Below are positions 1 through 64,000 of a stretch of DNA of 64,000 bases, one piece after another (position 1 is the first letter of the stretch; every line of letters starts with the position of its first letter). A program made the position numbers and the translations under genes. The notes under the pieces were generated by a model. The model was given only the letters and a program-made list of their open reading frames with translations, was not told where the DNA came from and did not search any database. The DNA is from Phallus indusiatus. Taxonomy: Eukaryota; Basidiomycota; Agaricomycetes; Phallales; Phallaceae. The DNA is taken from the NCBI GenBank assembly GCA_027605045.1, contig JAQFWX010000002.1:2108001-2172000 (forward strand), written 5' to 3'.

Positions 1-854
1 CCTCGTATTGTTCGCATGCGCTTGCGCCAACCGCTGTGAGATGGTTTCGGTTGCTCTGATACGACATTCATCCAGGGGTTCTGAATTAAGGGAAACCGCG
101 AATAATCGATCACCTTCTTCTGGGTGAAACTCGTCTTCCACATTCACGAGATCTGGCATATCTGGATCAGTGGATTCAGTTTCATCCAGGGAAACGGGAG
201 GGATCGCTCGAACTGAACGCAGGAAACGTTTCGGGCCTTTCTTTTCAGTAGAAGGCGGTCTACAAGATCGACATTCGGGATTACACCGGGTTAACTCGAC
301 CTCTCCAGTTGAGTAGTCGATTACCGGGTTGTGAGCCTTGAACCAGGGTAGTCCCAGCAACACTGGATATTTGCCGAGGGCGGTGACGGCAAACATGACA
401 CGTTCGGAATGGGTTTGATATCGCATCACCAGGTCCACTACATGCGTGATATTTCCCGCCTGATTGGGAGTACCATCAACATTGAAAACAGGAATCGGTT
501 TCGGTAATCGAATCTTCGGGAGCCGATTCTTCTCGACGAAGTCCTGATCGAGGAACATCCCACTAGCACCAGTGTCGAGCATCGCCTTCGAGTGAATGAG
601 ATCGCCCGTATCGGTGCTCTGAAGTTCTACATCGATCTCGAGCTTCTGAGTGCCGGCAGTGGCATTGAGACGGTATTCGCGTGGAATTCGCTTGCGTCTT
701 CCAATCGAAAGGCGACGAGGACTAGGGATCAGAGGGTTCGAGAGAGGAATGGATGCATCAGAGTCAATAGAATTCGAATCAGAAATTTCATTGCACTTGT
801 CTTCTATGTACAATACATCGAATCTATTTGACGTTGGCAGTGAGGGCGCATCCC
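1..854 (-). pseudogene. pol: Element 2 pol, N-terminal (protease) part
   Basis: The minus strand encodes the beginning of a Ty3 polyprotein closely similar to the pol of element 1. It holds an N-terminal linker, the aspartic protease active site DTGASG near 570-555, and the run up to the reverse transcriptase, where the window ends. As in element 1, the pol frame lies -1 relative to gag at the junction (gag stop at 855-857). The visible part is open, but the element as a whole is interrupted upstream, so it is not expected to be expressed. Protease, RT and integrase would normally be released from this polyprotein to copy and integrate the element; only the protease segment is visible here. 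Confidence 0.85.
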
Positions 855-1454
855 TTACTCGCTGCCGTTCTGAAAATCCTCTCTAGTTGCAGTGACCGCG
901 ATCTCGTTTTCTTCCGTAGCGATCTCGACACGATTCTGTGTTTCCAGCACATCTTGTTGAGCAAATCGTTGCTCGAGAATCTCGTCGATTTCATCGGTCT
1001 GCATAAATTGAACATCGAATGCGCGTGGGCAGTCCTTAACAAGATGACCTAATTGTCCACATCAGAAACACCGGGCTGTCTCAGTCTGTATGCGGCGGCG
1101 AGCAGCATCAACCTCCATGGCATCATTTCGGGTTGGAGGTGCAACATTAGCAGGGGCAGAAATCGGTGGTCGCATTGGGTGAGACATGGTGGCAGGGATC
1201 GGTGCACGAGGTGGAGGAAAAGGAGGTGGGGAGTAAATAGGGGGTCCCGTCGTACGTTGGTAGATCGGGAATGGGCTGGGTCGAGTTCGAGAGATCGGAA
1301 TCGACGTAAGAGGGGTTGAAGTCGAGTTACCGGCAATGACTCGACGTTGGGTGGCATTGAAAGCATCGTTGGTACGGCGAGCTTGATCGAAGAGTCTAGC
1401 AGCCTGAACCCATCCTTCGTAGTCGCTGTAATCGGGTCGATTCTGCATCGTTCC
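855..1454 (-). pseudogene. gag: Element 2 gag, C-terminal part with stop in zinc knuckle
   Basis: This is the second half of the element 2 nucleocapsid gene, continuing from 7674 once element 1 is removed. It encodes the end of the Gag core (motif DYEGWVQAARLFDQ), a proline-rich linker and a CCHC zinc knuckle. The knuckle is broken by an in-frame TGA at 1062-1064, between the first two cysteines (pattern CF*CGQLGHLVKDCP). Element 1 has arginine at the homologous place, so a CGA-to-TGA change is the simplest origin. After the stop the frame stays open to a gag terminator at 855-857, ending FQNGSE much as element 1 ends FQNGDE. Interrupted and nonsense-mutated, hence a pseudogene. Confidence 0.88.
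1450..1454 (+). repeat. Target-site duplication of element 1 (left copy)
   Basis: GTTCC at 1450-1454 directly precedes the 5' LTR and is repeated at 7674-7678 directly after the 3' LTR. A 5-bp duplication is standard for Ty3 integrases. The two copies lie inside the gag gene of element 2, and the duplicated codon region rejoins in frame. Confidence 0.95.
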
Positions 1455-1850
1455 TGTCAGGGTACGCTACCGCCGTCTCTCATTTCCTTGATTATTACCA
1501 TCGGCATCACTTCATTTCTATTTTATTTATTATTTCCGTGTTTTACTTTTACTTTCCGTTTCCTTGTTCTGTCTCTATTTCACTTTCTCTACTCGCGCGC
1601 GTCGCGCGCTCGTACCCGGCGTGATGCCCGTGACATCACGTCGCTTAGATTCGGCTTGGGCGCCTGGCACTTAGCTGTGCCAGGGCCGCACGCCGCGTCG
1701 TCGTTTATGTATATAGTAGCTGTACCTAGAGTGAGGGTCCCTAAGCTTGTTCTCTTAGGATCCCCTCCCTCTAGGTGAGTAGTTAGTATCTTCCCAATAT
1801 ATGTTCTCTTAGGATCCCCTCCCTCTAGCCTGAGCTGAGTAGCCCTAACA
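1455..1850 (+). repeat. 5' LTR of element 1
   Basis: The LTR starts TGTCAGGG and ends CCCTAACA, near-perfect terminal inverted repeats with the usual TG...CA ends. It contains a TATA box at 1710-1715, a predicted RNA start near 1743, and a duplicated 27-bp block (1749-1775 and 1803-1829) in the presumed R region. Base 19 of the LTR is the only difference from the 3' copy. Confidence 0.96.
1710..1753 (+). promoter_or_regulatory. LTR promoter: TATA box and predicted RNA start
   Basis: TATATA occurs at 1710-1715. The 11-mer AAGCTTGTTCT at 1743-1753 lies about 30 bp downstream, where TATA-directed transcription should begin. The same 11-mer is the exact reverse complement of the sequence just 3' of the LTR (1853-1863). 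In Tf1-type elements the first 11 nt of the RNA pair with the primer-binding site, so both position and pairing point to 1743 as the start. A TATAT-like box sits at a similar distance from the same 11-mer in the solo LTR at 8553-8904 (TATAT 8766-8770; 11-mer 8796-8806). The start site is inferred, not measured. Confidence 0.7.
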
Positions 1851-1867
1851 GTAGAACAAGCTTCTAC
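1851..1867 (+). other. Primer-binding site, self-priming type
   Basis: The 17 bases after the LTR are themselves palindromic (GTAGAA..TTCTAC) and contain AGAACAAGCTT at 1853-1863, complementary to 1743-1753 in the LTR. No TGG-type match to a tRNA 3' end is evident. Elements 2 (8445-8461) and 3 (about 9532-9548) carry the same site with at most one change. This fits Tf1/sushi self-priming, in which the 5' end of the RNA folds back to prime minus-strand synthesis. Confidence 0.75.
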
Positions 1868-2014
1868 TCGCAGACTGGCCGTTTTTATCGACACTCGTTA
1901 TCGAAAAATCGCGCTCGACACCGACTATCGCAGTGTCGTATTTTTCCTTCGAGTCCCGTCTATAACCGACCCCTCTGCTCCATCTTAAAAACACCATTTT
2001 CCTTTCTCTCTCTC

Positions 2015-3325
2015 ATGGACTCTTCTCCTCCACCCTCTGCACCCCCACTCGTCACCCTCAACGATGTGGCGACTATTATTATGCGGCAGTTCGCGGAAAT
2101 GGATGCCCGCTTGGCAAGACAGGAATCCCAGGCCTCGCAGATGATTGAGGTGCTGCAGAGCATCAGAGACGCGGCTAGAGCTGCTCCAACCCAAAACCCC
2201 CCTGTGGGTGACGCGTCCTCGTCTGGACAACCACCGGCTCCTGAGCATCAAGCCAGTTCACGCTCTTCCCGAAATACCCGACCTGCTGTACCTCCTTCGT
2301 TCGACGGAGATCGCTCCAAGGGTCGTGCCTTCTGGAACACTGTCGAGTTCTACATGAGTATATGCAGTCGCGACTTCGAGACTGATGAACTCAAGATCGG
2401 CTGGGCGATGTCGTACATGAATGAAGGTCGTGCCCTCACCTTCAGCGAATCTATGCTGAAAAGGTATCAAAGAGGAGAGAAGCCTTTCGCTGACTGGGAT
2501 GCCTTCCGAGAAAGATTCAAGGCGGATTTCTTTCCACAATCCGAGCAAGAAGATGCCATCAACACCCTCTACTCCAACCGCTATGTCCAAGGCAACAGGA
2601 CTGTGGAAGAATATGTAGACGCCTTCCGCGTACTCATTGAGCACGCTGGCTTTACGGAAGGACTCGCCATTAACACGTACTTTCGTAACGGTCTAGACCC
2701 GGCAATTGCATCTCTGGTAGCGACGATGAAAGACCGACCCGCACTCCACGACTACGAAGGCTGGATCAGGCAAGCACGCATGTTTGACATGGACAGGCGT
2801 TCCAACGAGGCCTTCACCGCTGCTCGCCGCCGACTCGTAGGCTCTGGAACAGCTCAGACAAATCCCGCAGCTGTCCCCGTTAATCGACCTCGTCCCAACC
2901 CTTTCCCGTCGTATCAGACCCTCCAGATCCAGAGGAGGCCCCCTGCCCCTTCCTATCAGGCTCCTCCCTATCCACCTCCCAGGCCATCATCTCAAATCAT
3001 GCCCGTGTTACCTCCGAGACCTGCGGCTCCTGCTCCTGCACCACAGGTTAGGCATGACCCGATGGACGTTGACGCTGCCCGTCGACGTGCTGGCCTAGAA
3101 TCAACCAGGTGCCGTCGCTGTGGAGCAACAGGCCATTGGGCTCGCGAATGCCCTCGTGCATATGACATCCGATATCTCCAGCCCGAGGAATTAGACGACA
3201 GTATCGCGCATCTGCTGGCCCAGAAAGACGCGCTAGAAGCCCAGACACGTGGTGACTCTGCTCTGACAGAAGGAGAGACTGTAGCCGCAGCAGAGGTAGA
3301 GGATTTTCAAAACGGCGACGAGTGA
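2015..3325 (+). CDS. gag: Gag nucleocapsid polyprotein of element 1
   Basis: This 436-aa structural protein forms the cytoplasmic virus-like particle and packages element RNA. The N-terminal 80 or so residues are Ser/Pro-rich with a short helical stretch. Residues about 85-260 match the retrotransposon Gag core (for example the motif FDGDRSKGRAFWNTVEFYM), followed by a proline-rich linker and one CCHC zinc knuckle at about 366-380 (CRRCGATGHWARECP). The ATG at 2015 is the first good start, 165 bp after the LTR. The stop at 3323-3325 overlaps the pol frame, which lies -1. No canonical X XXY YYZ slippery heptamer is visible at the overlap, so pol expression by frameshift or by reinitiation both remain possible. 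Element 2 has a paralogous gag ending in the same motif. Confidence 0.95.
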   Translation: MDSSPPPSAPPLVTLNDVATIIMRQFAEMDARLARQESQASQMIEVLQSIRDAARAAPTQNPPVGDASSSGQPPAPEHQASSRSSRNTRPAVPPSFDGDRSKGRAFWNTVEFYMSICSRDFETDELKIGWAMSYMNEGRALTFSESMLKRYQRGEKPFADWDAFRERFKADFFPQSEQEDAINTLYSNRYVQGNRTVEEYVDAFRVLIEHAGFTEGLAINTYFRNGLDPAIASLVATMKDRPALHDYEGWIRQARMFDMDRRSNEAFTAARRRLVGSGTAQTNPAAVPVNRPRPNPFPSYQTLQIQRRPPAPSYQAPPYPPPRPSSQIMPVLPPRPAAPAPAPQVRHDPMDVDAARRRAGLESTRCRRCGATGHWARECPRAYDIRYLQPEELDDSIAHLLAQKDALEAQTRGDSALTEGETVAAAEVEDFQNGDE

Positions 3326-6300
3326 TAGATGCACCCTCGTTGCCGACATCTAATAGATTCGACGTTTTGTACATAGATCGCGAACAAAATGACACTTCTG
3401 ATTCGAATCTAACTACCCCTGCTGCATCCCCTGCTAAACCCGAAGAATCGTCTCCACCTGCTACACGCTCTGTTTCAACTCCATGTATGCTGTCGCCTTC
3501 TCTACGTCGCGCATTACCAAGCGAATACCGACTTGCAGCTACTGCTGGCACGCAGAAGCTAGAGATCCCGGTGGAACTACAGAGTGTTGACACTGGAGCC
3601 CTGCTGCACAGCAAGGCCATGCTGGACACTGGAGCTAGCGGTATGTTCCTCGATCGCGACTTTGTCAAGAAGCATCGGCTTCCCTCCGTACGTCTTGCTA
3701 AACCAATTCCCGTGTTTAACGTCGACGGTACGCCCAACCATGCTGGTTCTATCACCCACGTCGTCGACCTCGTTGTTCGCTTTCGAGATCACTCTGAACG
3801 CACCTTGTTCGCCGTTACCTCGCTCAAGTATCCCGTCCTATTTGGGCTGCCATGGTTCAAGGCTCACAATCCCGTCATAGACTACGCAACTGGTCGAGTA
3901 GAGTTCATGCGCTGCAGCCCCAGTTGTCGGTCTTGTGCTCCACGCTGGCCAGCGGGTAAGCTCTCTAAGCGTGCATTCCAACAGATCCGACGCGCACCTC
4001 TACCAGAGCTTGACGACACCGAGGCCGATGATCCTGATATACCAGACCTGGTTGACGTCGAGTCTGAGATTGAGGAAGGTGATCGACTATTCGCGATATC
4101 AATACTGCCTGACGAGCCCGACACTCACCGCATATATGCCACCGAGACCATCTCCCAGCGACTGGCTCGGGCTCACGCCAACAACGCAGACGCACCAGCA
4201 CCCAAAGGCTTTCGGGATATCGTGCCAGAGATGTTCCACGACTTTGCCGACATTTTCTCGAAGGAGTCGTTCGACTCGTTGCCGCAGTCGAAGAAGTGGG
4301 ACCACCCGATAGAGCTTGTGCCGGGTTCTGAGCCTAAGTCTTGCAAGATCTACCCACTGTCGCCTAATGAGCAGGCCGAGTTAGATGCGTTTCTGGAAGA
4401 AAACCTTGCATCTGGACGAATCCGACCCTCGAAGTCGCCTATGGCGTCCCCAGTCTTCTTCATCAAGAAGAAAGATGGCTCTCTCCGTCTTATTCAGGAC
4501 TATCGCGCGTTGAATGCCATGACAATCAAGAATCGCTACCCGCTACCTCTGATCTCCGAGCTCATCAACAAGCTACAGGGTGCCCGGTACTTTACCAAAC
4601 TGGACGTGCGCTGGGGCTATAACAATGTACGGATAAAGGAAGGAGATGAGTGGAAGGCTGCTTTCCGCACCAATCGCGGCCTCTTCGAGCCCCTGGTGAT
4701 GTTCTTTGGTCTCACTAACAGCCCTGCCACCTTCCAGACGATGATGAACGAGATCTTCGAGGATATGATCTCTGAAGGTGTTGTTGCCGTCTACATCGAC
4801 GACATTCTCATCTACACGCAGAGTCGGGAACAGCACGACCAGATCACCCGACGTGTTCTCGAACGTCTCCGCGATCACAAGTTGTACCTCAAGGCGGAGA
4901 AGTGCGAGTTTTGCCGGACCAAGATCGAGTACCTGGGTGTCGTCATTTCCGAGAACACCGTCGAGATGGACCCCGCGAAAGTCTCGGGTGTCAGAGACTG
5001 GCCAGTCCCGAAAAATGTCACTGAGGTCCAGTCCTTCCTAGGTTTCGCCAACTTTTATCGTCGGTTTATCAAGGACTTTGCGCGTATCGCCAATCCCATG
5101 TTTGGGTTAACCAAAAAGGACACCCCCTTCGTCTGGTCTGACAATTGTCAGCATGCCTTCGATACACTAAAGTCGTCTATCACGTCCGCCCCCATCCTCC
5201 TCATTCCCAACCCCGCTAACCCTTACAGAGTTGAGGCCGACAGTTCCGACTTTGCAACAGGTGCAGTTCTCTCACAGTTGTCGAACGATGACGGCAAATG
5301 GCACCCAGTTGCTTTCTTCTCGAAAGCCCTTAGCCCCGTCGAACGCAACTACGAGATTCACGACAAGGAAATGCTGGCTATCATACGGTCTCTAGAGGAA
5401 TGGCGACACTTTCTTGAAGGCGCGTCTCACCCTATCGACATACGGACTGATCACAAGAATCTCGAGTACTTCATGTCCGCGCGTAACCTCAATCGTCGTC
5501 AAGCCAGATGGTCAGTATATCTCTCGCATTTCGATTTTACTCTACAGCATATACCGGGTAAATCAATGGGTAAACCTGATGGTTTATCCCGTCGGTCAGA
5601 CCATGGCTCGGGAAAGGACGACAATTGTGGCGTCACTCTAATCCGACCCGAAATGTTTGCAATCAATGCTCTGCAGACATTCCGTCTTAAGGGGGAGGAG
5701 GAGGACCTTTTACGCCAGATTCGCAAGGCCAAACGAGAAGGCAAGGTCGAGGATAGCGTGTCAAAAGCCGTCGCAACACTTCATGCCCTAGGTGGTCGCT
5801 CAGCTCACTCATCGGAATGGTTCGAGGATCAGGACCTCCTTTATTATCGCGGCAAGGTTTACATGCCAAACGTGGATGAATTACGTCGGAAAATCCTTTC
5901 CAGACATCATGACACCAAACTCGGTGGCCACCCCGGTCGTTTCAAAACTCTCGAGCTCGTTTCGCGCACCTTTTGGTGGCCAGGTGTCTCTAGGTATGTA
6001 CAACGCTATGTAGAGGCCTGCGATATGTGTCTGCGTACGAAACCATCTCGCCATGCTCCCTATGGCCTTCTCCGACCCACAGAGGTGCCAAGTCGACCTT
6101 GGGAACACATCTCAGTCGACTTCATCGTGGAACTACCGGAATCCAACGGTTTCGACGCGATCCTCTCGGTCGTCGACTCTCTCACCAAACGGGTTCATTT
6201 CGTGCCGACATTTACGACACTTGACGCGACAGGTCTAGCCCGACTGTACCTCCAACACGTCTGGAAGCTCCATGGTCTCCCCATGAAGGTGATCTCTGAC

Positions 6301-7266
6301 AGAGGTCCCCAGTTCGCGTCCCGCTTCACACAGGAGCTTTCTAGGCTCCTGGGCATACGGCTTGCACCCTCTACGGCGTATCATCCTCAAACCGATGGTC
6401 AGACAGAATGGGTCAATGCAGAAGTTGAGCAGTACCTTCGACTTTTCACCTCAGAGCGGCAGGACGACTGGGACCAGATGCTGCCCCTGGCTGAGTTCGC
6501 ATACAACAACCATGTACACTCAGCTACACATTCGACACCGTTTGAGCTCGACACTGGACGACATCCTCGTATGGGATTCGAACCGCTGGTTGCCGACTCG
6601 AAGATCGAATCTGTCAACGAGTTCAAGACGCGTATGGAATCGACGATAGAGGAAGCCAAGGCCGCCATAGCCAGGTCGAAGGACGAGATGGCCAAGTACT
6701 ACGATCGGAAACACATTCCGGCACCTGAATACAAGGTTGGCGACAAGGTATACCTCGATTCGAGCGACATTCGTACCACCAGGCCCTCCGCCAAGTTATC
6801 GCATCGGTACTTGGGGCCTTTTCCGATAGTCAGCAAGGTCGGGTCGCACGCATACAAGTTGCGTTTACCACTGTCGATGTCAAGGCTTCATCCAGTATTC
6901 CACGTCGGGAAGTTACGTCCCAAGGTTGAAGATACGATCCCGGGTCGTCGCGTTAAGGCTCCACCACCTCCTGAGGTCAGGGACGATGGTGAACACTATG
7001 TCGTGGAACGGATCTTAGACAGTCGTGTCTTCCGGAGACGACTCGAGTATAAGGTGTGTTGGGAAGGCTATGGTCCCGAGCATGACCAGTGGGAACCCGA
7101 GTCGAATATTGCAGCCCTGGATCTCATTAAGGAATTCCACCGCGAACATCCGAGTGCGCCACGCTCGATAAATGGCCTTCTTTTCCATCGTCGCCCTCGG
7201 TTCGATTTTTCTAAGTTACAGGCATCATTAGTCGAAGCTACAGGCGTCGGGACGCCGCCTCGTTGA
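3322..7266 (+). CDS. pol: Pol polyprotein of element 1 (PR-RT-RH-IN-chromodomain)
   Basis: The frame encodes 1314 aa. Visible domains in order are aspartic protease (DTGAS, about residues 102-106), reverse transcriptase with catalytic YIDD at about 491, RNase H (with TDHKNLEYF), integrase with an HHCC zinc-binding region at about 861-900 and D,D,E residues at about 933, 993 and 1028 (SVDF, SDRG, TEW), and a C-terminal chromodomain at about 1225-1275 with KVCWEGYGPEHDQWEP. The chromodomain would steer integration to marked chromatin, as known for chromoviruses. The frame opens with GTG at 3322 rather than ATG and is open further upstream, so it is probably made as a Gag-Pol fusion by -1 frameshifting or by termination-reinitiation. 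No internal stop is present, and with near-identical LTRs this looks like a potentially active copy. Confidence 0.95.
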   Translation: MIDAPSLPTSNRFDVLYIDREQNDTSDSNLTTPAASPAKPEESSPPATRSVSTPCMLSPSLRRALPSEYRLAATAGTQKLEIPVELQSVDTGALLHSKAMLDTGASGMFLDRDFVKKHRLPSVRLAKPIPVFNVDGTPNHAGSITHVVDLVVRFRDHSERTLFAVTSLKYPVLFGLPWFKAHNPVIDYATGRVEFMRCSPSCRSCAPRWPAGKLSKRAFQQIRRAPLPELDDTEADDPDIPDLVDVESEIEEGDRLFAISILPDEPDTHRIYATETISQRLARAHANNADAPAPKGFRDIVPEMFHDFADIFSKESFDSLPQSKKWDHPIELVPGSEPKSCKIYPLSPNEQAELDAFLEENLASGRIRPSKSPMASPVFFIKKKDGSLRLIQDYRALNAMTIKNRYPLPLISELINKLQGARYFTKLDVRWGYNNVRIKEGDEWKAAFRTNRGLFEPLVMFFGLTNSPATFQTMMNEIFEDMISEGVVAVYIDDILIYTQSREQHDQITRRVLERLRDHKLYLKAEKCEFCRTKIEYLGVVISENTVEMDPAKVSGVRDWPVPKNVTEVQSFLGFANFYRRFIKDFARIANPMFGLTKKDTPFVWSDNCQHAFDTLKSSITSAPILLIPNPANPYRVEADSSDFATGAVLSQLSNDDGKWHPVAFFSKALSPVERNYEIHDKEMLAIIRSLEEWRHFLEGASHPIDIRTDHKNLEYFMSARNLNRRQARWSVYLSHFDFTLQHIPGKSMGKPDGLSRRSDHGSGKDDNCGVTLIRPEMFAINALQTFRLKGEEEDLLRQIRKAKREGKVEDSVSKAVATLHALGGRSAHSSEWFEDQDLLYYRGKVYMPNVDELRRKILSRHHDTKLGGHPGRFKTLELVSRTFWWPGVSRYVQRYVEACDMCLRTKPSRHAPYGLLRPTEVPSRPWEHISVDFIVELPESNGFDAILSVVDSLTKRVHFVPTFTTLDATGLARLYLQHVWKLHGLPMKVISDRGPQFASRFTQELSRLLGIRLAPSTAYHPQTDGQTEWVNAEVEQYLRLFTSERQDDWDQMLPLAEFAYNNHVHSATHSTPFELDTGRHPRMGFEPLVADSKIESVNEFKTRMESTIEEAKAAIARSKDEMAKYYDRKHIPAPEYKVGDKVYLDSSDIRTTRPSAKLSHRYLGPFPIVSKVGSHAYKLRLPLSMSRLHPVFHVGKLRPKVEDTIPGRRVKAPPPPEVRDDGEHYVVERILDSRVFRRRLEYKVCWEGYGPEHDQWEPESNIAALDLIKEFHREHPSAPRSINGLLFHRRPRFDFSKLQASLVEATGVGTPPR

Positions 7267-7277
7267 AGGGGGGATGG
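7265..7277 (+). other. Polypurine tract of element 1
   Basis: The purine run GAAGGGGGGA lies at 7265-7274, immediately before the 3' LTR, and overlaps the pol stop codon. It would prime plus-strand DNA synthesis. Confidence 0.85.
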
Positions 7278-7673
7278 TGTCAGGGTACGCTACCGCTGTC
7301 TCTCATTTCCTTGATTATTACCATCGGCATCACTTCATTTCTATTTTATTTATTATTTCCGTGTTTTACTTTTACTTTCCGTTTCCTTGTTCTGTCTCTA
7401 TTTCACTTTCTCTACTCGCGCGCGTCGCGCGCTCGTACCCGGCGTGATGCCCGTGACATCACGTCGCTTAGATTCGGCTTGGGCGCCTGGCACTTAGCTG
7501 TGCCAGGGCCGCACGCCGCGTCGTCGTTTATGTATATAGTAGCTGTACCTAGAGTGAGGGTCCCTAAGCTTGTTCTCTTAGGATCCCCTCCCTCTAGGTG
7601 AGTAGTTAGTATCTTCCCAATATATGTTCTCTTAGGATCCCCTCCCTCTAGCCTGAGCTGAGTAGCCCTAACA
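7278..7673 (+). repeat. 3' LTR of element 1
   Basis: This is a 396-bp direct repeat of 1455-1850 with a single difference seen (T at 7296 versus C at 1473). It ends CCCTAACA and is followed by the target duplication GTTCC at 7674-7678. Confidence 0.96.
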
Positions 7674-8317
7674 GTTCCCACTTTACTAGAGATCTCCCGG
7701 TCTAAACCTTGTCGATAATACGTCGTCAGCGCAAGGCCATCATGAATCGTAAATCCAGCGCGATCTACGATTATGCGAAACGCGTCGGTGTAATCGTCTA
7801 CATTTCGACCTCCTTGAGCATAACGTCCCGAAAGAAGGAGATTCAATGCATCCTCGGCTTCGGTCACTGGGAAGAATTCAGAACGAAACTTTTGTCGGAA
7901 ATCTTCCCAGGTCTCATAAGGAGCCAGTCCCCGGTTGTACTGGGCCTGAACAAGTTCGGCAAAGGCACCAGCGCGTCCACTATTCATGTAGGATAGTACC
8001 CAGATGACTTTGGTACTGAGATTCGGGAAATCGCCACCGCATACGCTCATGTAGAGTTCGACCGAGTTCCAGAATGTACGGCCATTTTTGCGATCTCCGT
8101 CATAGGCGAGAGGTACAGCAGGGCGAGTGTTTCGAGACGATCTTGTCTCGTTTTGAGGATTTGGAACCGAGGCTCCAGGATTAGGGGTGTTCGGATTAGC
8201 GGGATCGGCAGTAGAAGCCTGGGGGGGAAGAAGTCGGTTGAGATGAGTTACAAGCTCTTCCATTCTTTGTTCAATCGCAGTGAGGCGAACGATGGGATCA
8301 CTCTCAGGCTGTTCCAT
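7674..8317 (-). pseudogene. gag: Element 2 gag, N-terminal part
   Basis: The minus strand starts MEQPESDP at 8317 and encodes an N-terminal helical/proline-rich stretch followed by the Gag core (motifs SRNTRPAVPLAYDGDRKNG and TFWNSVELYMSVC), homologous to residues about 85-255 of the element 1 Gag. The frame runs into element 1 at 7673. When the insertion is removed, the codons continue at 1454. It is an insertionally inactivated gene. Confidence 0.9.
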
Positions 8318-8461
8318 GACGAAAGGAATCGAAGAACGAAGGGCGGAGGGGTCGTTTTATGGGCGAAAAGCGTCGGGAACGTCTGAGACACTGCTGACAA
8401 AGAGTTTCCGAAGGAAAACGACAATAGAAACGACCAGTCCGAAGGTAGAAGCTTGTTCTAC
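8318..8461 (-). other. Element 2 leader with self-priming site
   Basis: This 144-bp untranslated leader lies between LTR and gag. Next to the LTR, 8445-8461 reads GTAGAAGCTTGTTCTAC, the same palindromic primer site as in element 1. Its AGAACAAGCTT (minus strand) is complementary to the AAGCTTGTTCT inside LTRs of this family. Confidence 0.75.
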
Positions 8462-9170
8462 TGTTAGGGCGACTCAGGGCGCACACCTAGAGGAGGGAAA
8501 ACCTAAGATCTATTGGGGGACAACGACTAACTACTCACCTAGAGGAGGGAAATGTTACGGTACGCTAGCGCCTTGCCCTATTATTCGATTTCTTCGATTT
8601 CTTTCGATTTCATTTCACACTTCGATTTCCATCATTTCCCGTATTTTGTCATTTCCACTATTTTCATCGTTTTCTCGATCTCTCGATCTTTTCGATTTAC
8701 TTCGATTTCTGTCTGTATCTCCTCGGATCCCATGGGGATCAGTCGGGCGCCTCATATCCTGTACTTATATGCGATTTCCCTAGAGGGGGATACCTAAGCT
8801 TGTTCTCTTAGGTTTTCCCTCCTCTAGGTGAGTAGTTAGTCGTTGTCCCCCAATAGATCTTAGGTTTTCCCTCCTCTAGGTGTGTGCCCTGAGTCGCCCT
8901 AACAGGAAAACCTAAGAGAACAAGCTTAGGTATCCCCCTCTAGGGAAATCGCATATAAGTACAGGATATGAGGCGCCCGACTGATCCCCATGGGATCCGA
9001 GGAGATACAGACAGAAATCGAAGTAAATCGAAAAGATCGAGAGATCGAGAAAACGATGAAAATAGTGGAAATGACAAAATACGGGAAATGATGGAAATCG
9101 AAGTGTGAAATGAAATCGAAAGAAATCGAAGAAATCGAATAATAGGGCAAGGCGCTAGCGTACCGTAACA
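8462..9170 (-). repeat. 5' LTR of element 2, split by a solo LTR
   Basis: Plus-strand ends are TGTTAGGG (8462) and CCGTAACA (9170). The two parts, 8462-8552 (91 bp) and 8910-9170 (261 bp), add up to 352 bp, exactly the length of the solo LTR that interrupts it. The solo LTR is the same family in the opposite orientation, so together they form a large inverted repeat. Confidence 0.92.
8553..8904 (+). repeat. Solo LTR inserted in the element 2 LTR
   Basis: This is a 352-bp LTR (TGTTACGG...CCCTAACA) flanked by the 5-bp direct repeat GGAAA at 8548-8552 and 8905-8909. No internal region is present, so it is the product of LTR-LTR recombination. It contains a TATAT box (8766-8770) and the predicted RNA start AAGCTTGTTCT (8796-8806). 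It is near identical to the reverse complement of the LTR it interrupts. Confidence 0.93.
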
Positions 9171-9398
9171 GGCGGGACGAGTGTTCCGAGAGGATTTGGA
9201 ATCACCCGTAGAGTTCGAAGCGGGAGCTTCGGGGTTAGGAGGACCAGTGGGAGGCGGGTCAGAAGGATTGGCAGCGGGAGCCAGAGACGCAAAGCGGTTA
9301 TTGATGTGTTCGATCAGCTGGTCAAGCTTATCGGTCTGCAAGGCGATATTTTGCTCAAGGGTGAGCAGGCGAAGTTCAGAGGTCTGTTCGGACTCCAT
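9171..9398 (-). pseudogene. gag: Element 3 gag, N-terminal fragment
   Basis: The minus strand starts MESEQTSE at about 9398 (an upstream in-frame ATG lies at 9404). It encodes a helical stretch with LEQNIALQTDKLDQLIEHIN, a proline-rich linker and SSRNTRPA, the motif that precedes the Gag core in elements 1 and 2. The element 2 LTR cuts it at 9170. The rest lies beyond the left edge, on the far side of element 2. Confidence 0.85.
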
Positions 9399-9548
9399 GA
9401 GCAAAGTTGTCGACAGGCAGGGGAAGGAGGAGTCGAGTTATGGACGGGGACAAGGAAGTGCCGGAACACGTTGGACGATGACCGGAGGTGTTTTCCGAAT
9501 GTAGCCGTCAATACAAAACGACTGGTCCGAGATAGAAGCTTGTTCTGC

Positions 9549-9987
9549 TGTTAGGGTGACTCAGGGCACACACCTAGAGGGCAGGAAACCTAAGATCTAT
9601 TGATGAACGACGACTAACTACTCACCTAGAGGGCAGGAAACCTAAGAGAACAAGCTTAGGGATCCCCCTCTAGGGTTACACTACATATACTACGTGGAAG
9701 TGCTCGGGGACAATAGATGAGTATCGCCGCGGGATCCGAGGCGATAAAAGGGAGTTCGAAGAGGTTCGGAGAATTCGAAGAGGTTCGGAGAATTCGATCG
9801 GAGTTCGAATTCGAAGAGATCGAAAGGAATAGATAATAGAGAGCGAGAGATGACAGAACTATAGTTCGAGTTCTCGGAACCCAAACTCGAAGTCTCGGAA
9901 AGGAATCAGAAGGGAGAAAGGAACATCGGAACACAAGGAAATGAAGAAATAACGACACGGAAGACATGAAGCTAGCGTACCCTGACA
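9549..9987 (-). repeat. 5' LTR of element 3
   Basis: This is a 439-bp LTR (plus-strand ends TGTTAGGG and CCCTGACA) followed on its gag side by the primer site with AGAACAAGCTT. It shares the R-region motifs with LTRs 1 and 2 (CTAAGCTTGTTCTCTTAGG and duplicated blocks), but its U3 is different. A TATAT motif precedes the 11-mer, as in the other two families. It was inserted into NLR remnant A immediately after the start of the NACHT exon. Confidence 0.88.
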
Positions 9988-11314
9988 ATCACTGGCATAT
10001 GGTATATCACTAAGGAGATTCAAAATCTCTGAGAGTTATACCTTCTGAATCAGGTACACGTACTAGTGAATGACAAATACTTACCAATATTTGATGCTAT
10101 ATTGAGCAACAAGAGATCTCGATTGTTTTCCAAGATTTTGTCCAGTGATGTCTTGAAATCCGAAATTCTGCTATTCAAGATTGGCCCCTTTATAACATTG
10201 GTGGCTAAATAAACCATCAAACAGCGGCTCGTATTGATTTAAAGACGGAGAGAAAAAGGAAAAAGTAGCTACCTAAATTATTCTCGACATAATCCTGGAT
10301 AAATTCGACGCATTCGCAAGTTTTATCGATAAGAAGTCTCAATTGATCGGTTCGAATGTCTCTAAGAACAGTCAGTCGGTCCGCTTCGTCTATGTATTCG
10401 TAAATAAACAACAATTTCTCCAGTAATTCTTTGATATTGTTTGTCCGAGTGTTATAAGCCTGGAGAATCTGACCGAGGGCTAAGCTAATGTAAAAAGTAG
10501 AAGTGCTCTCACTGGCACTCACATTTGGAATTATTGAAACAATGCTCCAAATTTGCTGGGCCCATGGATTCAGCTATCTTACTATTGATTAATTTACGTG
10601 CTAGAAACAATCCAACGAACCGACGCAACAGGATCTATTGCCGCCTTTACAATTCCGAGATATGTGAGAAACGCCACCCAGGGCTTTTTTCCCGCAAAAT
10701 AGACATGCTCGCTCTGCTGCTTTGCTTTGTCGAGAATATCTCCGAAGCGATCCTGTTTGACCTTGAAGCTAAGCTGACTCTTGTCGCGTAACTCTAAGTT
10801 ACAAATTCCTAGGATAATTATTTGAAAGTTATACGAAAGAGAATACTAATAGAAAATGAAACTTGTGAAACGTACCGGACGATATGATAGTCGTAAACTC
10901 TCCGATAGTCTCCAGCTCGTCATTTCCCCCCATTTCCCCCTTTTTCTGCCTTTTCCCCTTTTTGTAAGTATCTTGACGTTAATGGTGAGCTTGGCGCTGA
11001 TATCAAAGCTATTCGAATTGACTGGTCAGTCAAACCGCGAGTGAATTTTTCAAATCTGAGAACTTTACAGAATCTGTTCGCTCCATGTAACCTGATTTTT
11101 GTCAAATCTTCCTTCAGCTGACAATTTCAATAGCTCGCTATCGCCATCGATAGTTTTGATAATTTCGATTATGAAGATTCGTTTGTGAATCTTGAAGTAA
11201 GGAATTGGAGGATTTGTCAGTTTAATATCTGGAAAATATTGATTTTAAAGATGCAGTCTAGGTCCCGTAAATGATATTTTCGTACCGAAAATCGTATATC
11301 GATACTGCTCCAGC
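9988..11314 (-). pseudogene. NLR remnant A, N-terminal exons only
   Basis: This is the 5' part of an NLR gene homologous to genes B, C and D. Recognisable exons include a 29-bp exon (11286-11314) encoding LEQYRYTIF, the C2-like exon (about 11085-11228), a second C2-like exon, the helical exons (for example IYEYIDEADRLTVLRDIR at about 10300-10480), and the first codons of the NACHT exon (LLSDIPYA) at 9988-10025. Element 3 then cuts the gene. Where B, C and D have an ATG in a 14-bp first exon, A has lost the ATG. A is therefore dead both by insertion and by start loss. The NACHT and C-terminal parts are not in the window. Confidence 0.85.
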
Positions 11315-14300
11315 CTGCGAGAAAAAAAAATAATCATTTTGCTAGCACATATTGATAAATCTACTGACATTTACGACTTCTGTAATTCGAAAAAAAAAAC
11401 GATTTGAATATTAGAGAAGCTGAGAGCAGTTGGTAGTAGGTATATTTGCAACGAATTTCAGTTCAGTTGATAAACTTATTCTCGTAACGCCAATGAACGC
11501 CTATGGTTCGTCTAGAAGACAAGGCAGTGCCGCCGTGGCGCTGAGAAGCTCGATGACGTGCCGCCACTGCCGTGGTTGTGTCCACTTTATTAGTGTTCTG
11601 GCTAAACGTGTTTCAGGGCTGACGCGAATATACTAAGGACAAAGGATTCGACTTGAGCTCAGATTACATCCGCTGATTGGAGCACGAACAATGTGAATTC
11701 GAACTAGACGTTCAGTGATTGACTCGGGCAAGTTATAAGAAAGGATTGTGAGGAGACATGCCGATGAAAAGTCGCATAATCAAATTTTTATTTGCTTAGG
11801 AGACATTTTATAATTCAAATTCACGAAATAACCTACTATAGCCCCTTGAAAGAGAGGTGTAAGTCTCTCATTAACAATCTGATAAAACCGAGAGACTCAC
11901 CCAGCTCTTCGTCCTTTTTGTCACTACATCACATAGACTATGCGTTTGACTTTCAAACTTCTCATAAATAGGTGCGTTAGCCGGAGTTTTGCCCTCGAAG
12001 ATAAACCTAGGCTTAATATACTCCGCGACATGTTTCCTACTCGTAGACGGTAGCAACCAAAGTCGTAGAATCACATGTTTGAGCTTGTGCACATTGCAGC
12101 CCCTTCAGTGATGATCTCTCTCATCTTCACAGAACAGCTGAAGCCTACTTTTCAGGAGGCATATCATCAGGTTGACGAATTTCGCCAAACGTCGCTGATG
12201 GGTCCAGGGCAGGATGAGGCTATTTGTTCCTGACACGGGTGTGGACGTTGGACGTTTCATATCACGTCTCCACTGTAAATGTTACACGGCAGCCGAATAA
12301 GTAGACCACCAAAGTGGGTCAAGCTCAAGAGTACACTTTCATCAGGAGAAAAAACGCAAGGTCGCGAGTATCACCACGGCCCTGTCGAGCTTCCGAGCGT
12401 TTGGCATACTTGTACAGGAGAAAATGAACTCCAGAGATGAATGTCAAGTGACGGTGGTCTGGTGCGTCTGTTCCCGCTGAGCCTTGGTCCCACGCAGAAG
12501 AGATGGAGAGCAGATAAGATTGGAAGCGACTTATGATGGAGGTGATCAAAAAGACGTATTGACTAGGAACCCAGGAGAAGTTTTGTGGGACAACAAGACA
12601 GACGCGGTTTATGCCGCAATGAGGAAAGGTGATGTGAGCCTTGTTTGCAAAGTATAGGCCGAGACGGGGGTTATAACGAGGACCTGGTCAGAAGTAACCC
12701 GAGTCAATCAGAAAAAAGGACGGAAATATAGCGTATTTTGCGCTAATACGCACTTAATACGGGAAAGATAACCACGTAAGAGTGCGTTATAATTGTGAGC
12801 AAGTCGTATTGCGACGTGGCGGCGCCGGTGGAGTTGGACACCATTGGCGCACATTCGGAGGAATTTCGGAAATGCTTCAATGGCTCTCTGCTATCTCGTC
12901 TCACGCCTCTCGTATACGTGCAATTTGGATACCGGGCAGGAGGACAATGGGTACTCCGGTGTCTAGAGAGTTTAAATGCGCGTACAATGCTGTGTACAGC
13001 CTACTTGCACCCTCCGGCAACGGGATGGTTAACATTCAAAGCCATTTTTAAGCTGAGACGCCTATTCAGAGGAAAAGGCTTTTTTACGCACACGTACCCC
13101 CCGTCGGGTAATATACTCACTTTAACACTTGATACTGTCTTTTGATTTTCTAAGACTTTTCCTTGTACTTCCGGCAGGTCTGGTGTCAACGTTGGATGCA
13201 CTCAATGAAGGTGAGGACAACTAGTGGAAATATGAAGCTTGAAGATCAGCGGTCCTCCGGGTTGACTCATTCTCGATCTTACATCTACAGGGAGTGATCC
13301 AAAGTAGAAATGTGGTTTCGGACATACTTAAGGATGGTTTGCAAACTTGACTTGCTGTGTATTGGTCCATCGGTGGCACACATAGTATGTACCTATGTTT
13401 CTTCCGGTGAGCGTGTAGGGAGCTATACAGACCCAGAGGGGCCCTCTGGGTTAGGTTCTCATACCTACCTGTAATATGTTAGTAAAACGTGTAAGAAGTA
13501 TTCCGTGGTGTTTCATTTGTGGCAGCGACTGTCGAAGAACCACTGGCATAACTCAGTGACGGGAGGTTCGTGGAGGGAGTTGGATGACCCCGGGCCCATC
13601 ACCAGTGCATGCTTCTTACATTACATATGTGAATGTTGTCCTTTGTCGCGATATACTCAGCATCTTTGGTGGATTTTTCTTTAGGCGGAAACGTAATGGT
13701 GTCAATAAACTACCTGGGTCTTTATAGGGCAGATGGAGCAGCCGCAAGGAGAAAAAGCCCTGAATAACGGCGTAGAAATTGTCAATATGAAGGTATGAGT
13801 GGGTTGACGAGAAACTTAGATTGAAGGTTCGACTATCAAGCTCTATATCTCGGATGCTCCTTCATCTTTATCGCTTTAGTTTCCATGTGTGCACATGCCT
13901 CGCCTTCTCAATATCACTCTTCGCATGTATCGGTATAGATGAAGGATGCATTTTAAAGTGAATCAAAGTAATCAGTTCCTTAGTGGCGCTTTGGAACTCA
14001 AGCACAACGCGAATTGGGCGGTCTGACTATGTAATTTCATACGAGCAGGGACCATAATTGAAGGATTAGATTACATTGACGTAGCATTAACGCAAACTCT
14101 TCATGCTCTTGTAGCCATCATATCAAATAGTCGCCGATGAAACCAGAGCTGCTGGGAGTAAGCGAAAGTCAATCTCCACATTAATCTTCGCATGATGCAT
14201 CTCACTTTCAGTCTCCAGTTGACGCGAAAGTTCTCGTTCCTTAGGTTTCATCACGTCATCTTCTCCTCCGTTATATCCAAAACATTTTCTTCATGGCGGA

Positions 14301-15599
14301 TCGATGATCTTGCTAACCTTGCCGAGAGGTCGATGTTGTAGAAGCAAGTGTAGCTTCGCAAAGGTTACGAGACAAGCTGCTACCGTACCTGAAACTATTA
14401 ACGTGCCCCGGTGTAAACTGTTGACGGTAACTCTGTTTCTATTGATGTTGGCCACAGTTTTCATGACGTAGATGTCGATGGAGGGTATTTCCGAGGAGAC
14501 GTTCCATGTTGGGAGGCAATCCATGCAACTAAAAGATGGCTGGAATCAACGACGAAAACAAAAGACTATGACAGCTACATACCAAACTCATATACTAGTT
14601 CTTGATCTAACCTACGTTTCCACGTTCACTGAATCATATCCCGTCTTCAGCGTGATTGTTACGATATTCAGATCCACTAGGAACAATGACGGCGGTCGAA
14701 TAACTAGGTCCACCGACATAGGTCGAGAGCACACCTTAAGAGAACAAACGCGAAGTACGGAGTATCACCACAATTCTATTGATGTTCAAAGCTTTCAGGA
14801 TGTTAGTAAAACCTTGGCAAATGAAGTTCTGGTATGACTGAAGAGGTCAATTTCCGTGCATCTGTTCCCGCTAAGCCTTGGTCAGTTGGTCTCACGCAGG
14901 AGAGATGATGGACAGAAGAGCTCGAGACCGCTGAAGTGCTGATGCAGATGACTAGGGCAGCCGAGAGGATGTGTTGACTAAGAGCGCATGAGAGGCATTG
15001 TGGAACTACAAAACGGACGCTGCCTGACATGAGCCGCCGACAGAAGACAATGAGAGTTGGCGCAGGGGGGCTACGAAGCAAAAATATGACACAAACACAG
15101 TGTATTTTTGCGCGAATGAGTGCAAATATAGGACGGTAACCTCGTAAATGGTGGTAAGGAAAAGTGAAGAGGTGAAAAGGTACGCCGCGGGAGTTTCCGA
15201 GCTCAATTTGCGCTCGCACCTCCGAGACACCTTTCGAGATGATTGATGATTGAGTACCACGAAGCACGCATTGAACCATAATATGATGTTCTTATAGTAT
15301 GTACCATTTGCCACATTATTTTCAAATATAGCTTCGTTTCAGTAAATGTATTATTGTCATCACCTTTTTGATTTGAGCCATCCGAGTCCAAGTTTGTAGC
15401 ATTACTACTTTGTCTCCCGTGCTTCTAGGTAAAGTGCTCGTAAAAAGCACGTGTGTATAAAAGCTGAGATGAACCTCGGGCTGAACTATTGAGTGTTTCA
15501 ACGGGACTCTAGATCTTCCAAATACAATGAATGGTCATATCTGTCGACTACAGTGCGACGAACTCCTGAGTCCCGCGACCTTTTTTCAACTCTAGATAT
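11315..15599. repeat. Degenerate repeat modules upstream of NLR A
   Basis: No intact gene is visible. About 11820-12670 and about 14200-15250 are decayed copies of a module seen again at 17060-18480, 39560-40990, 48240-49010 and 52300-53700. The shared text includes a block around CCGAGAGACTCACCCAGCTC, a block with GATAAACCTAGGCT, and a block with GTGGGACAACAAGACGGACG. Read on the minus strand, short stretches keep similar peptides (for example PRFIFEGKTPAN at about 11980 and PRFILEGKTLAN at about 17250), so the module probably descends from a small gene family that I do not recognise. The interval 12700-14190 holds no feature I can support apart from a palindrome at 13431-13451. Confidence 0.6.
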
Positions 15600-18500
15600 A
15601 GCGATAAAGGGTTCGTTGCATAATCTGATCAAAAATCAAACCTTGCGAAGTAACCTAATAACAACCTATTAGAAAGTCCACCACTGACTGCGGATTAAGA
15701 ACGAGAGAATACCTTAGACTGGCTCTCTGTCCTTTTTATAACCATCGCATCGCATCGACCTACACCTTTAATCCTCAAATCTCTCTCAAGCAAGCGATAT
15801 AGTCGGACCCTTGCCTTCAAGCACAAGGACATGCTTTACACTCTCCACAGTGTGTGCTAATCGCAGCAATCAAAGCCGTCCATGAACCACAGCTTCTTCG
15901 CTGATGATTTGGGTTGCACAGCCGGTTGTCTAAGGAGAAGAACATGATAGTCATCATAGCGCTTCGCGAATGTCGACGACGAATTCAGATCAAGGAGTAG
16001 GCATGAGCCTGGTCGGTGAACAGTGATGAATTGCGTCATGTTTCTCCATCGTAGCTCTGTCGTCGGTTGCATGCGATGTATTAGTGGAGCTTCGGAACAT
16101 GCTGTTGCACCCAGAAAGAATCATAGACTAGCACGTTAGTCTCTGCACAACGCATTACATCTTTAGTTTCCAATTAACGCGGGAACTCCTGTTCATTAGG
16201 CTTCCGTCGAGTCCTCTTCCTCTACAAGATCAATCGTAGTCAACATATGTCCTTGTCTTGATTCACTGTACGAATTGGTGATGTCGCTTCGAGATCGGTG
16301 TCGGTGGACGCGTTGCTGGGCAAATTGTCACTGAGAATGTTGGCGTGTCCTAGGTGTAGACCGTCAATGATGAATCTGTCGATATTGAGAGGGTGGCGAA
16401 ACGTTATCTCGCGTTATTAGACATAATGTCAACCTGGAGCGTATCTCTGAGGACACATTTTGTGTTACGACGAACTTGAGGCGATCAAGTGCATGTAAGC
16501 TAAACAAGACGATTAGAACCGACAACGACGAGAGAAAAGAAAGCGAGAATACCATACCGAATTCATTGACTAGGCGAGAGATCTGACCTGCATTTCTCGC
16601 GTTCACCGTGTGTCATACTCTGTTCGGCGTTTTCCAGCAACACAAGCCGGAACGTGATCAAGAACATAGCACCCAGGTCAGCGAGCAGCGATGGCGACAG
16701 TCGAATGGGCAGTCCACCAACTCAATTAGAGTCACCAGAAGCACCACTGCTCTTTGGATAACGCCTTCATCAGGCGGGATGAATGCGAAATCGAGAACAT
16801 TACCACAGCTTCATTGAGCTTGAAGACGTTCGGAATGTTCGTAGAGAGCTTTGATGAATGCACACGAGTAACGACTACAATATCTTGTGCGTCTGTTCCA
16901 GCTGAGCCTCGGTCGCAGAATGATGAGATAGGGGATGGATAGGATCTGAGATGACTGACGACGGGAATGGTGGATAGGATGTGGTTCGGGAGAAGTTGGA
17001 GGATTACGAAACGAAGGAGAGAGGTTGACGTTGGAAAATGGGGTAAAAACAGAATACAAGTATAAGGCTATTTGTCTGCGGAATAACTTAGTATACCCCC
17101 TTGAAGGAGTATGTAAATCTCCCGCTAGCGATACAACAAAACCGAGAGACTCACCCAGCTCTATCACATCACATAGACCTATGTGTTTGACCTTCAAAAC
17201 TTCTCATAAGTAAGCTTGTTAGCCAAGGTCTTGCCCTCGAGGATAAACCTAGGCTCAATAAACTCCACGCGCGACGTATTTGCTAATCGTTGAAACCAAA
17301 GTCGTCGGACCACATGTTCGAGCTCGTGCATATCGCAATCCCTTCGATGATGATCCCTTGCATCTTCACAAAGCCGCTGGGGGATACTTTTCAGAGGAAG
17401 AACATCAGCTTCACGAATGTCGCTAATGAATCCAGAGCAGGATGGGGCTATTTGTGCCTGACATGGGATGGACGTCAAACGTGGAAGGACGGTGAAATGA
17501 GCCATGATTCAGTTTATTTCATCGTCTCCGGTTTGCTAACGATGGTACATTGACGGAGGAGCTTCAGACCTTCAGGTTCGGCCGCTAACGCCGTTGTCCA
17601 CAGAAAGGAGCATCGACTTGCACATGTTGTCTCCGCGCAATATCCCCATGATGCATATCGTTTTGCGGTTGACACACGAATTCGCTTGACAGGTCTCATC
17701 GTGGCGTCTTTCCCTTCTAATCCCACCCGTGTTCCTCGTGTCCCAGTTCAAACGTTCACGTAGGAATTGATGTCGCTGGCTACAGAGGTCGGTATCGGTA
17801 GAAGCGTTGGCAAGGCAATTGATACCGAGATTGTTGTTTCGTTTTAGGCGTAAGCGGCTGATGATGAATCCTTTGGTGTCAAGAGGACGACGAGACGTTA
17901 TCCGCCATTCTTGGAGGGTTTGTGCCATAGATGGTGATTTGGAAGATGCCTTCGGGGATACTTTCCTTGGCATGACGAAACTGAGGAAGCCATAAACTGA
18001 GAAATAACTAGAATCAACGATATGTCGGTGACATCTCGAACTCATGCACTGGCTCTGATTCTCTTACCTGCGTTTCCATGTTCGTTGAGAATCATATCCC
18101 GTCTCCACCGTAAATGTTACAGCTTGCAGATCCACCATGAACAATGGCGACTGCCGAATAAGTGGACCACCAAACTGGAACAGACCTACACAGATGTAGG
18201 TCTTCAAGAGGTACCAGCATAGCTCCGCCAAGCTTCAAAGTATTTGGAGTCTTTGTAGACGAATAACGAGAAAGATGCATGGTGCGTCTGTTCGCGTCGA
18301 GTCTTGGTCCCACGCAGAAGTGGCGGTGAGGGATAAGACTGGAAAGGGCTTATGACGGAGGCGATCGAGAGGAAGTATCGACTGGGAGCCCAGAATTATT
18401 GTGGGACAACAAGACGGACGCGGTTTGTGATACAAGCCCCGTTCCAAAGGTAAGCCGAGGCGGCAGTATAATGAGGATCTGGCGGAGAGGGAATGCGAAT

Positions 18501-18715
18501 TAATCTATGATTAATTGATTGATAGCGGGCTCGGCTGGTCGAGCATTAACAATGCTGGTGAGACCTTGTATCAGGCTGGTGAGAGTTCATTCAAGGACCG
18601 TGTGCGTGACTTGGTGACAAAACGTTCTCTGCGCGTTCTTTTCCCATACACTCAATGCCAAAATGCTAAACTCTGACGCTGTATCTGTGCAGATTTTGAT
18701 ATCTGAAACTTTAGA
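15600..18715. repeat. Degenerate module copies (M type, then R type)
   Basis: 15600-17060 is closely related to 36900-38350 and 62030-64000. Shared landmarks are a stretch near TCTGTCGATATTGAGAGGG (16375) and a stretch near TTCGGCGTTTTCCAGCAACA (16621). On the minus strand a peptide like DFAFIPxDEGVI recurs, followed by a stretch like RRALALLVTPxELVD, with stops and frameshifts differing between copies. 17060-18480 is an R-type copy like 39560-40990. Function unknown; these look like pseudogenes of a gene family that duplicated together with the NLR genes. Confidence 0.6.
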
Positions 18716-19501
18716 GTAAAGGCGAAGAAAGACGATAAACCGAGAATTTCGCCTTCGCGGATCGAGTTGGATAATTTCAATGCCAATGCACGCCGTTTGA
18801 CATCATCTGAATCCAATCTTCCGTCACAACGAACTCGGCATTCTTAGTGTTGTCTTCTCGCTTGGAGACGCTTGGAGCAAAGTCTCGATGAGATAACTGT
18901 GTTCTTGAGGGGTGGATGGTGCAGCTGGCGATGGTAGCGCAAGGAAAAAGACCAAATAAAATGGCGCGGAAAGCGAGAATAGGAAGAACTACTAACGCAT
19001 GAGGAAGAAACCGGGACAAAAGGTTTGACTTTTGTGATTCATGTATTTGATGTTTGTTCATCATTAGCAGATTTCGCTGCCTTAGTCTCCACTGCCGACG
19101 TCAGTCTCCCATCTGTACTAGTAATCTTCGGAAAAAGTATGCACATTTGACACTAAGCAAAGTTGTTCGTCATTGGTTCCAGTTTGAGAAACAAATGCAA
19201 ACGGAAATGGTGATGTAATCTCTTTTGAGTGGGGTCCACGCCGACCAGTGAAGTGAAGCCCTTGTCATTGGACATGCCCTGGATTATCGAATTTAGAAGT
19301 ACGTTTTCTCTAACGGAAACCTGCTCAAAGCGCTCACACTTTATTGTCAATCCGCGCGTACTGATTTCCGCTCGCAACTTCTATTCTGGCCACCTACACC
19401 GTCTCGGAACTTTTTCTATAACGCACCATTATGAAGAGGAATGGTTTGTTTAGCTTCAAAAATAGGTCACTTATGCCAAGAGTTGGACGGTTGTGGAGGC
19501 G

Positions 19502-20163
19502 TAGCCTCGGAACCAGCCCTTGTTGATTACGTCACCTCCCTTTTGGGACAACCACAAATGGGAGTTCCTCATAACAAGGCCTGGTCCGGACCTCTTTGGC
19601 ACCCCGGGCAACACCCTGAGTGTGACTCGTTCGGGGTCTTTCAGATTAGTAATACAGCTCTTTGGTTGTCTTTTGAGAGAAGCAACATGTATACAAATAA
19701 CTTGGAACACTTTAAAATTAAATAACATCTAGGCTTACTACCATTAGGACTCATTTTTCTCCATCAACAGTCAGAATTCAGAGGGTAAAGCAGGACAACT
19801 TTCAAACACATGATTTTTATCGCGTTGATTACGTATTCCAGATTAGATTCCGCGACTTACCTGGTGCGCAACTTATTTCTCCGGTTCTTTGCTTTGCGAT
19901 TTTATACACCAGAACAAACTGATACATGTACCTCAAGAAAAAACGATCTTTATTAACAGTAAATCTGTCCAACAATTGTGGAAACCCGCCATATTCAAAG
20001 CTTTCTCGTGTATTACTAATTCAAAAGACCCCGAACAAGTGACATTCAGGGTGTTGCCCGGGGTGCCAAAGAGGTCCGGACCAGGCCTTGTTATGAGGAA
20101 CTCCCATTTGTGGTTGTCCCAAAAGGGAGGTGACGTAATCAACAAGGGCTGGTTCCGAGGCTA
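19502..20163. mobile_element. Mutator-like foldback element, non-autonomous
   Basis: This is a 662-bp insertion with terminal inverted repeats of about 165 bp (19502-19667 against 19998-20163, ends TAGCCTCGG / CCGAGGCTA, few mismatches) and a 9-bp target duplication GTGGAGGCG (19493-19501 and 20164-20172). The empty site survives in the duplicate copy at about 41799-41815, where GTGGAGGCG occurs once and is followed by ACGCTCCC. Long TIRs with a 9-bp duplication are typical of Mutator-like elements. The central part has no coding capacity, so it would need a transposase in trans. Confidence 0.85.
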
Positions 20164-20245
20164 GTGGAGGCGACGCTCCCTCTCGCCTGACGTCTTGGCT
20201 CTATTTGGATATATTCACCTCTGTGGTTTCCCAGTTCCTCTACAA

Positions 20246-20347
20246 TCTACTCTGGACTCTTTTTTCAAACGCACAAACATCTACTCTGGACTCTTTTTTC
20301 AAACGCACAAACATCTACTCTGGACTCTTTTTTCAAACGCACAAACC
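20246..20347. repeat. 34-bp minisatellite, 3 units
   Basis: The unit beginning TCTACTCTGGACTC and running through TTTTTTCAAACGCACAAACA occurs three times in tandem, at 20246, 20280 and 20314. The duplicated locus at about 41880-41912 has a single unit, so the array expanded after the segmental duplication. Confidence 0.9.
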
Positions 20348-20529
20348 GGGACGGAGAAACTCAGCGTTCCAATGTACTCGGCGTCATGGAGCCTTGAAGA
20401 TTTAAGTTTCATTACGTAGCATCACCCCCAGCGATCTTTCGCATTGATGCAGCCAATTTAGTGGATATCAATTGAACAAGAGTATTCTGAATGAAGCCGG
20501 TTAGGCCAATCTCCTAATTGCCCCATAAT

Positions 20530-20849
20530 TGTAACGCTTCGTTACTTTTTATAGTGTACCGCGTACGGTACACAAGTTTTATCACGCTGTAGTCCTCACA
20601 CCAATATAACAGACCAAGGGTGCTGTATTATTATGGTGTAAAAACAAAATGCGCGTGCTGAATCAGCACGCGCGTAACTACTACTAATGTACAGTTATTA
20701 CATAATGGCTCGCCGCGTCACGGCGAGCCAGAGGCGTTAAGCGCCTCTATTATTAGAAGTACTAATAGTAATTACTGCAGAGGGCGAAGCCCTCTGCATA
20801 TGCCCAAGTGGCATATACTCAATCCACCGCATACGGTGGATCCGTTACA
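20530..20849 (-). repeat. 3' LTR of element 4
   Basis: This is a 320-bp LTR with ends TGTAACG / CGTTACA. It is built largely of consecutive hairpins. Arms: GTAACG/CGTTAC (20531-20545), GTGTACCG/CGGTACAC (20554-20573), GCGCGTGCTG/CAGCACGCGC (20651-20673), GGCTCGCCG/CGGCGAGCC (20707-20729), AGAGGCG/CGCCTCT (20730-20748), TGCAGAGGGC/GCCCTCTGCA (20776-20798), ATATGCC/GGCATAT (20798-20816), ATCCACCG/CGGTGGAT (20822-20841). Confidence 0.95.
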
Positions 20850-20860
20850 TCCTCCCCTTG
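20850..20860 (-). other. Polypurine tract of element 4
   Basis: Read on the minus strand, CAAGGGGAGGAT immediately precedes the 3' LTR. It is the expected plus-strand primer position. Confidence 0.75.
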
Positions 20861-20911
20861 TGACTTGGACTCCAAGTCATGGGATCGCGAAGAGGAGGCG
20901 TCTGACTGTAA

Positions 20912-22664
20912 TCAGTCAGAGGGATTGCTGTAGTCAATCTCCATGCTCTCCGAGGCACTCGGATGCGGCGCGTCAAGGTCCTCAGGGGGCCTTAACAATT
21001 CCTCGTCCGTCATCTGAATTGGGACGGACGGGGAGTAGACCTTGTTAGGCTGGCCTGCCACGATGCTGGCAGGTGAAACCGACGCATGGACGGCGGGGGC
21101 GGACGACTGAGTCGTACGCGCCTTTTTTGTTGGACGATCCAGTCCACGGCGCACGCGATAGTCATGCGCGATGCGATTGACATCTTCTCCATTGGCGTAT
21201 CGTTGGAGAAGGGGCGCGATCACCTCAGTGACGCGTCTTGTCGTCGCTCCATTGGCATGCATGGAGCGAATCACCTCCTCTATGGTAATGGAGGAGGGGG
21301 ATTTGCACTCGAAGGAACGAGTGTAGCCTTCCATAAGCGTGGAAGGCAGGTGGGTGGAGGAATTACCCTTACCACCGAGAACTTCTTCCCACACAGTAAG
21401 TGCGGGGTCGAGGAGGCACTCAGCCGCCTTCTCGAGGAACTTGGCACGTACTTCACGAGTACGTGTGACTCGTTTGAGCCATGCGAACACCTCAACATCT
21501 TGAGGGTTTAATGATCCATCCGACATTAGTCGGATGTAAGGAGGGACCTGGTTAGGGTCCGCATTCCAAGTATTGATTAAATACTTGATCTCGGGTGTAT
21601 GAGTTCTCCCGAGATAGACACCACCGATGGACGGTTGGCGGCAGCCTCCATAGCTTCAAGCTTGGCGGTCTTTCTCGCCAGGCGACGCTCCTTCATGGAT
21701 CTGCGCCAGCGAGTCCATGCGTATGAAATACGCATGTGAACCCCCCTGTCATCGGGGTACGTGAACACCGGGGGGTCGGTCCAAACCCGGGTTCCAATCT
21801 CGACGAACAATGGTTCGTCGAGGCTGCAGGTGTTATACCATGCAGTAGGATTGGGGGTGCCAGGCACCAGAGAGTGATCCCCACTAACAGTGGGGTCGAA
21901 GCCCTTGACGAAGAAGGGCCATGGGTCCCGGTTGGAGTCCCATCCTGGCTTGGTCCGTGGATACGGACCAGAGGGTTTCCTTGGAGAAACCGGGGCAGCA
22001 TCGCGAGAGCCCGATGCCTTGGTTGCATCAGCGTAGGTACGCTGAGGTTTGCGTTTGGTGGACGACGCGATGGAGGCGTCGTCATCATAGTCGTTATCAT
22101 CGACTATGTCTTCCATGTCGTCGTCAGACGACATGTCGTTGAAAATATCAGGCAAAGGGGCTGCCTGGGATGGTTCAGGCGCTTTATCGGCCTGGTCTCT
22201 CGACCGCTTTTTGGAGGTCGATGGGGTAGTCGACGGGCCTGCCGTCGACACTGAACGTTCAAGTTCAGCAATGCGAGCTTTCAGCTCGCAGATACGACGA
22301 TTCGCATCGTCGAGGTGGTCTGTCAAGGATTTGACGTCCTTTTCAGCTTCTTCTAGACGTTCGTCTAGATGATAGTACTCCCTCCTTATGAAGGGAAAGG
22401 CCTTGTAGACGGCCTGCTTGACCATATCATGGTCAAGGATGATTGCCCGCTGCCAGCGGGGCCTGCCAGGTGACTGGCAAAGTCGTTGCACGCAGTGCAA
22501 CTATCATTGTTATGATAGACGGATATGCATCCGTCCATCGCGTCTAAGGTCCATTCGGACCTTTGCAGGGCCAGTTGAGCCTCTGCTTTTTGAACCTACT
22601 AACAGGTTGCGGCGTAGGCGACCGCGAGCGTGATCGTTCGCGTTGCTTTCCCTTGCTGTCAGGC
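20912..22664 (-). pseudogene. Element 4 ORF3: unknown coiled-coil protein, frameshifted
   Basis: An extra gene lies between pol and the 3' LTR, on the same strand as the element. I do not recognise it. A likely start is the ATG at about 22664 (MPDSKGKQRERSRSRSP, a basic Arg/Ser stretch). After two shifts comes a Cys-containing patch with CTAC, then a long open part (22500-21577) with a predicted coiled coil (HLDERLEEAEKDVKSLTDHL and following heptads), an acidic Ser/Asp tract, and a C-terminal part (to 20912) with INTWNADPNQVPPYIRL and a basic helical region. Total coding length is roughly 580 aa. The frame changes near 21596-21607, inside a hairpin loop. No signal peptide or membrane segment is visible, so an envelope-like role is not supported; position alone resembles accessory ORFs of other LTR elements. 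Confidence 0.6.
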
Positions 22665-22800
22665 ATGGGGGGTGTTGAGGGAGAAAAGACCGTGAACGGA
22701 CTTTTGGGTTATATACTTGGGCGGCCTCATGGAGCGCCCAAGTGAAAATTACCTCACCGCGTAGCAGTGAAGTGCCAGTGGATCCCTGTGGGTGGGATCT

Positions 22801-25800
22801 TCAAGCAGATCCCCGAGTGGGATCTGGGCGCTTGTTGCTGGTCCGCGACTCTCCGTGATTGGATAGTCGTGGCAGCTGCCGAGGCTCGTTCACGCCTCGT
22901 AATTGCAAGTACTCGTCTAGAGCTTGCAAGTCCTTACAGTTACTGTAAGGTTCCCAAGTGGTATCCCCAAGGGTCCACTGGACTAGGAACTCGAGATCTT
23001 TCTCGCGAGTTCCACTCCAGCGATGAGCTAGGAGTTCCTCGACGTGCCATTCAGCATCGTCTGGCTGTCCAAAATCATACGCCGTGAGTGTATCGCAGCG
23101 TGGAAACCTCTCGTCGTCATTAGCGATGTGAGGTTTAATCAAATCCACGTGAAATACGGGATTTATGCGACGTTGCTTGAGCTCCTCAGAGAGCTCAAGT
23201 TTCACTGTGATATTGTCTTTAGCGGACAATATTTTGTATGGTCCCACATAACGCGGGATCAACTTCTTAACTCTCCCCTTGGGGAGGTTGAGGTTCCTCG
23301 TCGACAGATAGACGAGGTCACCCTCTTTATACTCCGGTGCATCGCGCCGTGAGTTGTTCGCGTAGTGAGCCTGTTTAACGCGACTGGCTATGATAGCGTC
23401 ATGCGCTATCATGAGATTCCACTTTGCCTGTTGAGCAAAGTGTTGAACACCTTTGAATTTGGTGTTCGTCTCAATTTTCCTTCCCAAACTGGGAAGATAG
23501 CCGTAATTGAGTTCAAACGGCGCGAAACCAGTGGTTTCGCTGGTGCTGCTATTAATAGCAAACTCCACCATTGGGATCCTTTCGGCCCAATCTTTTGATC
23601 GTTCTGTATCACGGAACGAAGTATTTGGCCAATCGAGCGATTGGCTCGCTCGGTAGATCCATCCGTTTGCGGATGGAACGCCGTGGACATGAGCAATCGT
23701 GTCCCCATTAGGCGTTGCAGTTCCTGCCAGAACTTGGCAGTGAATCGTGCATCCCTGTCACTCACGATTGAGTCAGGGACACCGTGGAGTCTTACGACTT
23801 CACTGAGGTATAACCAGGCTGTGCCCTTGGCGGTCAGCTTGGTGGTGGTTGGCATCAGACGAACCATAGAGGTCAGTCTGTCAATCACGACGAATAGGAA
23901 GTCGTGGCCGTTTGAAACGGGTAATGGACCGACGAAGTCCATTCCAATCGATTCCCAAGGTCTATTGGGAATCGGGAGTTGTTTTAACAGACCACTGGGG
24001 TGATTATTCTCCCCTTTATTGGTCTGGCACGTTCCGCAGGATCTGCAGAACGTATCGATGTCTTCAATCATCGATTTCCACCAGTACGCTTGTCTAACGT
24101 ACTGAGACGTTTGTAACGTCCAAAGTGCCCAACAATTTGGTGGGCCTCACTGATTATAATCTCAGTGATCCTCCTCCCCTTGTAAAATGCGTTATGGGGA
24201 CGCATAATACATCGCGGAGGAACTGATTCTTGGTAAAGATCAGTTGATTTTTAATTCCAAACGCCTTGTGAGCGTTTGGGTTGGCAAGAACCAGCTTAAA
24301 TACTGGGTCCTTGTGATAACCTTGCTGTATCAGCGAGGTAAATTCAGCAAAGCCCTCAATTTTGGCTTTAAGAAGCTTGCTGTCTTGCTCTGCACTTAGA
24401 GCAAGTATATCCTCATCGGATTGCGCTTCTGTAATATCAGAAGGTGTAGTATTTGAGGGACCTTCAACTCGAGGTTCCTCTCGTACTCGTGAACGTGTAA
24501 TAACGTTCACTCTCACTTCATCCCTTCTTTCGATGGGAAGATGATCCCCTTCGGGATCAAGTCTAACGTCAGCATTGACGTATACCTCCGGAGGGTGAAC
24601 CTCATCCGGAGTGTCCTCTTCGTAATAACGAGAGAGGCCATCGGCGACATTGTTAGTGACGCCCTTGACATGAATCGTCTCGTAGTCAAAACGAGACAGG
24701 TATTCATACCACCGTGCTTGACGCGGTGACATGCGAGGCTGGGTCTTGAAGTGGACCATGGCCTCGTTGTCCGTTACTAGGGTGAATCTACGCCCTAGTA
24801 GTTTGTCTTCCCACTTGAGGAAGGCTTCAAGTACCGCGATGAGCTCATGCTCATGGGTGCGGTAGTTGTATTGAGCAGGGGTGAACTTCTTCGAGAGAAA
24901 CCCTGCTGGCCTACACGTTGCCATGTAGGCCCTTGCCCATAATAGGCACCGACGCCACATTTAGAGCCGTCGGTTACGACCCAAATTGGATCTGGGTCGT
25001 CCACGTTAATAGGCTTCAAGATAGGAGCCTTTCGCGTGAGTGCTTTGATTGAATCAAAGCACTTGTTCAACAACGGCGTCCATACGAACGGTCTGTTGTT
25101 GTACGTACACCCTGATAGTGGTGTAGTGTATGCGGCTACCCCTGGTAGGTATGCCGCAACGTATTGTACGAGGCCCAGAAATTTCTGGACATCGTTATAC
25201 GTGCGTGGAGTTCTCCACTCACGTATTTTGTCCATCTTCTCGTGATCGGGATGGATGCCATCATCGTCGATGATGTGGCCTAAGCACTCCAGTCGCTTAG
25301 AGTACAAATCAACTTTACGACTACTTAGGTAAAGTTGTGCTTCTCGCAGACGCGAGAAGGCATTCTCTAGATGCTGCTGATGCAGATCTATTGTGTTTGA
25401 ATAGACGAACACGTCGTCTATGTATGCATCCGTCGAACGACCGATGCAGTCCCTAAATATGTGAGTCATCAGACGTTGAAACGTCGATGGGGCATTACAG
25501 TCTCCTTGCTGCATGACATGGCTCTTGAAAGTGCCATAGATGGTGGCAAAGGTCGTCTTGTGGACGTCCTCTGGGACTATGCGTACTTGCTCGTACGCCT
25601 CAGTCAGATCAATTTTTGATCTGTATTTGTGTCTCGCCACGTTCTGGCGGATGGTTTCCTGGTCAGGGAAGGGCGTTACGTCCTTCTCTGTGTTTTCGTT
25701 CTGCAGGCGCAGATCGAACACGGTCCGTAGTGCTAGGACTACGGCTCGTTTCTGCAGGCAAAGCATAGGGATTGCCTGTGTAGCTACAGTTGGTTCCCAC

Positions 25801-25922
25801 CAGCCTGCAGCTACGTATCGCTGAATCTTTTCAGCGAGTAGCGCTTTGAGCGCATCCGGACACCTGGGAAGGTGGTACCGGATCTTCTTATTGGGCTCAA
25901 TAAGAGGAATCTGGTGATTCAC
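22801..25922 (-). pseudogene. pol: Element 4 pol: RT, RNase H, integrase, chromodomain
   Basis: Four overlapping open stretches make one Ty3 pol: RT (25922-24795, opening NHQIPLIEP, catalytic YIDD), RNase H (24960-24154, with THEHELIAVLEAFLKWEDK), integrase (24071-23409, CxxC of the zinc region, then DFVG, SDRD and the E of DGSTERAN), and the integrase C-terminus with chromodomain (23571-22801, WHVEELLAHRW to WEPYSNCKDLQALDEYL). The integrase histidines (AHQIVGHFG) lie between two stretches. Frame changes occur near 24193-24199, 24916-24923 and 25928-25933, each fitting loss of one base in a homopolymer within a hairpin loop, plus one near 23590. The catalytic motifs are intact, so the copy is either freshly broken, mobilised in trans, or affected by base-calling errors. 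Confidence 0.88.
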
Positions 25923-28900
25923 TTCCCGAAATGGGGAAGTCGGGAAGGGACAGGACCGAACAGGTCACTGTACTTGTTCTTCCAGTACTCGATGAGTGCT
26001 GGGATATTCTCTTCCGTCATCTCAGGGACGGAGGAGCTGGAATGTTGGGTGCTGGCTAGCACCATCGCTCCTGTTTCAGGAGCGTGTCCAATCACATGGT
26101 GATTGGTGTCAATCACCTCGCCGTCGCGGGTGATTGTACCTCTGCTGAAATCCAGGCAGATGTTGTAGCGTCTCAGGAATGGGACGCCAATGATCACATC
26201 ATAGTGATCGATGTTGACGATGTCAAAGTACTCTTGGACATCGATACCTCCGAATTGGATTCGGGTGTACGTTCCATACTGGATGGAAGACTTGCTGCCC
26301 TTAACGGCCAGCTGCAGCACGACAGGTTTGTCGAGCTTGAAGGTTCTTGCCCCGGTGGCAAGAGAGAAATGAGGGGACATGATCATCCCCTGGCATCCAC
26401 TGTCGACTAGGCAGTGGGCCAATTGGCCATTGACTGGCCAGAAACCCTCAATGGGTCTCGATGCGTTTCGGTCTCGTGTTGGGGCACGAGAGCTCACTCT
26501 AGCCGTATGGTCATAGAGTGGTTCCTTGCTCGTAGCGAGCGAGGACTCATTGTCATCCAATGGCGATGACTTGTGGACCGCGAAGTGCAGTCTGCGCTCC
26601 TCATACTCGTCACCAATTGTGAGGAGCATGTATACACTGGGACCATTGTCATCATCGTCCCATTGGTATTGGATGCCCTCGTCGTCCTCGACGGGGTCGT
26701 TGGTGGGCTCGTCTTGGGCCACCTCTTCCTCCACAGCTTGTTCAGCTGTGGGGTCTTCCACGTTCTCCTGCGGGGCATCGTTCGATGTCTCGCCAGAGGT
26801 CTCTTCAACCTCTTCGATACGACCCACATTGGCTCGTACCTGTCTCAGTCTGGGGCACGCATTTCTGTAATGTCCCACCTGCCCACAGTTGAAACACGTG
26901 GGAGGGGTAGTGCTAGTGCGATTGTTCGTACTAGTTGGGGCAGTCCTAGCGGGCTGCGAGTTATGATTTCTCGAGCTTGATGAGCTCGAGGGGCGATTCC
27001 CCAATGGGGAATTGCCATTAGTTCGCGTCTCATGAGGACGCGCAGAGGGACCTTGGTTCCTCTGGTTCAAGCGCATATTGTTTGAATGCGCTTGTCTGGC
27101 CAAGTTGGTGTGGCTGCTGCTGCTGCCACTACCACTACTGCCACTACTACCCGTTGGACGGGTAGTGCTTCCTTGGGAGGCCGTTATCGACCTCCGCTTC
27201 TTGAACGCCTCCTCTACTTGGATGGCGAGTGCAAGAAGTTCCTTAGCAGACATCTGCTCAGGACTACCGCCTCTGAATGCTACTTCAGCGGCGAGGCTGT
27301 GGTTCAGCCCATCAAGGAACCTCCTCCTGAATGTATAATCATCAGGAGGGTGCGCTAGTCTGTTGGCTAGCGTGAGTAACGCACTCATGTATTCGTGTAC
27401 AGAGTGCGATCCTTGCCGTTCGCGTTCGAACTGGATCGCCACCTCACTTCTCGAGTGGGGTGGGAGGAATCGTTCGTGTAGTCTCCGTAGCGGGGACTAG
27501 GGTCCACTCATGCATGGGACGAGTACCTCGTTCCACGTTCTGGGTGAACCACTCTTGTGCCAACCCTTCTAGGCGCATGCCTAGAAAGGAGAGTTGCTCT
27601 GCTTGGCTGACTTCTCCAAGCAGGTGGTTTACGCGTAGCCAGCGTAACAGACCCGACACAAAGTTGTCGAAGTCCTCGGCTCTGGACGAGCCGCTATATG
27701 TGGGCGGGAGCCCTATCTTCGCTCCTGCTTTCGCAAGGGCGAGTTGCCTGGCATCATATCCCTGTTTGCAATCAGGGCTTCTTGAACCATGGCTATGACG
27801 CCCTCAAGTACTGGGCGTCGTCGTTGAAAGGGTCAAACCTTTCAACACGTTCCTCATCGAACGGTGTGGCGCGGAGATCCTCGCCATACTGTGGTCGACG
27901 AGCGTATCCATCATATGGATCGATACGTGGTGCTTCTGCTGGGTTAGCAGATGCTTGCCTCTGCCCATTGGGCTCGGCACTTTGCCTTGGCAGTTGTCTG
28001 CCAGGGGTGATGCTCTGTCGTCTGGACGACTTGAGCTTGTGGCTGGGTCTGGCGATGGGATCCTATCGCCAGTGATGGCATTATAGCCACCTTCAAGCAC
28101 ACGAGCATGGCGGACCGCGTTCATACGCGCGTCCTCGCGATGCGGATCCTATCTTGGATGATCCGCATTTGCTGCTCGTTGGGAGTGTCAGTCTCGAGAG
28201 AGCCTGCTACAGCTTCCTCGAGCGCGTTAGTGGCCGTCTCCACAGCCCGTGCATGCGTACGGATTGCTCTGTCGGAGAGTAGCCTTGCTATCCTCTGGTA
28301 TTCGAGGGCAGCTTGGGCGACCACTTCAGCATCCTCTCGTGGGGTGCTCCATTTCGCGACTGGTTCACCAGTCGCGTGGCTATCTCGGTATCGATATAGT
28401 CACCAACCGCGTCAGACTCGTGAGGCGGTTGTCTTGTGAAACGGTGCATTCGTCTCACTGTTTCTCTGCCAGCCTCTATTTCGGGGCCGGGGTTTCTAGG
28501 AGCTGTATATGCTGTAGCTCCTTGAGTAGGAGGTCTATCAGGACGCGTACTCGGTCCTGGGGTAACGTTCTGGGAACGTTGTCTGGTGCCTGTTGGTGCA
28601 GGCTCAGGGGATTGGGAATTACCAGCTGTCGCTGGTGACGGACTGGCATATGTCGGTCCCGTCGGTGTAGCAAACCTAGCTTGTGGGGCTGGGTTTGTGA
28701 ATTGATAGGCAAGGCGACTCGTCGGCCCTGCTGGTCTAGGACGAGTAGATCCCGTACCTGGTGCAGGCGGGTCTACCGCTCTGCTTTTTCCTTTGTCAGA
28801 GCGTGCTCGTGCAGGCTCTGCTTCAGGAGACAAGTCTGTTGTCCTGACTTGGTCCCTGTCAGAGCCCGTGGTAACAGGCTCTGGCTCGGGGTTTTCAACT

Positions 28901-29310
28901 CCTGCGTTGACATTCTCGATTAATCGAGCTAGTCTCTGCAGTTCTGACGGGGACATATTCCCGTTCCTCACGCCATCGAGTAACGATGCGTGAACAGCGT
29001 TCATCGTCTCGTCCCTTCGGATGGACCTGTCGCTCCTGACGCTAAGTCTGGAGCGACCAGATGCTACGGACTTTACGTCCTCATCTTCTTCATCAGCGAG
29101 TTGGGGCTGATGTTCCATCGTCTGCGACGCAGGACGAGTGGGATTTTGTGTTGATGCATCCACTCTCTCCCATGTGGATGACTCTCCTTCGAGGGTTCCT
29201 TCCCTAGACGGGTCGGGATTTTCGGTTTGCACTGGCCCGGGTGGGTCAGGCTGATTGGAATCAGGTGTACCACGATCTGGTGCACTCTGACTCCTGGTAG
29301 TAGGAGCCAT
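25919..29310 (-). pseudogene. gag: Element 4 gag and aspartic protease, frameshifted
   Basis: The start is ATG at 29310 (MAPTTRSQSAPDRG), 86 bp inside the LTR edge. The N-terminal 340 residues are Ser/Pro/Glu-rich and probably disordered. The Gag core follows around 27660-27300, with motifs such as RLEGLAQEWFTQNVERG and DDYTFRRRFLDGLN. A CCHC knuckle (CFNCGQVGHYRNACP, about 26910-26860) and an aspartic protease (CLVDSGCQGMIM, about 26420-26380) complete it. The reading frame shifts near 28300, at one or more points in 27660-28130, and near 27443. The stop at 25919 abuts the RT frame at a hairpin with arms ACTTCCC/GGGAAGT. The protein should form the particle; as sequenced it would not be made in one piece. 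Confidence 0.8.
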
Positions 29311-29395
29311 TGAATCCTCCTGTAATAGGAAGGGTTAATTTCGCTTGCTTAATACAGCGGCGGGTTGTTTTTAACGCCTTTGGTGTTAAAAAAGA

Positions 29396-29714
29396 TGTAA
29401 CGCTCGTTACTTTTTATAGTGTACCGCGTACGGTACACAAGTTTTATCACGCTGTAGTCCTCACACCAATATAACAGACCAAGGGTGCTGTATTATTATG
29501 GTGTAAAAACAAAATGCGCGTGCTGAATCAGCACGCGCGTAACTACTACTAATGTACAGTTATTACATAATGGCTCACCGCGTCACGGCGAGCCAGAGGC
29601 GTTAAGCGCCTCTATTATTAGAAGTACTAATAGTAATTACTGCAGAGGGCGAAGCCCTCTGCATATGCCCAAGTGGCATATACTCAATCCACCGCATACG
29701 GTGGATCCGTTACA
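29396..29714 (-). repeat. 5' LTR of element 4
   Basis: This is a 319-bp copy of 20530-20849. It differs by loss of one T in the loop of the first hairpin and by A at 29577 for G at 20712, which breaks one pair of the GGCTCGCCG stem. It is followed by the target duplication ATAAT (29715-29719). Confidence 0.95.
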
Positions 29715-29744
29715 ATAATGTATAATACAAATGCCAAGATCTAG

Positions 29745-30810
29745 CTACTTTTTGCATTCTGTCCATCTTGTACCATGAACAAAATGTTTGAAACAGAGTT
29801 TTGTGAACTTTCCTCGGTATGTAGTTATCAAGGACATGCTTGGATACCACAAATTCCTTCTCATCTCCCGCGGAATCCAGAATAGAAGTTCACCGTGCGA
29901 GCCCAACATCCAACCATCTATGAGTGAAGAATTCTTCCAAGGAAAAAACATTGCTTTATTCCACGCCGTCAGTGCGTAATCTAGTACCTCAGTATCTTCG
30001 GAGTGTAGATTGTAATCCTCAATCGATCTAGCCAAACACTGAGTAAAATACTGGACTGAATAGCCAAACTCATACCGTCTAATTTGAAGATACCCAAATT
30101 TCTCGGCGTACTGCGGATCATTTATATGATCGATACAAATGCGTGTCATGATCTCGCACACGCGCAAATCCCACACCATCGCTGTTCCGTCCACTTTGAC
30201 AGTGAAGAGGCTGTCTCCATCTAATGCCATTGGGTATCTCCAAGGCTTGTCCATAAAATACGGATATATGGGTGATGGTAAAAGACACTGCGCGACTATA
30301 TTTTTAGTCTGTATATTCCAGATATCGACACGATCCGTTCTGTCCGCGGGGCCCAATACATATATCCGCTCGGAGTCATTAGAGAAACAAAACATCATGC
30401 AACGAAACAACATGTCCTCATCGTTGAATGGGTACCCATCTAGCCCAATAATATCCTTTTCCATATCCCAGAGATTCACTTTATTCTGATCTTCAAGGGG
30501 TATCCAAGCAATGTATTTTCGATTTGGGGAGAATACTGGAAGGTGGTTTGTATTGAAACAACCAATGCTTGCACCTGTTGAGTGGTCTAAAATATCCAGT
30601 TTGAACATAATACCATTTTCATACTCCACACGCGCGCATATATGTGTATCGTTGGAAGAGACGAAGATTGAACGGATAGATGGATTGATCCTTTCAGGGA
30701 AATCATCTTCCTCGACGACGATTGAACGGTCACGTAGATCACGCGGAAAGGGCCCATTGATCGTTTTATGCGATTCCGAATCACATTCCTCGATGAAAGC
30801 CTGTTCATCT
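29745..30810 (-). pseudogene. NLR gene B, separated C-terminal WD40 part
   Basis: The stop TAG is at 29745-29747. The minus strand encodes the last ~350 residues of the WD40-type region, almost identical to the end of gene C (for example VDIWNIQTKNIVAQCLL and AMVWDLRVCEIMTR). A 1131-bp transposon at 30811-31941 separates it from the rest of the gene and shifts the frame, so this part is not expected to be translated with the N-terminal portion. Element 4 sits 26 bp beyond the stop codon. Confidence 0.88.
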
Positions 30811-31941
30811 CATCAGTAATCTGGTTTCGCGGCGGGCGCCTAAATTCTGATCTCAGATTTGGGCCGTATTTCGCCCTTCGTCTCGGATGCTTCAAATTAG
30901 TCCCAGAGCGATCTGGGACCGTCTGAGACTTCAGTATTTTTCGAATTTTTATTTGACCCTATGTGAAATCATTAATCTATTATGTTACTAAGTATGTGTT
31001 TGTCCTGATTGTCTTGACCCTTTTTTTAACCAAAATTGCGCGCACACCTTTATCCAGCTTGTTCATATGAAAGCAACAGTTGACTCGGGCAACCAATCAG
31101 GGCACGCCGCGGCTCGTTTGTGTCACGGCGTGACTAAGCACGTTTGCGCACCATAAGTTTTTCGAGCGCCACTACTTCGAACTATACAGTTTCTTTCTTT
31201 CTCTCTCACATGCACAATTTCGTCTTGTACGTCTCCTCTTCTTTTCTATGGTTAAAGGTAAACATTTCTCCTATCACATGTCTGTTCTTCTCATCGATAG
31301 TTTTATTTGCAGGTTGTTATATTTTATTTATGACGGGTGAGTTTTTTTTCTTGTTTTCAAAAGCGGACTTTAACTCAATCCCTCGCCTAGCTGTCTACTT
31401 ATCCGGCCCATGACCACCGTTTTCGAGCGAGCTTATTTATCGGTATGTGAAAATTCATCCTTTTTTCACTCTTCTGAACTAGTTACAGATCTCAGTGCAA
31501 TGGATCTTTTGACAGAGCAGTATCCATGGATGTGTGTCTTGTTTTTCCTTCTCACTTTTTTTTAAGCTCTTGAATTCTTTAAATACAGGTTGGCATAGGT
31601 TTTCAAAGGATATATTTACTATCTTATGCTTAGTACTATATTTGTAAATAGTAATCTTATATACGTATATTGAATAAAAATGACTTTAAAGAACATAATT
31701 TTATTTGGAAAAACATTCTGAACTGACGGGACGGCCACAGATTGGGCCCAAAGTTGCCAACGGTCTCGGATAGTCTGGGACCATAGGACAATCCGGACAC
31801 CCAACGGTCCCACTCGTCCATACCTTTTTTATTCAGGTCTGAGATTTGCGAGATTCGCTGAAGCTATCCGGCCTGTCCCATCGGCTAAATCGTCCCAGAC
31901 CATCCCTGACCGTCCGGGCACACTTGCCCAGATTACTGATG
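30811..31941. mobile_element. 1131-bp TIR transposon in NLR B (non-autonomous)
   Basis: This insertion into the WD40 exon of gene B is absent from gene C (43190-43195). It has perfect 14-bp terminal inverted repeats, CATCAGTAATCTGG (30811-30824) and its complement (31928-31941). The only flanking duplication that fits the empty site is CT (30809-30810 and 31942-31943). Subterminal regions carry several copies of TCTGGGAC/GTCCCAGA-like motifs in both orientations, as seen in hAT-like elements, but an 8-bp duplication expected for hAT is not present. No transposase ORF is visible. The superfamily is uncertain. Confidence 0.8.
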
Positions 31942-34900
31942 CTGTTTGATATGCAACCCAAAACGTAGCGCCCGTTTGAGAGAAGGTAAGAGCCGTCACT
32001 TTGCTTGATACTCTATTGCAGCTGCTCAAAGTACGGGTGCGGACATCCCATACTTTAATATTGTTCTTTTTATCACAGCTTAAAAGGCGGTCACCACTTG
32101 GAGAGAATGCGAGAATGGTGAGTGGTTCGTCCGGTTCGTCTATAGTGAATACTTCCTTTTCGTCGATGTTCCAGAGACAAAGAGAAGACGGTCGATTGAT
32201 ATCAACATAAGCAATGGTCCAACAATGATTATTTTCCGGAGAAATTTCGGCGAGTGGTCGGTAATTAACCAACACAGGGGCGGCGTTTAAGACAGCAGTT
32301 CCCGCAGGATCCAGGACTCGAAGGTCTCCTGCTTGAGATTTAAATCTAGTCCCCCCTAGAATGACATGTTCTCCCTTGTGCCAAGCTCCACTAGTTTCAT
32401 AGAGACCTAGCACCTTGTTAATATCGTCTTCGTCCTCACTCCTGTTGTCGATTTCCTCCCGATCAAGGCCATCCCATGCTAAAACATGTATTGTACCAAT
32501 GTAGCTAACTGCTATGTGTGTCGCATTGGATGATAGGGCCTCTACCTGTGTACTGTAAAGAGGGTGATCGCGTCCCACAATGCGCCGTGAGTCCTTTCCT
32601 GTCAATAGATTCCGGATCAAGCACCTGTTTTCGACAGAAAGGAACAAATATTCCCCATTCGAGAACCCTGCTGTCAAATTTGGGTGGCGTTTCTGAAACA
32701 GGCAAACCATTGTCCTTGTCTGTATGTCATAAACCTCTATGTCACAAGGCTCCGTGTTACAAAGCCAATCGCCCCCGAAGCTAACAATGACGTGATTGTC
32801 GCTTAATGCCACTAATCTGTGATCCTCGGTGAGCGATACAAAGAAAACAAATGTCTTTTCTTGAATATCCCAAAGTCGCAACACCTCCCCTCCGGGCTGA
32901 ATGCCAATGAACCTTCCTGTTGAGGAGAACATAACCTTGGCCCAGCAACCTAAAGTGTCTTCAAAGGGTTTGACACCAGTCTCTCTCTCATAGCAAATAA
33001 CAGCGTTATCGGTCTCGAAAGCAATGAAACGTCCATCCGGAGAGATACAGCAAAAATGGCATCCTTCTGGTGCAATTCCTTCGTTGGACTCGTATGAAAC
33101 ATTCCTCGTATTTTCCTCCCAGATCAAGATACCTCCATGTTCATAACAGCAGTAAACCAGTTCTCCATTCAATGAAAATACGATATCCCTGACACGCGCC
33201 TTTTCTTTCGGACTCGTCTGACAAAGCATTTCGCCAGTGATATAATCCCACACCCATAAATCCCCGTTTTCGAAGCCAGTTGCGATTTGTTTGTTTTGAG
33301 GGGAGAATGCAAGTTTCGCAAGCGATGATGAGGGGTGCTTTTGGAAAATACTGTTTTTGAATTGAGGCTCGAGGGATATAAGTTGACCGACATCCACGCT
33401 GAAAAGGTGCGGATACTGAGGAAGAAATTGTGATGATATGAATGATTCCTTTAAGATATAAGGAAGGGCGGAAAGGTATAGATGGGGTGTACTCTCCGTC
33501 ATCATCTTTCCAAATTTGAACAAAAATTGTGATGCCTCTTCTGCGAGTGAAGCTAATTTAGGATACCTATCCTACGTATCAAATATTTTAATTTTACACC
33601 ACACATAAATTGTGAACACTTACTTTTGCCATACTTATTAGCATCTGCATTCCAGAACGACCATGATTATATACCTCCGCTAAGAGACTAAGCACTTCAA
33701 ACAAGGGCAGTAATTGGGTGCGAAACAAATTGTTGATTTCACCCAGAAGGTCATCAAGTTTCGAATATTGCAAGTGATACGCCCAAAAACAACATGCATA
33801 TGACAAGCACGATGGAATTGCTTGTGCCACTCGAGATTCAAAATTCGGTATGTCTCGATTGCGTTTGTGTGATGTTTCTAGCTCGCATATGTTGAACCGG
33901 AGCATCTTATTCATGACCCGTAGACATGCGTCCGTGAAAAAACTTTGGTCCGATGTATCGATGTAATATCGGTTCGGAATTCCTGATGTTTGTTTGGGTT
34001 CGAGGAAAAAGTCGAAAAGGGAGGCATGTATTGGTCGAAGTTTGACAGTCAATTTGTCAATACCGATGAACAGGGAATTCAACACCTTCAATACAGCTTT
34101 GACATCATGACTGTCCCCGCAAATAGGTCCAAAAAACCCCTGCAAGTCCGAGACTGAAAGTGGTTTCCGTGCAACCATAAGTGCCCCGACGCATTTTTTC
34201 AACATATCGACATATTCGGCATCTCCACATTCTGGATGAGAGTCGAGGATCTGGTGATACATCTCGTACACAGAGGAGGGAGGTTTGGAAAGGACGGCTT
34301 TTAGTCGCTGCGCTGCTTTAAATGAGTCGAATTCCAGTATGTGAAGACATGTAAGTCTAGCCCATATGAATAGGTTTTGAGCTTTATAGGTTAATAAATT
34401 CCGCCAATTCTCGTCTACCACATCTAGGGTCTTCGCCATGTCGGAAAGCTCATTGGAGATGAATTTTTGGATGTCATTTTGGGTATCAGCAGGGTCAATG
34501 TGTGCCATATGTTTGCAATGAACGTTCGGATGTTGATAGAATCGTGCAATGTCGTGTTCGGGACGGGACGTTATTATGATACGATAATTGCTTGGAAGAT
34601 CTGAGCTTCGTTCAAAAAGCAAGGGCAGAAGGTTCTTGCGTTCCCTTTGGCCACCGCTTTCGTCCAGAGCATCAATGACAATGACCAGCCGCTTAGTCGT
34701 ACCTTGGGACGGCTTGATAATCATCTCGTTGAATTGCACTTCGGGATCCAACGACTTTCTAGTCGCGATCTTTTTGACAGCCTGTACGAGATTGCGTTTC
34801 CATAAGACATTGTGATCGGCCAGGTTGCGAGAAATGGTGCTGAATAAGTACTTGACCAGCTCTTTATTATTCTGGCTGAAGCAGAAAAATGATCCAAGTT

Positions 34901-36415
34901 GATCATTTAAATTCTTCGCAATTGTATGAGCGACTGCGGATTTCCCGGTTCCTGCCTGTCCACTGAGGATGAGAACTCGTTCGGTCGTATCCTTGTTGAC
35001 CCACTCCTCTATCTCTTTGATGAGCATTTCACGAGTTCCAGGTAGGCATTTCTTCTCCTCGGCAAGTCCTACGTCACGAGCATATGGTATATCGTTAAGA
35101 AGATTGTGAACCTCTAACATGTAATATCTAAGGAACCAAGTATACGTACTAGGAATAACGAATACTTACCCATATTTGTTGCTATATCAAGCAATAAGAG
35201 ATCTTGATTATTTTTCATGATTTGATCAAATGAGTCCTTGAACTCTGAGATTCTGTCGTTGAGGATTGGTCCTTTTATGAGGTTCGTAGCTGAATCAAAC
35301 ATCACATTAACTTAGAACGAAAAGAATAAGAAAAAGTAGGCACCTGAATTATTCTCTGTGTAATCCTTGATGAATTCCGCACATTCGCAAGTTTTATCGA
35401 CAAGAAGTCTCAATTGGTCGGTTCGAGTGTCTCTGAGAACGGACAGTCGGTCCGCTTCATTTATGTATTCGTAAATGAACAACAATTTCTCAAGCAATCC
35501 TCTGATATTGTCGGTTCGAGCATTATTCGCTTGAAGAATCTGACAGGAAGATAAGTTACTGTGTAAAATGGAAACCAAACGCCGGCTTACATTCGGAACC
35601 ATGGACGCAATGCTCCAAATCTGTTGGGCCAATGGATTTAAAGTTAGGATTAACTTACTAGCTAGTAGTAAAAAAACAAACCGAAGCAACAGGATCTATT
35701 GCCGTCTTCACGATTCCGAGATAAGTGAGAAACGTGGACCAGGATTTGCCTTCTGCAAAATGGATATCCTTGCTCTTCTGCATTGCTATGTCGAGCATAT
35801 CCTTGAAGCGATCTTCCTTGATGGCAAAGCTAAGCTGGCTTTTCTTGCCCACTTGAGCGTTACAAAAACCTGGAATAATTTATAGATGAGAATTAAGAAC
35901 GAATACTGCGAAACATACCGGATGATGTATTAAGAAGATCGGACACGACAGTCGTTGTGTACTCTCCAATAGTCTCCGACTTGTCTTTTTTCTCTTTTTT
36001 CATGAGAATCTTGAAGTGAGTTTTGAATTCGCCGGTGGTATTATAGCTTTTTGAATAGACTGGTTAGTCAAAAAGTCGGTGATTTTGTTAAATCTGGTTA
36101 TTAGCTTACAGAATCTGTTCGCTCCAAACAATCTGATTCCCCCGAGATTGTCCTTCGACCAACCCCAATTGCTCGCTATCGCTACCAATGATCTTGATAA
36201 TTTCAAGCAAAAATATCCGTTTATGGATTTTAAGGGAAGGAAGCGGAGGATTCGTTAGTTGAATATCTGCAAATATCGTCAAGCTGTGATATAGGTCGTG
36301 TTATTATTAATTCCGTACTAGAGATCGTATATCGACATTGCTCAAGTCTGGAAGAGAAATCAATTATTTTGATAACGCTAGATATCACATAATAGATTTA
36401 CAATGACGGTGTCAT
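31829..36415 (-). CDS. NLR gene B: C2-like, helical, NACHT, partial WD40 (truncated)
   Basis: Spliced minus-strand gene. I read exons 36402-36415, 36319-36347, 36110-36266, 35919-36046, 35682-35869, 35591-35653, 35344-35539, 35170-35289, 33624-35113 and 33571 onward. The first nine sum to exactly 795 codons. The start is the ATG at 36415-36413. The protein begins with a C2-like beta domain, then a helical domain (IYEYINEADRLSVLRDTR), then NACHT with Walker A GQAGTGKS and Walker B VIVIDALDESG, then WD40-type repeats. The transposon at 30811-31941 ends the frame at 31829 after a short foreign tail, giving about 1375 aa instead of about 1710. NACHT NLRs oligomerise on ligand sensing by the repeat domain and are linked to non-self recognition and cell death in fungi; here that role is inferred. 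Truncation probably inactivates sensing. Confidence 0.85.
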
Positions 36416-39400
36416 TATGGGTTATCTTCGAAAACAATTTAGTTAGAACTTAGTGAGGAGTCTAGTCAAGATTCTTTGGATTCAGTAGAAGAGGGTGCGA
36501 TTGACTGATATTATCGAGTTGAGAGTGAGAAATTAGTAAGGCTGCCACGAGTTTTTCACATTCTCTATGATGTTAGACCTATCATTGTATTAATAGCGTG
36601 ATGCGCTTCATTGACAAAGACAGCGCGGCAGCAAAACTTGAAATTTTGAAAGCCCGACGTGCTCGGGCTTCTCAAGCATTTCACTTTGGTCTAGTGGTGG
36701 TGTTTAGCGATAACGCATAATGTCTATTATTCGCAGTACATATTGGAGATCGTCAAGGTCTCAATGGCCTTGCAAATTTATGTGACATCTTCAGGTTTCA
36801 TCGGGATTGAACACCACGAAAAATGCACTAGACCATAATACGATGTATAACATGTCCTGTTTGTCGTGTTATTCTTAAAACGTAACTCCGTTTTAGAAAT
36901 GCGTTATCGTTGTCACCGTGTTTGACCGAGGCCGTCCTTCGCAGCATTGCTGCTACGACTCTTGCGCTCCTAGACAGAGTTCGTTAAAAGAGCGTGTGCG
37001 TGTGTTTGAAAATCAAGATAAACCTCAGGCTATCCGGTACGCAATCTCAACGCTTCAATACTCTAAAGTCACCTGTATTTTAAATAGAATAATCATATCG
37101 GTCGTCTACAGTGCGGCACACCCATATAATTGTGTCTGTGCACATCACAGCTTCCTCGGCGATAACTTTCTTTCATCTTCGTAAAGCCGCCAGTTTGGGT
37201 GGTTCTGAGGGGAAAGAACATTATAGCTTCGCGAATGTTGATGATGAAGTGGGTAAGCATAGGACGGGACGATGAACATTGATGAATTGAACCGTGTCTC
37301 TCCATTGTGGCCCCGTCGTCGGTTGCGTGCGATGTGCTGCTGGAGGAGCTTCAGAACATGCTGTTGTTCCCAGAAAATTCCCAGAAAGAATTATGGACTT
37401 GCGTATGTTAGGCTCCGCACAACGCATTTCACCTTCAGTCTCCAGCTGACGCGAGCTCCTGTTCATTAGGTTTCCGTCAAGTCATCTTCCCTTAGTCATG
37501 CTTTACACATGTTATTCGCGTCTTGATTTACTGTACGAATGGATGATATCGCCGGCTTCGACGAGAGCTTCGAGATCAGTGTCAATAAAAGAAGCGGTCA
37601 CTGACAATGTTGGTGTGTCCGAGGCTATCAACGATGAATCTGTGAATGCAAAGAGTGATGAGACGTTATCCGGCGTTCTTAAAGATAGTGTCCGCGACAT
37701 AGATGTCAACCTAGAGTGCTCTTTTAGGGACACATTCCGTGGCGGGGCGAGCTTAAGGTGATCCAAGGCATGTAAGCTACAAAAGTCGATTGAGATTGAC
37801 AGCATCGAGAGAGAAGACTACGGGAATATCGCACCGAATTCATAGTTCACGTCCTAGCCAATCTGACCTGCACTCTCACGTTCACCGAGTATCGCACTCC
37901 GTTTCCCAGTCATGCAAGCCGTAACGTGTTCAAGGATACGAGTACCGAGGTCCAGCAGCAGCGAATGACGACAGTCGGGCAGATGGTCCATCAACTCTAA
38001 TGGAGTCACCAAAAGCGTCAGTGCTATTCGAAGCACGTCTTCATCGGACGGGATAAGCGCGAAGTCGGTATCACCACAGCTGCTGAGCTTGAAGACGTTC
38101 TTTCGTGTCTGTAAAGAACTTTGGTGAATTCACACGAATGATAAATACACTGGCGCGTCTGTTTTCGCTGAGCCTTGGTCGCAGATTGATGAGATATTGA
38201 AAGGATGAGATTTGAAATAACTTACAACGGGGATGGCAAAGAGGATGCGGCCTGATGCGGCTCGAGAGAAGTATTGGGGGACTATTGACGCTGGAAAATG
38301 GAAGTGTGGTACAGAGAGGAAACGAAGCAAAAACGAGATGCAGATATAAGCTGATATAAGGTATTTTTTTGCGAATAAGAGCTGATACGGGAAGAAGGCC
38401 TTGTTACATAAAAGCGCGTTTAGTATGGTCGAAGGAAACGACGCACCGGGTGATGCCGAAGTCGATTACGCAAGGCTGACACGAGTTTCTCCATTGCACA
38501 CTCGCGACTTGTAAGTCCCACGTTGAAAACTTTTCTCATATTCAGCGAAATTCTAAATGCTAACACTGTATCTAGGCAGATATCTTGAAACATTAGAATA
38601 AAGAAGAAAAGGGATAGCTCCGCCTTTGTGTACCGAGTTGGACTTGGATGGCCTCTTTGTCACTGCACACCGCCTGACACTAGACGGATACAATCTTCCG
38701 TCACGATAAACTCAAAATCCTTGATGGGGCTTTCCTGCTTTGAGAACACCTAACGATGTCGATGAAATGGATGTGTCTTTATAGGGCGAATGGAGCATCC
38801 GGCGACAATAGCTCACGGAAAAAGAGCCCTGAATCACGGCGTCCAAAGCGTCGATGAAGAAAGAGATGAGCATGCTCAGAAGAAACTGAGATAGAAGGTT
38901 TGACTCTTATACTTCATGCATTTGCTGTTTGCTCACCTTTAGCAGAGCATATCGGCTTAGTCTACTGCCAGCGACTGCCTCGCTTTGTCAGGTCTTTTGC
39001 GAGCGTTGATGGTCCTTAATCGTTTGAAAATGGATTTGCATTGGACGCTAAGCAAAGCTGTCTGCCGTCGGTGCCAGTTTAGAACGCAAGTGCGATCGGA
39101 ATGGTAATACAATCCCATACGATGTCATACTCCGTTCTGCGTTTCCCAGCAACACAAGCCGAACGTGTTCAAGAACGTAGCTCTGAGGTCAACCAGCAGC
39201 GATGACAACAATCGAATGGGTGATCCACCAATTCAAATAGTCACCAAAAGCGCCAGTGCTCTTCGGATTACGCCCTCATTAAGCGGGATGAACGCAAAAT
39301 CGAGAGTATTATCACAGCTTCTTTGAGCTTGAAGACGTTCGGAATGTTCGTAAAGATCTTTAGTGAATCCACACGAATGACGACTACAATATCTTGTGAG

Positions 39401-41016
39401 TCTGTTCCTGAACCTCGGTCGCAGATTGATGAGATAAGGGATGGATGAGATTTGGGATGAGTGATGACGGGAATGGTGGAGAGGATGTGGTTCTGGAGAA
39501 GTATTGGGGGACTACGAAACGAAAGCGGTAGGTTGACACTGGAAAGGTTATTTGTTTGCGAAATAACCTAGTATGGCCCCTTGTAAATCTCCTACTAGCC
39601 ACATATATAATAAAACCGAGAGACTCACCCAGCTCTTCGTCCCTTTTGTCATTATATCACATCACGCAGACCTCCGCGTTTGATCTTCAAACTTCTCAGC
39701 AAACTCCTCATACATAAGTATGCGTGTTAGCCAGGGGTCTTGCCCTCGAGGATAAACCTATAGGCTTGGTATACTCCGCGACGTGTTTCCTAATCGTTGC
39801 AACCAAAGTAATTGGATCACATTTTCGAGCTCGTGCACATCGCAGCATCTTCAGTAATGATCGTTCTCACCTTGACAGAACCGCTGAGGGCTACTTTTCA
39901 GAGGAAGAACATGTCATCGGCTTCACAAATGTCGATGATGAATCCAGAGCAGGATGGCTATTCGTTCTTGACAAGAATCGTTGAACGTTGAACGGCGGTG
40001 AAATGAACCGTAATTCACTTTGTTTCATTGTCTCCAGTTTGCTAATGGTGGTACGTTGACGGAGGAGCTTCAGGATCAGCGTGCGCCGCCGTTAACGCCA
40101 TTGTCCACAGGAGCATCGACTTGCACATATTGTCTCCCTTTTATCCCCACCGATTTTGTTCGTGTCCCAGTTCATCTATGAATTGACGTTGCTGGTTTAC
40201 TGAGAACTCCGAGGGCCGTGTCGGAAGAGGCGTTGACCATGTAATGATGAAATTGTTGTTGAGTTTTAGGTGTAAGCGGTTGATGATGAGTTCTTTGGTG
40301 TTTAGAGGACGACGAGACGTTATCCGATATTCTTGGAATGTTTGTGACATAGATGATGACTTTGAGAAGAATGCTTTCCGAGAGCATGATCCTTGGCATG
40401 ACGAAGCTGAGGAAGCTCATTCATGAAACTAGAAGATGACTGGAATCAACGACGAGAACAGAAGATCATGTTGGTTGCGGCTCTAATTCTCTTACCTGCA
40501 TTTCCACATTCACTGAAAAATCATATCTCGTCTCCACCGTAATTGATACAGTTTCAGATCCACCATGAACAATAGCGACGGCCGAATAAGGAGACCAAAG
40601 TGGGAGAGCTGTGACGCTGATGTAGGCCCTCAAGAGTACACCTTCATTAGGAGAATAAACGCAAATTCCGGAGTATCACTATGGCTCTGCCGAGCTTCTA
40701 AGCGTTCGACATATTTGTACAGGCGAATGAACTCGAGAGATGTCGATGAATGGCGAGGACGATGTCTAGTGCGTCTGTTCCTGCTGAGCCTTGGTTCCAC
40801 GCAGAGAGATGGTGAGCGGATGAGACTGGAAGTGGTTTATGGCGGAGATGATCGAGAAGGCGGATTGACTGGTAGCCCAGGAGAAGTATATGTATGTTGT
40901 GGGACAACAAGACGGACGCAGTTTGTCCTACAAGGTGGTGTGAGCCCAGCTGTTCCCGGGGTAGGCCGAGGCAGTATAATGAAGGTCTGGTGCAGAGGGA
41001 ATATATGATTGATATA
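36416..41016. repeat. Degenerate repeat modules upstream of NLR B
   Basis: No intact gene is supported. 36900-38350 (M type) matches 15600-17060 and 62030-64000. 39120-39560 is a further copy of the block with CAGCAACACAAGCC and GAAGACGTTCGGAATGTTCG. 39560-40990 (R type) matches 17060-18480. On the minus strand, 38036-37854 keeps the longest clean piece of the recurring M peptide (RIALTLLVTPLELMDHLPDC), while other copies carry stops there. 38400-39120 has weaker similarity to 18500-19100. Read as decayed members of one gene family. Confidence 0.6.
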
Positions 41017-42094
41017 AAGGCGAAGAAAGACGATGAATTCCGAGAATTTCACTTGCATGAACCGAGTTGGATAGTTTCAATGCCAATGCACGCCGTTTGA
41101 CATCATCTGAATCCAATCTTCCGTCACAACAAACTCAGCATTCTTAATGGTGTCTTCTCGCTTAGAGACGCTTGAAGAAAAAGGTCAATGAGATAGCTGT
41201 GTTCTTGTGGGGCGGATGGTGCAGCTGGCGATGATAGCGCAAGGAAAAAGACCAAATAAAATGGCGCGGAAAGTGAGTATAGGAAGAACTATGTATGAGG
41301 AAGAAACCGGGACAAAAGGTTTGACTTTTGTGATTCATGTATTTGATGTTTGTTCATCATTACCAGATTTCGCTGCCTTAGTCTTCACTGCCGACGTCAG
41401 TCTCCCATCTGTACTAGTAATCTTCGGAAAAAGTATGCACATTTGACACTAAGCAAAGTTGTTCGTCATTGGTTCCAGTTTGAGAAACAGATGCAAACGG
41501 AAATGGTGATGTAATCTCTTTTGAGTGGGGTCCACGCCGACCAGTGAAGTGAAGCCCTTGTCATTGGACATGCCCTGGATTATCGAATCTAGAAGTACGT
41601 TTTCTCTAACGAAAACCTGCTCAAAGCGCTCACACTTTATTGTACTACCCCTCAATCCGCCCGTACTGATTTCCGCTCGCAACTTCTATTCTGGCCACCT
41701 ACACCGTCTCGGAACTTTTTCTATAACACACCATTATGAAGAGGAATGGTTTGTTTAGCTTCAAAAATAGGTCACTTATGCCAAGAGTTGGACGGTTGTG
41801 GAGGCGACGCTCCCTCTCACCTGACGTCTTGGCTCTATTTGAATATATTCACCTCTGTGGTTTCCCAGTTCCTCTACAATCTACTCTGGACTCTTTTTTC
41901 AAACGCACAAACCGGGACGGAGAAACTCAGCGCTCCAATGTACTCGGCGTCATGGAGCCGTGAAGATTTAAGTTTCATTACGTAGCATCACCCCCAGCGA
42001 TCTTTCGCATTGATGCAGCCAATTTAGTGGATATCAATTGAACAAGAGTATTCTGAATGAAGCCGGTTAGGCCAATCTCCTAATTGCCCCATAA
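41017..42094. repeat. Segmental duplication, right copy with empty sites
   Basis: This is the counterpart of 18716-20529 without the foldback element, with one 34-bp repeat unit and without element 4. The pre-insertion sites of both transposons are therefore visible, at about 41799-41815 and 42089-42094. It ends at the 3' flank of gene C, 26 bp before its stop codon. No gene is seen. Confidence 0.85.
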
Positions 42095-42120
42095 TGTATA
42101 ATACAAATGCCAAGATCTAG

Positions 42121-45100
42121 CTACTTTTTGCATTCTGTCCATCTTGTACCATGAACAAAATGTTTGAAACAGAGTTTTGTGAACTTTCCTCGGTATGTAG
42201 TTATCAAGGACATGCTTGGATACCACAAATTCCTTCTTATCTCCCGCGGAATCCAGAATAGAAGTTCACCGTGCGAGCCCAACATCCAACCATCTATGAG
42301 TGAAGAATTCTTCCAGGGAAAAAACATTGCTTTATTCCACGCCGTCAGTGCGTAATCTAGTACCTCAGTATCTTCGGAGTGTAGATTGTAATCCTCAATC
42401 GATCTAGCCAAACACTGAGTAAAATACTGGACTGAATAGCCAAACTCATACCGTCTAATTTGAAGATACCCAAATTTCTCGGCGTACTGCGGATCATTTA
42501 TATGATCGATACAAAGGCGTGTCATGATCTCGCACACGCGCAAATCCCACACCATCGCTGTTCCGTCCACTCTGACAGTGAAGAGGCTGTCTCCATCTAA
42601 TGCCATTGGGTATCTCCAAGGCTTGTCCATAAAATACGGATATATGGGTGATGGTAAAAGACACTGCGCGACTATATTTTTAGTCTGTATATTCCAGATA
42701 TCGACACGATCCGTTCTGTCCGCGGGGCCCAATACACATATCCGCTCGGAGTCATTAGAGAAACAAAACATCATGCAACGAACCAACATGTCCTCATCGT
42801 TGAATGGGGACCCATCTAGCCCAATAATATCCTTTTCCATATCCCAGAGATTCACTTTATTCTGATCTTCAAGGGGTATCCAAGCAATGTATTTTCGATT
42901 TGGGGAGAATACTGGAAGGTGGTTTGTATTGAAACAATTAATGCTTGCACCTGTTGAGTGGTCTAAAATATCCAGTTTGAACATAATAACATTGTCATAC
43001 TCCACACGCGCGCATATATGTGTATCGTTGGAAGAGACGAAGATTGAATGGATAGATGGATTGATCCTTTCAGGGAAATCATCTTCCTCGACGACGATTG
43101 GACGGTCACATAGATCGCGCGGAAAGGGCCCATTGATCGTTTTATGCGATTCCGAATCACGTTCCTCGACGATAGCTTGTTCATCTGTTTCATATGCAAC
43201 CCAAAACGTAGCGCCCGTTTGAGAAAAAGTAAGAGCCGTCACTTTGCTTGATACTCTATTGCAGCTGCTCAAAGTACGGGTGCGGACATCCCATACTTTA
43301 ATATTGTTCTTTTTATCACAGCTTAAAAGACGGTCGCCACTTGTAGAGAATGCGAGAATGGTGAGTGGTTCGGCCGATTCGTCTATGGTGAATACCTCCT
43401 TTTCGTCGATGTTCCAGAGACAAAGAGAAAACGGTCGATTGGCGTCAACATAAGCAACGGTCCAGTGAGTATTTTCCGGGGAGACTTCAGCAAGTGGTTG
43501 GCCTCGGTCAAAGATATCGTGAAAGATATCGTCAACGATCACAGGGGCGGCGTTTAAGACAGCGGTTCCCGCAGGATCCAGAACTCGAAGGTCTCCGTCT
43601 CGGATAAATCTAGCTCCCTTTAGAATAATATCTTGTCCCTTGTGCCAAGCTCCACGAGTTTGATAGGCAAGTGGCGATGCCTTAATATCGTCTTCGTCTT
43701 CACTCCTGTTACCGATTTCCTCCCGATCAAGGTCATCCCATGCTAGAACATGTATCGTGCTATTGTACTTAACTGCTATGTGTGTTGCATTGGATGATAG
43801 GGCGTATACACGGTAACCGAAAGTGAGGCATCGCCGTGAGTCCTTTCCTGTCGATACATTCCGGATCAAGCACTGGTTTTCGCCAGAAAAGAACAGATCT
43901 TCCCCATTCGGAGAGAATCCTAATCTGAAATATGGGAAGGATTCCTGAAACTGGTAAACCATCGTCTTTGTTTGTATGTCATAAACCTCTATGTCATAAA
44001 CCTCTCTGTCCTGAACTCTAGAGTCCCTGATGCGAACAATGATGTAACTGTCGCTTAATGCCTTCAATCTGTGATCCTTGGTGTGCGACCCAAACGAAAC
44101 AAATGTCTTTTCTCGAGTATCCCAAAGTCGCAACACCTCATCTTTAGGCTGAATGCCGAGGAACCTTCCTCTGGAGGAGAACATAACCGCATTGGAGTAT
44201 CTGTGGAAATTTGCCAGAATGTCTCCGAAGGGTTTGACATGAGTCTCTCTCTCACAGAAAATCATAGCTTCATCGGCCACAAAAGCAACGAAACGTCCAT
44301 CGGGAGAGATATGGCAAGAACGGCATCCTTTTGGTGCAATTCCTTCGTTAAACTCGTATGAAACATTCCTCGTCTTTTCCTCCCAAGTCAAGATACCTCC
44401 ATGTTCATAACAGCAGTAAACCAGTTCTCCATTCAATGAAAATACGATATCGCTGATATCCGCCCCTTTTCTCGGACCTTTCTGAAAAAGCATTTCGCCA
44501 GTAATATAATCCCACACCCATAAATCCCCGTTGCGGAAGCTAGTTGCGATTTGTTTGTTTTGAGGGGAGAATGCATGCGCATCGACACCTGCTGAGGGAT
44601 GTTTTTGCATAACACTGTTTTTGAATCGAGACCTGAGGGATATAGGTTGGCCAACATCCATGCTGAAAAGATGCGGGTACTGAGGAAGAAATTGTGATGA
44701 TATGAGTGATTCCTTTGAGATATAAGGAAGGGCGGAAAGGTAAAGATGAGGTGTGCTCTCCATCATCATCTCTCCAAATTTGAACAAAAATTGTGATGCC
44801 TCTGCTGCGAGTGAAGCTAATTCATGATTCGTGTCCTACATATCAAATATTTTAATTTCACACCATATATAAAAGGTGAACACTTACCTTTGTCATATTT
44901 ATCAGGATTTGCATTGCAGAACGACCATGATCTATCTCCGCTAAGAGACTAAGCACTTCAAACCAGTACAGTAACTTGATACGAATCAAGTCGTTAATTT
45001 CTGTCAGAAGGTCTTTGTTAAGACTGGAACGTTCCAGGTGGTATCCCCAGAAACAACATGCATATGACAAGCACGATGGAATTGCTTGCGCCACCCGAGA

Positions 45101-47754
45101 TTCGAAATTCGGTAGGTCTCGATTGCGTTTGTGTGACGTTTCTAGTTCACATATGTTGAACCGGAGCATCCTATTCATGACCCGCAAACATGCGTCCGTG
45201 AAATAACTTTGGTCCGATTTGATGTAATAACGGTTCGGAGTTCCTGATGTTTGTTCGGGTTCGAGGAAAAAGTCGAAAAGGGAGGCATGTATTGGTCGAA
45301 GTTTGACAGTCGGTTCGTTGATGCCAATGAACAGCGAATTCAACACCTTCAATACAACTTTGACGTCCTTACTGTCCCCGCAGATAGCCCCAAAGAAATC
45401 CTGCAAATCCGAGACTGAAAGTGGTTTCCGTGCAACTATAAGTGCTCCGACGCATTTTTTCAACATATCGACATAGTCGGCATCTTCGCATTCTTGATGA
45501 GTTTCGAGAATGTGGTGATACATTTTGTACGCAGAGGAGAGAGGTTTGGAAAGGATGGCTTTTAGTCGCTGCGCTGCTTTAAACGAATCGAGCTCGAGAA
45601 TGTGAACACATGCAAGTCTAGCCCATATGAAAAGCCCTTGCGCTTGATGGGCTAATGCATAACGCCAATCTGCATCCACCGCATCCAGCGTCTTCGCTAT
45701 GCCAGAAAGCTCATTGGAGATGAATTTTTTAATGTCATTTTGGGTATCGGTAGAGTCAATGTGTGTCATATATTTGCAATGAACGTTCGGATGTTGATAG
45801 AATCGTGCGATGTCGTGTTCGGGACGGGACGTTATTATGATACGATAATTGCTTGGAAGATCTGAGCTTCGTTCAAAAAGCAAGGGCAGAAGGATCTTGC
45901 GTTCCTTTTGGTCACCGCTCTCGTCCAAAGCATCAATGATGATAACCAGCCGCTTAGTCGTCCCTTTCGACGGCTTGATAATCATCTCGTCGAATTGCGT
46001 TTCGGGATCCGGGGACGTTCTAACCGCAATGTCCTTGACAGCTTGTACAAGATTTTGTTTCCATAACACATTGCGATCGGCCACGTTGCGAGAGATAGTG
46101 CTAAATAGCAGCTTGATGAGTTCTTTATTAGTCCGATTGAAGCAGAAAAATGATCCAAGTTGATCGCCTAGACTGTTGGCAATTGTGTGAGCGACTGCGG
46201 ATTTCCCGGTTCCTGCCTGTCCGCTGAGGATGAGAACACGTTCGGTCGGATTTTCCTTGTTTACCCATTCTTCTATTTCTTTGAGAAGCGTTTCGCGAGT
46301 TCCCAATAAGCATTTCTTGTTCTTAACAAGTCCGACATCACGGGCATATGGCATATCGCGAAGATTGAAAACCTCTGACATGTAATATCTGAGTAATCAA
46401 GTGTACACTTTAAGGATGAGAAACACTCACCCATATTTGATGCCATCTCAGCCATATTTGATGTCATCTCACCCATTCTTGATGCCATCTCACCCATACT
46501 CGATGCCGTATTAAGTAACAAGATATCTTGATTACGTGTTTTGATGTCAGAAAATGATTTCTTGAAAGCCGAAATTTTTTTGTCAAGGATTGGCCCTTTA
46601 GTGACACCTTTAACAACTAGTGATTAAAACATCATACGGCATGCGTTAATTTGAGAATAGCAACAAAGATGGAGAAGAGCCCACATGAATTATTCTCGAT
46701 GTAATTTTTAATGAATTCGACGCATTCACGAGTTTTGTCAATAAGAAGTCTCAGTTGATCGATTCGAGTATCTCTAAGAACAGACAGCCGGTCTGCTTCA
46801 TCGATGTACCTAAAAATGTGCAACAATTCCTGGAATAGCCCGTTGACATCGTCAGTCCGAGCTTGATTCGCTTGAAGAACCTGCACGGAGTTAAGTTACT
46901 GCTGCATGGTACAGACTGAAAATCAAACGCTGGCGTACATTTGGAACTATAGATACAATGCTCCAGATTTGGTGGGCCAATGGATAGAACTATATATCTT
47001 TGGTTAGGGTTGGCTTACAAGTCAGGAATAATCAAATGCAAACCGAAGTAGCAGAGTCTATTGCCTGCTTCAAGAGTCCAAAGTAAGGGAGAAGCATCGA
47101 CCAGGATTTCCCTTCCGCAAAATAGATACCCTTGCTCTTCCGTTTCGCTTCTTCGAGCATATCCTTGAAGTGATCTTCCTTGATGGCAAAGCTTAGTCCT
47201 CCCAGTTGTTTTTTATCACAAATTCCTGCGATAATTTATAAACAAAAAGGCAAGAATGCAAATTGTGAAACATACCACTGGCGGATAAATAATTGGACAC
47301 AGCAATTGTATACTCTCCGATGATCTTCGACTCATCCGTGTTTTCTTTTTTCATGATAATTTTGAAGCGGATTTTGAAATCGGTGTTGCCATTATAGCTT
47401 TTTGAATAAACGGATAAGCCAGAGGATTCGTAAATTCGTTTAAGCTGATGAACCCACAGAATCTGGTCGCTCCAAACAATACATTTCCCTTGAGACCGTC
47501 CTAACTTTGGTGGTTCGTTGTCACCACCCGTGGTTTTGGTGATTTCGATTAAAAAGATCCGTTTGTGAATCTTCAGAGAAGGAACGGGAGGATTTGACAG
47601 TTTAATATCTGCAAAGTACGTTAAAGCTGCATTCTATGCTGTGTTAATTATTTCGTACCGGAGATCGTATATCGACGCTCCTCCAGCCTGTGAGAAAAAA
47701 AACATTAATATTTTTACAGCACTAGTATCGATAAATTTACAATGTCGATGGCAT
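42121..47754 (-). CDS. NLR gene C: intact C2-like/helical/NACHT/WD40 receptor
   Basis: Ten exons: 47741-47754, 47659-47687, 47458-47608, 47276-47397, 47044-47225, 46939-46989, 46685-46880, 46431-46616, 44888-46374, 42121-44835. They total 5133 nt (1710 aa) with every phase consistent. The start is the ATG at 47754. Residues 1-~100 are a C2-like beta domain. Residues ~170-310 are helical, with a line like IDEADRLSVLRDTRIDQLRL that is typical of mushroom NACHT proteins. NACHT has Walker A GQAGTGKS (~362-369), Walker B LVIIIDALDE (~453-462) and IIITSRPE (~489-496). Residues ~807-1710 are WD40-type repeats (many ...VWDxxT... strands), degenerate rather than near identical. By family it is a cytosolic STAND receptor that uses NTP-driven oligomerisation to trigger a response; ligand unknown. 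Exon 8 carries a 21-bp in-frame tandem repeat. Nearest paralogue is gene B. Confidence 0.92.
46431..46510 (-). repeat. In-frame 21-bp tandem repeat in NLR C exon 8
   Basis: Units begin at 46431, 46452, 46473 and 46494 (3.8 copies). They encode MGEMASR, MGEMTSN, MAEMASN and MG just before the NACHT exon. Gene B has a single unit (ATNMG) at the same place, so the array expanded in C. Length is a multiple of three, so the frame is kept. Confidence 0.92.
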
Positions 47755-49039
47755 TATGACTTTTATGATTTCAAAAGCGACTTGAATAAGAAGTGAGACG
47801 GCAGTTATATCGGGAGGTCAGTTCGCAATGAAGTGTGGTGGTCTGAGTGATCTTTGCTAGGCTGCGTACACGTGCTTGGTGAGCAAAAAAAGAAGTTCCA
47901 ATGGGCGTTCAAGCCGCATAGATCACATGCTAAACTCAAATCTGCCACGAAATTCATGGAAGAACGCCAAATGAATTAAGTACTTCTGCGCCGTGCCGTG
48001 AATGTATTCCCAAGTAGATTGTGATTCTCAGGACCCACGCAGATATCAAGAACAAAAGGGTCGAGTCGAGATTATGTCCGCTGGCTGGGAGCACCAATGA
48101 TGTGAGCTTAAACCATAGGTCCGGTCATTGAATTTTGCGAATCGTTATTGACAATCCAGGCATTTTATAAAGACAAATCAGTGAGATACAACAACTTAAA
48201 TGAAAGGTTGCGTAATTGAGTTTCATAAATTTTTTGAATAAAACTTGTGAAGTGACCCTGACAACAACTCACTGAAATGAGGGTGTTAGTCTACCGACCA
48301 TACACCATACAATAAGACCAAAAGAATGACCCAGCCCTTCGTCCCTGGCAAATTACTACCGTATCCGGATTCCGAAACTATTGGTGTATTCCGGTGTGAA
48401 CTGTTGACGGTAAACCTAATGCTATTGATATTGCTCACGGTGTTCGTGACATAGATGCCGATTTGGACCTGGAAAGTATTTTTGAGGAGACTATTCACGA
48501 CACGATGAAGTTGGGAAGAAAACCATGTACCCAGAAGATGACTGGAATCAACGACGAGAACAGAACAAAAGAACGCGACGAATACATACCGAACTTATAC
48601 ACTAGTTCTAATTGCTTGATTTGACCTACGTCTGACCTGCGTTTTCACTTTCTCTGATAGTCATATCTCATCTCCAGCGTAAATGTCATGGTATCCAAAT
48701 CCACTAGGGACAATAGCCGAAAAAGTGGTGTACCAAACTGGGATAAAGTTGCGCCGACATAGACCCTCATGAGTGCACCTTCATTGAAAGAATAAACGCA
48801 AATTCAGGAATATTACCACTGTTCAATTGAGGTTGTTCGTAAAGACGTTGGCAAATGAACTCCGGATATGTATGACGAGGTCGATTTCTCGTACATTTAT
48901 TCTCGCTAAGCCTTGGATGCACAGTGTGAACGGATGCTAGGGCGGCGACCGAGAAGATGTGTCGACTGAAAGGGGAGGACCACTAGACAAACGCGGCTTG
49001 CTTACCAGATACGATGCTAACTGACATCATGTCGGGTGT
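47755..49039. repeat. Module remnants upstream of NLR C
   Basis: About 48240-49010 is an R-type copy related to 14250-15000 (for example the peptide NISNxIxFTVNSxHR on the minus strand at about 48400 and 14430, and the block ACTGGAATCAACGACGA at about 48540). 47755-48240 shows no feature I can support. Confidence 0.55.
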
Positions 49040-52010
49040 TTCCGAGCCCGACACCATCGGCGCTCATTGCCTCACTCTGCCTCAAGTCTCAGTACTTCTG
49101 CCAAGTGTTGACTTGTGTGTTTGGCTTATTATATACCATCCACACCAGTGTCCCGGGACTCATCTCACAGTCAGACGCATGTTCGGATTGTCTACAAGAC
49201 ACTTGTCAAGCTACTCGTGGATGCTCTGTACAACATATTGTCCTGGTTGTGGTTGGCCAATAGTGCAGGCCAAGATTGCGGCCTATCGTCGCGCTATTGA
49301 TGGCTTTCTGTTGCATTACCGCATAAACGCCAAGACTCATACCAACAAGCTCGGCCCTGAAAGCAGTGGTATTCTTTGGTGGTCCCTAGGCGATAGCTCC
49401 AGCTCCCCGATTCTCCTCTGTGTTTGAGTAGTACTGCTGCAGCGCCGACTTCGTCGTCTGTCACGGATCCGTCCGAGTAAACAACGCAGGTTTTGGGGTC
49501 ATTTTTTCCAGCCTCTTTTCCTTCTTCTGTGCAACCAGTTATGCTGACATTATCCCTATGTTTCCAATTAGGATGTTTTCGCAAGGTCTCGACCCGTCCA
49601 AACCTGTTCCTTCCAGCCAAAGATTCGCCTGAGGGCCTCTATCGCCGTTGGGAAAGCACGCCGTCGGTTTATCCTGTCGTGCACGATGTGGTGGGTGGTT
49701 AACAAATTGCGCAGCTTCTTTTTGACACATTCGTCGAGCAGTAACTGTGCTACGGTGGGTGCACACCGCATTCAAGGATTCTGTGGATGTCGTCCCCATA
49801 GGACCACGTGTTGCTTGGACTGCTGCTCTTTGTATGTGATCTAGTCTCCTTGCAAACATCATCGATCCTGGTACACACATAGCAGTTGGTTTTCGATGAA
49901 CCGGTGCACCAGACACTTGCGGCGTATAAGTATGACTTGGGGTACGACCACTGCCTTGTACTACAAGTGCTTGCCATACGTGGGTGATGTTCCGTATTTC
50001 ATGTGTACAACGCGCCGTCTGAGCTGCATGGTTCAGTCCAAGCCTTTAGCGTACACATTAGCCTGCCATTCTTCGAATCTCAGCTCCTGATCCAAAGCCA
50101 CACTCAGGTATTAAAGTGTTCCAAGGCGCGACTTTCTGGTCTCAGAGGACGAGTCTGGGTCTGCGCACGGGTGTCTTCCGGTTTTTCTTCCGCCATTTTC
50201 TCGTGAATCCCACAAGCTTCAACATAAACATCTTGAAGCTGGAGAAGCTGTGAGTTTCGGCCCATTCCCGAATGCCCTTCAGTCCATGTTTGGCAAAGTG
50301 TGCTGAAGCTTTTTGTGTGCTGCAGTACACAAAAGGTTTTGCCAGTAGCCAATAGCCAGGTATGGTACGTCATCGGCAAGTCCTGTTCTCAGCTCATCTT
50401 TGCTCTTGTTTGGGACGACGACTAATGCCGGGTTGTAGACCTCGTAGCAAAAGAGAGATATGATGGGGCTCCTCGGCCAATATATAATCGTCAAACGTAA
50501 GTCGTGTTGTTTTCCCTGCAAGTGTTTCAGCAATGTAATTGGTGTTCTCTATAGGGATTCACACTGACCTATGTAACGCATCTGTAGTACATCTCCCATT
50601 GCGATCCCCGTATTGTTCCTATGTCCGTCCGTTTCGTATGGTACAAAAGTGGCCTAGTGACATAGGCGGACAGGATTCTCGCAAGTCTTTTTGCAAGTGT
50701 TATCGGCCTGTGCATGCTGGGGTTCTTCAAGTAGTTTGGGCGATCCGGCTTGCGTAACGCTACCACTATGGGTTGCTTCCAGTGCTTGGGGTAGGTCTTG
50801 CGTTCAACGATGGCTTTGACAGCGGAAGCTAAACATAGCACTAGTAGTTTGACACACTTCTTTACGACGATGCTAGGGAAGTCATCAGGACCCACACAGT
50901 TTTGAATGGCTTGCGTTTGGTGACAATGCGATGGATCTCTTACGCTGTGATAGGCTCGTAAGTAGGAGAACTTCGCATTTGGGTAGGTCCGTTCGTCGGG
51001 TTGTATTGTCACTGGTGGGAGATCTGGGAAGAATGCCGTACGCAATACCGTCTGTTCTTGCGGCAATGATGCCTATGGCGTTCGGCGTTTGGTCTTTCGA
51101 GGGCAGGGATTCAAGGTTAGGTGTCATCGCTTGCTGTCCATATCAGTTTCATTCATGTTCTCCAGTCAGTTTTTTCAGTGACCCACCTGGGCTTCCTAGA
51201 TCATCTTCGAGCAATTGCGTCGGGTTTGCTGGTCGTCCCTGCGAATTGGGTCATTTGGCATGTGGGACCTCTGTAAACGGATCGTCGTCGTCTTTTGTAG
51301 CTGTGGTCGTGTCTTCGTGTGGTCTTTGCTCCACCATTGCTTCGAGTGGTGATAGGAAGATCCGGGACCAAACGCGGATACAGTGTGCTGGACTAAATCT
51401 TCAAGACCATCGACAGCTAGTGATACCTCGTGGTATCTGTGGTGAGCTTCAGCTCTAGTTTGCCAAATTCTTCACAGTTGACACTCCGGTAGTATTCACG
51501 TGGTTTGAACTGTGTCGTCTGGACTTGGAAGGTTGATCTTGGTTCAAAGTCGGTCGATGTAGGTGTTAGTTAAGGTGCCGTTTTCACGTTGGTTGATATC
51601 TTTCGGTACTGATGGTGAAACGTTGTCTGACCTGGTTTCATTTTTGGTTTTCGTTGCCTCAAGAGCGGGTATGTCTTTCGGAAGCGCCATATGCGTGTCA
51701 TATCAAGCATATCGAGTAGCCACCGGTCTAGGTTCTCTGTTGTGAACAGGTGGCTGTTACGTCCTCCACTCCATATTGGATAATGTCTATTGACGTCATC
51801 CAACCAGATTGTTCCCGCAAGACCATTGCGTTCACAGTTGGAAGTCGGTATGAGCGTGCAGTATCGTTTCGTCCATCAATGCATCAGGATGCGGCGACCT
51901 CCTGGCAGCTGTGCTATTCTCAGCTCTTGCAAGGCGTTACGGATGCAAGTAATACTGGAATGTACTCGAGTAATGTGGTACTATACGTCAACTAAGTATA
52001 TATTGTAATT
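49040..52010 (-). pseudogene. Decayed LINE (non-LTR retrotransposon) pol
   Basis: The minus strand keeps pieces of a LINE ORF2 in the right order but in different frames. These are an endonuclease end (DDVNRHYPIWSGGRNSHLF, 51803-51700), the start of the reverse transcriptase (WKQPIVVALRKPDRPNYLKN, then HRPITLAKRLARIL, about 50850-50700), an RT active-site remnant LADDV near 50430, and an RNase H domain (CVVYSDGSVTDDEVGAAAVL, about 49490-49430) with its C-terminal part fading near 49050. Many stops and shifts show it is old and inactive. No poly(A) tail or target duplication was found. Confidence 0.8.
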
Positions 52011-53940
52011 ATTGTTTATAGTAGCCCATATAAATAAAATGCCTTTATACGTGACTTTCAGACTGCATGAATCTAAGTGAAAAGGTATGAAGATAGATCC
52101 CTGTATTGATTAAACTACGCACCCTTAATAGAGTCGTCGGGACTCATTACTCAGGGTTGACACGGATACCAAGGACAAAACAATCAAATCGGAGCTGAGA
52201 TTACGTCGAGCGATGTAAGTTGAAGCTATATGTTCAGTTCTTTACGCTTATGATGATAAAATCGAGGTAAGGAAGGAATATAGATCCACAGCAATGAAAG
52301 GCCGCGTAACCATTTGTGCCAATAATCTTTCCCTGAAAAAAAGATTTCAGCACGTTCTCTGCGGGTGATTTCGAAGAAAAAGGTTTGGACATCATGCACG
52401 TCATTGCTGACGAAACCAGGGCAGCGCGAGACGATGTTTTCAGGGGATGGAAGTAGACGTTGGGTGCTTCCTCAGTTACTTCGTCGGTTGCTTGAGCAAT
52501 GAATGGTACGTTGGCGTCATGGTAGAGGAGCTTGACATCGAGTTGTGCGTATTAAACTCCCCGCGACATGTTCCTCATCTTTGCTCGTCAGGTGTTTTCA
52601 TGTCGTCTTCTCCTTCAAAAGGATATCATATCTGAATGTTCTTCGTGTCCTAGTTCGGCTTCAACTTCGGCGTTGGTAGGCACGGGACTGGTTTGGAAAA
52701 TCGTTACCAGACAAGCTGCTACCGTACTGAGAAACTTTAGCGTGTCCCATGTAGAAGCTACCCATGAGGAGTCTGTTGGTGTTGGTGTTGGCGGAAGCGA
52801 CAAGACGTTATCAACATGGTGCTTGTGATGCGGAAACGGAGGGTGCCTTTGGAAACGCATTCAGACTTAGTTGGGAAGCAACCTAAGTAAACTAAATGGC
52901 TTGAGTCAACGAGAGCAAAAGACAGTGACGATTACATACCGAACCCATCCACTAGTTCTGATTCTCTCAATCCGAACTGCGTGTTCACGCCACCGAAAAT
53001 CAGTCATATTCCGTCATCCAGCCAAACTAGCAGCATAACTGCAACTAGGTCCAGGTCCATCGGCGGCGATAACGCAGTCTTGTAAGTAGCCCACCAAGTT
53101 CGGATAGACGGGCGAGAGTGCCACCAACGTAGGCCTTCAAGGGTGCTTCGTCTTCATTGGGAGGGAAAACGCAAATTCCGGTGTATCCTCAAGTCTCTGT
53201 TAAGAGCTTCAAAGCGTTTGGTATGTTCGGAAAAGGCGAATGAACTCCAGGAATGAATGATGAGAACGGTGTCCCGTGCGTCTGTTCCCACCGAGCCTGA
53301 TGCGTAGACAGAGGAAATGAGGAGCGGATAAGATAGGAAACGGCTTATGGTGGAGACGATCGAGAAGACGTGTTGACTGGTAGCTCAGGAGAAGTGTTGT
53401 GGGACGACAATACGGACGCGGCTTGTGCCACAAAGAGGAAAGGTGATGCCAACCCCGTCCGTATAATGAGGGTCTGGTGCAGAAGGGATGTAAATTAATT
53501 GGAAACTGGAGGTATATTTGTGATGATACGTACCTAATAAAGGATAACGACATACAAGAGTGTGTTATGTATCGTTGTGAGCACTGTAACCGACACGTCG
53601 GGTGTTTCCGGGATTTGGCGCTCGTTGGGAGGAAATGCTTCAACTGACGTGGCGTTGCTGGAGCAGCGACCACTGGCATATGTAGTTGTGAGGTATGTGT
53701 GTCCAAAAACCTCTCATTTTGTACTTACGCGTTGTGTGCACTGATCTCCATAAGAAATAGCAGCCCTCGTATCTTAGGGTTTTATTCTTAACCGGTTTCC
53801 AGATTCCTCCCGTGAACAGGACTCACCTGTAGCGACTTCCAAGTTCGTTTTAATGACCTTGTGCGTGATTTCTGTTTTTCTTTCTTAGTGCTCGTTGTCC
53901 TGAACGAGAATTTGGCAGACTAGGACCTGTGTCGCCGTAA
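52011..53940. repeat. Module remnants, R type
   Basis: About 52300-53700 resembles the other R-type copies. Examples are the block with CATATCGAATGTT-like text near 52630, and GGGACGACAATACGGACGCGG at 53401, compare GGGACAACAAGACGGACGCGG at 18402. Open stretches are short and interrupted. 52011-52300 shows nothing I can support. Confidence 0.5.
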
Positions 53941-55488
53941 CTAAATTAAACCCTCGTATTCAGGGAAGCCCGGGACACCTGTGCTGGCAATTTTCTTCGT
54001 GGTCTTTCTGGATGCCCCCGGGTAGTTTGTCTGCTTCTACGTCACTTTCGTTGCCATACTGGATTTCAACTTTCCTGAAGGTCGCAGCTGAGTTTTGAAA
54101 GTGTGCCCAATAATGGCTTGTGAAACTTTGCTGTCGGCAATGGGCATTCCTCATCCACTTTGTCCCTCACTTTCCTACTTTTCTCTGCGCACTTATTTGG
54201 TATGGCATATCGGGAAGTCCATTCTTGAGTTCTTATTACCGGGTCCTGGTCACGTGTTTCATAGCAACTTGAAGATTTCTATCATTTCTCCGGTGTCATT
54301 CAAAACCCATGATCGCAAGATTTCTCCGTGTGCCAAGCCATATTCTTCTCGCTGATCACATTCACATCTGTTCCTTATGCAGGGTTTTGTTTTGTATTAG
54401 TGGCATTTGCTTTCTGATAAGTCGAACTGGCGATGATTCGATTTTTGTTCTAAACCCTAGTATATCGGTCGTAGGCAACGGAGTCAGGGTCCAGCTCGTG
54501 AAAACCAGGCGTCGTCAACATTGCTTCACCTGTAAATTAAGAGATGTATGAGCCGAACAAGGTATTTAGAAAGAACCAAAACGAGCAATTACATTCTGCC
54601 AGCGATCTAGCTGTCTTCCATTCGAATGTGGCCACGATAAAACGTTCAGACTGAGAAGCTGTTTCGCGAGCGGTAACGCATACATACCAAAAAATCCCGT
54701 CAATATAAAGCAGCCGACAGCAGTTAAAATCGATCGCTCGGGACGTAATTCACGTGTTTTGTTTCCCATAAATTTGCCATTGGTGGCTAAGTAGGGTTAT
54801 CAGTAAAGAAATTAGAGGCCAAGGCTACTTTTACTTTTGTCAGCGTTGGAGCCGTGTGCATCCGTAATAAGACTCTGATCGGATGTATGTAGTCACTGGC
54901 AGGACTGTGCTTTGATCGTAGCGACTCTCGAAAGGTCGATACTTTTCAAATTAAAAAAGAAATTCAATAGGCCGTAGAGGCATATACATACGAAATATTT
55001 GTTATAATGCCAGAGGACTTTGTTTCATTTAATAGTTTTAGCCCTGTCGATCGTCCGACCAGCTCCAGAATTGTATGAATAAAATCAGTGGTGAGGTTTT
55101 AGATACAGTATAATACTATTTGAAATGACTTAGAGGCTTTCAGCTTGAAGATCGGGGGATGAACACGACTAATGCACATTACTGTTCCGTGTGATTTCGC
55201 AAGCTTCAAGTGATTTGCGTCATACTTCCATTTTATGTTATTGGATTCAACAATCGCTTTTTGTTCAGATGTTTACTACGCGATGTGAGTTCTCAATATT
55301 ACATTATATACACAATCCCGAATGTTTCTTCGAAGTAAGAAGTGGACTTTATTATCATACATATTGTCACTAATTTATCCTGTATATTGGCATCCTGGCC
55401 TAATATCAAATCATCAGCTTCAATAAGTAATATCAATCGACAGGTTTGCTCTGGCTCTGCTGATTAAACGGCTACACGCGCTTCGTCA
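53941..55488. other. Unassigned AT-rich spacer
   Basis: I see no similarity to the other modules and no convincing gene, except a short hydrophobic ORF (54566-54769, listed separately). The region 54800-55440 is AT-rich and non-coding. It forms the 3' flank of NLR gene D. Confidence 0.4.
54566..54769 (-). CDS. Short hypothetical protein with one hydrophobic segment
   Basis: A 67-aa frame starts MGNKTRELRPERS and has a basic N-terminus followed by a hydrophobic stretch (SILTAVGCFILTGFFGMYAL, about residues 13-32), as in a signal anchor. A GT donor near 54590 and an AG acceptor near 54530 could extend it, but the next exon closes after a few codons. I do not recognise it; it may be the truncated start of a membrane protein gene or chance. 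Confidence 0.25.
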   Translation of the reverse strand: MGNKTRELRPERSILTAVGCFILTGFFGMYALPLAKQLLSLNVLSWPHSNGRQLDRWQNVIARFGSF

Positions 55489-58400
55489 TTAAGAAGGCCT
55501 CAGGGTCAACGGATTTTTTCTTGCAGAGTCTAGAAGAGGTGAATAGGTAGTAGTTTCACGCAAAAAAAGTAGGACAGATGGTGACTGACTGGTATTGTTG
55601 TAGCTGCTCTGTATACCAAACATAGCGCTATAATCAAACCTACCCCAGGTAGAGTTTCCCGGGCTGTCAGATCTAGCATAGCTCATCGACACCTCCTGTG
55701 TAGTAGTAGTTTGATTGCTGTATTTTTCAGTGTTGGTTTCGATAGATCTCTGCTTATTAGAAAGAGTAGTCGTAGTTGGTGTTGAAATCGGCCGGCTCGT
55801 TTCGAGAGAGGTACCCAATGGTCGCTCTGGTCATTAAAAGCTTATCAAGAATGGTGAATTATCAGACATAGTGACACACATACCTGTAATATATCCAGAA
55901 TATCGAGAAGCTGGAGAAGACATATATGTGTCACCCTCGGACAGAGAATGGAAATCTTCTACAGTTGAAGTCATCGTTCTAGATGCAGGTGTGCTTTCGG
56001 GTTCGCTTCCCGAATGAAATATTGTAGATGCAGAATCTTCCTCTTCAGTTGGAGTAAACAAATTCACTGTTTGGTCATCTGCTGAGTAGAAGCTAAACGG
56101 TCGAGACGTCCCATCAATATCTCCTGCATAGGCAACTGTCTGAACGTCAATGGTCAGAGCCGATTCGTCATCGTGAAATTCGACCGATTGATCACTTTCA
56201 CTGTCGATGTCAATATTAGGTACCTCGTCGAATGTTGGAGTGAAATCTCGGCGCGAGTACCCGACATCGGCGAAATTTTGTACGATGTTCAAGTTGCTTT
56301 GCTCTTCGTATTCGTGAGTTGAGTAGAAGCTAAACGGTCGAGACGTCCCATCAGTGTGACCTGCATCAGCGACTGTCTGAACGTTAATGGTCAGAGCCGA
56401 TACATCATCGTGAAATTCGACCGAGGAATCGCTTTTGCTTTCAATGTCGATATCAGGTACCTCGCCGAATGTTGGAGAAGTTTGTACGATGTTGGTCTGC
56501 TCTTCGTCTTCATGCGCCGGAAGAGTCAAATGTGAGGGCGTAGAAGACTGAGTTAGGTCAAGCCCTTCTTTGTCTTTCGAGTCGGAAAGTGCAGTTTCAA
56601 CGTTTCCAGCACCATTTGCGGTTCTCATCTCTGTCCTGAATGGATTTATATCGGATGGTCTCAGTGTGCCATTGGTCTCAATGGAACCTTCAGAACTTGT
56701 CATGGAATTCCGCCGAGATGGTGTTGGAAATATAATATGGTTTTCTTCACGGTCAGTACTAGCACCAAGTCGGGAATCCATGTGAACAGAATGCAAATGA
56801 TGATCTATTGAAAAATCTTCTACGGTTGAAGTTATCGATATAGATGCAGGCGTGATCTTGCTTCCTGATTGGAATAGCCGAGTCGCAGAGTCATTATCGT
56901 CAGCTGGAGCAATTGACTTGTTCATCTGTAGAGTAAAAGCTGAACGGTGGAGACGACGTACAACGAAAGTCAATGGCCATAGCTGATTTGTCGTTGTGAG
57001 ATTTGAAAGATAAATCATTGTTGATTTCTATGTTGATATTGGGCACCTCGTCAACTATTGAAGTGAAGTCTCGGCGCGAGCATATAGTGTCGATAGTAGT
57101 TTGTACGTCGTTTGTACGTGCATGGTCTTCGTGAGTTGAAGGGTAACCCGGTTGCAGAGAAGACTGATTCAGGGTATGCCCCGTCTCTCCCGAACCAGAA
57201 AGCACAGGTTCGACGTTTTCGGCACCATTAACAGGTCTCATCAATGTCCTGGTAAGATTTGTATTCGATGGACTTAGTGTGATTGCAGTTTCAATGGAAC
57301 CTTCCGAAGGGGTTATAAGATTTTGCCGGGGTGTCGAAATTTTGAAAACAGGATAATGCTGATTATCTATTGAGTGCGAGTGGGATGAGTCATTCGTAGG
57401 TGATTAGAATAAATCTGTAGCATTACCTCCAGGTGTGAATTCCTTTATAATACCTCCAGTACTTTCGGACTCCTGAGCTATAATTTTGACGGTGGAATGG
57501 CACAATTTTTTGGACCCGCTGCTCTCCACAACAGTTGTTGTAATCCCATCCGTCGTCTTTGTTCCGACCGATGACGTGATGATTTGCGCGTCGGTATCGT
57601 CGCCTCGAATGAAGTTAAGGGAAGTCTGATCTTCTGTGATATTAGCGGTCGTCTGATTATATGGACTTTCTGTACTGCTAAAAGCTACGTGGGTGACGGA
57701 GGAAATTGCCGAGGTCCCTGTAGATATTTCAGTCGCACTGAACATTACCGAAGGGCCTGTGATTTCTCTGCGGTAGGGCGAGTCGGGCATATTTTTGCAG
57801 AAAACATTTGAATGTTGATGAAACTGTGCGATGTCATCCTCAGGACGGGATGTTATTATGATCCGATAATTCTTGGGAAGCTCTGAACTTCTTTCGAAAA
57901 GCAGTTTCAAAAGGATCTTGCGCTCCGTTTGGTCACCGGCTTCGTCCAAGGCATCTATGATAATAACGAGGCGGCTTTTCATTTCGACTGGTATACCGCT
58001 AAAAGGTTTGACAATCATCTCGTCGAACTGCGTTATGGGATCGATGGATCTTCTGATTGCAGTTTTCGCGATGGCTTGTACAAGATTTCGTCGCCACCAG
58101 ACATTGTGATCCGCTAAGTCGCGGGAAATAGTGCTGAATAAGGAATTGATTCTTCCTTTATCACCTCGATCAAAGCAGAAGAACGAGCCCAATTGATCAC
58201 CCAGTTTCTTAGCGATTGTGTGAGCAACTGCAGACTTTCCGGCGCCTGCCCGTCCACTGAGGATGAGAACGCGTTTGGACGTATCCTCTTGATTGATCCA
58301 TTTGACTATTTCTTCGATTAGCTTTTCGCACGTTCCAGGCAGGCACATTTTGCTGTTGTTGAATCCAGCTTTATCCGCATAGGGTATATCCTTAAGAAGC

Positions 58401-59738
58401 TCGAAATCCCCTTACAGCAATAATATTAAGAACCAAATACGCCATAGTAAGAAGGAACGAAGACTTACCGGTACTTAAAGTCGCGATTCCTATTTGCAGT
58501 ATCAAAGAATGTTCAATGGTTTTGAAAATTTGATCAAATGATTCCTTGAACTCCGAAATCCTCTTATCGTAAATCGGCCCTTTTACGACATTTGTAGCTG
58601 ATTATGATGAAATGTCACATGGCTTGAATCAAGTTGAAATGAAAAGTAGTTACGAGCCCAATTCCCAGTATATTCCCTGATAAATTCGATGCACTTGCCA
58701 GTTTTATCGATGAGAAGTTTCAATTTATCGCTTTGAGTGTCTGTAAGAGCAGACAGTCGGTTCGCTTCGTTTATATATATGTAGATATCCGCCAAGCGCT
58801 CAAATAATTCTTGAACATTGCTGTTCCGATCTATGTGCATTTGAAGAATCTAAAGAGCGAATAAGTTATTGACAAAGAGAAGAATACGCACACTCACATC
58901 CGGAACAATTGACAAAATGCTCCAAACTTGCTGGCCGTATGGGTGCAACTATGAGATGTTATGTATTCTATTTGAGGTGACTTACAAGCTAACAATAGTG
59001 AAATACAAACCGAAGAAATGGAATCTACTGCCGTCTTTACGAGATCGAAATAAGTAAGAAATGTGGACCATGACACGTCTGGGGTAAACCAGATATCCTC
59101 GCTTTGCCGTTTTGTTTTGTCTAGTAGATCCTTGAAGCGATCTTCTGTGATTGTAAAGCGTAGTTGGCTCCCTTTATTTATGGGGACTTTGCAAATTTCT
59201 GCAACCTATTTATAAAACGAGAACAGAGACAAAGATACGGACACACACCGTAAGATGTTTGCATAAAAAGAAGATCGGACACGGTATTTGTAGACTCTCC
59301 AATTAAACTGCCTATCTCGTTCAGCTTTGCTTTTTTCATACGAATTTTAAAGGTAATAGCGGATTCTGCGGTGACGTTATAGCTATAAAACTTGGTTAAT
59401 CGAATGGCCAACGCTTCCTCAAATGAGGTAACCTCACAGAACTTGTTCGCTCCAAACAACCTGATTACCGTGGTAATTCGCCACGGCCGACTTCAATTTC
59501 TTGTCATCATTTCCGGTAACTTTGACGATTTCGATAAGAAAAATTGGTTTGCGATGAGGAAATGAAGTAAGGGGAGGGTTTATTAATTTGATGTCTATAC
59601 AAACTATATTAGACTACGCGCGATATACAACTTTTACTTTCCTACCAGAGATCGTATATCGGTATTGATCAAACCTGCAAAAAAATTGATTATTTCGCTA
59701 AACACCATCAAGAAATAAGTTTACAGTAGCGACGGCAT
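55489..59738 (-). CDS. NLR gene D: NACHT with S/T/D/E-rich repeat tail instead of WD40
   Basis: Twelve exons: 59725-59738, 59646-59674, 59438-59594, 59249-59382, 59011-59198, 58898-58948, 58654-58849, 58469-58597, 57427-58410, 56962-57366, 55884-56903, 55489-55826. The sum is 3645 nt (1214 aa), all phases consistent. The start is the ATG at 59738. The C2-like and helical domains match genes B and C exon for exon. NACHT has Walker A GRAGAGKS (~352-359), Walker B LVIIIDALDE (~447-456) and IIITSRPE, but homology stops near residue 506, so the winged-helix part and WD40 repeats are absent. The ~700-residue tail is rich in Ser, Thr, Asp and Glu and contains nested duplications (about 56101-56235 and 56341-56475 are near identical). 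The 58-nt intron at 56904-56961 is my inference, needed to keep the frame. It may be a regulator or decoy NLR, or a gene in decay; I favour a real gene. Confidence 0.75.
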
Positions 59739-60566
59739 TGCGACCTGGATTGAGGAACTGTTTAGTTAGAAGGAAGTGTGGTTGGGTGCTACTAGGGTTT
59801 GGGTTTGGATGTCAACTGTGAAGAAACAATAAGGTTACCATGAGGTCCTGAATTCTTGTTCAAATGAACGTCTAATACCACTGCATCCTGCAAGGACTCG
59901 CCCACCCCGTGGAATTTGCTTCTTCAGTTTATTAAGGTAAGCGTCTCTTTGATTGCGATCGATTGTGATCTGCAGCACTGTAAAGGATAGTGGCGCAGCA
60001 CCAAAAACTTGAAGCGCTCAGACGTCAACGCGTCACCGTTTTGCTATTCGCAGGACGAGTTGAAGATTGTCTCTCAAGGTAATCACAATAGTTTTTATTC
60101 ATGAATATCGCTATTAGGCTTCTTGTATCAGTATGGCATGAATAATAAACGCGCTTTAAGCGTGGGGCACAGTTGCTAACCATTGGTGCTAGTTTTAGAC
60201 TCGGAACACAATGAAAATGACGATCAGACCCGGACGGTGCACCTTCAAAAGAAGGGGGTCTAGGGCAAAATTTGTTGTCAGTCTTGACATGTCCCGGACT
60301 TAAATTGGAATACATACATCCCACGTTTTGTCTGGCATTACCTACCTAAGCCCCGTTTTTTATTGTCAATTCCCACTCCCAGCTTTTGTTTCGAACCATA
60401 TCCCCTTGAATTTTCCCCTTAATTTTTTTTTTAAAACAAACAAGTGAATTTACAAAGTAACCTTATCACATCACAGCATTAACCTACGCAGTTGATGCCC
60501 AAACCCAAACTTCTTCGGCGCAAGCGTGATAGCCGGAGTTTTTCTTCAACCACAAGCAGCAGTGAT
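59739..60566. other. Upstream region of NLR D, no gene seen
   Basis: This is the sequence between the gene D start and the young LINE insertion. It holds a few poly(T)/poly(A) runs (about 60427-60438) but no similarity to the repeat modules that I can support and no coding stretch. The promoter of gene D should lie in the first few hundred bases; no clear TATA box was identified. Confidence 0.4.
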
Positions 60567-60581
60567 AAGCTCAGAACGATT

Positions 60582-61746
60582 CGCAGCAGGAGGAATCTGG
60601 TTCGGAGAAAACGACCCAAGAAATACATCAATTAAACTACCCCAAAGATTCAACACGAACAACGCCGGTGAATTAATAGCAATCCTGAAACTACTACAAA
60701 TGACTCCAAAAAACGAAGATCTGGAAATAAGAACAGACTCACAATACGCCATAGATCAACTAACCAAACACGCTGAAAAGAATGAAGACGAAGGATGGAC
60801 AAACAGTGCAAATAATGAGATCATACAAGCAACACTGGCCTGGCTAAAATCCCGAAACGCCATAACAATCTTCCGAAAAGTAAAAGGCCACTCCGGGATA
60901 GAAGGTAATGAAGGGGCAGACGAATTGGCCTCAATGGGGCTGTCAAAAGCCCACGAAGACCTAATAAACCTTGACGTACCTACCTCACATAAGACAAGAG
61001 GTCTAAAGCTCGCAACGGCCTCCCAAGCCCTAATATACAAAGCCCTGATTCAGAGTAAAAACTACGAAGAAAGGCGTAAAACGGAGATCATGGCCGATAT
61101 AATCAAAACAAACCTAGAAATAACAACCGGAGAACCTCCAACCTCAAGCCGGCTATGGCTCTCCATCAGAAACAAAAACCTAAGCAAGGAAATTCAACAC
61201 TTCCTCTGGAAATCCATGCACAATGCATACAAAATAGGGGAATACTGGAAATACATACCAGAAGTAGCCCACTATGGCCAATGCCAAACATGCGGCACCA
61301 CAGAAAATATGCTCCACATCATGCTAGAGTGCAACGCCATAAATTATGAGACCCTATGGGACCTAACAAGAAAACTATGGGAGAGCGCCGGTTACGACTG
61401 GCCCGAAAAGAATATCGGCACCATCCTAGGAAGCACAGCCGTCAACTTCAAAAACGAAAATAATAGAACATTAGGTGGCAAATCTAGTCTATACACAATC
61501 ATAATGTCTGAAACGGCATTTCTACACTGGAAAACTCGCTGCAACTGGAAAATAGAACACGAATCCAACCCTGAAAAAATACCGCCAAGAGGAAAACTCA
61601 TCAACTCATGGATCCAAACTTTTACAGAACGCATCCTCTTCGACATCCGAGCCACAAATCCAAAATTCGGAAGAAGAACAAAAAAGATAAAAAGGTTCAA
61701 GCCATATGGGGCCCAGCCCTCCACAACGATAGAATCAAAGACATGA
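60582..61746 (+). pseudogene. LINE ORF2 C-terminus: RNase H and CCHC region
   Basis: This open fragment of about 388 codons lacks its native start. The upstream in-frame ATG at 60526 lies outside the LINE and is coincidental. It encodes most of an RNase H domain (TNNAGELIAILKLLQM, RTDSQYAIDQLTKH, KVKGHSGIEGNEGADELA), then a linker and a terminal zinc-binding motif CQTCGTTENMLHIMLEC, typical of the end of fungal LINE ORF2 proteins. The first acidic RNase H motif is missing through truncation. No stop or shift occurs up to the TGA at 61744-61746, consistent with a recent insertion. It would not be functional alone. Confidence 0.88.
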
Positions 61747-61998
61747 CGCCCGACGACATCAGGGGTTTTTAGTGGGTATTGCACAAGGGCGTCCGCCCTG
61801 AGTCCCACACTACCTCCAACGAGAGGTGTGCGTAAATGCATTTTTCCCCTGATCGAACGTCACTGGCATAAGAACAATAGGAACACCCACGGTCTACACC
61901 CAGGTCACTACGCGTGATCCACCAGCTGTCCGTGAATGCTGGACTATGTCCAAACACTTTACAGACTTTAGCTCCATTAAAAAAAAAAAAAAAAAAAA
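60582..61998 (+). mobile_element. 5'-truncated LINE copy with poly(A) and target duplication
   Basis: This is a young LINE insertion bounded by a 14-bp direct repeat AGCTCAGAACGATT (60568-60581 and 61999-62012) and ending in a run of about 20 A at 61979-61998. It is 5'-truncated within the RNase H domain, as is usual for target-primed reverse transcription. The 3' untranslated part is 61747-61978. Confidence 0.9.
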
Positions 61999-62012
61999 AG
62001 CTCAGAACGATT

Positions 62013-64000
62013 GAAGTCGTAGGTCCACAGAGGCACACAAGTATATTCAACCTACGTCACGGACGGCCTCGTCAGTGATGGTCTCACTCGTTTTTCGCAC
62101 GACTGCCATTATCAGCCTCACAAACGTCGCTGATGATTCCAGAACAAGCAAGGAGTAGTAGGCATAAGAATGACCGTTGGACGATGATGAAATGTTCTCA
62201 TTGTTGCTTCGTCGTCGATGGCTAGAACATTGGTGAAGAGGTTTAGTATCAGCTTGTGCGTGTTAGACGACGCACGACGCACTTTCAGTCTGACATTGAC
62301 ACCGCCCAACAGGTTCCATCATGTCGTCTTCTCCGCCAAATTTAGTTATATCTGACACATGATCCTCTCGGCCCTATTTACCGAATGATCGATGACATCG
62401 CTGTCTTAACAGAGAGTTTCGACGTCGGCGTTGGTGGAGAAGCTTTGGATGCGCTACCACCCTGCATTCCTGAGAACGCCGATGGGTCTTGGGTGTAGGC
62501 TATCAACAATGAATCTGTTAGCGTCGATATGAATTGGGAAACATTTTCGTACCTTCTTGAACACGATGAATATCGACATTGAATACACTATATCTTGTGG
62601 GAACACTTTGGGTGAATGGAAACTTGGGGAGCAATTTATGCAAGCTAGAAGATGATTAGAATGAGCGACATCGAAGATCACGACGATTACATACCGGATA
62701 ATTCACGTAGTCTCCAGAGAGATGTATGTGATTCTGTCAATCTGAGCTGCACCTCTGCGTCCACCATCCGCGACACTAACAGTGCAGCCTCTTACGCGAT
62801 CCGGATCCACCAGCAGCGATAAGAACAGCGGACAAGTATGGACAGAGCTACCGAAAGCGCCACCGCATTGACGTAAGCCCACAAGAGCACACTTTATTGA
62901 GGAAGATAAACGCGGAATCGAGGGTATCACCACGGCTTTGTTGAGATCCAAGGCGTTCAGCATGTTTGTAAATGAAAATCCCGTCTGACCATGAATTGAA
63001 TCGTGTTTTTCCGCTGTGGCTCTGTCGTCGGTTGCGTGCGATGTGCTGGCAGAGGAGCTCCAGAACATGCTTTTGGTCCAAGAAAGAATTATGGACTTGC
63101 TCATGTTAGTTTCTGTGTGACGAGAACTCTGTTCATGAGGCCTTCGTCGAGTCGTCTTCCTCTACAAGATTAGTCGTACCCAACATATATACTTCGTGTC
63201 CTGATTCACTGTATGAATCGATGGTATCGCTGACTTTGACGAGAGCTTCGAGATCGGTGTCGATAGAACTGTCGCCGAGATGTTGGCATGTCTGAGGTGT
63301 AGACTCTTAATGATGAATCTGTCGATATTGAGAGGGTGGCGAAATGTTATCTGGCGTTCTTAGACATAATGTTCGTGATATGGATGTCAACCTGGTGCGT
63401 ATCTTCAAGGACGCATTCTGTGCTGCGACGAACTTGAAGCGATCCAGTGCATGTAAGCTAGACAAGACGATTAGAACCGACAAAGTCGAGAAAAGAAAGC
63501 TAGAATATCATACCGAATTCATTGACTAGGCAGGAGATCTGACCTGCATTTCTCGCGTTCACCGTGTGTCATACTCCGTTCGGCGTTTTCCAGCAACACA
63601 AGCCGGAAAGTGTTCAAGAACATAGCACCCAGGTCAGCCAGCAGCGATAGCAACAGTCGAATGGGTAATTCACCAGCTCAAATAAAGTCACCAGAAGCGC
63701 CACTGCTCTTCGGATTATGCCTTCATTAGGCAAGATGAACGTGAAATCGAGGGTATCATCACAGCTTTCTTGAGCTTGAAGACGTTCGGAATGTTCGTAA
63801 AGAGCTTTGACGAATCCACACGAGTAACGACTACAATATCTTGTGCGTCTATTCCAGCTGAGCCCCTCGGTCGCAGAATGATGAGATAGAGGATGGATAT
63901 GTGTGACAACGGGAATGGTGGATAGGACGTGGTTTGGAAGAAGTAGTGGGAGACTACGAAACGAAGACAGTGGGCTGACACTGGAAAATGGGGCAAAAAC
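62013..64000. repeat. Degenerate module, M type, upstream of NLR D
   Basis: Related to 15600-17060 and 36900-38350. 63154-63355 matches 16215-16415, and 63560-63900 matches 16606-16950 closely, including CTTGAAGACGTTCGGAATGT. The minus strand shows the recurring peptide with DFTFILPNEGIIRRAVALLV followed by stops. The copy runs off the right edge. No intact gene. Confidence 0.65.

Follow-up and report, generated by a model that had tools for sequence, protein, structure and literature searches.

A Ty3-type retrotransposon of Phallus indusiatus tiled end to end with short hairpins, with signs of selection on its folding

The window analysed here, a 64,000-nt stretch of the Phallus indusiatus contig JAQFWX010000002.1, contains a young mobile element at 20530-29714: a chromodomain-bearing LTR retrotransposon of Ty3 type, coding on the minus strand (Table 1). 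TG..CA-bounded LTRs, a target-site duplication and a polypurine tract are all present, and Pfam matches to protease, reverse transcriptase (RT), RNase H and integrase follow one another in Ty3 order on the minus strand. The run AAGGGGAGGA, which we take to be the polypurine tract, lies beside the 3' LTR, in agreement with the minus strand being the coding one. Aligned to each other, the two LTRs give 318 identities, one mismatch and one gap. A search for related LTRs gave 156 candidates, of which 40 were scored. The chromodomain at the end of the integrase matches PF00385 (E 1.2e-5; 25.6 bits against a cut-off of 25.1). No Pfam match was found for the frames of the extra 3' gene or for their counterpart frame in a sister family described below, in which the 307-aa frame has relatives; likewise, neither of the two frames scanned in the N-terminal gag region has a Pfam match, and relatives were found for its part at 28288-29334.

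Table 1. Features of the element and its borders, in window coordinates
Feature	Position	Strand	Basis or remark
Target-site duplication ATAAT, left copy	20525..20529	.	matches 29715-29719
Left-end LTR (3' LTR in coding sense), TGTAAC..GTTACA, 320 bp	20530..20849	-	
LTR hairpin, 10-bp arms, loop GAA	20776..20798	.	
Polypurine tract AAGGGGAGGA (coding sense), presumed; adjoins 3' LTR	20850..20859	-	
Extra 3' gene, two open frames, 307 + 247 aa	20912..22500	-	
Integrase (zinc-binding, core), SH3-like Tf2-1 domain and chromodomain, two frames	22801..24146	-	Pfam
Reverse transcriptase and RNase H, two frames	24154..25964	-	Pfam
Gag part, CCHC zinc knuckle and aspartic protease	25919..27496	-	Pfam
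N-terminal gag region, several frames	27444..29334	-	
Right-end LTR (5' LTR in coding sense), 319 bp	29396..29714	-	
Target-site duplication ATAAT, right copy	29715..29719	.	
Local hairpin array, LTRs and coding DNA	20530..29714	+ (probable folding strand: window plus strand, antisense to genes)	

An earlier, sequence-only reading of this DNA had described hairpins running through the LTRs and all of the coding DNA, and the excess does span the element from LTR to LTR and stop at its ends. With loops of 2-12 nt, the whole element holds 72 perfect hairpins with stems of at least 8 bp, 112 of at least 7 bp and 180 of at least 6 bp, compared with 0.9, 4.0 and 18.3, respectively, in 40 dinucleotide shuffles. 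In the coding segments, 56 hairpins (stem at least 8 bp, loop 2-14) were counted as opposed to 2.6 ± 1.6 in 60 codon-preserving shuffles, the shuffle maximum being 7. The excess thus stands against both kinds of shuffle, and it is independent of codon use and base composition. All 12 individually cited hairpins were recovered in place or at most one base off; for 20530-22140 the high density reported earlier was borne out, and the count of about 45 becomes 55 for stems of at least 5 bp (shuffle mean 13.9), with 37 of at least 6 bp and 22 of at least 8 bp.

Counted with stems of at least 7 bp and loops of 2-14, the array comprises 119 hairpins, 111 of which can be retained without overlap; those of the left LTR measure 8, 11, 10, 7, 10, 7 and 8 bp. 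The stem-length spectrum drops steeply past 8 bp (52 stems at 8 bp, 12 at 9 bp). Many loops have 3-5 nt, no loop motif dominates and spacing shows no regularity (coefficient of variation 0.94). A hairpin at 29368-29392 adjoins the 5' LTR. In the genes the hairpins are encoded largely through codon choice, and the codon phase of pairing with the least synonymous freedom shows no clear depletion when set beside the stems reachable by synonyms in each phase and the chance split.

The window's other Ty3 element had been said to be free of the pattern, and its ORF (3322-7266) indeed has 15 stems of at least 6 bp against 11.6 expected. Hairpins of at least 8 bp number 2, 5, 5 and 2 in four other stretches of the window (1.3, 1.8, 3.2 and 2.9 in shuffles), and stretch 1-9000 carries a mild surplus of shorter stems (38 of at least 6 bp versus 20.1). 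It is scarcely conceivable that chance, composition, codon bias or assembly error lies behind the excess: we found nothing in favour, and the shuffles, the same-window controls and the presence of hairpins at 29 of 29 other RT loci of the same family all speak against it.

Our DNA comparisons of element families were all made within one genome. Together with the window copy, these loci make 30 of 30 fetched own-family RT loci with hairpins, at 4.7-7.9 stems of at least 8 bp per kb. A sister family with 61-67% nucleotide identity is also hairpin-bearing; its stems end at 7 bp, those of the own family at 8 bp, and its loops are mostly of 4-8 nt as compared with mostly 3-13 nt. The 71% and 73% groups, considered as separate families, were merged into this one sister family, since L063, L064 and L067 are mutually 99.9-100% identical. 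In families at 45-47% integrase identity hairpins are few or absent, and the control family L073 is without them. Of 88 own hairpin centres, 13 coincide with sister hairpins (null expectation 1.1) and 75 have no matching sister centre. The search for compensatory stem changes that the earlier reading had proposed was productive in part, in that some of the hairpins common to both families carry paired changes.

Folding energy lies far below that of sequence-order controls along the element on both strands and does not single out the antisense: the mean z per 150 nt is -4.0 for antisense and -4.7 for sense, with 87% and 93% of segments, respectively, below -2. Pairing is local, with 83% of antisense and 88% of sense pairs spanning at most 40 nt, compared with 55% in one shuffle. 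Unpaired G+C is low, at 0.232 versus 0.284 on the antisense strand (z -8.9) and 0.270 versus 0.338 on the sense strand (z -12.1; 12 shuffles each). This fits a rule for duplex-avoiding RNAs, namely that few G and C are left unpaired, as given in excerpts of PMC6913131.

The two strands differ in their wobble pairs. Among 90 stems that combine at least 7 Watson-Crick pairs with a single internal mismatch, read on the antisense strand, G.T occurred 38 times against 17.7 expected (p = 9e-7), whereas A.C, which equals G.U on the sense strand, occurred 10 times against 12.3; purine-purine mismatches were not enriched (GG 4 versus 9.2, AG 7 versus 13.7). The sister family, at a threshold of at least 6 pairs plus one mismatch, has 26 G.T among 79 (16.1 expected, p = 0.006), a surplus that fades at 7 pairs or more (p = 0.34). 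G.T mismatches were not enriched in a control stretch of the window. Similarly, antisense helices of at least 8 pairs with at least two G.U number 49 compared with 26.8 ± 5.1 in codon shuffles, while sense helices of this kind are not in excess (7 versus 8.2). Because wobble pairs are enriched on this strand alone, the antisense strand is probably the one whose folding counts.

Sequence variants were scored over rows, that is aligned sequences, in which both LTRs of one element may count as separate rows. Among variants common to at least two rows, 1 of 47 in stems was a transversion, as opposed to 54 of 263 in loops and other sites (p = 8e-4; 9 of 34 for shared loop variants), whereas single-row variants showed no such difference (8/78 in stems, 58/375 elsewhere, p = 0.29). 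Variants present in at least four rows occur at 0.013 per stem site and 0.036 per loop site (p = 0.0014), the comparison of stems with other sites not being significant (p = 0.14); in two to three rows stems are not spared relative to loops (0.019 versus 0.020 per site; other sites 0.024). An earlier variant test on the 30 RT loci alone, superseded by the one above, gave 0.026 for stems and 0.024 for loops in two to three rows, and 0.023 and 0.051 in at least four. Stem changes of antisense G.U type relate to those of A.C type as 29:17 among shared and 30:40 among single-row variants (p = 0.038), with 101:83 and 137:143 outside hairpins (p = 0.22). In one 8-bp stem near 25349, an A.C-type change breaks pairing in 9 of 31 rows. 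The contrasts between shared and single-row variants support a picture in which stem pairing is maintained in lineages that still replicate and decays in single copies; the unspared stems in two to three rows, the comparison at p = 0.14 and the broken stem near 25349 tell against it.

At the protein level, pol amino-acid divergence from the sister family is 0.246 in 203 stem codons and 0.265 in 776 codons outside (p = 0.65), the changes lying mostly at third positions both inside and outside stems; pol codons with a single stem base diverge at 0.38 (19/50). The sequence-only reading had left two causes side by side, a template-switching mutational process and selection for a structured RNA. 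We favour selection over mutation, since stems are spared in shared and not in single-row variants, the amino acids of pol have diverged no more in stems than outside them, and some of the hairpins kept by both families show paired changes. It is likely that selection acts on the folding of the element.

Template switching by RT or a host polymerase within imperfect inverted repeats, homogenising the arms as a by-product of no benefit, would account for most hairpins being newly placed in each family, and homogenisation in each cycle would likewise spare stems in shared variants. Its traces are scarce, however. The loop GAA of the LTR hairpin at 20776..20798 is inverted to TTC in five other LTR rows, two of which are both LTRs of one element; this is a template-switch trace, and the single clear one. 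Of 173 own-family hairpins tested for inverted loops 1 was positive, and of 107 in the sister family none. We found 77 variant clusters and, out of 34 listed, inspected base by base seven that lie at hairpins: in these seven no arm had been overwritten, and the changes extended over both arms, loop and flank. Furthermore, internal G.T pairs show no shift towards the loop (4.1 pairs to one side, 3.9 to the other), and stems end at 8 or 7 bp instead of lengthening. Arm asymmetry is inconsistent between families: divergence is higher in the antisense 3' arm for own-family stems of at least 7 bp (p = 0.05), the sign is opposite in the sister family at 6 bp or more, and the effect is not robust. 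Together with the even pol divergence, this makes a mutational by-product improbable.

If folding is selected, the question is in which molecule. A sense genomic RNA selected for its structure, serving packaging, stability or translation control, would agree with the sense folding energy, which is as extreme as that of the antisense, and with the low unpaired G+C of that strand. The mismatch pattern, pointing to the antisense, argues against a cause in the packaging or protection of the sense genomic RNA, neither sense G.U pairs nor sense helices with two or more G.U being enriched, and the coding strand has to be translated and reverse transcribed; we regard this reading as the least probable of those that invoke selection. 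Minus-strand cDNA, which every LTR retrotransposon makes, is a better candidate: its hairpins could protect the long single strand left once RNase H has removed the RNA, or stop it from annealing with other genomes that share the particle, which accounts for wobble enrichment on the antisense only and fits the many 3-5 nt loops. Helices with two or more G.U, however, suit RNA better than DNA, and DNA tolerates well the purine-purine mismatches that are not enriched here. Such a function would also leave the hairpin-free Ty3 families of the same genome unexplained. We consider cDNA folding unlikely, and it is the main rival to the reading that follows.

The best explanation as a whole, which we put forward tentatively, is that this Ty3-type chromodomain lineage is under selection for local self-folding and that antisense folding avoids double-stranded RNA. 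The whole element would have been selected to fold locally as a string of short hairpins; antisense RNA, arising from a host RNA-dependent RNA polymerase (RdRP) copying the element or from antisense transcription, would fold while being made and so not anneal to sense RNA; little long double-stranded RNA would form, leaving less substrate for Dicer. Stems of 7-8 bp, the limit seen, may be long enough for this while remaining short of the arms of about 10 bp at which template switching sets in. The host is RNAi-rich, with 33 RdRP-domain and 20 Piwi-domain matches in its genome, exon pieces counted singly. A role in RNA silencing, guessed at by the sequence-only reading, is ranked first as function; that antisense folding serves to avoid double-stranded RNA we infer with considerable reserve. 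More doubtful is the fuller version, in which nearly all of the retrotransposon's sequence has been rewritten, largely by codon choice, so that its antisense folds at the speed of the host RdRP and denies RNAi its trigger; equally doubtful is its idea of a physical shield against silencing that extends over the sequence and is tuned by stem length, to 7 bp in one of the families and 8 bp in the other. Folded sense RNA might itself feed Dicer, which counts against the explanation.

In its PR-RT-RH-IN order, SH3 Tf2-1-like domain, chromodomain, LTRs, 5-bp target duplication and polypurine tract, the element resembles Tf2-1-like Ty3/Gypsy chromoviruses; it differs from them in the full-length hairpins, which the window's other Ty3 ORF and L073 do not have, and in the extra 3' gene. 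To our knowledge, no LTR retrotransposon has a comparable density of local folding, and our literature search found no paper describing one tiled with hairpins in this manner. RNA viruses with genome-scale ordered RNA structure are pervasively folded through their coding sequence, as is this element; unlike them, it is an LTR retrotransposon whose stems are short and perfect with an abrupt cut-off in length, and it encodes reverse transcriptase and integrase, and so does not belong among genomes copied by an RNA replicase. In RNAs copied by Q-beta replicase, of the single-stranded RNA phage type, pervasive structure and a scarcity of unpaired G and C hinder the duplex of template and copy, according to the same excerpts of PMC6913131; this is the strategy that the explanation above ascribes to the element. 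The element shares both features, but is integrated as DNA, has a reverse transcriptase, gave no Pfam match to an RNA replicase domain, and shows wobble enrichment on the antisense only. The Q-beta rule requires both strands to be folded, with which a one-strand enrichment fits oddly. Inverted-repeat template switching in yeast, as far as excerpts of PMC8604942 describe it, has its parallel in the loop inversion of the 10-bp hairpin, although here arms are not overwritten in the inspected clusters and stems are kept to 7-8 bp. In maize, the parts of PMC10760457 consulted report that miRNA-like structured regions of genes and transposable elements go along with higher levels of small RNA; the two cases have in common that transposable elements carry local secondary structure, whereas our element is tiled end to end by short hairpins.

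In this coding mobile element local folding, alongside the encoded protein, shapes the sequence from one end to the other. Should the antisense signal hold, a molecule whose folding affects fitness is identified, either antisense RNA or minus-strand cDNA, and transposon escape from silencing that depends on RNA copying becomes testable; the two families with their differing stem limits constitute a natural experiment. Scans of viral_contigs and genome_contigs yielded no DNA for the 574 protein relatives at 48-62% identity, and the few that are named among 120 listed come from mushrooms and their allies.

The high hairpin density in the window, as located by a scan for perfect inverted repeats with loops of 2-12 nt, forms one block at 20530-29714, the extent of a Ty3-type chromodomain LTR retrotransposon. 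This element holds 180 stems of at least 6 bp, 112 of at least 7 bp and 72 of at least 8 bp, compared with 18.3, 4.0 and 0.9, respectively, in 40 dinucleotide shuffles of it. The observation of the sequence-only reading that the element is packed with short hairpins stands: all 12 hairpins it cited were recovered, at the given positions or at most 1 base off, and the coding segments have 56 stems of at least 8 bp vs 2.6 ± 1.6 in 60 codon shuffles that kept protein and codon use. Also as claimed there, the pattern is missing from the window's other Ty3 element, the ORF of which shows no clear excess (15 stems of at least 6 bp vs 11.6 ± 3.4), and four other stretches of the window contain 2, 5, 5 and 2 stems of at least 8 bp. 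This second chromodomain element (2015-7266, with a 1314-aa open frame) is a built-in control. In the hairpin-tiled family, stem counts fall from 52 to 12 beyond 8 bp, and loop length in stems of at least 7 bp peaks at 3-5 nt.

Since the polypurine tract lies beside the left LTR, the genes of the element are on the minus strand, and antisense hereafter means the plus strand of the window. Pfam matches follow the Ty3 order (gag, zinc knuckle, protease, RT, RNase H, integrase, an SH3 Tf2-1-like domain and chromodomain), with reading frames that are interrupted in the window copy and longer in other copies. The putative extra 3′ gene has ~33% identity between this family and its sister family, and the frames scanned gave no Pfam match in either.

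Features of the hairpin-tiled element
Feature	Position	Detail
LTRs, TGTAAC..GTTACA	20530-20849 and 29396-29714	Aligned: 318 identities, 1 mismatch, 1 gap
Target duplication, ATAAT		5 bp; read from sequence
Polypurine tract	Adjoins left LTR	Read from sequence
Extra 3′ gene, putative	20912-22500; sister counterpart L069:780-1751	Open frames

All DNA comparisons were made within one genome (67.2 Mb, 206 contigs); protein relatives with a named species are few and come from fungi such as Trametes, Pleurotus, Sparassis and Ceratobasidium, which suggests a mushroom-like fungal host. The relatives search scored 109 of 574 candidates, and each of the 30 own-family RT loci fetched (L031-L060, window copy included) has 4.7-7.9 stems of at least 8 bp per kb. 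The highest count among them, 32 such stems, is that of L059, in which the long own-family match spans only 2811 of 4038 bases. The sister family (L061-L064, L066-L069), 71-80% identical in RT protein and 61-67% in DNA (fetched stretches of six loci), has a clear excess of 6-7 bp stems and little above: its locus L069 has 74 stems vs 16.0 expected at 6 bp, 32 vs 3.6 at 7 bp and 5 vs 0.8 at 8 bp, and the loops of sister stems of at least 6 bp peak at 7 nt. A degraded own-family relative (L065) is intermediate, with 2.8 stems of at least 8 bp per kb, and in another degraded relative (L072), at 59% integrase identity, the excess is moderate (16 vs 3.3 at 7 bp). Families at 45-47% integrase identity show little excess (L070, 6 vs 2.5 at 7 bp; L071, 4 vs 0.8 at 8 bp) or none (L073). 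The property therefore seems to have arisen inside this lineage. We found no published description of such an element in a search of mainly open-access literature.

Between the two families, amino-acid divergence in pol is much the same inside stems (0.246, 203 codons) and outside them (0.265, 776 codons; p = 0.65), and change falls mostly at third positions in all codon classes, which we read as suggesting that the hairpins were built through codon choice and not protein change; the 50 codons that have only one base in a stem diverge at 0.38. The compensatory change to which the sequence-only reading had looked for support is present in part. In the aligned RT region, 13 of 88 own hairpins of at least 6 bp have exactly the same centre as a sister hairpin (1.1 in shifted controls); several of these 13 changed on both sides with pairing kept, and one-sided changes at them, as read from the alignment, lean to antisense G.U. 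Most hairpins turned over: for the 52 own hairpins of at least 7 bp in this region, only about half of the cells are Watson-Crick pairs in the sister, and both-sided changes that preserve pairing occupy 22 of 382 cells (L064), so conservation of position is limited. Among subfamily variants, an 8-bp hairpin was gained in six rows at 27221-27236 and another lost in 9 of 31 rows at 25349-25352, each with changes across arms and loop.

For the comparison of copies, 60 loci (63 rows, some of them the two LTRs of one element) were projected onto the window copy and variants classed as single-row or shared; 7350 of 8866 sites had at least 10 rows, with 23 further sites dropped where the window base was not the commonest. 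Single-row variants per site do not differ significantly between stem (0.054), loop (0.073) and other sites (0.063), and for variants in 2-3 rows stems fare no better than loops (0.019 and 0.020; other sites 0.024). Variants in at least four rows stand at 0.013 in stems, 0.036 in loops and 0.019 elsewhere (stem vs loop p = 0.0014, stem vs other p = 0.14). Shared variants of any class are not independent, given common ancestry and the fact that both LTRs of one element can carry the same variant. Transversions make up 1 of 47 stem vs 54 of 263 loop and other variants shared by at least two rows (p = 8e-4), compared with 8 of 78 vs 58 of 375 among single-row variants (p = 0.29), and for 8 of the 47 shared stem variants the partner base also changed in at least one row. 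The bias from defining stems on the window copy affects both classes alike. Since stems are spared in shared but not in single-row variants, pairing tends to persist in elements that still replicate and to be lost in single copies. Outside hairpins, 198 of 331 single-row variants (own-family rows from L001-L060) are C>T or G>A, as if through deamination-driven decay of inserted copies.

Template switching that homogenised the arms in every cycle could likewise spare stems in shared variants, and against this the shared-variant test is by itself insufficient. Template switching is real here and seldom visible. At the LTR hairpin 20776-20798, with 10-bp arms, the loop GAA reads TTC in five other LTR rows (L018, L019, L021, L024 and L025, with L018 and L021 the two LTRs of one element), an inversion we take as a natural template-switch event. 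This is the one inverted loop in 173 own hairpins tested, and none was found among 107 sister hairpins from eight loci. Nor was an overwritten arm seen in the seven variant clusters at hairpins viewed base by base (27 others were viewed less closely); changes in the seven spread across both arms, loop and flank. Long arms, by inviting switching, may be one reason why stems stay at 7-8 bp.

Which strand folds can be assessed from mismatches, as the site of a G.U pair carries an A.C mismatch when the complementary strand is read. Of the own stems, 90 combine one internal mismatch with 7 or more Watson-Crick pairs; on the antisense strand this mismatch is G.T in 38, where base composition predicts 17.7 (p = 9e-7; 37 vs 17.3 without the second LTR), and A.C in 10 vs 12.3. 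Sister stems of at least 6 pairs show G.T in 26 of 79 vs 16.1 (p = 0.006), not significant at 7 or more pairs (p = 0.34), and the control stretch at 30-64 kb shows no enrichment (43 of 209 vs 36.2, p = 0.13). Relative to codon shuffles, helices of at least 8 bp with two or more G.U pairs are in excess on the antisense strand (49 vs 26.8 ± 5.1) and not on the sense strand (7 vs 8.2 ± 3.4). Antisense G.U and A.C are created 29:17 by shared stem variants and 30:40 by single-row ones (p = 0.038; same contrast outside hairpins, p = 0.22). Against this, folding energy has no antisense preference (z = -4.0 antisense, -4.7 sense), as expected where perfect stems dominate the energy.

Local pairing dominates the predicted folds: pairs spanning at most 40 nt make up 83% of antisense and 88% of sense pairs, vs 55% in one shuffled control. 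The predicted unpaired G + C fraction is 0.232 vs 0.284 ± 0.006 in 12 shuffles for antisense and 0.270 vs 0.338 (12 shuffles) for sense, with a weak shift in the sister family (z about -2) and none in the hairpin-free element. In this the element resembles RNAs copied by Q-beta replicase, for which few unpaired G and C is the rule, avoiding duplex formation, according to PMC6913131. Domain matches in the host genome number 33 for RdRP and 20 for Piwi, which we group into about ten and about eight loci, some of them interrupted by stops. On the basis of this likeness and these matches, we place first the possibility that folding would prevent antisense RNA from annealing to sense RNA, and that the scarcity of sense-antisense pairing would starve Dicer. 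The main rival, in which folding of minus-strand cDNA is the selected trait, accounts for the strand bias as simply as the antisense-RNA idea.

Three perfect 34-bp tandem repeats (20245-20346) lie ~180 bp before the element. On its other side it adjoins the frame 29745-30629, of which the WD40-type match is weak (24 bits, under its cut-off). Minus-strand NACHT/NPHP3_N frames adjoin WD40 frames at 29745-35120, 42121-46381 and 57404-58348, which by their domain matches form a cluster of fungal NLR-like genes. The frame at 60526-61746, which matches RNase H and, under cut-off, zf-RVT, is probably a remnant of a retroelement, apparently of the non-LTR type.
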